A DNA stretch of 27,449 nucleotides from a virus, in the IMG/VR virus record IMGVR_UViG_3300048839_000087, positions 1 through 27,449 of that record; one strand, written 5' to 3'. The translations under genes were made by a program, and so were the position numbers. The number at the start of each line of letters is the position of its first letter. Position 1 is the stretch's first letter. Below the pieces are notes generated by a model. That model was not told where the DNA came from and searched no databases. It saw only the letters and a list, made by a program, of their open reading frames with translations. Positions 1 to 27,449 of this stretch are shown one piece after another.

Positions 1-606
1 CGGAACGCCAGCCGTGAAGTGCAGCAGCTTGGCCTCCGGGTTCGCGCCGTCTTCGTCTGCAAGCCAGTTCCACACTTTCGGCAGTTCCCCAATCTGATCG
101 TCGGCCAGCCACGAAAACTGATGAAGCTGCGCGCCCGTCATCTGCTGCACCGACTCCGGCGTGATCTGCCGCCATGACATGTGCATGCAGTTCATGATCA
201 TCACGCTAGACCATTGCTTGCGTCTGTAGTCCTCATTCGGCGCTTCCATCTTCGTGCCGAGATACTTCCGCGGCCACTTGGTTCGGTAGTCATGCTTGAC
301 TACCTGAACCGGCTTATACGGATCGCGCAGCGCCCACAGTTCGGCAATGTCTGCCATTGCAATCATGTCCGATCCGTCGCAAAAGATGGCGCTGCCCGTG
401 TAGCCCTGAAGGAACGGGATCAGGAAACGGGTGTAGACGAACGCATTGGACCCGTCGCGCACGCCAGGCGCATAGAAGCTGCGGAACAGCGGTAGGTGCA
501 GCGGCGTGACGGTGAACGGACACGATGCGTGCTCTAGAAGGCTGGACGTGAAAGCGTGGTATCCAGCCTCCTCGCGCGGGTCGAAGCCGGCGTAGATCGG
601 GATCAT
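1..606 (-). CDS. Glycosyltransferase, GT8-like (partial, 3' end missing)
   Basis: The gene is open at the left edge; 202 codons are visible from an ATG at 606. The start overlaps the stop of the radical SAM gene as ATGA, indicating translational coupling. The N-terminus (MIPIYAGFDPRE) and the acidic FCDGSDM stretch near residues 75-81 look like the nucleotide-sugar/metal site of a GT-A glycosyltransferase. LHFTAG near the visible end resembles the conserved histidine-glycine segment of GT8-like enzymes. It should transfer a sugar from an activated donor; the acceptor is unknown. It is the last visible member of a six-gene leftward cluster. The GT-A assignment comes from motifs read by eye, so the exact family is uncertain. 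Confidence 0.72.
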   Translation of the reverse strand, partial: MIPIYAGFDPREEAGYHAFTSSLLEHASCPFTVTPLHLPLFRSFYAPGVRDGSNAFVYTRFLIPFLQGYTGSAIFCDGSDMIAMADIAELWALRDPYKPVQVVKHDYRTKWPRKYLGTKMEAPNEDYRRKQWSSVMIMNCMHMSWRQITPESVQQMTGAQLHQFSWLADDQIGELPKVWNWLADEDGANPEAKLLHFTAGVP

Positions 607-1544
607 CCTGCTACACAGTCAGCGCATCCTGTGCGGCTAACGTCCTTCGCCAGATGCGCAGCGCGCAGCGCTTGGAATTTCTGGCTATTCCAGCCAGTGG
701 AGAATGATGTCTGCGTCAGGTCTGCCATAACGTGCGCGTTGTCTGGCGTGTCGCCAAAGCAGCATGCGATCAGCCGACCATGCCGATCAATGTGCGCTTG
801 CCACACGGACCAGCACGGCAACGGGTCGCGCATCTTGTCCAGCCGGCCCGGATTGCCTGGGCCGGGCTTCATGCCGTTCGCCTTTGCCGCTCCGTTCATT
901 GAAAACAGCGGCAGTTTGTAGGTTTCGTCGCAGTGCTCGGCAATCTCGTCAATGACGGTTTGCATTTTCTCGCCTTGCTCGCCGTCGAAGGCAATCGAAG
1001 ACGCATAGATGCCGCATTTGTAGCCGCCCTCATCCCTGATCTTGCGCGCCAACTTCAGGTTGTCGATAGCGCGCCGCCAGAACTTCGGGCTGACCTGCGC
1101 CACCGCTTGCAGTTGCTCGGCGCTGTGGAAATTAATCGAGAACTTGAGCGAGTCCAGCCCGGCCGCCATGACTGCTTTGAGCTTGGCTTCCGTTGCCGAT
1201 GCGCCGTTCGTCGTCAAGAACACGTAGGGATAGCCTACGTCCTTGGCTTCCTTGACGGCATCGGCAAGCCATGTGCATTGAAACGACTCACCGACGAAGA
1301 ATGGCGCCAGTTCCTGAACCCCGAAGTCGCGCATCTCGCGGATCAGCCGCGAATACAGAGCCCGCGGCATCTCGCCATCTGGCGTCGTGCTGGTGCTCTT
1401 TGCGCAGAATGTGCATTTGTACGGGCAGAAACTGGTGATCTCGATCTTGCACGACTGCGGTGCAGGCGCAATGGGCGACCGGGTGAAAACCGGGATGCTT
1501 GTCACGCGGTCAACGCGCTCTGTGATCTTTCGCTCAGTGATCAT
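603..1544 (-). CDS. Radical SAM protein with SPASM-type C-terminus
   Basis: This 313-residue protein carries the radical SAM cluster motif CxxxCxxC at C40, C44 and C47 (CPYKCTFC), which binds a 4Fe-4S cluster and cleaves S-adenosylmethionine. A cysteine-rich C-terminal part follows (C244, the pair C261/C262, C307 and C310), with the DRHGRLIACC pattern typical of SPASM auxiliary-cluster domains. Such enzymes modify peptides, sugars or other small substrates by radical chemistry; the substrate here cannot be read from sequence. The ATG overlaps the end of the methyltransferase by 4 bp and the stop overlaps the next glycosyltransferase by 4 bp, so it is embedded in one translational unit. Radical SAM genes inside a glycosyltransferase cluster suggest sugar or glycan modification (inference). 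Confidence 0.88.
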   Translation of the reverse strand: MITERKITERVDRVTSIPVFTRSPIAPAPQSCKIEITSFCPYKCTFCAKSTSTTPDGEMPRALYSRLIREMRDFGVQELAPFFVGESFQCTWLADAVKEAKDVGYPYVFLTTNGASATEAKLKAVMAAGLDSLKFSINFHSAEQLQAVAQVSPKFWRRAIDNLKLARKIRDEGGYKCGIYASSIAFDGEQGEKMQTVIDEIAEHCDETYKLPLFSMNGAAKANGMKPGPGNPGRLDKMRDPLPCWSVWQAHIDRHGRLIACCFGDTPDNAHVMADLTQTSFSTGWNSQKFQALRAAHLAKDVSRTGCADCVAG

Positions 1545-2071
1545 GGATACACCCTCACCATCTGCACCAGGCCGCCACCCGAGACAGGATCGGCCTCCGG
1601 CAGCACTTCATGCTTCAAGTCTTTGACGATCTCATTGCACCCGAAGCGCTTGGTATCAATCGCCCCAGTATAGAAGTCATCGAAGAACACCCATGCATCC
1701 GGTGTCAGGCAGCGCTTGATGTTTTCCCAGTCGCTGCGGATTGTCTCGACAGAATGACCGCCGTCAAGCCACACGAAATCAACCGGCTCGTCAAAGTTTG
1801 CCAGTGTCTCGCGGGTGTTGCCCTTGTGTAGCTGCGCGTCCCATCCCTCTAGCCGCTCCTGCACCGTCTCCAGGTAATAGTGCGCCTTGACGTTCATCTC
1901 CGCCCGGTCGGTTTCGACGTTCGCTTCTTCGAACAGATCGAACCCGTAATATTTGGCCGTCGGACACAGATTCAGCATCTGGCGCGCTCGCTCGCCGTTC
2001 CATGTGCCGACCTCAAGAATGGCGCGCGGCTGCTTCTCGCGCACGGCCTTTAGAAGCTGTTCGTATCTCAT
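1541..2071 (-). CDS. Class I SAM-dependent methyltransferase
   Basis: This 176-residue protein has a Rossmann-fold methyltransferase motif I, ILEVGTWNG, at residues 18-26, and a later FVWLDGGH segment (about 99-106) followed by VFFDD (about 128-132). That is the arrangement of the Methyltransf_24-like family found in surface-polysaccharide and phage clusters. It probably uses SAM to methylate a sugar or a glycan end. It overlaps the genes on either side by 4 bp (ATGA), between a glycosyltransferase and the radical SAM gene. The acceptor is unknown, and an O-methyltransferase acting on a small molecule is an alternative. Confidence 0.85.
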   Translation of the reverse strand: MRYEQLLKAVREKQPRAILEVGTWNGERARQMLNLCPTAKYYGFDLFEEANVETDRAEMNVKAHYYLETVQERLEGWDAQLHKGNTRETLANFDEPVDFVWLDGGHSVETIRSDWENIKRCLTPDAWVFFDDFYTGAIDTKRFGCNEIVKDLKHEVLPEADPVSGGGLVQMVRVYP

Positions 2072-2787
2072 GCTGCCTTCCTGTGTTCGTTTTCCGGGCT
2101 GGCGCCCAACTCCTTGCGAGTCGGCCCCTTCAGGTGATCGAAATACTTCGCCAGATCGGCCTTCGCCATCGGGTGCTCATCGCCTGAGTGCACGCCAGAC
2201 AGGTTCGTGACTTTGATTTTCCCGTCCCGCTCCATCTGCTTGACGACAGCATCCATCAAGTATGAATCATGCCACTCTCGTAAGTGCTTGAAGTCGCCGT
2301 CTTCGTACAGGCCGAGCAGCCTATCCATGAATGCACCATGCTGCGGATGCGTGCAGTCCACCACCCAGAATCCGCACTCGGAATAGAACCCCTTGCGCCG
2401 GAACATGGCGATGTAATCGCCCGGCGCAAGCAGGCTTTCGATATAGCCGCCAGGCACGTCGGAAAATGGGATCATGTCGGCGTCGATCCATAGCCCTAGT
2501 CCGTCATGGTTGCGCAGCGCATCGTGCACAGCGTAGACCTTATTTGAGAACCTGACGACATCCCATTGATAGTACGGCGGTTTGTAAAACGAAAAGCGCT
2601 TTTTGAACGCCTGCAGTTTCTCTAGGCCATCGTTCTTGACCTCCGTGATGCGCTCTGCCGGCGGCAGATCAAAGCTTTCCGTGTACCACGTCAGATCATG
2701 CGGCACATGCCGCCATCCGTCGCGGAATGCGCGCCCGTATTGGTCCCATCCTTCACGATGGCATGTCGTGACGCATTTGATAGTCAT
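2068..2787 (-). CDS. GT-A type glycosyltransferase (DxD)
   Basis: From the ATG at 2787 the protein has 239 residues and starts MTIKCVTTCH, a first beta strand typical of GT-A folds. LWIDADM at about residues 99-105 gives the metal-binding DxD (D102, D104). A YYQWDVVRFSNKVYAV segment precedes it, as in small GT-A enzymes that begin by locating the donor. A further in-frame ATG at 2808 would add seven residues; I prefer 2787 because the beta strand begins there. It overlaps the end of the upstream gene by 35 bp and the methyltransferase start by 4 bp. Predicted role: transfer of a sugar within the same glycan-modifying pathway; donor and acceptor unknown. Confidence 0.75.
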   Translation of the reverse strand: MTIKCVTTCHREGWDQYGRAFRDGWRHVPHDLTWYTESFDLPPAERITEVKNDGLEKLQAFKKRFSFYKPPYYQWDVVRFSNKVYAVHDALRNHDGLGLWIDADMIPFSDVPGGYIESLLAPGDYIAMFRRKGFYSECGFWVVDCTHPQHGAFMDRLLGLYEDGDFKHLREWHDSYLMDAVVKQMERDGKIKVTNLSGVHSGDEHPMAKADLAKYFDHLKGPTRKELGASPENEHRKAA

Positions 2788-3481
2788 ATTCGAGCCAGTC
2801 AATGTCATCTATTTCTGAGGCGTTCCACGACGCATAGGCCAGCGAAGCCGCCCACTCTCTGCGGTTGTCCACAAGTAGCGGATTCTCTATGTCGTCAATG
2901 CTGCCTGCGCTCACAGGTGCCGACGGGCACATGGGACTCGAGAACACCGGAACGCCCATCAATGCTGCCTCTACCCCGGCCACGCTTGCAGGACAGACCA
3001 GCGCCCACGCATCGGCCAGGCATTGCCGCAGCTGTCCCTTTTGTGTCTTGACGTAGATCGGCCGATCAGTGACTTCTGCAAGTCGCTGCTTTGTCGTTTC
3101 GACGTATGTCTTCAGGTGCGGCCAGATGTCAACGTGAAACGGCGACGGCGGGATGATCACGATCTTGGTGCCCGTCTTGCGCCACGGTTCCACCGTGATG
3201 CCGAAGCGCTCTAGCCTGTCTGGTGGCCGCGGCTTGATCATGTTCAGGTGCACGCCATTGCGCACTGCCCGGAAGTTGTTATGCGCCCATCCGCGAGTGA
3301 AGTAGGCATGATCGAGATAGATGAAGTCCCGGCCTTCTTCCATCCACTTCCGAGCCCTGCCGCACGCAAGCCCCATGACGACATTGGTATGGTGCCAAAT
3401 GCCGCGTTTCTTTGCCTGCACCGCCAGGGCATCAAGCACCCAGTTATGGCAAGCCGACTTGATATATCCCGGCTCTCTCAC
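2753..3481 (-). CDS. Probable GT-B / capsule-synthesis-like glycosyltransferase
   Basis: The longest reading frame extends to 3661, but its first 60 residues are low-quality arginine-rich sequence antisense or out of frame to the upstream gene. A GTG at 3481 overlaps the upstream stop as GTGA, matching the rest of the cluster, and gives 242 residues. The protein has a lone GT-B-like second half: IVIIPPSPF near 107-115, then ALVCPASVAGVEAALMGVPVF around 160-180. The latter resembles the region of capsule-synthesis and related enzymes that holds the nucleotide sugar and warns of the G-x-P-V-loop. The family is assigned from these patterns only. The short length suggests a single-domain or reduced enzyme. 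Confidence 0.6.
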   Translation of the reverse strand: MREPGYIKSACHNWVLDALAVQAKKRGIWHHTNVVMGLACGRARKWMEEGRDFIYLDHAYFTRGWAHNNFRAVRNGVHLNMIKPRPPDRLERFGITVEPWRKTGTKIVIIPPSPFHVDIWPHLKTYVETTKQRLAEVTDRPIYVKTQKGQLRQCLADAWALVCPASVAGVEAALMGVPVFSSPMCPSAPVSAGSIDDIENPLLVDNRREWAASLAYASWNASEIDDIDWLEYDYQMRHDMPS

Positions 3482-4845
3482 GCCATGTCTTTGACTAGAC
3501 GATTGATGGCCGGCGCAAACCCGTCCTCGCCGGGCTTTTGCCGGTACAGCTTCACCGATGATTCTGGATACCAGATCATTCCGTCGCCGCACCGATATTG
3601 ATATCGCCACTGCGGATTGACTGGCACCAGCACGCGCGCCGTGCGACCGAGTGCGCCGCAAACATGCGCGAGCGCTGTCGTCACGGTCACGACTTCATCC
3701 ATGACGCTGGCAAACGCTACCGTGTCGTCATAGTTGCTTTCGTCTAGCCACGGGTGAACGATCTGCTTCGGGTGCTCGATATTCCATCGCGCCACTTCTT
3801 CAAGCGAATCACGGTAGCTCAGATCAAAGCATGTTCCGCCCTGCTGAATCACCTTTGCATAGGCATCTAGCTTGACGCTGCGCCGCGCTTTCATCGTGGA
3901 CACTAGGCCGCCTTCCCATGCAAGCCCTATCCACGGCCTTGGGAACTGCTCTAGCCAATCCAGCCACTTGCGTTGCAACGCTGGCGACGGCACGAGATAC
4001 GGCTTGCGCGGGAAGTCTGCGTCTTTGTTCCGGTAGAACCGCCCAAGGAATGACAGGTTAACCCGCGCGTCTATGTTGTATGCCTTCACCCAGTCCATAT
4101 TCACGCGCCCTAGCGTGCCGTATACATGCACGTCAGGAAACGAGCGTCGAAACAGGTCTTCAAGCCTGGCCGGGACTTCGACAATGACGCGCTTGCAGTC
4201 CTTCGCCATGTCTTCCAGACACTGTGCGAACAGGATCATGTCCCCGATGCCTTGATCGGCAGTGACGACGACAGTCTTCCCTTTGGTGCCGTCCCATTCG
4301 GGTTCCTCATGCGCCGCATCGTTATAGATGCGCGTCGTGACGTGCTCTCCGTATAGCGCCTCACACAGCGCCCATGCGTCACGCCACCGGCCCAACCCGA
4401 GCGAGGCATAGCCCTTCGCAATTTTCGCTATTAGGTTGTCCGGGTTGAGTTTCAGTGCCTCATCGGCGGTGGTGTATGCGTCATGTAGCTTGCCCTGCTG
4501 CACATAGCCACTGGCGATATTGGCGACCGGCTGCGCGTCCGTAGGTAGCTGGCGCCGCACCACCTCAAATGCCTGCCGCGCGTCGTCGTGCAGGTGCATG
4601 TCATGCAGACACGCGCCGTAGTGCATCCAGAGATTGACTTGTTTCTGTTCGCTTGCCAAAGCACGCCTGAACAGATGCGCCGCTACTGCGACGTTTCCGC
4701 GCTCGCGCTGGATCAAGCCAGCGACGTAGAGCGCATCAGGACGTTCCCATTCTTCATTCAAGACGATGTTGATCTGATTCCAGGCTGCATCCGTGTGCCC
4801 GGCCTCGAATGCGCGCTTTGCCGCCAGCAGTAAATCAACCGCCAT
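3478..4845 (-). CDS. TPR-containing glycosyltransferase (GT9-like)
   Basis: This 455-residue protein has an N-terminal third made of tetratricopeptide-like helical repeats (about residues 1-155, with DALYVAGLIQRERGN and ANIASGYVQQGK as clear repeat units). A glycosyltransferase domain related to the heptosyltransferase (GT9) fold follows. TADQGIGDMILFAQCL near residues 197-212 is the glycine-rich first loop, and VTTALAHVCGALGR near 405-418 is the donor-binding end (S/T-x-x-x-H-x-x-G-A-L-G). TPR-GT9 fusions are common in bacterial glycosylation loci and occur in phages. The gene heads the sugar cluster, overlaps the preceding small gene by 11 bp and the next by 4 bp. Substrate unknown. Confidence 0.85.
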   Translation of the reverse strand: MAVDLLLAAKRAFEAGHTDAAWNQINIVLNEEWERPDALYVAGLIQRERGNVAVAAHLFRRALASEQKQVNLWMHYGACLHDMHLHDDARQAFEVVRRQLPTDAQPVANIASGYVQQGKLHDAYTTADEALKLNPDNLIAKIAKGYASLGLGRWRDAWALCEALYGEHVTTRIYNDAAHEEPEWDGTKGKTVVVTADQGIGDMILFAQCLEDMAKDCKRVIVEVPARLEDLFRRSFPDVHVYGTLGRVNMDWVKAYNIDARVNLSFLGRFYRNKDADFPRKPYLVPSPALQRKWLDWLEQFPRPWIGLAWEGGLVSTMKARRSVKLDAYAKVIQQGGTCFDLSYRDSLEEVARWNIEHPKQIVHPWLDESNYDDTVAFASVMDEVVTVTTALAHVCGALGRTARVLVPVNPQWRYQYRCGDGMIWYPESSVKLYRQKPGEDGFAPAINRLVKDMA

Positions 4846-5167
4846 GATGCTTGCGCGTCGTCTTCAGGTATGCGTACTCAGGAGAATTCAGCAGACTGAA
4901 AACCTTCTTTCGGTGCGCCTTGTCGAAAACATCGACGCCCTTTTCCTGCTTCCACTTCTGAATCACGATGTTCGGGATCGTGGCATAGTGCCACATGTCT
5001 TTTTTTATGCCTCGCGTCGTCAGATCATCGTTGTTCGCCAGATCACGATTGGCGCTCAAGATGGCGCTTACGTCCTGGTTATGCGTGATCCGCATCGTGT
5101 CGTTCGCTTCGTATTCGAACGTGACGCTTTCACCCGTGAGAGGATTGAAGTCCAGCAGTCGCTTCAT
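4835..5167 (-). CDS. Conserved phage protein downstream of capsid
   Basis: A 110-residue protein beginning MKRLLDFNPLTGE. It has an N-terminal beta-rich part and a C-terminal helical part (PNIVIQKWKQEKGVDVF, then KVFSLLNSPEYAYLKTT). I recognise the general form as a small conserved protein that sits near the capsid gene in several podovirus-like phages, but I know no function for it. It begins only 39 bp after the capsid stop, directly behind a strong hairpin, with no good Shine-Dalgarno between hairpin and ATG. Its 3' end overlaps the glycosyltransferase start by 11 bp, so it may couple the capsid operon to the sugar cluster. Confidence 0.8.
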   Translation of the reverse strand: MKRLLDFNPLTGESVTFEYEANDTMRITHNQDVSAILSANRDLANNDDLTTRGIKKDMWHYATIPNIVIQKWKQEKGVDVFDKAHRKKVFSLLNSPEYAYLKTTRKHHGG

Positions 5168-5169
5168 GT

Positions 5170-5198
5170 AAAAAGGGGGAAGGTTTCCCCTCCCCCTT
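5170..5198 (-). terminator. Rho-independent terminator or attenuator after the capsid gene
   Basis: Read leftward, the RNA forms a stem of two A-U pairs and GGGGGA (5196-5191) with the partner TCCCCC (5180-5175). Two more G-C pairs follow across a bulged U, the loop is GGAAA, and five U residues follow at 5174-5170. It lies 8 bp after the capsid stop codon. The U-run ends 2 bp before the ATG of the next gene, so it may also block ribosome entry there. Confidence 0.75.
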
Positions 5199-5206
5199 CA
5201 GTTGCC

Positions 5207-6178
5207 TTAGGACGTGACGTTCGTCACCTTGGCGTTTGCCGTCGGCGATTTCGCAATCAGCGTCCATTCCGCGAGGATCGTGCGGCGATCGGCGTCACCG
5301 ATCTTGGCAATGTCGATCGTGCGGAACGGCCGCAGGTAGCCGACGCCCCAAGTCTTCATGTCAAGAGCCAGCACCGTAGCGGCCTGGCACCAGCGCGACA
5401 CGACGATATTGTGCGAGCCAGCGAACGACACGTAGACATCCGCGGCGCCGATGATCTGCGCTTGCTGGCGCGAGCCAACATCGCGGAACCGGGTAGCCAG
5501 CGAAGTGAACGTGCTGATCTTCTGGTACATCGTCGGGCCGCACATTACCGTATCGATCTCGCCGCCGCACGACCATGCCTGCGTGATCATGCTGTCCAGA
5601 TCGCCCGATGCGAACGCTGCCGCCGTGCCGGCCGTCACAGTCTGCGCAACACCCGACACAGGCGCCGGAGTCGTCGATGTCGTCTGACCGCTGATCTTGA
5701 TGTGGTTGTTCGTGTGAATCCACGTCTCGACCGCCGACGCAGTGCGCGCCAGCACCGAAGAACCGGCCGTGCCCTGATAGGCGCCAAGCATGGAGACTTC
5801 CATGTCGCGCTTCAGTTCCTTGGCCGCCCGCGCCGTGTGATACGCGAGGATTTCCTTCATCCCTGCGTTGTCAACGGCGCGCGAAGTCCCGGTGACTTCG
5901 TAGTCCTTCTTGCTGATCTGGGTGTAGTTCTTCAGCCGCGACGGGAGAACCCGCGCGACGGCCGTGAACGCGTCGCCTTCGATCTGCGCATTCTTGGTTG
6001 CTGCCGTCAGGCTGTCGGTCAACCATTCGTGCGTGGTGCTGCGCACGGTGGACCGGCTGGCACGAGTCATGAAGATCGTGTCCATCGGGCTGATGTCATA
6101 CACGATGTCCTCAAGGTCTTCCTTGAGCGCACCGCCGGAAAGGTCGAAGACCTTTGTTGCCGCAACAGTAGCTGCCAT
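5207..6178 (-). CDS. Major capsid protein, SU10/DUF5309 family (HK97 fold)
   Basis: This 323-residue protein fits the DUF5309 / SU10-type major capsid family. It has an N-terminal arm that places DISPMDTIFMTR near residues 28-39, then EWLTDSL, a long middle helix (residues about 108-135) and a C-terminal beta-rich part with LDMKTWGVGYLRPFRT and TLIAKSPTAN. It forms the icosahedral shell by HK97-fold packing; no separate decoration gene is obvious. It begins one base inside the stop codon of the scaffold gene (TAATG) with a good AGGGGA ribosome site a few bases upstream, as expected for high-level expression. The short distance to the downstream terminator supports it as the end of a capsid transcript. 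Confidence 0.92.
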   Translation of the reverse strand: MAATVAATKVFDLSGGALKEDLEDIVYDISPMDTIFMTRASRSTVRSTTHEWLTDSLTAATKNAQIEGDAFTAVARVLPSRLKNYTQISKKDYEVTGTSRAVDNAGMKEILAYHTARAAKELKRDMEVSMLGAYQGTAGSSVLARTASAVETWIHTNNHIKISGQTTSTTPAPVSGVAQTVTAGTAAAFASGDLDSMITQAWSCGGEIDTVMCGPTMYQKISTFTSLATRFRDVGSRQQAQIIGAADVYVSFAGSHNIVVSRWCQAATVLALDMKTWGVGYLRPFRTIDIAKIGDADRRTILAEWTLIAKSPTANAKVTNVTS

Positions 6179-7098
6179 TACATTCCCCTAAGCAGGAATA
6201 GCCGGGCCGCATCTTCAACAGAGCCTGATTTCTTCAGGCTGGACCGAACGTCCTTGTATTTCTGCTGCGATGCTGCGCCAGGCCCTTTACTGGCCCCAGG
6301 CTTGACGACCGGGGGAGCTTGGTTCGCAGTCTTGACCGCCTGTGGCTTGCTGGATTGCAGCGAGTCCCACTTGGCAGCCTTGTGCACCGCGGCGATGATG
6401 CGCGGATCGGCAAAGCGCTCTTTGAACTCCTTCGGAGTGATCCCGAGCGATTCCACCGTGCGCAGCATGGCCGCATTGTCAGCAGCACTGATCTCGCCGA
6501 TCATCTGGCGCGCACCCTTCTCAGCCGCCTCCCACTGAAACTGGTTATGTTTCTGCGTGGCCTGCTGAACGTGCTGCACCTTCGCATTGATTTCATGCTG
6601 CTTCTGCGTGATCTGCTTTTCAAGATCGCGCATGACTTGCTGGAATCGCAGCGCCTGGCCGGGGTTCGCTTCGTAAAGCGCCGGCCAATCGGCGTCCTGA
6701 TACTGCTTCAGTTGAGATTCAATCGAGCGGAGTTGCGTTACGTCCTCCATCACGGCAGCAGATAGCTGTTCCCGCGCTTCGGCGTATTGGAGTCTGTCGT
6801 GTGCCTGCTTCTGCAACTCGGCGAGTTGCATGGTCTTCTGCGTGTAATCGCGCTGGCGCAATACCGCCTTCTCGACCGCAGCCGGCAGTTTCAGAGTCGT
6901 GCCGTCGTCGGCCTCGAACTCGAAAACGTCTTCCGGGACTTCTTCCGTTTCAACTTCCGTTGTCGGCTCTTCGCTGGCTTCCGGTGCAGATTCCACGGGC
7001 GCCGCTTCAGGCGATTCCGTTTCATCTGCAGCGAATGCAGCAGATAGGCGCGACTCGATAGAGACTTCTGATTCCGCTTGGGGGGTGTCAGTGCTCAT
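6178..7098 (-). CDS. Capsid scaffolding protein
   Basis: A 306-residue protein with a strongly acidic, Glu/Pro-rich N-terminus (residues 1-65), a long helical and coiled-coil Gln-rich middle (about 75-220) and a basic C-terminal tail that ends in a short amphipathic helix (VEDAARLFLLRG). This three-part layout is that of procapsid scaffolds, where the C-terminal helix binds the coat protein. Position directly upstream of, and translationally coupled to, the major capsid gene supports the call. GAGGAAG precedes the ATG. No protease motif is seen, so it is probably a stand-alone scaffold that leaves or is degraded during maturation. Confidence 0.85.
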   Translation of the reverse strand: MSTDTPQAESEVSIESRLSAAFAADETESPEAAPVESAPEASEEPTTEVETEEVPEDVFEFEADDGTTLKLPAAVEKAVLRQRDYTQKTMQLAELQKQAHDRLQYAEAREQLSAAVMEDVTQLRSIESQLKQYQDADWPALYEANPGQALRFQQVMRDLEKQITQKQHEINAKVQHVQQATQKHNQFQWEAAEKGARQMIGEISAADNAAMLRTVESLGITPKEFKERFADPRIIAAVHKAAKWDSLQSSKPQAVKTANQAPPVVKPGASKGPGAASQQKYKDVRSSLKKSGSVEDAARLFLLRGM

Positions 7099-7144
7099 AT
7101 CTTCCTCATCCGGCTAGATTCGACTATCTAGCGTGCCGGGGCCG

Positions 7145-7420
7145 CTAGGTCGTGAGTGACTGCTTCGCGCGCTTCAGCCATGACGCCTGACGCTCTCGCG
7201 CATTATCTAACACAATTTCGTCGCAATAGCGAGCGAGTTGCGTTTTCAACTGCTTCAGGAGTTGCAACGTAATGGTCAGATCGTGCTGCGATTCAACGTC
7301 CCCGACGGGGCACGATTCCAGCTTTGCCACGAGTTGCTCGCGGATGTCCGTGAAGACGTGCGCAAAAACGGGGTCATCAAGCAGCTGTCTTGCTCTGTCG
7401 GCTCGCTCGCGTGGTGTCAT
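7145..7420 (-). CDS. Small phage head/tail-region protein
   Basis: A 91-residue, mostly helical protein (RARQLLDDPVFAHVFTDI, then ITLQLLKQLKTQLARYCDEIV). The ATG overlaps the preceding stop by 4 bp (ATGA). Small helical proteins of this kind lie between portal/spike genes and the scaffold in related phages; they may be accessory to portal or scaffold assembly, but I know of no established function. The 46-bp gap to the scaffold gene holds a small palindrome (CTAGATAGTCGAATCTAG read leftward) and the scaffold's ribosome site. Confidence 0.75.
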   Translation of the reverse strand: MTPRERADRARQLLDDPVFAHVFTDIREQLVAKLESCPVGDVESQHDLTITLQLLKQLKTQLARYCDEIVLDNARERQASWLKRAKQSLTT

Positions 7421-8154
7421 AGCAGCATCAAAACGTCTTCGTCGTCTTCTTCGATCTCGCGCTCACGCTGTGCCATGTGCGCCGCAATCTCGATAGCCGA
7501 CAGGGCCGATTGGTATTCGGCGCGAATCTTCCCGATCATCTGATCGGCGTAGCTCTGCAAACTGGGCGACACGGCAACATCTGGAACCGTAAGCGCCTTT
7601 TCAGCGTCCCGAACGATCTTGCGCACCGGCCGGCGCTTGGCCTTGACTGCGCGATCAATGGCGAGCTTCGCTGTTTCTGTGGCCTTCTGAGCCGCTTCGG
7701 CAAGCACCGCTTCGGCTTCTTGCTCCGTTGCGACTTCGATGACCTGGCCGTCGATTTCGACCTGTAGCCGGCGCTTGCGTGGCTTGCGTGATTTGCCGCC
7801 GCCGGCCTGCGCAGCGCCACCAGATGTGCGGAACGCCGCACTGACGACGACATTGGAGTAACTGACAGAGTCATAGACGACGTACCCGAACTCGTAGCTC
7901 TGCCCCGGCGTCAGCCCGCTGGCCGCCACCGCCATGTCCAGCGTGCCCGGCCCGGTGTACTCCTGGCTGCCGTAGCTGCCCGCCGGCAGAGCAGCGCCCG
8001 TGCCGTCCAGGCCCGCGGCGATATAACCGGCGCCCGTGGCGTTGTCTGCCCAGTTCGTGGTGCCCGACGGCTGGACGGCCCAGTACAGGACGACGCTGGA
8101 CCCGCCAGCCTCGCCGTAGCCGGCTGATCCGTAGGAAGCGGTGCCGTAGGTCAT
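7417..8154 (-). CDS. Phage structural protein: Gly/Tyr-rich Fn3-like N-terminus with helical C-terminus
   Basis: A 245-residue protein in two unlike halves. Residues 1-110 are Gly/Ser/Tyr-rich and beta-type, with a fibronectin-III-like strand pattern (GLTPGQSYEFGYVVYD and YSNVVVSAAFRTS). After a Gly-rich and then basic linker (GGGKSRKPRKRR, about 117-128) comes a helical half (about 130-245) ending in a highly acidic stretch. This could be a particle-surface or tail-fibre-like protein fused to an assembly or anchor segment. It follows the tail spike by three bases. A function beyond 'structural' cannot be given. The similarity to the Fn3-like part of the 237-residue gene (10584-11297) is in style, not close sequence. 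Confidence 0.7.
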   Translation of the reverse strand: MTYGTASYGSAGYGEAGGSSVVLYWAVQPSGTTNWADNATGAGYIAAGLDGTGAALPAGSYGSQEYTGPGTLDMAVAASGLTPGQSYEFGYVVYDSVSYSNVVVSAAFRTSGGAAQAGGGKSRKPRKRRLQVEIDGQVIEVATEQEAEAVLAEAAQKATETAKLAIDRAVKAKRRPVRKIVRDAEKALTVPDVAVSPSLQSYADQMIGKIRAEYQSALSAIEIAAHMAQREREIEEDDEDVLMLL

Positions 8155-8157
8155 GGG

Positions 8158-10575
8158 CTAGAAAATCTGCGTCCAAGCGCCGGCAGCCGTCCTGCCGTAC
8201 AGACCCGTGCCGGTTGCGTTGGTGTTCCACACCTGATCGCCAGCCACCGGCACCAACTGCGACGGCGGTGAGCCGGCATTTGCTCCGAGGTCTATTTTCC
8301 AGTCCTTGCCGTCGAGACCGACTTGTATGGTGTCATAAAACAAACAATACTGACCTGTCGGCGCCTTGAGGCCGTTGGCGACAGCGCGGATTACTTGACC
8401 AGCCACATAGAACTGCAGCAGGTTATTCGGAGTAGATACGCATTCAACATTTGACAGAGACAGGTTGAACGTGCCAGTCGCGTCATAGCCAAATGGGCTT
8501 CCCACTGTGGTCAGCCGCATGTTGCTCGCGTAGATGTTATGCGTCAACCCTGCGCTTTGCCCCGTAAACACTGACCTGCAGTTGTATCCGTCAAAGTTTG
8601 TAATGTAGATGGACTTGACGTATCCATCACCAGATTCCGATATCAAATTACCGTTTGATGTCCCATTGGCTGAGTATTTGATATTAGACAACTGCAAAAT
8701 ATCCACAATCCCAGGGTTTGTAAGTATCCAATTAGACAAGTCGCCGGCACTACTAACGGTTCCGCTATTTACTGTTAAACGACCAACATTTGCGCCAACA
8801 AGAATGCCGTAGCGCACTCGCCCTATGGTGGACACCAGTTCACCGATTGTGATTGAGGCAAACGCGCTGCCTATGTTAAGCAGCATGCCTAAATCTGTGC
8901 CAACGCCCCTATCAACAAACCGACCGATATACACCGACCCGGTGGAACTTAGCCCACCATTGCCGAGCTTCATGGCTGTTTCGTCTGTTGCGTACTGCTC
9001 AACCTCGATGGACTCAATGGACAAAGAATTAAAACTTCCGCCTGACACTCCAGCGTCGGCGCCGTCGCCTATGGTAATTGGTCCTCTGCCACGTATGGTG
9101 CCAATGTGAACATCGCCAAGGCTGTAGCCTGACTTGCAATACATCTTGAGCAGCCCTGTCGGGCTTGAACCAATCAGGTTGCCGGCGATCAATGCCCCCA
9201 TGCTGCCTGGACCTGTTGGCGGCGACGTATCTGCAAAAACGCCTTCTGCGCTGGTAACGCCCCACGCCAATAAATCGTCTGCGGCCTGTGGCGCCAAAAT
9301 GGTGCCAACCACGCATCTATCACAGTAGCTGTCGAACTGCACAACAACAGCAACTGACTCACTTGCACGCGCAAGCGGGATGTGAAAATCCGTGGCGTTG
9401 TAAACATTTACGACCCGGCCGCCAGTGCCGTAACGCGAATCAAAAATCGTCCCGTCAAACTTTGAGATGTTGCCCCAATGCGAGAGGTGCACCCCCCATT
9501 GGTTGTACGTCATGTTTGCCACATTACCGTCCATATCCAGGTTTACGGTAATGCACTGATCCCCGAGCACTTGCGCTGTTCCAGTCGCCGTTTCATTCGC
9601 GCCAGTGTTCGCGTATGTCCACGAAACACCTGGGTCAACCCCGACAATTTCCACGACTCCATTAAACGAGTTCGTGCCGCTGAGACCCGCTATCCACAAA
9701 CGATCGCCGCGACCGCGCACATGACCAGATTCCAGCACTGTCACCACATTGGATGCCCGCGTGAAATTTGATCCAGCGATTGGGTAGTACGGGCTGGTGA
9801 ACGCGAGCTGGACAGCGCTGTTCGTAGGGTTCGCGCCGCTGGCCGCATAGGTCCACGATACGCCTGGCACCGTCGCCGTCACGGTTTTCGCGCCGTTCAG
9901 CGTCGTATTTGTCAGCATGCCCTCGACGTATACCTGATCACCGACCTCCCACGGGTGCCCGTAGTCGTTGATCGTGATCTCACCGCCGGACACCGTCGCC
10001 CCGTTCACATAGCACCCGTTCTGCGCGTACTTGTTGCGGATTAAATGAAACTGATTCAGCCCTCCGTATTTCTTGAGGCGCGCTCCAGGCGCCATCCGGA
10101 GTTCTGTGTAGCTTGGAACAAGCAGTGTCTTATTGATGTAGTAGGTTCCGGGGGCAAGGATCTGCACCAACCCGCCGGCATCTAGTTCAGCTTGGATTGC
10201 GGCATGGTTTGCCGTGGCGGCATCTGACGTGTTCGCGGTTGACAGGCCGATCACAATTCCAGTCAGGTAATCCTCCGCACTCGGCACCACGGACACGATG
10301 GCCGCGCTGGTGAAGTCCAACGCCGCATCTGCCGCAGCCGTGCTGCGCACCATCGTGCCACGAGAGAAAGTCGTCGTGCTGTGGGTGTAGGTGCAGTTCC
10401 GCCGAATCTCGGTGCCGACGCCGTTCTCGGTGATGTTCAATTTGAACTTCAGCCCGTCGTCGGCAGCGGCCGGCAGCAGCGAATTGGTGAACGCCGTGTC
10501 CAGTATGAAACTGCCAGTCGTGCCGGGGTCGTTGCTGATCCTGCACTTGATGAGGTCGCGGGCGATGTTTGCCAT
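8158..10575 (-). CDS. Tail spike / receptor-binding protein with pectate-lyase-type beta-helix
   Basis: An 805-residue protein. Residues 1-110 form a likely particle-anchoring domain. Residues about 120-170 (AAIQAELDAGG, LAPGTYYINKTL, APGARLKKY) are the opening of a Pectate_lyase_3-type right-handed beta-helix, common in tail spikes that bind or cut host polysaccharide. A duplicated beta module lies at 198-257 and 276-337 (GDQVYVEGM/GDRLWIAGL ... GVSWTYA). The rest is a long Asn/Gly/Ser-rich beta-helix (to about 720) and a C-terminal domain. It is expected to sit on the virion as a trimer and set host range; catalytic residues cannot be named. It has an AGGAC ribosome site about 5 bp before the ATG. 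AT content is higher in the middle than in the flanking structural genes, which fits horizontal exchange of spike modules. Confidence 0.85.
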   Translation of the reverse strand: MANIARDLIKCRISNDPGTTGSFILDTAFTNSLLPAAADDGLKFKLNITENGVGTEIRRNCTYTHSTTTFSRGTMVRSTAAADAALDFTSAAIVSVVPSAEDYLTGIVIGLSTANTSDAATANHAAIQAELDAGGLVQILAPGTYYINKTLLVPSYTELRMAPGARLKKYGGLNQFHLIRNKYAQNGCYVNGATVSGGEITINDYGHPWEVGDQVYVEGMLTNTTLNGAKTVTATVPGVSWTYAASGANPTNSAVQLAFTSPYYPIAGSNFTRASNVVTVLESGHVRGRGDRLWIAGLSGTNSFNGVVEIVGVDPGVSWTYANTGANETATGTAQVLGDQCITVNLDMDGNVANMTYNQWGVHLSHWGNISKFDGTIFDSRYGTGGRVVNVYNATDFHIPLARASESVAVVVQFDSYCDRCVVGTILAPQAADDLLAWGVTSAEGVFADTSPPTGPGSMGALIAGNLIGSSPTGLLKMYCKSGYSLGDVHIGTIRGRGPITIGDGADAGVSGGSFNSLSIESIEVEQYATDETAMKLGNGGLSSTGSVYIGRFVDRGVGTDLGMLLNIGSAFASITIGELVSTIGRVRYGILVGANVGRLTVNSGTVSSAGDLSNWILTNPGIVDILQLSNIKYSANGTSNGNLISESGDGYVKSIYITNFDGYNCRSVFTGQSAGLTHNIYASNMRLTTVGSPFGYDATGTFNLSLSNVECVSTPNNLLQFYVAGQVIRAVANGLKAPTGQYCLFYDTIQVGLDGKDWKIDLGANAGSPPSQLVPVAGDQVWNTNATGTGLYGRTAAGAWTQIF
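9565..9984 (-). repeat. Internal duplication in the tail spike gene
   Basis: Two diverged copies encode a beta module of about 60 residues: copy A at 9805-9984 (residues 198-257) and copy B at 9565-9750 (residues 276-337). Shared landmarks are G-D-(Q/R)-(V/L)-x-(V/I)-(E/A)-G, an N-G stretch, and GVSWTYA followed by a (S/T)GAN turn. Confidence 0.6.
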
Positions 10576-10583
10576 GACGTGTC

Positions 10584-11297
10584 CTATGCGTATTCGGTGG
10601 CGGTCACTCGGCCGCGGGCGGTGGTGGCAGTGATGTCGATCACTGTTGGCAAACTCAGCACGATTTGCTGATACGCCTGCACTGCGGCTGTACCCGCCAC
10701 GGTTGCAGATTGAGCCTCAAGTGCACCCGTAGCCTCGTGGAGCGTGTAATGCGCAGCTGTACCCGCCACCGTCGCCGCCTGGGCCGCCAGCGCACCAGTG
10801 CTGGTGTGCAGCGTCAGGTGGCTGGCCGTGCCGGCAACAATGGCGGCTTGCGCCGTGAGCGCACCTGTAGCCTCAAACGATGACGTTCCGATACGCTCTG
10901 CTGTGCCACTGACGACGGCAGATCCTGCAGCTAGCGCGCCGGTGCTTGCGTGCAGGGTGTAGTGTGTCGCGGCACCGTCTACGGTCGCTGCTTGCGCTGC
11001 GAGCGCGCCAATCGATGTGAATATCGCCTCGAACGCATCGCTTCCAAACGGCGCCCCTGAATTGCTGCTGGCGCTGCCGTCATCCCAGATCGCCCACAGC
11101 TTGTAGCTGGTGCCGGCAGTGAGCGAGCCGGTCCAGGTGATCGTCGGTTCGTAATCCGTCTGCGGCGCAGCGGGCGCACTGCCCTGCGTGCCGTACATCG
11201 GCGGGGAGTCCGAGAACCCCGCATTGGTGCCGATGTTTGCGCGGTTCCACGTCGGCGTCGTGGCCGATGGGAGAGCGCAGAAATAGAGCGTGGCCAT
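10584..11297 (-). CDS. Phage surface protein with Ala-rich tandem repeats
   Basis: A 237-residue protein. The first 95 residues are an Ig/Fn3-like beta domain (DYEPTITWTGSLTAGTSYKLWAIWDDG). Residues 97-213 contain five tandem copies of a 23- to 25-residue unit (GAL-A-AQ-A-ATV-GTA-x-YTLHxxT), followed by a short beta tail. It lies between the spike and a LamG-like gene in the structural block, so a virion-surface or fibre role is likely (inference). The repeat number may vary between relatives. No signal peptide or membrane segment is visible. Similar Ala/Gly/Thr repeats in phage tail proteins act as spacers, but I cannot assign a family. Confidence 0.7.
   Translation of the reverse strand: MATLYFCALPSATTPTWNRANIGTNAGFSDSPPMYGTQGSAPAAPQTDYEPTITWTGSLTAGTSYKLWAIWDDGSASSNSGAPFGSDAFEAIFTSIGALAAQAATVDGAATHYTLHASTGALAAGSAVVSGTAERIGTSSFEATGALTAQAAIVAGTASHLTLHTSTGALAAQAATVAGTAAHYTLHEATGALEAQSATVAGTAAVQAYQQIVLSLPTVIDITATTARGRVTATEYA
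10659..11009 (-). repeat. Five tandem repeats (69-75 bp) within the structural gene
   Basis: Units begin at protein residues 97, 120, 145, 168 and 191, giving spacings of 23, 25, 23 and 23 codons. Each starts GAL and contains a (V/A)xGTA turn followed by a short x-YTLH segment. DNA conservation is high enough for slippage or recombination to change the copy number. Confidence 0.8.
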
Positions 11298-11301
11298 CGC
11301 G

Positions 11302-12087
11302 CTAGCTGTAGCTGATCCGCGGCTGCGCGCTGGTGGCGGTGATGAGACGCGCGCTCAGGGCGGTGATCGTGGGGGCGGTGGCGGCTGCGGCTGGCGCGGG
11401 GATGGGGATGCGGCGGGGGGCGAAGAGTTGCCAGGGGTTTTCAGACAACGCTTTGTTGATCGGTTTTGGGTACTGCTTGGCAAAAAACCCAAGCAACGGA
11501 ACAGCAACGCTTACGCTACCTCCATTAGCGTGCCGCAACGACAGTGAGTTGTATCCTCTGTTTGGCGATGCTGTATTGCTAGCGATCAGTATTCCATTGC
11601 GCCATATTTGCATGCCCTCTGCGCCTGTAGACAACAACCACACGCCGTTTGATGCTGGTGCCGGACCGCTAACGGAAGTAACCCCATCCGTGTTTCCGCC
11701 CCATCTAAAATAGGCGTTTCCGTCAGAATACCGAAAATAGCAGTGAAACTCTAGTATTCCCTGTAATCCCTGCTGCCCATTGGTTAAGTTAGGGGCCGCC
11801 GCAGTATTATTTAATGCGTTGACATAGATACAAGTGAATTCGGTGCCATCAGGAACAGCCGTAGACCCGTTTGACAGCAGTTGAACACTACTCGTTGCCG
11901 TAACAGCAATGCCGTCTTTTGATGCGGCGATACCAGGGTATGTAAATACAGGGTTGTCTACGCCGAAAACGCCTTTGACAAGCGAACGATTGCTGCCAAC
12001 AAGCAGCGTAGTACAGTGCCGAGCGAACGCTGAACGCAGCTGCGGATATTGCGGCTGCCGCGTCCACGGCCGTTGAAGAATCAGCAC
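11302..12087 (-). CDS. Structural protein with LamG / concanavalin-like domain
   Basis: A 261-residue protein that starts at a GTG. The middle is rich in beta strands (ILEFHCYFRYSDGNAYFRWGG, VWLLSTGAEGMQIWRNGILIAS) in the way of LamG / concanavalin A-like lectin domains found in phage baseplate or fibre proteins. The segment NPWQLFAPRRIPIPAP near residue 220 is a motif I recognise as recurrent in such phage proteins, followed by an Ala/Pro-rich linker and a beta tail. Carbohydrate binding on the virion surface is plausible but unproven. It sits between two other particle genes with only 9 bp before the next stop/start. Confidence 0.75.
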   Translation of the reverse strand: MLILQRPWTRQPQYPQLRSAFARHCTTLLVGSNRSLVKGVFGVDNPVFTYPGIAASKDGIAVTATSSVQLLSNGSTAVPDGTEFTCIYVNALNNTAAAPNLTNGQQGLQGILEFHCYFRYSDGNAYFRWGGNTDGVTSVSGPAPASNGVWLLSTGAEGMQIWRNGILIASNTASPNRGYNSLSLRHANGGSVSVAVPLLGFFAKQYPKPINKALSENPWQLFAPRRIPIPAPAAAATAPTITALSARLITATSAQPRISYS

Positions 12088-12096
12088 GGCGGGGCC

Positions 12097-12537
12097 TTAC
12101 GTCGAGACAATCGTGATGTCTGACTTGTAGACGTTGCCGCTGGTAAGCGCGACACCGAGGTCGTTTTTCACCACCAGCTTCAAGTAGCGCGCAATCGGCA
12201 ACCCGGCGAGGCTGAAAAACTTCCGGTGGTCGTTGGTATCCACTGTCGGCATGGCGCCGACAAAGTGCAGATCGCCTTCTTCCGTCGCCGTGGTGCCGCT
12301 CTCAGGGCCACTGCCCCAATTCGTGTTATCCAGGCTGAACTTGCAGAACAGCACAAGCTGCTTGTTACCGCTAGGCGTGCCGTTGGCGTTCGCTTCCATC
12401 TCAAACGTCACGTCCATCGGGATCGTGGCCCCGAGGTCAATAGCGCTTGAGGTGACGTAGGTCGCACTCGCCAGTGTGCCAAGGGCTAGAACGGCCGAAC
12501 TTCTGGTGCCTTGTGCGTAGGTTGCAGTCGTTGCCAT
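12097..12537 (-). CDS. Phage virion protein (beta-rich)
   Basis: A 146-residue protein of beta type. It begins with an Ala/Thr-rich arm and has DVTFEMEANANG, KQLVLFCKFSLDNTNWG and YLKLVVKNDLG as likely strands. The style is that of small phage tail or adaptor proteins that decorate the virion, but I cannot identify a family. The ATG follows the preceding stop immediately (TAAATG), so it is translated from the same message as its neighbours. Confidence 0.7.
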   Translation of the reverse strand: MATTATYAQGTRSSAVLALGTLASATYVTSSAIDLGATIPMDVTFEMEANANGTPSGNKQLVLFCKFSLDNTNWGSGPESGTTATEEGDLHFVGAMPTVDTNDHRKFFSLAGLPIARYLKLVVKNDLGVALTSGNVYKSDITIVST

Positions 12538-13011
12538 TTAGACCTCCAGCGCCGCCACGATGTCGGCATTGCTGACCGTACCTTCAAAACCTGCAGCGGC
12601 GGGCGAGGCCAGCGTTCCGGCCCCGGTGCAGTACAGCTTCTCGCCGCGGGTGACAGGTCGCTTGGCGCCGTCTAGCACAGCATTCTTGAGCGTGTTTTGC
12701 GAGCCGCACAGGTCATTGATGGCAGCCCGCGTCTGTGCCAACCTGGCATCATGCTGTCGGTTCGCCCACCACAGCAACGAGTCGCGCTTGCTGGCCGTAA
12801 GCCCGTCAAGCTGCGTGACGCCAACGTCGATGGCATTTGCGATCAAATCCGGCGTGTAGCTGCTGCGCCAAACGTAGAAGGCTGGCGCCGCTTGTTCGTT
12901 GTAGAACGCCGCCATCGCGCCCGTAGCGCCCTGCGTGCGGTACTCCACAAACCCCGCATCCGTCTCCGCCAGAATCGCCGCCTTCAGCGTCGTCAGTTGT
13001 TCAGGTGTCAT
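12538..13011 (-). CDS. Conserved phage protein
   Basis: A 157-residue protein starting MTPEQLTTLKAAILAETD, an N-terminal helix that recurs in phage particle-region proteins. The AFYVWRSSYTPDLIANAI and LLWWANRQHDARLAQTRAAI segments are helical. The C-terminal third is small and beta-like (EKLYCTGAGTLASPA). A GGAG ribosome site lies six bases before the ATG. Role unknown; the location suggests a portal-adjacent assembly or connector factor. Confidence 0.75.
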   Translation of the reverse strand: MTPEQLTTLKAAILAETDAGFVEYRTQGATGAMAAFYNEQAAPAFYVWRSSYTPDLIANAIDVGVTQLDGLTASKRDSLLWWANRQHDARLAQTRAAINDLCGSQNTLKNAVLDGAKRPVTRGEKLYCTGAGTLASPAAAGFEGTVSNADIVAALEV

Positions 13012-13014
13012 GCT

Positions 13015-13275
13015 TCACTCCGTGAAATCGGTGTTGGAATCAGCTATCGGCTGCAGTGCAAACAGCGTCATGTTCTCGTTGCCCTTGCCGCGCCAGTAGA
13101 TGAGTCGCTCTTTCGCTTCCTCGTAGGTCGCGCCCGTGGCCGTCAGGGTCCAGTGCTGAAGTTCATCGTCCCATCGCAGGACGGCGAATTTCGGCAAGTT
13201 GAACTGCAGCATGTTTTGGATTGCGCACCACTTGTGGTGCTTGGTATCGACTGCCGGTGCCTGTTCCGGTGTCAT
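13015..13275 (-). CDS. Small phage protein
   Basis: An 86-residue protein from the ATG at 13275. A TTG six bases upstream is also in frame, but GGAG lies seven bases before this ATG. The sequence is mixed helix and strand (NLPKFAVLRWDDELQHWTL, then EEAKERLIYWRGKGN). I do not recognise it. Its stop is 3 bp before the next start. Confidence 0.65.
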   Translation of the reverse strand: MTPEQAPAVDTKHHKWCAIQNMLQFNLPKFAVLRWDDELQHWTLTATGATYEEAKERLIYWRGKGNENMTLFALQPIADSNTDFTE

Positions 13276-13312
13276 GCTCAATCTCCCAGCGGCGCAGGCT
13301 GCGTCTTGTCGG

Positions 13313-13549
13313 TTACAGATCGCCCCACTTGCTGCGCCCCGAGAACATCGGCGGTGGCAGCCTTTTGTGGCGCGGGTTGTGCGGAACGTAGCTCACGACG
13401 CGCCATGAGCCTGTGCGTCGGCGCTCGCAATAAAGCGCATGTGGAAATGGCCCCCACCGGCTCCAGCGCCACATCATGTAGCCCTCGCGGCCCTTTCGGT
13501 GCCTGCGGCGGTGCAGCAGGAAGGCCCAGACAATGCAGTTGCTGCGCAT
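13313..13549 (-). CDS. Small basic phage protein with WGPFPH motif
   Basis: A 78-residue, Arg- and Trp-rich protein containing MMWRWSRWGPFPHALY and RVVSYVPHNP. The RW-WGPFPH-type core resembles a short protein that recurs in phage structural blocks, but I have no function for it. Starting at 13549, it abuts the preceding stop exactly (TGAATG). The alternative frame reading through 13278-13709 is longer but lacks such a pattern, and I take it as a shadow. Confidence 0.65.
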   Translation of the reverse strand: MRSNCIVWAFLLHRRRHRKGREGYMMWRWSRWGPFPHALYCERRRTGSWRVVSYVPHNPRHKRLPPPMFSGRSKWGDL

Positions 13550-13870
13550 TCACTTCAGCAGTTCCCGCAGCTTGTCGGCCGCCTGCGCCGAGACGCCGCC
13601 TTCGATGGGCAGCAGCGCTTTGATCTGCGCGGCGGTGGCCTGCATCTCGGCGACCGTGGCCTGAAGCTGCTCGACTTCGGACAGCGTGTGCGGCCAGGAG
13701 ACGGTGCATGCGCCCAGGCCGCTGATGACGGCGTTGCCTTCCTCGTCGTCAGGGATTTCGGCTTTGATGCGCGTAGACAGCGACGCGAGCCAGTTGATCG
13801 GCACTTCGTCGCGCGTGGCGATGTCTGGCAGCCAGTGCGACAGTGGGTGGGTAACTCGGGTGGTGGTCAT
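13550..13870 (-). CDS. Phage protein with coiled-coil C-terminus
   Basis: A 106-residue protein from the ATG at 13870, which overlaps the preceding stop as ATGA. The frame extends to 13900, but the overlap, which repeats through this operon, favours this start. The N-terminal half is mixed (SHWLPDIATRDEVPINWL). Residues about 62-90 (LSEVEQLQATVAEMQATAAQIKALL) form a regular coiled coil. It could be a small structural or assembly factor; function unknown. Confidence 0.7.
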   Translation of the reverse strand: MTTTRVTHPLSHWLPDIATRDEVPINWLASLSTRIKAEIPDDEEGNAVISGLGACTVSWPHTLSEVEQLQATVAEMQATAAQIKALLPIEGGVSAQAADKLRELLK

Positions 13871-14259
13871 GGCATTGCGGCATACGTCAACGCCGAGCAC
13901 GCCACCGTGTCGCCTGCGCCGATGGTGAGGCCGCCGCTCAGATTGATCGCATCGCCTGACGCCGCTACCGTGGTGTGCACGATCACTGTACCGGCGCCGG
14001 TTTCCAGTGTCGCTGTCGCCACTGGCGATGCGTTGCCGGTGGCATTCGTGTCACTCGTGATCGTTCCGGCCGTGATAACGCCTGCCGATGCAGATCCAAA
14101 TGCAGGGTTCGCCATCGATAGTGTTGACACTGCCGTACCGGGCGATGCCGCTGTGCCACTTAGCCGAAACACGAGCTTTGCCGTTGTGGACAGAGTGCTA
14201 TCCACCAAGTCGGCGACTGTGTTGCGGAACGCCTCGGGATGTGTCGTGGTGCCAGCCAT
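13867..14259 (-). CDS. Virion-associated beta-rich protein
   Basis: A 130-residue protein of Ala/Thr/Gly-rich beta type. It begins with a short helix (HPEAFRNTVADLVDSTL) and has TATLETGAGTVIVHTTVAAS and INLSGGLTIGAGDTV strands. The ending is typical of phage decoration or fibre proteins. It directly follows the stop of the small upstream gene (TAA then ATG). Confidence 0.7.
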   Translation of the reverse strand: MAGTTTHPEAFRNTVADLVDSTLSTTAKLVFRLSGTAASPGTAVSTLSMANPAFGSASAGVITAGTITSDTNATGNASPVATATLETGAGTVIVHTTVAASGDAINLSGGLTIGAGDTVACSALTYAAMP

Positions 14260-14412
14260 TTACTGTGCCTCTTTCTTAGGTTCGTCTTTGACCGGCGTGC
14301 CGACGATCTGATACGTCTCGACCTTGCCAGTGGCGGCACGGGTGATATGGATAGTCGCCTGCAGCACCGCCGGCTGCGCTGCCACCTTATTGGAGTCCGA
14401 TTGCTCTGCCAT
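14260..14412 (-). CDS. Small portal-linked phage protein (50 aa)
   Basis: A 50-residue reading frame (MAEQSDSNKVAAQP ... VKDEPKKEAQ) that starts at an ATG inside the end of the portal gene (26-bp overlap) and ends with a TAA directly before the next ATG. The beta strand pair ATIHITRAATGKVETYQIVG, a charged C-terminus and the position resemble small phage proteins found just downstream of portals. It is too short for routine gene finders but has convincing context. Confidence 0.7.
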   Translation of the reverse strand: MAEQSDSNKVAAQPAVLQATIHITRAATGKVETYQIVGTPVKDEPKKEAQ

Positions 14413-16774
14413 CTTGCCCTCTCATGATTTTGCGCACCTTGGTGCCGCGTTTGACGCCCTGCGCCTTGCCGTCCGGACCGCGCACGATTTCGGCCGGAGA
14501 TTCGTATTCGGCTTTCAGTTCCTGCATCGTCTTGACGATTTCCTCGACGCGGGGGTCTTGCTTGGGTTGCGCCGTTTCCAGCGTCGTTTGGTTGCCCATG
14601 CTGGCTATCTGCAGCTTCACGCTAGCGTCAAGGTCCGCCTTGTAGCGCTCGAATTCCAGCCGCTGCGCCTCTTGCTGTGCTGCGATCAGCGCTTTCTGCT
14701 GCTCTAGCTCGGCTTTCTGTTGCGCCTCAAGCGTCTTCTGCCGCGCGTCCATTTCCTCGCGGTTGCGGTCCAGTTCGGCTTGCATTTGCAGCTTCTGCAT
14801 CTCGATCTGCTGCTGCGCCTGCGCCTTCATGGCGTCCTGCTGCGCGCGGAACTGTTCGATCTGCATCGCAGACTGCGCCTTGATCTGATCCGGGTTCGGC
14901 TGCGGCTGCGGCGGCTGTATTTCCTGCGCCTCGCCCCAGAACTTCGCCGGGTTCGCAAAGCCAGCCAACTTGCTCAACTCGGTCATCGTCGCGTGGATAT
15001 GCTGCGGCTTCGTCAACCCCATCGGCGCCAGCTGCAGTTGAGCGCCAAAGATATTCAGCAGTTGCTGCTGCATGCTCTCTTTGTTGCCGGCACCCACGCC
15101 CACCGAGATACGCACGTCGCGCTTGGTGCGCCAGGCTTGCGGATCGACCGTCACCCACTGCCCACGCAGCTTGACCGTCAAGGGCTTGTTCTGGTGCTTG
15201 CTGATCAACTCATGCACGCACTCAAACAGGTATTCGACGGCCGGCGCCATGACTCGCGCGATGTGCTCGACGCGCATCGCTGCCATGTTCTGCAGCGCCA
15301 TCGTCCCGCTGGCCGTTTTGTTGATGGCGCCAGCGTCGGTGCCGCTGAAATACCGGCTCGCACCGCTTCGGTTCTGCCGCTCCTGATCGAAATATTCGAG
15401 AGAACCGATGATTTCCTGAAACGCGAACGGATGCACGACAGGGACGATGTGCCCCTCACCCGGCATGCTGTCATCCAACATGCGAACCACGCCACCCGGC
15501 CGGCTATCCAGCATGTCGTCCAGACTGACGCGGCTGCTGATCAACGAACGCGGCGAGTTGGCTAGATACAGGTTGTCCAGACCGCCCCGCTTGACGGCGG
15601 TTTTCACGTCCTGAATATCGAGCACAGTCTCTGCGATGCTCATTCCGATATGCCGGTGCGGCATCGGCTGCGGAGTCATGGACGAGACCGGAATGCGTCC
15701 CGTAGGCTCTGCAAACAAGATGGTTCGCCCGACTGCGATCACGTAGTAAAGCCGGCTGACACCATCGTTTTCAGCATCGGCGCGCACCCAGATACTGCGG
15801 CACCAGACACGGCGCATGACGCCCTTTTCGTCGCCCTCGCCCCATCTGTCCTCGCCGAACCGATCACGCGCGTCGTCTTCGTCCGTTTCTTCCTCGTCGT
15901 CCGAGACATCATCGGCCACGTCCAGGCCCATCGCGCGCAGGTCGGCAATGGTTTTCTCCTGCCGAAACTCGAAATACGGACACTGCCGCAGCGTCCAATC
16001 CGGGGTGTCCTGGCTGACGTAGCAGTGCTCTGGCGGCAGGACAGAGATGCAGACCTTTCCCGAGTTTTCGCGCCGCTCGATCACGACATCGTGCAGGAAC
16101 TGCGGCTGCGGCGGCTGCGGTGGTGGCGGCTGCGGTGGCGGCTGCTGGTCCTGCTGCTGCGCCTGCTGTGCGGCTTGCTGCCACTGCGGCATCATCTGCT
16201 GATACTGCTGCTGTGCACGCTGGAACTGCTGCGCCGCGGCTTTGTCGGCCTCTACGTCCGGTTGCTGCGAGTGTTGGACGACCTTGACCTCTTGATCAGC
16301 CAGCAGTTGCGCGATTTGATCGTCGGATTGCCCGGTGTACGTCTCGCGCACCATCGCATCGGACGAATCCCAGTATGCGTATGCGTACCCATTGGCAAGC
16401 AGCATGGCGTCGTGGATCCAATCCCCGACGATCTGCTCCCACGGATTCTGCTGCGTGACGATATGGCTGACGACTCCCGTCGTCTGCTCTGCGGCTAGTT
16501 CGTCATCCGGCCCGCCCGGCGTGAACTTCACGACCTCATCGCTGCTGCCCGCGAAGATACGGACCAGCGATGGCATCAGGGTGGAGATTGTTTCGTAGAC
16601 AGAGCGATCAACGACCTGCGATCTGCCTTCCGGTGCGGGATTGTTGTTGAGCCCGAGATATGCTTCGATGGCCCGAGCGCGTTTTGCGCCTAGATCAGAT
16701 GTTTCATCCGTCCCGTAGCTGTTTTCTCGGCCTTCCTCGATTGCCGCTAGAAGCGCTTCGTTGTCGATGGTCAT
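14387..16774 (-). CDS. Portal protein
   Basis: A 795-residue portal of the P22/SU10-like kind. The N-terminal third carries VVDRSVYETISTLMPSLVRIF and PWEQIVGDWIHDAMLLANGYAY, typical of portals. The middle has AVKRGGLDNLYLANSPR and a long SRYFSGTDAGAINKTASGTM region. The C-terminal third is a Gln- and Ala-rich coiled-coil barrel (about 640-745) ending in a basic tail. Portals form a dodecameric ring for genome packaging and ejection. An unusual Gln/Pro-rich insert (residues 178-225) interrupts the wing region. It lies directly after the large terminase and a small coiled-coil gene, in a normal order for the packaging module. Start: ATG with a GAAAG / AGAAG purine stretch upstream. Confidence 0.92.
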   Translation of the reverse strand: MTIDNEALLAAIEEGRENSYGTDETSDLGAKRARAIEAYLGLNNNPAPEGRSQVVDRSVYETISTLMPSLVRIFAGSSDEVVKFTPGGPDDELAAEQTTGVVSHIVTQQNPWEQIVGDWIHDAMLLANGYAYAYWDSSDAMVRETYTGQSDDQIAQLLADQEVKVVQHSQQPDVEADKAAAQQFQRAQQQYQQMMPQWQQAAQQAQQQDQQPPPQPPPPQPPQPQFLHDVVIERRENSGKVCISVLPPEHCYVSQDTPDWTLRQCPYFEFRQEKTIADLRAMGLDVADDVSDDEEETDEDDARDRFGEDRWGEGDEKGVMRRVWCRSIWVRADAENDGVSRLYYVIAVGRTILFAEPTGRIPVSSMTPQPMPHRHIGMSIAETVLDIQDVKTAVKRGGLDNLYLANSPRSLISSRVSLDDMLDSRPGGVVRMLDDSMPGEGHIVPVVHPFAFQEIIGSLEYFDQERQNRSGASRYFSGTDAGAINKTASGTMALQNMAAMRVEHIARVMAPAVEYLFECVHELISKHQNKPLTVKLRGQWVTVDPQAWRTKRDVRISVGVGAGNKESMQQQLLNIFGAQLQLAPMGLTKPQHIHATMTELSKLAGFANPAKFWGEAQEIQPPQPQPNPDQIKAQSAMQIEQFRAQQDAMKAQAQQQIEMQKLQMQAELDRNREEMDARQKTLEAQQKAELEQQKALIAAQQEAQRLEFERYKADLDASVKLQIASMGNQTTLETAQPKQDPRVEEIVKTMQELKAEYESPAEIVRGPDGKAQGVKRGTKVRKIMRGQDGRAIGLQ

Positions 16775-16898
16775 CTTCTAGGGCTTTCACGCGCTCTTCA
16801 AGCGCAGCGAGGCTCACGTTAACCGATGTCAGCAGCGTCACAAGCGCATCAACTTCGTTAATGGCTTTCTCAATCTGCCGTTCACGGACTATGCCCAT
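16704..16898 (-). CDS. Small coiled-coil protein between terminase and portal
   Basis: A 64-residue frame from the ATG at 16898, with AAGG about 10 bp upstream. It has a regular heptad coiled coil (IEKAINEVDALVTLL ... LAALEERVKALEDD) and a basic tail. It overlaps the start of the portal gene by 71 bp in another frame, so it would be coupled to portal synthesis. No family is recognised. The overlap makes a false frame possible, but the heptads and ribosome site favour a real gene. Confidence 0.55.
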   Translation of the reverse strand: MGIVRERQIEKAINEVDALVTLLTSVNVSLAALEERVKALEDDHRQRSASSGNRGRPRKQLRDG

Positions 16899-16922
16899 AT
16901 TAGCCGACCTTGTTACGTGTGT

Positions 16923-18233
16923 CTATACGATGCCGCGAGTGCTGTAATCGATCTTCTGCAATACCGTTGACCGCGGCGGCTCATACGCCACCGCCATTAG
17001 CCCGAATGCGTCGGCGCCGTGCGAAGCCCAATCATGCTCAGGCCCGAGCCCGATGTTCCTATCTTCGTCGCGCTTTTCGTGATACCAGCCTAGCGCTGAC
17101 AGTCCACCTGAGCACTTGTCCTCGTCAATCCACATGGCCGGGAATAGCCTGCGCACTTCCTCAATTCTCGCCTTAGCCGCGCCCTTGCCCTGATTCGGCA
17201 CCACGGTAACGGCGTATTCCGCCTTCTTCAGCGCTGACTCAAATGACACGTCATAAACTTTGTCGTTTGTCGCGCCGTCATGCGGCAACCAAAACGATGC
17301 CCGGTCTGGTGTATAGCCTTGCGACCGACACCAGGCTAGGTGCGCGTCAAGCGGCTGGCCCTGCGCTTCGTAATAGTTGACGACGCGAATCTCTTTGCCG
17401 ATGAACTGCGCCGCCCAGAGTGCGAACGCGTCAGACTTGGCGCCAGTGCCGCCGATGTCGGCAAAGAGCCTGATCTTGATCAGCGGGTCCGGTGCAACCC
17501 GTCCAATACGCCCATCTGCCCGCGCTGCCGTCAGGTGCTTAGCAAAGTATGCGCCCGTGACGACTGAGATATACCCTCCTTCCCAGATGTGATCGTACTG
17601 TTCCGGGTTGTCTCGCAGGCAATCTAGCCGTTCCTGCTCAAGCACGCCAGTAAACCACGGGTTATCGCGCCAGTTCGCCTTGACGACTATTGAGCCTGTC
17701 GGCGCCTGCGCGCTGCGGAACATCTGATCGACCGGGTCGATCTTGCGCCGCGGGTTCCACGAGAACCATATCTCAGAGCCTTCGGCCCGCAGCGTTGGGC
17801 GCAGTAGCTCAAGGCTCAGGCTTGTCGCCGTCTGCGCCTCTTCCCACCACGCGCGCTTGAAGCCTTCAAGAGACTTGATCGAATCGGCCGTGTAATCGTT
17901 CATGCCCTTGAAGATCATCAGCCCGTCGCCTGGCGTCTGTATCACGTCGCGAAACACCTTGAACCCGTCGGGCTCGCCTAGCTCCAACGCCTTGAGCTTG
18001 GTTTCGATCAGCAGCTTGGACGATTGCGCCAGGTCTTTCTGCACTTCTCGAATGCAGACAGACCGCATGCCCTGGCCGCCAGACTCTCCTGGCTCTGCTA
18101 TGCAGTCCTCGATCAGTTTCTCGGCGAAGAAGTGGCTTTTGCCTGACCCTCGCCCGCCGTGTGCGGCTTTGTAGCGTGATGGCTGGAGTAGCGGAACGAA
18201 TGCCCGCGCTGTCTCAATCTTCAGGTCTCGCAC
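16923..18233 (-). CDS. Terminase large subunit (PBSX-like)
   Basis: A 436-residue packaging motor subunit. Walker A is GGRGSGKS (residues 26-33) and the Walker B-type acidic pair is WWEEAQ (E131/E132). The C-terminal RNase H-like nuclease has D259 in LFADIGG, D268 in AKSDAFALW and D in SHGADAFGLM near residue 410. The protein uses ATP hydrolysis to pump DNA through the portal, and its nuclease cuts the concatemer. It starts at a GTG, overlapping the terminase small subunit by 13 bp. The length is usual for the PBSX/Terminase_3 type. The next gene downstream is the portal, confirming the module. Confidence 0.95.
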   Translation of the reverse strand: MRDLKIETARAFVPLLQPSRYKAAHGGRGSGKSHFFAEKLIEDCIAEPGESGGQGMRSVCIREVQKDLAQSSKLLIETKLKALELGEPDGFKVFRDVIQTPGDGLMIFKGMNDYTADSIKSLEGFKRAWWEEAQTATSLSLELLRPTLRAEGSEIWFSWNPRRKIDPVDQMFRSAQAPTGSIVVKANWRDNPWFTGVLEQERLDCLRDNPEQYDHIWEGGYISVVTGAYFAKHLTAARADGRIGRVAPDPLIKIRLFADIGGTGAKSDAFALWAAQFIGKEIRVVNYYEAQGQPLDAHLAWCRSQGYTPDRASFWLPHDGATNDKVYDVSFESALKKAEYAVTVVPNQGKGAAKARIEEVRRLFPAMWIDEDKCSGGLSALGWYHEKRDEDRNIGLGPEHDWASHGADAFGLMAVAYEPPRSTVLQKIDYSTRGIV

Positions 18234-18550
18234 TTCGGGTCAACGATCAGGCGCTGGATTCGCTGTACCGTAATCGTCGCGTTTGCGTTCACCGTGAGAG
18301 GCAGCAGCTTGGGATAGATGCTGGCCCAGAATGCCCGCTCATTCAACGGGTCTTGCTGCGCCCATGCGATCAGGCGATCCACACCACCTAACCGGCTTGC
18401 GGCTTCGGCTATGACTTCTTTCGCCTCTTTGGGCAGTTTGTTCTGAACACCTTTCGGCCGCCCACCCTCACCGGGCCTAAATTGGCCCTTATTTTTAGGT
18501 TTTAGTTCCGTTTCAGCCATAGCGGTCGAATTATGAACCGATTCGTTCAT
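18221..18550 (-). CDS. Terminase small subunit (probable)
   Basis: A 109-residue protein. It has a disordered basic N-terminal arm (KNKGQFRPGEGGRPKGVQNK, about 20-38) that could contact DNA and a helical region with RLGGVDRLIAWAQQDPLNERAFW (about 53-76). Its position directly before the large terminase, with a 13-bp overlap, and its size fit a small terminase. The GRPKG-arm is also seen in DUF5681-type phage proteins, so family placement is uncertain. The ATG overlaps the preceding stop by 4 bp. Confidence 0.75.
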   Translation of the reverse strand: MNESVHNSTAMAETELKPKNKGQFRPGEGGRPKGVQNKLPKEAKEVIAEAASRLGGVDRLIAWAQQDPLNERAFWASIYPKLLPLTVNANATITVQRIQRLIVDPKCET

Positions 18551-18786
18551 TCTGCAACCTTAATCACCCACCGCGCGCCCATGCCGTGCCCATCGGTGCA
18601 CACCCGGCCGCGTGAATATAGCCCTTTGAGCGCTGCTTTGGCTACAGGCTGGCTCATTTGCAGCAGCGCGCAGACATCGGTGATCGACACCCCGCCGGCT
18701 GGCGTGGTCTGGTGCAACAGTTGCAAAATCTGCAACGCTTGCTCTGATCCTTCCTGACCTGGCGTTAGTAGTCGCTCACTTATCAC
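18547..18786 (-). CDS. Small winged-helix DNA-binding protein
   Basis: A 79-residue protein from a GTG. VSITDVCALLQMSQPVAKAALKGLYSRGRV is a clear helix-turn-helix with a following wing, so DNA binding is likely. It lies upstream of the terminases and downstream of a nuclease-like gene, overlapping it by 11 bp. It may regulate the late leftward transcript or act in packaging; that is inference. Confidence 0.7.
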   Translation of the reverse strand: MISERLLTPGQEGSEQALQILQLLHQTTPAGGVSITDVCALLQMSQPVAKAALKGLYSRGRVCTDGHGMGARWVIKVAE

Positions 18787-19066
18787 GCATCACCTCCAAA
18801 AGTCGCCTTGCGCCTTCCGCATCGGTCACGGTAGCAACCGTGCCGCCTATCCAATCGCGCATGAATGACGTTTGCAGTGCCGTAAACCGGCTTTGCTTGC
18901 GTTTTTTCATCCCGGTCATGGTCTTGCATTCAATGAGCGCTGTTTTTCCGCAGAATCCGCACAAAAGATCGACCGGAAGTCCGATGATGAAGACATAGGC
19001 GCCGCCAGCCCGGAGTGCTGCCACGATTTCGGCCTGCGTGGCATCGACCCGGGCTGCACGTCTCAT
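18776..19066 (-). CDS. PD-(D/E)XK / VRR-NUC-like nuclease
   Basis: Starting at the ATG at 19066, which overlaps the preceding stop as ATGA, the protein has 96 residues. The frame extends upstream, but that part is Arg-rich and poor. GLPVDLLCGFCGKTALIECKTM has the D ... E-x-K core of a PD-(D/E)XK nuclease, and the following basic loop and FMRDWIGGTVATVTDAEGA resemble the tail of VRR-NUC and Holliday-junction-type phage nucleases. It probably processes recombination or packaging intermediates. It is short, so it may act as a dimer. No biochemical role is established here. Confidence 0.72.
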   Translation of the reverse strand: MRRAARVDATQAEIVAALRAGGAYVFIIGLPVDLLCGFCGKTALIECKTMTGMKKRKQSRFTALQTSFMRDWIGGTVATVTDAEGARRLLEVMRDK

Positions 19067-19422
19067 GCCGACGCACTCGCCTGCACGATGCTGTTGATGC
19101 GCCGGGTGCGGTTTTTCTGCCGCAGCCGTTCGCGCCTCGCCGCCTCGCGCTCGGCGTTGCTTTTCGGCGCCCGCGGTGCATCGTCCTTGTCCCCTATCGC
19201 ATAGCTTGCCAGCGACCGTTTTCCGTAGGAGTCCACATCCCATAACTTGACGTGGATCACGCGCGCTTTGCGCAGTGCGTTGACGTACCGCCGGCAGGTG
19301 CACGCGCTCAACCCGGATTCGTGCATCAGGTCTTTGACCGTTGCAGGGCCGTCAAGCAGCGCCCGCATCAGTGCCGCCACCGACAAGTAGTTGATCGTTG
19401 TCGGCCTTCGTTTTCTCGTCAT
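19063..19422 (-). CDS. Winged-helix regulator-like protein
   Basis: A 119-residue protein from the ATG at 19422 (ATGA overlap with the preceding stop). The frame is open to 19470, but this start fits the pattern of the operon. ALMRALLDGPATVKDLMHESGLSACTCRRYVNAL is a helix-turn-helix, then a wing (RVIHVKLWDVDSYGK). A basic C-terminal tail follows (REAARRERLRQKNRTRR). It is likely a DNA- or RNA-binding regulator. Confidence 0.72.
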   Translation of the reverse strand: MTRKRRPTTINYLSVAALMRALLDGPATVKDLMHESGLSACTCRRYVNALRKARVIHVKLWDVDSYGKRSLASYAIGDKDDAPRAPKSNAEREAARRERLRQKNRTRRINSIVQASASA

Positions 19423-19760
19423 CTGGTTCCTCGGTCCATTCCTCGATTGCTTGCTTCCATGCTCCGCCATACCTCCACCGCCGCCTGTGCCGTCACCATG
19501 CGCCAGCGTGCCGCCTCTTCTGCCTCGACTGCCGTCTTGAGCGCGTCCAGGTGCGTTAGGTAACGCGGGTCTGCGTAGGCTTCTCGCTCCTGCGCCACGG
19601 CCGGCAGCGCGGCATGCTCTTTCATCAGGATCGCTTTCAGGCTCTTGCGGTATTCCTCAATCCAGACTCTCTCAGCCCTGGCTTCGGCTAGCAGCGGCCC
19701 CGTCTTGTGCATAGCCTCAAGCGAGGCTTGCGGGTTGAACTCGTTGTAGTAGGCGGGCAT
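19419..19760 (-). CDS. Conserved small phage protein (helical)
   Basis: A 113-residue, strongly helical protein. The C-terminal half (LKTAVEAEEAARWRMVTAQAAVEVWRSMEASNR) is a regular helix typical of a phage protein seen in early or middle gene blocks. Function unknown. The ATG is 22 bp before the attC-like site (19783-19839), which therefore forms its upstream region. No helix-turn-helix or cysteine pairs. Confidence 0.75.
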   Translation of the reverse strand: MPAYYNEFNPQASLEAMHKTGPLLAEARAERVWIEEYRKSLKAILMKEHAALPAVAQEREAYADPRYLTHLDALKTAVEAEEAARWRMVTAQAAVEVWRSMEASNRGMDRGTR

Positions 19761-19782
19761 TGGTGGCGTGCAAAGATGTGAT

Positions 19783-19839
19783 GGCTAACTGTCGGTTCAA
19801 GCGGACGCCGTGCCGGCGCCGCTTAACCTAGCGTTGGGC
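19783..19839 (+). other. attC-like integron recombination site 1 (57 bp)
   Basis: On the plus strand, an R''-like box ending TAAC (19783-19789) is followed by GGTTCAAGCGG (19794-19804), a small inner hairpin CGCCG-TGC-CGGCG (19806-19818), CCGCTTAACC (19819-19828) and GTTGGGC (19833-19839). The R'' box GGCTAAC departs from RYYYAAC at its second base and pairs imperfectly with R'. The arms pair except for one extra C at 19798, the same extrahelical base that integron attC sites carry. The bottom strand is therefore the recombining one. Read directly from sequence; site activity is not shown. Confidence 0.82.
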
Positions 19840-20141
19840 GTCTTCAGGTTCGCCCGCAGTGTTGTCAGCGCGGCCACGATTCCAGCGTCTTGGCCGCGCC
19901 AGTAGCTGCCCGGCTGGCCAGCCGGGTTAAACGGGTCCACCATTTTCCAAGTCAGGCGCATGGCTTCTTCCCAGCGCGCCGTCTCGGCATCCAGCGCAGC
20001 CCGCAACAGCGCGGCTTCAGTTTCGGCCTTCATGGCGCGCTGCAGCGAGTCCACGAACCCGAGTTCCCAATCGCTCAGGCGCTCACTGCGCTTCTCGCAG
20101 TCCTCCAGCAGGGTCACGTACTCGTCATCCCAAGTAGTCAT
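19797..20141 (-). CDS. Small phage-type protein inside the attC-bounded segment
   Basis: A 114-residue, acidic helical protein from the ATG at 20141. GGAGG lies six bases upstream, so this start is preferred over the long poor frame to 20330. MTTWDDEYVTLLEDCEKRSERLSDWELGFVDSL is a helical N-terminus, followed by DAETARWEEAMRLTWKMVD. I do not recognise the family. The last codons are read from the attC-like site 1, and the stop falls in its L'' arm. The start overlaps the 80-residue gene by 17 bp. It sits on the opposite strand to the attC polarity, so it is a reversed cassette gene if the segment is a cassette. Confidence 0.65.
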   Translation of the reverse strand: MTTWDDEYVTLLEDCEKRSERLSDWELGFVDSLQRAMKAETEAALLRAALDAETARWEEAMRLTWKMVDPFNPAGQPGSYWRGQDAGIVAALTTLRANLKTPNARLSGAGTASA

Positions 20142-20367
20142 CTTCATCCTCCGGCCATCCGTGGCACAAACATTCACAGGGGTCTTCCGGGCCATCGCCG
20201 CCGTAGCGGATCCAGGCGCACATGCCGCCGTCGTGGTGCGCGCAGGCGCAGCCGTAGGTGCCACGCGGCCCGCAAGCATTTGTGGCTTCGTCCGGCAGCC
20301 GCCCAACTGACGGTTCAAGCGGAGTACCAACAGCAGTCGGCACCGTGGCGTCTTCAGGCTTGGTCAT
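20125..20367 (-). CDS. Cys-rich small protein starting inside attC-like site 2
   Basis: An 80-residue frame. The first 22 or so residues are coded by the attC-like site itself. The rest (ACGPRGTYGCACAHH, MCAWIRYGG, CECLCHGW) holds seven cysteines and three histidines that could bind a metal, then an acidic C-terminus. No recognised family; similar Cys/His-rich mini-proteins occur in phages. A start further in (for instance the Met of MCAWIRYGG) is possible because the ribosome site before 20367 is weak. Confidence 0.55.
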   Translation of the reverse strand: MTKPEDATVPTAVGTPLEPSVGRLPDEATNACGPRGTYGCACAHHDGGMCAWIRYGGDGPEDPCECLCHGWPEDEDDYLG

Positions 20368-20400
20368 GGCTGTTGGTCCCCGCTTAACCTAGCGTTAGGC
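20301..20400 (+). other. attC-like integron recombination site 2 (100 bp)
   Basis: GCCCAAC (20301-20307), GGTTCAAGCGG (20312-20322), a variable terminal structure with ACCAACAGC (20326-20334) perfectly complementary to GCTGTTGGT (20369-20377), CCGCTTAACC (20380-20389) and GTTAGGC (20394-20400). The two paired arms are identical to those of site 1, including the extra C (20316). Both outer boxes match the consensus RYYYAAC / GTTRRRY. The length is within the normal attC range. Confidence 0.85.
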
Positions 20401-20676
20401 CCTGCGAATACGGGCCGCCACCTCGCGGCACCAGTCTTCCGCTTCTCCGTGCATCGTCGCTGGCATGTCAAACAACTGCGCCAGCCGTTCGCGCTCAGCG
20501 GCTGCGGCGTTGACAAGCGCGTCAGGCCCGTACAGCGGAACGTCGAAGTCTGTGCGGTTCTTTAGCAGGCACTGGCGGTACTGCTCCGCACTCATCAGTT
20601 GGTTTGCACGCCACCCAACGCTTGAAGCCCAGGCTATCGGAATGGCACTCACGTCCTGAGTCGGTGTTTTGCTCAT
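20395..20676 (-). CDS. Small unknown phage-type protein adjacent to attC-like site 2
   Basis: A 93-residue protein with helical segments (SAEQYRQCLLKNRTDF, NAAAAERERLAQLFDMP, EAEDWCREVAARIRRA). No family recognised. Its stop codon is the TTA at 20395-20397 (TAA in the reading strand), inside the R' box of the attC-like site and immediately beyond the expected cut position. A direct repeat GGTTGACAAAA lies just before its ATG. Position and strand suggest a phage operon gene that has become joined to the cassette site. Confidence 0.65.
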   Translation of the reverse strand: MSKTPTQDVSAIPIAWASSVGWRANQLMSAEQYRQCLLKNRTDFDVPLYGPDALVNAAAAERERLAQLFDMPATMHGEAEDWCREVAARIRRA

Positions 20677-20719
20677 TTTGTCAACCTTGGTTTGCGGCTA
20701 TTTCGTCGTTTTGTCAACC
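20676..20719 (-). repeat. Direct repeat GGTTGACAAAA upstream of the small gene
   Basis: TTTTGTCAACC occurs at 20676-20686 and again at 20709-20719 on the plus strand. Read leftward it is GGTTGACAAAA, each with TTGACA. It may hold operators or -35 elements for the 20395-20676 gene; no convincing -10 element follows either copy. Confidence 0.5.
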
Positions 20720-20724
20720 ACAGG

Positions 20725-20748
20725 GCCTAACCCGTCTCATTCGAGCGG
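20725..20748 (+). other. Possible attC half-site (R''/L'' side)
   Basis: GCCTAAC at 20725-20731 matches RYYYAAC and is followed, 7 bp later, by ATTCGAGCGG, an L''-like arm. The partner arm and a GTTRRRY box are not found in the next 250 bp. The 20737-20994 gene stops inside this segment, as the two genes above do in complete sites. It may be a decayed or truncated site, or chance. Confidence 0.35.
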
Positions 20749-20994
20749 CCCAAAGTGTCGCGGCCTGGCAATCGGCCTCGGCAGGTTGCGGTACTGGTGC
20801 GAGTTGAGATACCCGGCGCAAAGCACCGTTCCGCCGCCGTTCGCGTCAAGCGAGAAGTCCGTGCAGCTTCCGCCGTACTGCGGATATGCAGCCTGATACC
20901 GGGCGCAGGTTCCGCGGACCACGCACTGCCCGGACGGCTCGCAGCGGGATACGTCATTCGGTAGCCGGATGGTGTCGGTGCGGTCGTGCGTCAT
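20737..20994 (-). CDS. Cysteine-bearing small phage protein
   Basis: An 85-residue protein from the ATG at 20994, which overlaps the preceding stop (ATGA). An upstream extension to 21078 is less likely. CEPSGQCVVRGTCARY and YGGSCTDFSLD place four cysteines, followed by a GGGTVLCAGYL core. It could be a small zinc-binding or disulfide protein. Function unknown. Confidence 0.65.
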   Translation of the reverse strand: MTHDRTDTIRLPNDVSRCEPSGQCVVRGTCARYQAAYPQYGGSCTDFSLDANGGGTVLCAGYLNSHQYRNLPRPIARPRHFGPLE

Positions 20995-21203
20995 ACCCAC
21001 TCCCATGCTCGCGCCTGCTGCCCGCGAACTGTCGTCGGTCGCCATGTGACGTGCCCTTTGTAGTGCAGGATTTCGCACCAGCGCCGCGCCGTGCTGGCCC
21101 TGACCTCTAGCCGCTTGCCCAACTCCGCGGCCGTGTAAGGCTGGCGCTTGAGCAGCGTTATCACGTCTGCTAGACGCTCGACTTGCGTGCCGTCGCTTCT
21201 CAT
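20991..21203 (-). CDS. Small winged-helix DNA-binding protein
   Basis: A 70-residue protein. RLADVITLLKRQPYTAAELGKRLEVRASTARRWCEILHYKGHV is a typical helix-turn-helix with wing, so it should bind DNA. The ATG overlaps the preceding stop (ATGA). It is one of four small HTH proteins in this leftward early operon. Target unknown; regulation of the operon or of replication is an inference. Confidence 0.72.
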   Translation of the reverse strand: MRSDGTQVERLADVITLLKRQPYTAAELGKRLEVRASTARRWCEILHYKGHVTWRPTTVRGQQARAWEWV

Positions 21204-21649
21204 GCGAAATCCAGCATTGCGCCTAGAGTGCCTTGCCGTTTTGGCAGATCGGCACCCGCTGGCTTGAGAATTTTCGGAGCATCAGCCCTAGCTCCCACGC
21301 GATGCGCCAGAGACAAGTGCAGCCGATACAGATACATGACTTGCGTTTCAGATTCCTCCGGCACCATGTAAGGCTCGGCCGCTTCCCAAAACTTTGTCGC
21401 GTACTCACGCCACTCGCGGCTAAGTTTGCCGGGCCATATGTCGCAGATGAATCCCGTCAACCAATCATGCTCACGGATTCCGCGCGTGATGCTTTGCCAC
21501 TTCTCGGAGTCTGCCCACGCATGGTGGCTGCACAGAAACCGTGATCCGTCGTGGCTGACTGATCCCGGAAGCGGACAACCATGCGCGATGCACTTCCCGC
21601 TTTGCTTCGGCTCGTCAGGCTCTCGGGTTTGAACGCTTCTGAGACTCAC
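21200..21649 (-). CDS. Phage protein with putative zinc-binding N-terminus
   Basis: A 149-residue protein from a GTG at 21649 with AAGGAG five bases before it. CIAHGCPLPG ... FLCSHHAW near residues 20-44 is a Cys/His cluster that may bind zinc. A helical middle follows (WREYATKFWEAAEPYMV, YLYRLHLSLAHRVGA) and then a basic tail. It is coupled to the replication gene (GTGA overlap). A role in replication or DNA handling is possible. Confidence 0.7.
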   Translation of the reverse strand: MSLRSVQTREPDEPKQSGKCIAHGCPLPGSVSHDGSRFLCSHHAWADSEKWQSITRGIREHDWLTGFICDIWPGKLSREWREYATKFWEAAEPYMVPEESETQVMYLYRLHLSLAHRVGARADAPKILKPAGADLPKRQGTLGAMLDFA

Positions 21650-22461
21650 GCCTGCTCCTTGTGATAGTGGCCTTCGACAACCTTGACAAACTTTTGCGGG
21701 TTGATCAGAAAATCAAAGTCGGCCCGCCAGTTCTTGGCCTTGCCCGTCAGGAATGGAGACTTTGCAGCATGGTCGAAATACCACGCGAACCAACCTAGTC
21801 CCTCGGATCGCGGGTCTTCATTCTTTGCAAACTCAGGCTCTGCAAGAATCTGCTTCCACCTAGCCGACAGCGATCTTTTTCTGCCGTCATTCATGACTTC
21901 GACCCTCGGGAGCATTGGCAGCTTTGCGTGATACATGCCAACGATCTCATCTGTCGGGCATGCCGGGAGTCGTTTTGCCGAGGGCAAGACGACAAGAGGC
22001 GTAGCCTCTAGTTTTGTTGCTTCTGCTTCTGCTTCTGCTTGTGGTAACTTGGTTAACGATTGATCACCGTTAACCACTGGTGTCTGTTCCGCCTTGCGTC
22101 TAGCCCTCAATTCGGCCATTGCAATACGCGACCGCTCACGCCTGGCTTCCTTGCTCTGTGCAGCCCGATACTTGGCGTGGTTGAGAAGCACCCATCCCCC
22201 CTCTGCTTCCGCAATGCGTCGTCCATCATGGTCTTTGGTGCGGCTGTATTCATCAGGAGCTTTGAAGCATTCCAGCGCGGCCACACAGGACTCAAGCGGA
22301 ACCCGAGCCCGAGAAGCAAGGCCAGGAATAGAAGCGCCAACATAACCGTGCTGATCCGCCATTGCAAGCATCGTGATCCACGTCAATCGCGTGTGGTCTG
22401 GTTGGTGCCAGATCGTTGAATCCGTAATGCCAGCGTCCAATTTTGTGAAGAATCCAGCCAT
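21646..22461 (-). CDS. Phage replication-type protein
   Basis: A 271-residue protein from the ATG at 22461 (GAGG six bases upstream; a TTG at 22467 is also in frame). The N-terminal 100 residues read as a winged-helix domain (TWITMLAMADQHGYVGASIPGLASRARVPLESCVAALECF) as in lambda-O-like initiators and DnaC-loader-type phage replication proteins. A charged linker follows, then a C-terminal helical domain with LSARWKQILAEPEFAKNEDP and NWRADFDFLINPQKF. Repeated Glu-Ala in the linker (QAEAEAEA) comes from a simple DNA repeat. An inverted GGTTAACG repeat occurs inside the gene at 22051-22075, as origins do inside initiator genes. Confidence 0.78.
   Translation of the reverse strand: MAGFFTKLDAGITDSTIWHQPDHTRLTWITMLAMADQHGYVGASIPGLASRARVPLESCVAALECFKAPDEYSRTKDHDGRRIAEAEGGWVLLNHAKYRAAQSKEARRERSRIAMAELRARRKAEQTPVVNGDQSLTKLPQAEAEAEATKLEATPLVVLPSAKRLPACPTDEIVGMYHAKLPMLPRVEVMNDGRKRSLSARWKQILAEPEFAKNEDPRSEGLGWFAWYFDHAAKSPFLTGKAKNWRADFDFLINPQKFVKVVEGHYHKEQA
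22051..22075. other. Inverted repeat GGTTAACG / CGTTAACC, putative origin element in the replication gene
   Basis: A perfect 8-bp inverted repeat with 9 bp between arms (ATTGATCAC). The same GGTTAAC core is found in the region before this gene (22472-22485). An initiator protein may bind both; it is not proven. Confidence 0.45.
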
Positions 22462-22471
22462 GCGCAACCTC

Positions 22472-22485
22472 GGTTAACCGTTAAC
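22472..22485. promoter_or_regulatory. Overlapping GTTAAC palindromes before the replication gene
   Basis: GGTTAACCGTTAAC reads as a palindrome (GGTTAACC) joined to another (GTTAAC), 11 bp before the replication gene's ATG. The arms match the inverted repeat inside the gene, so it may be an operator for autoregulation. Confidence 0.45.
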
Positions 22486-22511
22486 ACATGATAGCAGACA
22501 GAGCCTCAGAG

Positions 22512-22733
22512 TCAAGCGGTCCAGCGGGTCGGACGCACGGTCCGAACTGCCCACGTCACGCAGCCGCTGGCGTGCTTGCCTTTGATCAGCTTTTCATCGG
22601 GCCACAGACACTCCGCTACCCGTTTCCACGGCGAGTTGCCCTGCCCGAAGCGCAGCATTTGCGCGTAGGTCATGGGACGGCGCTTAAGCTCTGCAATGAG
22701 GATGCGGCCCTGGGTGACGTAGCGGCGGGTCAT
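22512..22733 (-). CDS. Small winged-helix-like protein
   Basis: A 73-residue basic protein: GRILIAELKRRPMTYAQMLRFGQGNSPWKRVAECL with a following SGCVTWAV strand. A DNA-binding helix-turn-helix with a short wing is likely. The ATG overlaps the preceding stop (ATGA). Function unknown. Confidence 0.65.
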   Translation of the reverse strand: MTRRYVTQGRILIAELKRRPMTYAQMLRFGQGNSPWKRVAECLWPDEKLIKGKHASGCVTWAVRTVRPTRWTA

Positions 22734-22927
22734 GGCTTCCTCATCATCTTGACCGGGCCGCGCTGCACAAACTCGACGTTGCCCGGCTGATTGATCGTGT
22801 GCGCATCGAACCCGCCACCGTCGCGGCAGCGCTGCGCCCGTGCGTACTCTGTCTCGAAGCGCTTCGTCTTCGGATCCACGACAAGGCGCGAGACAAAGCC
22901 GGGCGGCCAGTCAATAGAGAATTTCAT
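22730..22927 (-). CDS. Small beta-rich phage protein
   Basis: A 65-residue frame from the ATG at 22927, just after the mom-like stop. The longer frame to 23044 is antisense-like or overlapped by the mom gene, so I leave it out. FSIDWPPGFVSRLVVDPKTKRFET is beta-like. No family recognised. A weak ribosome site. Confidence 0.6.
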   Translation of the reverse strand: MKFSIDWPPGFVSRLVVDPKTKRFETEYARAQRCRDGGGFDAHTINQPGNVEFVQRGPVKMMRKP

Positions 22928-22931
22928 GTTT

Positions 22932-23615
22932 TCAATGCTTTGGAAATTGAATGCTTGCCAAACCAAGACGACTGGCCTTCGATTCACCTTTGGTGCCAAG
23001 CGGCAGCCAATAGCAGTGTTTGCCTTCGTCGTAGTGTGGTTCAATCGTCCATCCGGGTTTCAACGCCCGCACCTTGTCAGGGCTTTGCGTGCCGAATTGA
23101 TGGTTGCACGCCCGCCCGCCGATCAGGGTTCCGTTCACTACCAGGCCATCCATGCGGCGTTCGCGGCAACCTGCATAGCGCCAGTTCGCGGCCCGGTACA
23201 CGTAACCCTCGTGCCCTTGCGTCTTGTCTGCAAAGCTCACAAGCAAGTCGTGCCCGTGGCGCCTCAGTTCGCGCACGCAACGCGCAAGCAAAAACGTAAG
23301 CGGTGCCCGTTCATCGCCTCGCACGAGTCGCGCCAGTTCAACCACGGTTTCGGCCCATCGTGTCGGCGGGAAAGTCCAAAACGCGGCGGCCACCATCGGG
23401 CCATCGCCACCGAATAGCCCGCCATCTAGGTGCAGGCTGCCCACCATCTGCACATTCGACGGCACGCGCCGGCTGTAGTGGTGGGTTAGTACCATGCCTT
23501 TTGCTTCTTCAAGCCGGCCGGTTCTGAAATGGAGCGCAGAGACAGGTATCGCACCTTCACCTGGCAGGGGGTGCCTGCCCGTGGTTCTACTTTCCACTAT
23601 CTGCGCGTTATTCAT
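22932..23615 (-). CDS. mom: Mom-like DNA adenine modification protein (GNAT fold)
   Basis: A 227-residue protein. Residues 40-52 (GMVLTHHYSRRVP) and 90-130 (VVELARLVRGDE ... LLVSFAD) and especially GHEGYVYRAANWRYAGC (about 134-150) are the landmark blocks of the phage Mu Mom family. Mom modifies adenine at N6 with an acetamido / methylcarbamoyl group and protects phage DNA from restriction. Two histidines and a tyrosine (H45, H46, Y47) are candidates for cofactor binding. The ATG overlaps the end of a small upstream frame. In Mu, mom expression is tightly controlled by Dam, OxyR and Com; no such sites can be claimed here. Homology is inferred from motifs; substrate identity was not tested. 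Confidence 0.8.
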   Translation of the reverse strand: MNNAQIVESRTTGRHPLPGEGAIPVSALHFRTGRLEEAKGMVLTHHYSRRVPSNVQMVGSLHLDGGLFGGDGPMVAAAFWTFPPTRWAETVVELARLVRGDERAPLTFLLARCVRELRRHGHDLLVSFADKTQGHEGYVYRAANWRYAGCRERRMDGLVVNGTLIGGRACNHQFGTQSPDKVRALKPGWTIEPHYDEGKHCYWLPLGTKGESKASRLGLASIQFPKH

Positions 23616-23743
23616 GTTAATGCCAAAAAAAGGACGTTACGGATCGTGCCCGACCCGTCTACGCGCCCAGCTCGGACGCACCGCCCCAAAGCGCCGGCCC
23701 ATGCGGGTGGAGTAGTCCTCATGGGCGCTTCGGCGTGACTCAT
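23612..23743 (-). CDS. Possible small ORF between the GIY-YIG gene and mom
   Basis: A 43-residue frame (MSHAEAPMRTTPPAWAG ... ) that overlaps the GIY-YIG stop and the mom start, each by 4 bp (ATGA). The position recalls com, which precedes and overlaps mom in phage Mu and lets it be translated, but no Com-type zinc-finger cysteines are present (one Cys only). It may be a leader for mom coupling rather than a true protein. Confidence 0.4.
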   Translation of the reverse strand: MSHAEAPMRTTPPAWAGALGRCVRAGRVDGSGTIRNVLFLALT

Positions 23744-24228
23744 CGCCGCACCACCCGGAAATGCTCGGCCAGCCTCTGCACTTTGCTGAAGGCCGGGTCG
23801 CACAGTTGCAGCTTGATGCGCCGCAGCGTGTCATAGCTGATCCCTGTTGCCTCGCCGACTTCAAGCAGTGCGTTGCCTTGTAGCGGCATCATCTTTGCCC
23901 TTACCCGATCCAATAGCGTCGGCGTGCCGGAGGCTTTAACTGGCACGCGCTTGGCTCGCCGTGCTTCTATCGCTTGTCTGCTGGATTCCTTTGGAAACGC
24001 CAAGTTGTACTTCGGGTTTTCCGTCATGATGGCAGTGCGCTCTGCAATGGTGGCCTCCGCCCTAGTTGGGAATGGTTCAACATCGATACGCGCCACCTGC
24101 TTGAACCATGAACTAGCTTGCTCGTGCGATCGTGTCCGATTCATCACGTTCATGGTCTGCCCAACGTAGAGCAACGTCCCGTTTTGGCAGAAATGACGAT
24201 ATAGGCATGGTGTCTTCATGCCCAGCAT
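23740..24228 (-). CDS. GIY-YIG endonuclease-like protein with HTH tail
   Basis: A 162-residue protein. The nuclease core has CLYRHF (residues 8-13, the GIY position), LLYVGQT (19-25, the YIG position), R31, H35, E64 and the NPKYNLA ending near 71-77. A basic linker follows, then a helix-turn-helix (LEVGEATGISYDTLRRIKLQL, about 122-142). Such proteins are found as free-standing phage endonucleases and homing-type nucleases. ATG at 24228 (AGGG just upstream) or 24219. It is the first gene of the leftward early operon. Confidence 0.82.
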   Translation of the reverse strand: MLGMKTPCLYRHFCQNGTLLYVGQTMNVMNRTRSHEQASSWFKQVARIDVEPFPTRAEATIAERTAIMTENPKYNLAFPKESSRQAIEARRAKRVPVKASGTPTLLDRVRAKMMPLQGNALLEVGEATGISYDTLRRIKLQLCDPAFSKVQRLAEHFRVVRR

Positions 24229-24255
24229 CTTGCCCTAGTCATGCCCCGCTGTCAA
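24227..24255 (-). promoter_or_regulatory. Possible leftward promoter
   Basis: TTGACA read leftward at 24255-24250, then 17 bp and CAAGAT (24232-24227). The -10 is poor and it overlaps the ATG at 24228, so if it is used the message could start near the second ATG (24219) and be leaderless. Confidence 0.4.
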
Positions 24256-24320
24256 GCATCCGTGCGCATCCGGCTTTGTTGATCCGCACACTTTTTTTCA
24301 TCTTTTCTTTGCGTATGTGC

Positions 24321-24348
24321 TTGACAAGCGGCGCCGGCAGAGTAGAGT
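24321..24348 (+). promoter_or_regulatory. Rightward early promoter (sigma70-like)
   Basis: TTGACA (24321-24326) is a perfect -35, then 16 bp and TAGAGT (24343-24348). The first rightward gene starts at 24390 with AGGAG before it. The region between the two diverging genes (24229-24389) has no other gene. Confidence 0.65.
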
Positions 24349-24389
24349 CATGTTCAGGCACTGCACATTGACGGTGCCAGGAGTGCAAC

Positions 24390-24620
24390 ATGAATTTCCC
24401 CGGACTCTGCAAGTTGACCTTGACCGAACAGGCCATCTGCCAGGCCATCGAAGGCACGCTGAACGCTGCCCGCAAGGACGGCGAGGATTACGTCCGCGTC
24501 ACTGAGATCAAGCGCGAAGGCTACGGCTACGGCGACTTCGTGTTGACGATCACCACCGACGTTCCGCAGGCCGACGTGGTGACGCTGGCGACCGATGAAC
24601 TCAGCAGGGAGGCAGCATGA
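24390..24620 (+). CDS. Small early phage protein
   Basis: A 76-residue protein that follows the rightward promoter and an AGGAG ribosome site. It begins with a helix (LTEQAICQAIEGTLNAAR) followed by strands (VRVTEIKREGYGYGDFVLTITTD). I do not recognise the family. As the first gene on the rightward transcript it could be an early host-takeover or regulatory protein. Confidence 0.72.
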   Translation: MNFPGLCKLTLTEQAICQAIEGTLNAARKDGEDYVRVTEIKREGYGYGDFVLTITTDVPQADVVTLATDELSREAA

Positions 24621-24838
24621 GCAATCTCCCTTGGCCTATCAAGGCCTACCCGAAGAACCCGCCGCCGCCACTGGCCCGGGCGTTCGATTGGGACGATGCG
24701 CCCGAAGACAAGGACGAACCCGCGCCCGAGCTTGACGACGATTATGAAGTCGGCATCTGCCCGACTTGCAACGGCAGCGGTGAGGGGATGTTCGATGGCT
24801 CTACGTGCCGCGACTGCGGCGGGATGGGTGAGCGATGA
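24617..24838 (+). CDS. Small protein with DnaJ-like CxxC zinc motif
   Basis: A 73-residue protein. Its N-terminal half is Pro/Asp/Glu-rich; the C-terminal part CPTCNGSGEGM ... CRDCGGMGE is a pair of CxxCxGxG repeats, as in the zinc-binding region of DnaJ, which here are likely to bind one zinc. It overlaps the previous stop by 4 bp (ATGA). Partner unknown. Confidence 0.78.
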   Translation: MSNLPWPIKAYPKNPPPPLARAFDWDDAPEDKDEPAPELDDDYEVGICPTCNGSGEGMFDGSTCRDCGGMGER

Positions 24839-25152
24839 GTGGCTTCAACATGCCGCCCGGAGTGTCGGCGCGCGACATCCCAGGTCAAGACAATCCGCGC
24901 GACGACGGCGGGGCGGCGTTCCCGCTGATGCCACCGCAAGACACTGCGGCGGGCATTGCGGTGGGATACCCGTACCCCGAGCCCGGCATGACGCTGCGCG
25001 ACTACTTCGCTGCGCATGCTATGCCGCAGCTGATTGCTGCCATTTGTGCAGGCCAGCACACCACCCCACGCATTGCCTCAACGCCGCAAAAGGGCATTGC
25101 GATTGAAGCCTACATGCTCGCCGACGCCATGCTGAAAGCGAGGGCGCAATGA
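24835..25152 (+). CDS. Phage protein of unknown function
   Basis: A 105-residue protein. The N-terminal half is Gly/Pro-rich and flexible. GMTLRDYFAAHAMPQLIAAI near residue 51 is a helical core that recurs in small phage early proteins. Later EAYMLADAMLKA is another helix. It overlaps both neighbours by 4 bp. Function unknown. Confidence 0.72.
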   Translation: MSGFNMPPGVSARDIPGQDNPRDDGGAAFPLMPPQDTAAGIAVGYPYPEPGMTLRDYFAAHAMPQLIAAICAGQHTTPRIASTPQKGIAIEAYMLADAMLKARAQ

Positions 25153-25334
25153 CTCGCCCCGCATTCCTCAGCCGCCCCGGAGTCTGGACCAGGACCGCCC
25201 GCACCGCTCAAAGCCAAGCCGACTACGCCTGCGCCGTCGAGCACAACGTCAAGCCTCGCGCATGGCACCCGGCCGAGTGGGTGACGCTGATCCTGTTCGC
25301 CTGCTTCTTGGCCGCCCTCATCTTCTGGAGTTGA
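25149..25334 (+). CDS. Small membrane protein
   Basis: A 61-residue protein with one C-terminal membrane segment (WVTLILFACFLAALIFW) after a polar N-terminus. Starts ATGA over the previous stop. The adjacent 74-residue gene also ends in a membrane segment, so both may act at the inner membrane, for example as superinfection-exclusion or holin-like factors (inference). Confidence 0.72.
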   Translation: MTRPAFLSRPGVWTRTARTAQSQADYACAVEHNVKPRAWHPAEWVTLILFACFLAALIFWS

Positions 25335-25335
25335 C

Positions 25336-25560
25336 ATGACCGACGATTTTGTAGACACGATGGTAGTTCCGCGCCGGCAACACCCGCCGATGGACTTCCG
25401 GCCGGCAAGCCATGAAGCGGCGCATGCGGCCAGCGAGCTTGACGATGAAGACTCTGAATTCGGCGCACTCGAAGGACTCACGCACGGCATGCCGTATGTC
25501 GTCGTCGCGTGGGGGATCATCGCTGCTGGTGCGGCTGCGGCATACCTCATCTGGTGGTAG
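25336..25560 (+). CDS. Small membrane protein with acidic domain
   Basis: A 74-residue protein. The first 48 residues are polar, with a negative stretch (ASELDDEDSEFG); the last 20 (VVVAWGIIAAGAAAAYLIWW) form a membrane segment. It starts one base after the previous stop. No family recognised. Confidence 0.72.
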   Translation: MTDDFVDTMVVPRRQHPPMDFRPASHEAAHAASELDDEDSEFGALEGLTHGMPYVVVAWGIIAAGAAAAYLIWW

Positions 25561-25564
25561 CTGC

Positions 25565-25594
25565 TTGACTGACTATTGAACCATGCTCTATCAT
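25565..25594 (+). promoter_or_regulatory. Sigma70-like promoter for the structured RNA
   Basis: TTGACT (25565-25570) is followed by 18 bp and TATCAT (25589-25594), 5 of 6 matches to each box. The start would be near 25601, immediately before the TGGCGGAATC segment, so the RNA below begins there. Confidence 0.6.
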
Positions 25595-25600
25595 CAGTTC

Positions 25601-25702
25601 ACCATTGGCGGAATCTTTGGTAATGTGTGTGGCCCCTTCGGCCCATGCTCCACCCCGAAAGGGGACCGTGATTCCGCCACGGGGAGCAGGGACCGAAGGG
25701 GC
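25601..25702 (+). ncRNA. Structured RNA, C4 / P4-CI-like antisense RNA (putative)
   Basis: A nearly continuous 19-bp helix is made of GCCCCTTCGG-CCC-TGCTCC (25632-25651) and GGAGCA-GGG-CCGAAGGGGC (25683-25702), with an unpaired A in each strand. It closes a three-way junction with CCCC-GAAA-GGGG (25653-25664; GNRA loop) and CCGTG-ATTCCGC-CACGG (25666-25682). TGGCGGAATC at 25606-25615 is complementary over 10 bases to GATTCCGCCA (25670-25679), which holds the hairpin loop. It can pair as a pseudoknot or displace that hairpin. This layout and the repeated complementary segment recall the C4 antisense RNA of P1/P7 and the CI RNA of P4. Family membership is my recollection, not a covariance search. 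Confidence 0.68.
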
Positions 25703-25970
25703 TTCTTGCTTTCTGGCGCACTCGGGACGACTGTGTGTGCGCGACAGGGCCGCAACAGGCACATGCGGCATGGCGGGTTTTGGCGTAATGCGGTCGCCCG
25801 TGGGTGTCTGTCCGAGGCAGGCAAAAGGATCGCAAGCGTGGCGCCTTTGGATCGACCACGCCGAAGCACCGATGCCGCGGCTCCGGGAAGCAGAGAAGCT
25901 AGTCAACTCAGACAGGGTTGGCTTTGCTTCGCCCTCAACCACTCACCAAGAAGCAGATAGGACACACACT
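25703..25970 (+). other. Leader region between the structured RNA and the next gene
   Basis: No protein domain is seen in any frame. One plus-strand frame (from the ATG at 25623) stays open through the RNA into the 25971-26156 gene, with the RNA segment GCGGAAT a few bases before this ATG, as in RNA-controlled icd-like genes. I treat it as leader. The antisense frames lack conserved patterns. Confidence 0.4.
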
Positions 25971-26156
25971 ATGACTACACCAGTGAAGTTTGCAGACGAC
26001 ATCTTCGGCTTGCGGCTGCAAGTCGGTCAGGCTTTTATCGCGCTGGCCGCCCTTGAAGCAGAGATTCGAGGCGACATGCGCCAAAGCGTGCTGTTGGAAA
26101 CAATCGAACAGCAGCGCACGAATATCAACGACTGCGCCCCCAAGCCGGCGTTTTGA
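25971..26156 (+). CDS. Small phage protein (helical)
   Basis: A 61-residue protein: FGLRLQVGQAFIALAALEAEIRGDMRQSVLLETIEQQR is one long helical part, then a short tail. The start at 25971 is chosen because the upstream in-frame part lies in the RNA leader; alternatives at 25605 or 25623 would add 116-122 residues. It lies 7 bp before the ERF gene. Confidence 0.62.
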   Translation: MTTPVKFADDIFGLRLQVGQAFIALAALEAEIRGDMRQSVLLETIEQQRTNINDCAPKPAF

Positions 26157-26163
26157 GGTTGCT

Positions 26164-26772
26164 ATGAACGTCTACCAAGCAATCAACGCTGTGCAAGCTG
26201 ACTTGTCTCAAGTCGGCATTGCCAAGAACCGCACGAACACACAAGGCGCCGGGTTCAAGTTCCGCGGCATCGACGACGTGCTCAATGCGCTGTCGCCACT
26301 GCTGGCAAAGCATGGCCTCGTCATCATCCCGCGCGTCATCAGCCGCACCTGTACCGAGCGTAGCAGCAAGTCCGGTGGCGCGCTGTTCTATGTCGTCATC
26401 GAAGCAGAGTTTGACTTTGTGAGCGCCGAAGACGGCAGCAAGACCACCGCGCGCATGATCGGCGAAGCAATGGACAGCGGCGACAAGGCCACGAACAAGG
26501 CAATGTCGGCAGCGTACAAGTACGCGGCTTTTCAGACCTTCGCCATCCCGACCGAAGGCACGCCTGACGCCGATGCCGAAACGCACGAAGTCGCGCACGG
26601 CATGGACCCGCACACGCTGGCCGACTGGCTGCAAGCCATCGAGCAGTGCGACGATGACTCGTTTGCTGCGATGGTGGCCGATGGCCTGGCAGCGGCGCAG
26701 GAAGTGCGAGACCGCGAAGCTTGGGTCGCGATTCGCGCGGCCGGCAAGAAGCGTGAAGGAGCGACAACGTGA
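26164..26772 (+). CDS. erf: ERF-family single-strand annealing protein
   Basis: A 202-residue protein. The N-terminal 140 residues match the ERF / SSAP core: MNVYQAINAVQADLSQVGIAK, FKFRGIDDVLNALSPLLAKHGL, YVVIEAEFDFVSAEDGS, GEAMDSGDKATNKAMSAAYKYA. The last part (residues about 150-202) is acidic and helical. ERF proteins coat single-stranded DNA and anneal complementary strands in phage recombination and repair. The gene is followed by a Gp157-like protein. Confidence 0.93.
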   Translation: MNVYQAINAVQADLSQVGIAKNRTNTQGAGFKFRGIDDVLNALSPLLAKHGLVIIPRVISRTCTERSSKSGGALFYVVIEAEFDFVSAEDGSKTTARMIGEAMDSGDKATNKAMSAAYKYAAFQTFAIPTEGTPDADAETHEVAHGMDPHTLADWLQAIEQCDDDSFAAMVADGLAAAQEVRDREAWVAIRAAGKKREGATT

Positions 26773-27257
26773 AGTTGTACGAATGTGTTGCCGAATACCG
26801 CGCCCAACTCGACGCGCTGGCCCAGCTTGACCTCGACGCCACCACCTACTCCGACACGCTGGAAAGCATGGACGGCGACCTGAAGGACAAACTGCGCGCA
26901 GTGATTGCGTACAGCCTCGATCTGGAAATCGAAGCCACCGGCGCCGCTGCCGCAAGCAAGCGCATGAAAGATCGAGCCGAGTCGCTGGATAACCGCGTCA
27001 AGTGGCTGCGGGAATACGCCCTGCGCGCAATGGAAGCGACCGGCATGGGCGAGATCAGCACCGACGAATGGGCCGCGAAGGTGGCGAAGAAGCCGCCTAG
27101 CGTCGTGATCGCTGACGGCATAGAACTGCCGTCCGAATACGTGCGAACCACCGTCAAGACCGAGCCCGACAAGGCTGCGCTAAAGGCAGCGCTCACTGCC
27201 GGTGCCGTGGTGCCTGGGGTGTCGCTTGTGGCCGGGCATAGGATTCAAATCCGATGA
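26769..27257 (+). CDS. Gp157-like (Sipho_Gp157) phage protein
   Basis: A 162-residue protein from a GTG, overlapping the ERF stop (GTGA). It is helical in the first 110 residues (YRAQLDALAQLDLDATTYSDTLESM, AAAASKRMKDRAESLDNRVKWLREYAL). The end KKPPSVVIADGIELPSEYVRTTVKTEPDKAALKAALTAG is diagnostic of the Sipho_Gp157 family, linked to phage resistance or recombination. It is found beside single-strand annealing genes in many phages. Confidence 0.9.
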   Translation: MKLYECVAEYRAQLDALAQLDLDATTYSDTLESMDGDLKDKLRAVIAYSLDLEIEATGAAAASKRMKDRAESLDNRVKWLREYALRAMEATGMGEISTDEWAAKVAKKPPSVVIADGIELPSEYVRTTVKTEPDKAALKAALTAGAVVPGVSLVAGHRIQIR

Positions 27258-27449
27258 CCGAACGCACCAGCTACCTCACCGCCGCCGAAGTGCGTGCCGC
27301 GCAAGTGCTGCACCAGCGAGCGCCGTATGCACTCACGAATGTGTCGTGCAGCTTTTTCAACGTCGCTCGCCACTACGGCGCGCTGACGTTCCAAGGCTGC
27401 AGCTATACCTACATGCCCGGCCACGACGAGTGCGTGCGCGATGACGTGC
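27254..27449 (+). CDS. Unknown phage protein (partial, 5' part only)
   Basis: The ATG at 27254 overlaps the previous stop (ATGA). The 65 visible residues begin MTERTSYLTAAEVRAAQVLHQRAPYAL and contain CSFFNVARHYGALTFQG. It runs off the right edge. Too little is seen to assign a family; a DNA-recombination partner is possible by position. Confidence 0.65.
   Translation, partial: MTERTSYLTAAEVRAAQVLHQRAPYALTNVSCSFFNVARHYGALTFQGCSYTYMPGHDECVRDDV

Follow-up and report, generated by a model that had tools for sequence, protein, structure and literature searches.

An integrase-less pair of attC sites in a phage operon as a probable part of a widespread phage integron variant with antisense cassette genes

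The window analysed here, i.e. the whole stretch of 27,449 nucleotides of IMG/VR virus record IMGVR_UViG_3300048839_000087, contains two attC sites which delimit a segment with two genes, bordered on one side by a conserved phage gene, termed here the anchor gene, and on the other by the gene of a neighbouring cassette (Table 1). The initial annotation, made from the sequence alone, had proposed that the segment between the two crossovers measures 561 bp and would form one cassette, that the two ORFs within it run against attC polarity and that no integrase is visible; all three statements hold. Neither an integron integrase nor another tyrosine recombinase was found in the 27-kb fragment (no match to TIGR02249 or PF00589), which is incomplete. 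The 80-aa and 114-aa products encoded on the minus strand are without Pfam or PHROG match, and BLAST of the 114-aa protein against named phages gave no match. The 114-aa protein has 85-92% amino-acid identity over most of its length to its nearest viral relatives and its gene reaches a coding score of 0.34 bits per codon; substitutions relative to homologues fall mainly at third codon positions, clearly so for the 114-aa gene, less so for the 80-aa gene. The site inventory of the annotation stands for its two sites, while the truncated left half of a third one (about 20727-20750) had been missed. Compared with left halves of intact phage attC sites, this remnant scores 15.5; the highest score among 200 random 26-mers of the window was 11.0. 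Since the 93-aa gene has kept its own attC only as this left half, the array probably comprised at least three sites in the past. A direct repeat (TTTGCTCATTTTGTCAACC / TTTCGTCGTTTTGTCAACC, 20668-20719), possibly an operator or promoter repeat, occupies the region around the start codon of this gene and immediately 5′ of the gene.

Table 1. Features of the attC array and its borders (window coordinates)
Feature	Position	Strand	Description
Anchor gene	19419..19760	-	113 aa; starts 22 nt past attC 1; conserved phage gene, inner array border
attC site 1	19783..19839	+	57 bp; GGCTAAC left box, GTTGGGC right box; crossover G19833/T19834
Cassette gene 2	19797..20141	-	114 aa, function unknown; final 13 codons read from attC 1
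Gene cassette	19834..20394	+	561 bp between crossovers; replaced by two others in L410; relatives in 8 other viral contigs
Cassette gene 1	20125..20367	-	80 aa, function unknown; ATG within attC 2 loop; conserved in G012, G038, G040, G043
attC site 2	20301..20400	+	100 bp; GCCCAAC left box, GTTAGGC right box; crossover G20394/T20395
93-aa gene of neighbouring (outer) cassette	20395..20676	-	stop codon within attC 2 right box
Third attC remnant	20727..20750	+	left half only, GCCTAACCCGTCTCATTCGAGCGG

Both sites satisfy the description of an attC (RYYYAAC...GTTRRRY with imperfect inner arms), the left box of attC 2 being exact and that of attC 1 one mismatch away. They have in common the inner arms GGTTCAAGCGG / CCGCTTAACC and an extra C in the left arm, i.e. 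the extrahelical base that creates strand asymmetry, so that both also pass the polarity test. Their 21-nt right half occurs at two places only in the window and in none of 100 dinucleotide shuffles. Our own scanner, a structural finder built on RYYYAAC, a bulged inner arm and GTTRRRY, returned attC 1 and attC 2 and nothing else, and gave four matches in total, or 0.04 per window, in 100 dinucleotide-shuffled windows. A covariance model of bacterial attC was then seeded with 30 aligned sites adjoining true integron integrases in bacterial genomes; these seeds were chosen by the same scanner, from bacteria only, and the model nonetheless agrees with it. It scores attC 1 at 44.3 bits (E 5e-9) on the plus strand and 16.8 on the minus strand, and attC 2 at 35.4 bits (E 9e-7) and 12.0, respectively. 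Because the scores are high on one strand and low on the other, they support both the presence of attC and its polarity, and both sites are real attC sites. The boxes, arms, coordinates and polarity-setting C of the initial annotation are thereby confirmed, and a low covariance score, which would have refuted it, did not materialize; the "100-bp variable palindrome" it attributed to attC 2 must be corrected, 100 bp being the length of the entire site. Folding of both sites beats that of shuffled sequences on either strand. Rfam gave no match in the window at the gathering threshold, attC going undetected that way, and BLAST of attC 1 against named plasmids and phages yielded nothing beyond weak partial matches. 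A weak covariance match at 21553-21620 (plus strand, 14.3 bits, E 0.17) may be a decayed attC or chance.

Hairpins acting in transcription or translation could resemble attC by chance, and it is true that the sites lie between genes and that many related sites contain start codons. This reading is already refuted by the covariance scores, with their strand preference, and by the shuffle counts, and finds no support in the related viral contigs either: whole or near-whole viral records (0.82 Mb) carry arrays of up to about 17 attC, when shuffled sequence gives 0-1 matches. We therefore give it practically no weight.

Evidence for movement of the segment comes from a viral contig, L410, whose anchor-gene protein has 99% amino-acid identity to that of the window. 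Its nucleotide match to the window extends over 15186-19826 at 90% and over 20392-20750 at 99.2%, and between these flanks it holds three attC sites and two different cassettes, of 465 and 691 bp. At the outer border, the sense strands are identical as far as ...GCAGGGCCTAAC/GC, which takes them through the attC 2 crossover and over two further bases common to both sites, so that the homology break reads GCCTAAC/GC on the sense strand. At the inner border the break is located within attC 1, whose left arm GGCTAACTGTCGGTTCAAGC is common to window and L410 and whose right half differs, and this break is not an IntI crossover. The initial annotation had admitted that related phages carrying the same sequence without cassette-like boundary variation would count against it; such variation is seen in L410, with one break at the attC 2 crossover. 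Its inference that the segment was gained, or can be exchanged, by integron recombination is accordingly supported as regards the swap between L410 and the window, which is observed, the catalysis by IntI being inferred. Such mosaic attC sites are seen at the inner border (L410 3749-3805 compared with window 19783-19839) and also at window 20323: the left arm is common, and the VTS and right half differ between close relatives, which an IntI crossover does not explain.

Relatives of the window cassette are present in eight other viral contigs (G012 and G038-G044), with unrelated neighbours in most pairs compared and with a VTS that differs between the window and the other carriers. In G040, homology to the window cassette begins exactly at 19833, the G of the attC 1 right box, and G005 shares the anchor-side flank with the window up to its own attC. 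Among 80 terminase relatives of the window there were only two weak attC-like matches, and 80 anchor-gene relatives had attC matches at three loci only, L410 being the clear one; the array is thus not constant within this phage lineage.

Extending the comparison beyond these relatives, the exact 21-mer of the right half was recovered from seven viral contigs and was absent from 84,980 bacterial and archaeal species genomes (257 Gb). The left arm pattern occurs in 28 viral contigs, mostly in an attC-like setting; of the 41 genome contigs that also have it, few are attC-like. The window sites belong to a phage-associated attC family. Identical cassettes are found in different contigs: a stretch of 515 bp is 100% identical between G014 5983-6498 and G020 24350-24865, where the neighbours on either side are unrelated, and 318 bp are likewise 100% identical between G009 22391-22709 and G006 7970-8288. 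When 108 cassette proteins were compared with PHROGs, single members matched a DNA methyltransferase, Mom-like or MazG-like families, and most were unmatched. Could the window sites simply be fossils, left by a single capture of a cassette pair from a bacterial integron, inert since then and kept only by virtue of their location in an operon? The lack of an integrase in the fragment and the truncation of the third attC would fit, but the near relative L410 has different cassettes at the same place, the distribution of the 21-mer does not point to bacteria and, as described below, the genes are oriented opposite to those of bacterial cassettes. We hold this to be very improbable.

A further question is which process moves the cassettes. 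Mosaic sites, with breaks within an arm, require something other than IntI, such as homologous recombination between attC arms, and count against a reading in which IntI does everything. Exchange might even depend altogether on phage homologous recombination (annealing of the Sak4/Erf type), with attC repeats as mere short islands of homology and hairpins that are leaders or attenuators rather than IntI substrates; G043 does encode a Sak4-like annealing protein, and an RBS and start codon in or just past the hairpin would suit such a role. However, the breaks concentrate at the crossover point: ends of BLAST matches of at least 200 bp coincided with G/TT in 54 cases, whereas jittered positions gave an expectation of 5.9 and a maximum of 15 in 500. 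Since many sequences carry recently shared cassettes, these counts are not fully independent. Moreover, even very divergent sites retain the GTTRRRY core and the extra base specific to one strand, and intact IntI genes stand at the expected end of many arrays (see below). Homologous recombination as the sole agent is consequently considered unlikely, and we favour IntI recombination at G/TT as the process that placed the window cassette.

The antisense orientation of the two ORFs, which the initial annotation had treated as a weak point, has proved to be the way in which phage cassettes are generally built. Gene strand was assigned from codon-usage scores, third-position substitutions and RBS. 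Across 37 viral contigs, codon usage places 114 inter-attC segments out of 117 antisense to attC and none same-sense, with three undecided; the same score applied to 20 bacterial integron regions gave 29 same-sense, 3 antisense and 23 undecided segments. As some cassettes occur in more than one contig, the viral counts are not all independent. Antisense genes are the rule in phage cassettes. An RBS, start codon and frame were recognized on the sense strand at 107 viral attC, and the start lies within a long attC in 30 of them and past the attC end, mostly by 20-30 nt, in the other 77. Because starts sit in or past the viral attC, the site appears as a 5′ leader in phages and as a 3′ tail in bacteria. 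A measure based on the strand of the longest ORF (55 antisense and 22 same-sense in the attC set, 25 and 10 in the IntI set) is weak in these GC-rich genomes, for which reason the three other lines of evidence were adopted. Antisense cassettes were also seen in two contigs from bacterial bins, L116 (Rubrivivax MAG) and L118 (Burkholderiales MAG), possibly phage or prophage contigs.

As to the integrase, a profile scan revealed 224 IntI relatives in viral contigs, of which the best 80 were retained. Among these, the catalytic residues R, K, H, R, H and Y are intact in 79 of 79 viral IntIs, and ten that were tested against TIGR02249 scored 408-477 bits, far above the cut-off. The covariance model, applied to 65 viral IntI loci from the same best 80, found attC in 44. 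At loci from this set, 133 of 142 attC are found on the strand opposite to intI and 5′ of that gene, which is the canonical intI-attI-attC geometry, and cassette genes beside intI are antisense to attC in 78 cases, same-sense in 5 and undecided in 10, reading toward and with intI. In viral contigs, the gene nearest to intI on its 5′ side is codirectional rather than divergent by 50:1, versus 22 divergent and 9 codirectional in bacteria, and perfect LexA boxes precede intI in 2 of 66 viral and 16 of 54 bacterial cases. In a FastTree phylogeny, 61 IntIs from viral contigs form one clade (support 99) that contains none of the 64 bacterial IntIs sampled, the latter being drawn mainly from one family and one class. 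A minority group (L282, L287 and L307) has attC of plus polarity 3′ of intI, and the virus Rctr41k is similar.

The IntI contigs sampled are phages. PHROG comparison of large ORFs gave structural phage genes in three of them: L315 and L321 have tail genes, and in L253, terminase, attC array, intI, portal and head protease all run in one direction. Terminase, connector and tail genes are also present in G043. Few terminases were recovered when IntI contigs were searched with two Pfam models for this protein. In L315, L321 and L273 a tyrosine recombinase of the PHROG integrase category lies directly 3′ of the integron integrase. Among 36 attC-bearing records, only G043 has an IntI above the cut-off, 76% identical to a Burkholderiales IntI, and relatives of this IntI and of the attC arms are the only grounds on which Burkholderiales-like hosts are inferred. 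The missing integrase, the other weak point named in the initial annotation, remains missing from the window, yet plausible donors exist in many viral contigs and in many of the Burkholderiales-type family genomes sampled. As IMG/VR contigs are fragments, absence of intI from any single one is weak evidence.

Taken by usual definitions, the window carries a CALIN (crossovers 561 bp apart, both attC on the plus strand, no intI in the fragment) and not a complete integron, being without intI and attI in an incomplete 27-kb fragment. Its segment qualifies as a gene cassette, with G/TT borders and movement as a unit, but imperfectly, the inner L410 junction being a mosaic attC. It does not qualify as a cassette of bacterial type (gene same-sense, attC at its 3′ end): the genes are antisense and attC is at the 5′ end. 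We regard it as highly probable that the window holds a two-site integrase-less array in the early operon of a podovirus-like phage, that IntI inserted its 561-bp cassette and is able to exchange it at G/TT, and that the gene/attC layout is mirrored relative to bacteria. This array would be part of a widespread phage integron variant, recombination being inferred.

With less assurance, although we lean toward it, we propose that tailed phages own an integron system, with a dedicated IntI lineage, a separate pool of reversed-polarity cassettes exchanged between phages during infection, intI expressed together with the cassette operon and the attC hairpin used as a 5′ leader. The mechanism belongs to the reading held highly probable above: IntI would recombine folded attC bottom strands at G/TT and thus swap cassettes in phage early operons; for the window, it is inferred that the enzyme would be supplied by the host, by another phage that is resident or co-infects, or by that portion of the genome which the fragment lacks. 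Each gene has attC at its 5′ end as a leader, with RBS and start codon inside or just past the site, and ends at the next attC. Since the sites of an array share polarity, genes antisense to them all read one way, toward attI and intI, and by this mirrored relation all cassettes read in one direction as a phage operon. The intI gene, where present, is read with them, beside a presumed attI whose function is likewise inferred. Expression would come from an upstream phage promoter, also an inference, that drives the operon and intI with it and makes a Pc of bacterial type unnecessary, and the promoter-distal end would be the point of entry for new cassettes. The attC bottom strand would be the non-template strand of transcription, which might, as a speculation, aid its folding.

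Integrons and attC sites in phages are not new as such. In a survey of 10,705 phage genomes, Qi et al. 2023 (PMC9892861) identified integrons as well as 17 CALINs, with attC arrays lacking an integrase in lytic and temperate phages, and found that five of six phage attC tested recombined with attI1 by IntI1. That paper describes captured bacterial integrons and CALINs, and neither a phage IntI clade nor a reversed cassette design. One of its records, MW202573, has attC on the minus and genes on the plus strand in our analysis, an antisense layout that the accessible text does not mention; by our check, two of its cases, TJE1 and Shewanella M16-3, have the bacterial, same-sense gene orientation. 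Neither a phage IntI clade nor reversed cassettes turned up in our literature search, which left preprints and most subscription journals outside its scope; within that scope, these two features are unreported.

The phage system resembles sedentary chromosomal integrons of bacteria in its IntI family (TIGR02249), attC structure, cassette size and attC pointing away from intI (78 of 79 bacterial sites, i.e. 78:1). In the bacterial integrons, however, genes are same-sense with attC and intI is usually divergent and often controlled by LexA, whereas in phages they are antisense to attC and intI runs in their direction. In 'reverse' integrons, e.g. that of Treponema denticola, intI is co-directional with the cassettes as well, intI being flipped relative to a normal array; in the phage system, it is the genes that are flipped, while intI and attC keep their canonical geometry. 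The virus Rctr41k (KX853513) has an IntI-like gene (47% identity to the IntI of G043) with attC-like sites nearby, but these lie 3′ of intI and its genes are same-sense.

Most swapping of accessory genes in mosaic phage genomes has been attributed to illegitimate or homologous recombination. What is seen here is apparently a site-specific system for exchange of single genes among phages, with identifiable borders and an integrase, which makes the movement of counter-defence and modification genes between phages testable. Reversed polarity would keep phage cassettes apart from those of bacteria, because an incoming bacterial cassette would read backwards, and it bears on the origin of integron cassettes and on why bacterial genes and attC are co-oriented.

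Two genes outside the array may be mentioned separately. A Mom-family DNA modification protein, an anti-restriction phage gene product, is encoded near the array at 22932-23615 on the minus strand (Pfam Mom, E 4e-20), and a radical SAM protein with a SPASM domain is encoded in this phage contig at 603-1544, also on the minus strand.

Follow-up and report, generated by a model that had tools for sequence, protein, structure and literature searches.

A self-complementary RNA ahead of the ERF operon of an environmental phage suggests early-gene control with phage-specific recognition

How a short RNA might control the early genes that follow it is the question raised by one locus of the IMG/VR virus record IMGVR_UViG_3300048839_000087, a 27-kb virus fragment which was analyzed over its full length of 27,449 nucleotides (hereafter the window). 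To our knowledge, phage early genes under RNA-only control are represented by very few systems, chiefly CI of P4 and C4 of P1/P7. A first-pass annotation of the window had pointed to an RNA resembling these two. This RNA opens a 410-nt gap between a 74-aa open reading frame (ORF) ending at 25560 and a 61-aa ORF on the plus strand (25971–26156), the first one after the leader. Further downstream, likewise on the plus strand, follow an ERF-type single-strand annealing protein (26164–26772), whose operon is presumed to be the controlled one, and a Sipho_Gp157/Mu Gam-like end protection protein (26769–27257). Searches for relatives of the small flanking ORFs and of the Gp157 protein of the window yielded none. 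An additional ORF stays open across the RNA (TTG 25605 to 26156); it was judged to be non-coding, since the indels of homologous leaders are not multiples of three and some of them hit stops. On the minus strand, the window also encodes a GIY-YIG endonuclease (23740–24228), whose C-terminal stretch resembles phage transcriptional repressors and is the sole repressor-like domain seen in the window.

From sequence and fold, the RNA is predicted to start at about 25601 on the plus strand and to stop at about 25715, with a length of about 115 nt. Directly upstream lies a sigma-70-like promoter, TTGACT-18-TATCAT (25565–25594, 10 of 12 positions matching), the sole one within the surrounding 701 bp, for which 0.2 are expected by the scan. 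Near the predicted 5′ end of the RNA, TGGCGGAATC (seqA, 25606–25615) is perfectly complementary over 10 nt to GATTCCGCCA (seqB, 25670–25679). The predicted fold is a three-way junction made of a bulged outer stem of about 20 pairs (5′ arm 25631–25651, 3′ arm 25683–25703) and two hairpins, namely CCCC-GAAA-GGGG (hairpin 1, 25653–25664) and CCGTG-ATTCCGC-CACGG (hairpin 2, 25666–25682), the second of which presents seqB. Thus, the long stem, both hairpins, the competing pairing and the good promoter described in the first-pass annotation are all present. The fold of 25627–25715 has an energy of -54.4 kcal/mol (z = -5.3), and none of 200 dinucleotide shuffles was equally stable, while the remaining leader of the window contains no independently stable structure (z = -1.15). 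When the upstream stretch was shuffled, a 10-nt complement in the geometry of the window appeared at a frequency of 8e-5. An ARAGORN search for tRNAs and tmRNAs gave none.

Following the 3′ arm, the U-rich sequence TTCTTGCTTTCT (25703–25714) sits where the U-tract of relatives is found, and the outer stem therefore looks like a (weak) intrinsic terminator. This U-tract is broken, and a simple terminator scan made no call at the stem. When truncated transcripts of the window were folded, a procedure which leaves aside kinetics and pseudoknots, the pairing of seqA with seqB (A:B) had a probability of 0.96–0.99 at lengths of 79–95 nt and of 0 from 99 nt onward, i.e., with the 3′ arm out. Among other loci folded in this way, L029, L252, and L273 resembled the window, and L015 did so partly. 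As modeled, the alternation between A:B and the three-way junction is the behavior expected of an antiterminator competing with a terminator.

The likeness to the immunity RNAs P4 CI and C4 holds for topology and logic. In P4 CI/C4 as well as in the window, a long outer stem, a small hairpin with a 4-nt loop and a hairpin with an antisense loop follow each other, the loop of this 5–6 bp hairpin complements a sequence farther upstream within its leader, and the RNA is located at the head of early genes. In P4, which served as control, the CI loop CCTGTGAA complements upstream TTCACAGG (seqA) and downstream TTCACAGGAGG (seqC). There are also differences. The outer stem of the window has a U-rich terminator-like tail, whereas the P4 stem continues with ATCGAGCG and has no U-tract. 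Moreover, seqA of the window is at most about 10 nt away from where the RNA is predicted to start and precedes the stem by about 15 nt, compared to more than 100 nt upstream in P4. C4 systems also possess a second target downstream near the ribosome-binding site (seqC in P4, a2/b2 in P1), whereas no conserved one was found here; a candidate in the window is an imperfect (70%) copy of the seqA stretch at 25771–25790 (plus strand), which as a possible counterpart of seqC is unsupported by relatives.

Membership in the C4 family is a different matter. Rfam searches of the window gave nothing at gathering scores and only eukaryotic chance matches at permissive E-values. RF01695, whose membership threshold is a covariance-model score of at least 45 bits, scored 74.9 bits in the P4 control; the window does not reach this threshold, and the family was absent at E ≤ 10 in the 701 bp and at E ≤ 5 in the whole record. 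As there is no match to RF01695, the window RNA is not a C4 family member: it is C4/CI-like on paper and outside the family by sequence-and-structure score. The leader RNAs isrK and c4-a1b1 (RF01394, RF03163), which adjoin C4 in P4, were found neither in the window nor in the relatives scanned. A further parallel is offered by the plasmid antisense attenuators of pT181 and pIP501. Shared with them are the choice between terminator and antiterminator within a replication-gene leader and an incompatibility-like specificity. Their regulator, however, is read from the opposite strand, whereas here the controlled transcript itself, once terminated, would serve as regulator.

Searches with the window RNA at the DNA level, both exact and distant, against viral contigs, phages and plasmids revealed nothing meaningful, and the RNA is absent from the nearest ERF relatives L002 and L003, with the gap of L002 not being specially structured (z = -0.65). 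Counterparts were found by design. A geometry scan of 163 loci on both strands (1.5 Mb besides the window), with loci of ERF relatives taken from viral contigs and bacterial genomes, ranked the window first, followed by L015, L029 and P4 CI as positive control. A terminator-anchored scan found 17 matches in real DNA, compared to 3 after dinucleotide shuffling. When k ≥ 9, E ≤ -25 and a short enclosed region were required, the window, L015, L029 and L105 were left as 4 matches in real DNA, and the shuffled DNA gave 0; L105 looks like chance. The same type of scan also picked up, on the plus strand of an Omnitrophota MAG contig (L113), a palindrome GTGCCTAAC...GTTAGGCAC that resembles an integron attC site.

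The window, L015 and L029, the latter two from environmental phages and on the minus strand, are the three known members of what we call class 1. Their common design consists of a promoter, a 5′ seqA, a terminator-type stem, hairpin 1 and hairpin 2 with seqB, with the U-tract of the window being weak. The promoters of L015 (TTGCCT-18-TAAAAT) and L029 (TTGACA-17-TATAAT) are spaced from seqA similarly to that of the window, seqA starting 12–13 nt after the -10 box. The seqA/seqB pairs themselves, TGCTCGCACCATG in L015 and CGTTGCGGC in L029, are wholly different, with a seqA of 13 and 9 nt, respectively. Their tails are TTTTTGCTTTC and TTTTTTGCTTTTT, of which TTTTTGCTTT is common to both. A complement within the terminator arm, considered for L029 and L077, was overturned; the geometry scan pairs the 5′ seqA with the hairpin loop instead.

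Via this common tail, a second and longer RNA with a conserved CTCTCGCCAAGAG hairpin was reached (class 2). An exact 25-mer from it is present in at least 120 IMG/VR stretches of freshwater phages. Its layout comprises TATAAT, a 5′ hairpin, seqA, an outer stem ending in GGGGTTTTTGCTTTTGG, a hairpin with seqB and a small hairpin, and most tails read TTTTTGCTTTTGG. Accordingly, class 2 is a three-way junction under a terminator too, with its two hairpins swapped in order compared to class 1. None of 399 bacterial genomes, all from one order, contained the class-2 motif, and the RNA as query at blastn sensitivity found nothing in 50,697 phage and 72,556 plasmid records. A hairpin CGTCT(A)GAGTGGCATC(T)AGRCG, located after the -10 box and before seqA, is highly conserved in class 2 and absent from class 1.

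Class 2 allowed the A:B pairing to be examined for covariation. Across 67 distinct sequences, 95.8% of the pairs of the named structure are formed, and covariation amounts to 0.229 compared to 0.113 in shuffled and 0.04–0.06 in slid controls. The A:B pairs 39–41/117–119 occur in all four Watson-Crick combinations, with the first central position being GC, CG, AU or UA in 26, 14, 13 and 8 cases, respectively, while ten pairs in outer stem and small hairpin are invariant. At the sequence level, this covariation proves the pairing of seqA with seqB in class 2, leaving action in cis or in trans undistinguished. The 94 sequences with a complement of at least 8 nt contain 50 seqA strings, which fall into 32 groups sharing no 7-mer; own A/B pairs are typically complementary over 9–10 nt, swapped ones mostly over 4–7. 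A second copy of seqA (seqC) as general target was rejected: further copies in class-2 contigs are no commoner than foreign seqA, and the RNA's own 5′ end is therefore the likely partner of seqB. Since the order of the hairpins differs, class-2 covariation supports the window RNA by analogy and locus, not by alignment, and the class-2 RNA profile has no match near 25600–25715. Hence, the covariation of TGGCGGAATC with GATTCCGCCA expected in the first-pass annotation was found in kind, through relatives, and not in an alignment with the window RNA itself.

The locus is linked to class 2 by the leader. A segment of the window leader (25878–25962, plus strand) aligns to the class-2 leader of L284 with a local score of 58 versus 19.1 ± 2.3 for shuffles, and to that of L230 with a score of 46. 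In addition, a profile of class-2 leaders matches the window once, at 25915–25960 (E = 0.014), just before ATG 25971. The window leader is thus homologous to the class-2 leader, and the window RNA therefore occupies the place of the class-2 RNA. The first-pass annotation had proposed the segment before ATG 25623 as the target of the RNA; seqA as target of the loop is indeed supported, whereas ATG 25623 as controlled start codon is unsupported because the homologous leader extends to ATG 25971. The genes that follow are not the same: the window RNA leads into the ERF operon, and in class-2 contigs the RNA leads into genes for replication initiation, Mom-like proteins and methyltransferases, with ERF and exonuclease genes arranged divergently on its other side. 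A Mom-like DNA modification protein is also encoded in the window (22932–23615, minus strand), as it is 3′ of some class-2 RNAs (L250, L264).

Taken together, the window RNA is probably a self-complementary attenuator which heads the early operon and whose terminated product would act in trans as a specificity-bound negative feedback. RNA polymerase would start at about 25601, with seqA emerging first, and seqB, once transcribed, may pair with it to form a transient antiterminator. With the 3′ arm out, the RNA would either rearrange into the three-way junction with the outer stem as terminator, so that transcription would stop at about 25715 and release an RNA of about 115 nt, or transcription would continue across the leader into the ERF operon. 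In the released RNA, seqB is predicted to be exposed in a hairpin loop, from where it could bind seqA of a subsequent nascent transcript in trans; this would block A:B in cis and favor termination. Such a feedback would be confined to transcripts of the same seqA/seqB specificity and might serve superinfection or copy-number control. We infer the transcript, its termination and the antiterminator role for the window, and likewise the action in trans, the latter from the presentation of seqB in a loop, the precedent of P4 and the hypervariability concentrated in A/B.

Another explanation would be a standard terminator or leader hairpin whose complement arose by chance, since a GC-rich genome has many stable GC-rich stems. 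Given the rarity of the complement among shuffles (8e-5), the absence of the strict design from shuffled DNA and the counterparts in relatives at the same locus, which covary in class 2, this is extremely unlikely. A switch acting in cis only, in which the A:B antiterminator would respond to a ligand, a protein or the speed of transcription and in which A and B would drift as long as they pair, is a further reading: A:B and terminator alternate in truncated-transcript folding, class-2 contigs have no second seqA target, and covariation by itself fits a cis helix. It is nevertheless rather doubtful, since the variability is found mainly in A/B, with an invariant inner stem and small hairpin, which looks like selection for distinct specificities, and since the terminated form places seqB in a hairpin loop, as is the case for P4 CI and other antisense RNAs acting in trans.

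Among readings that involve action in trans, an RNA aimed by seqB at a host RNA or at the RNA of another phage, with seqA as built-in decoy limiting its activity, would agree with the location of seqA near the 5′ end, where it could sequester seqB in its own or in a further RNA copy. It is very unlikely, as 32 specificity groups fit poorly with one conserved host target and no further target was found in the contigs. The first-pass annotation had also considered a role in immunity. An RNA made by a prophage, silencing incoming phages of the same type and perhaps having a second target downstream, would be in line with the P4-like topology, with seqA preceding the RNA as in P4, with the copy at 25771 and with the finding that heteroimmunity is determined by the c4 RNAs of P1/P7 (PMC12197685). 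However, RF01695 is not matched, no seqC is conserved, the class-2 motif is missing from the 399 bacterial genomes of one order, and neither a tyrosine integrase nor a serine resolvase nor ParA was found in 24–26 class-2 contigs of 20–56 kb, which are possibly incomplete; matches to HTH_3 in class-2 contigs were sub-threshold only. As no gene for integration or partition was found in the class-2 contigs tested, the data do not support lysogenic immunity, which we regard as unlikely. A presumed control of early genes of the copy-number or superinfection type fits better.

Extending the attenuator with feedback in trans to the whole group, we put forward as a tentative possibility that a large phage group without detected lysogeny genes uses RNA incompatibility: the terminated leader RNA would gauge genome copy number and shut off early genes, and hypervariable seqA/seqB pairs would keep co-infecting phages from silencing each other. 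If true, phages so far without sign of lysogeny would have a mechanism of exclusion or timing based on RNA. The data suggest an RNA switch over early genes with phage-specific recognition, previously undescribed as judged from Rfam, named phages, plasmids and a limited literature search; since this search covered an open library with few queries, a prior description elsewhere is possible. C4-like logic would thereby recur in a family outside Rfam with at least 120 environmental examples and 32 specificity groups, in which specificity, cross-talk and evolution of antisense control are testable directly via a ten-base swap. The seqA/seqB cassettes also represent a ready set of potentially orthogonal attenuators.

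The leaders show a variability of their own. In one type (type A), found in the window and, for example, in L255, L251, L012 and L284, two direct repeats of about 8 nt are located after GGCTCCG and after CACCA, in the window as two copies of GAAGCAGA (25887–25894 and 25950–25957, plus strand). They match within a phage and vary between phages (GAAGCAGA, AAGGGAAGT, AAAAGCAA, TGGGTATA), with own pairs being mostly identical over 7–9 nt versus mostly 3–6 nt for swapped ones. In L029, L061, L260, L281 and L225, unrelated-looking leader types (GACCGTACTCCGCACG..., GACCGTCAGGGCGCG...) are found 3′ of the same kind of RNA, and RNA and leader therefore seem to be exchangeable modules.
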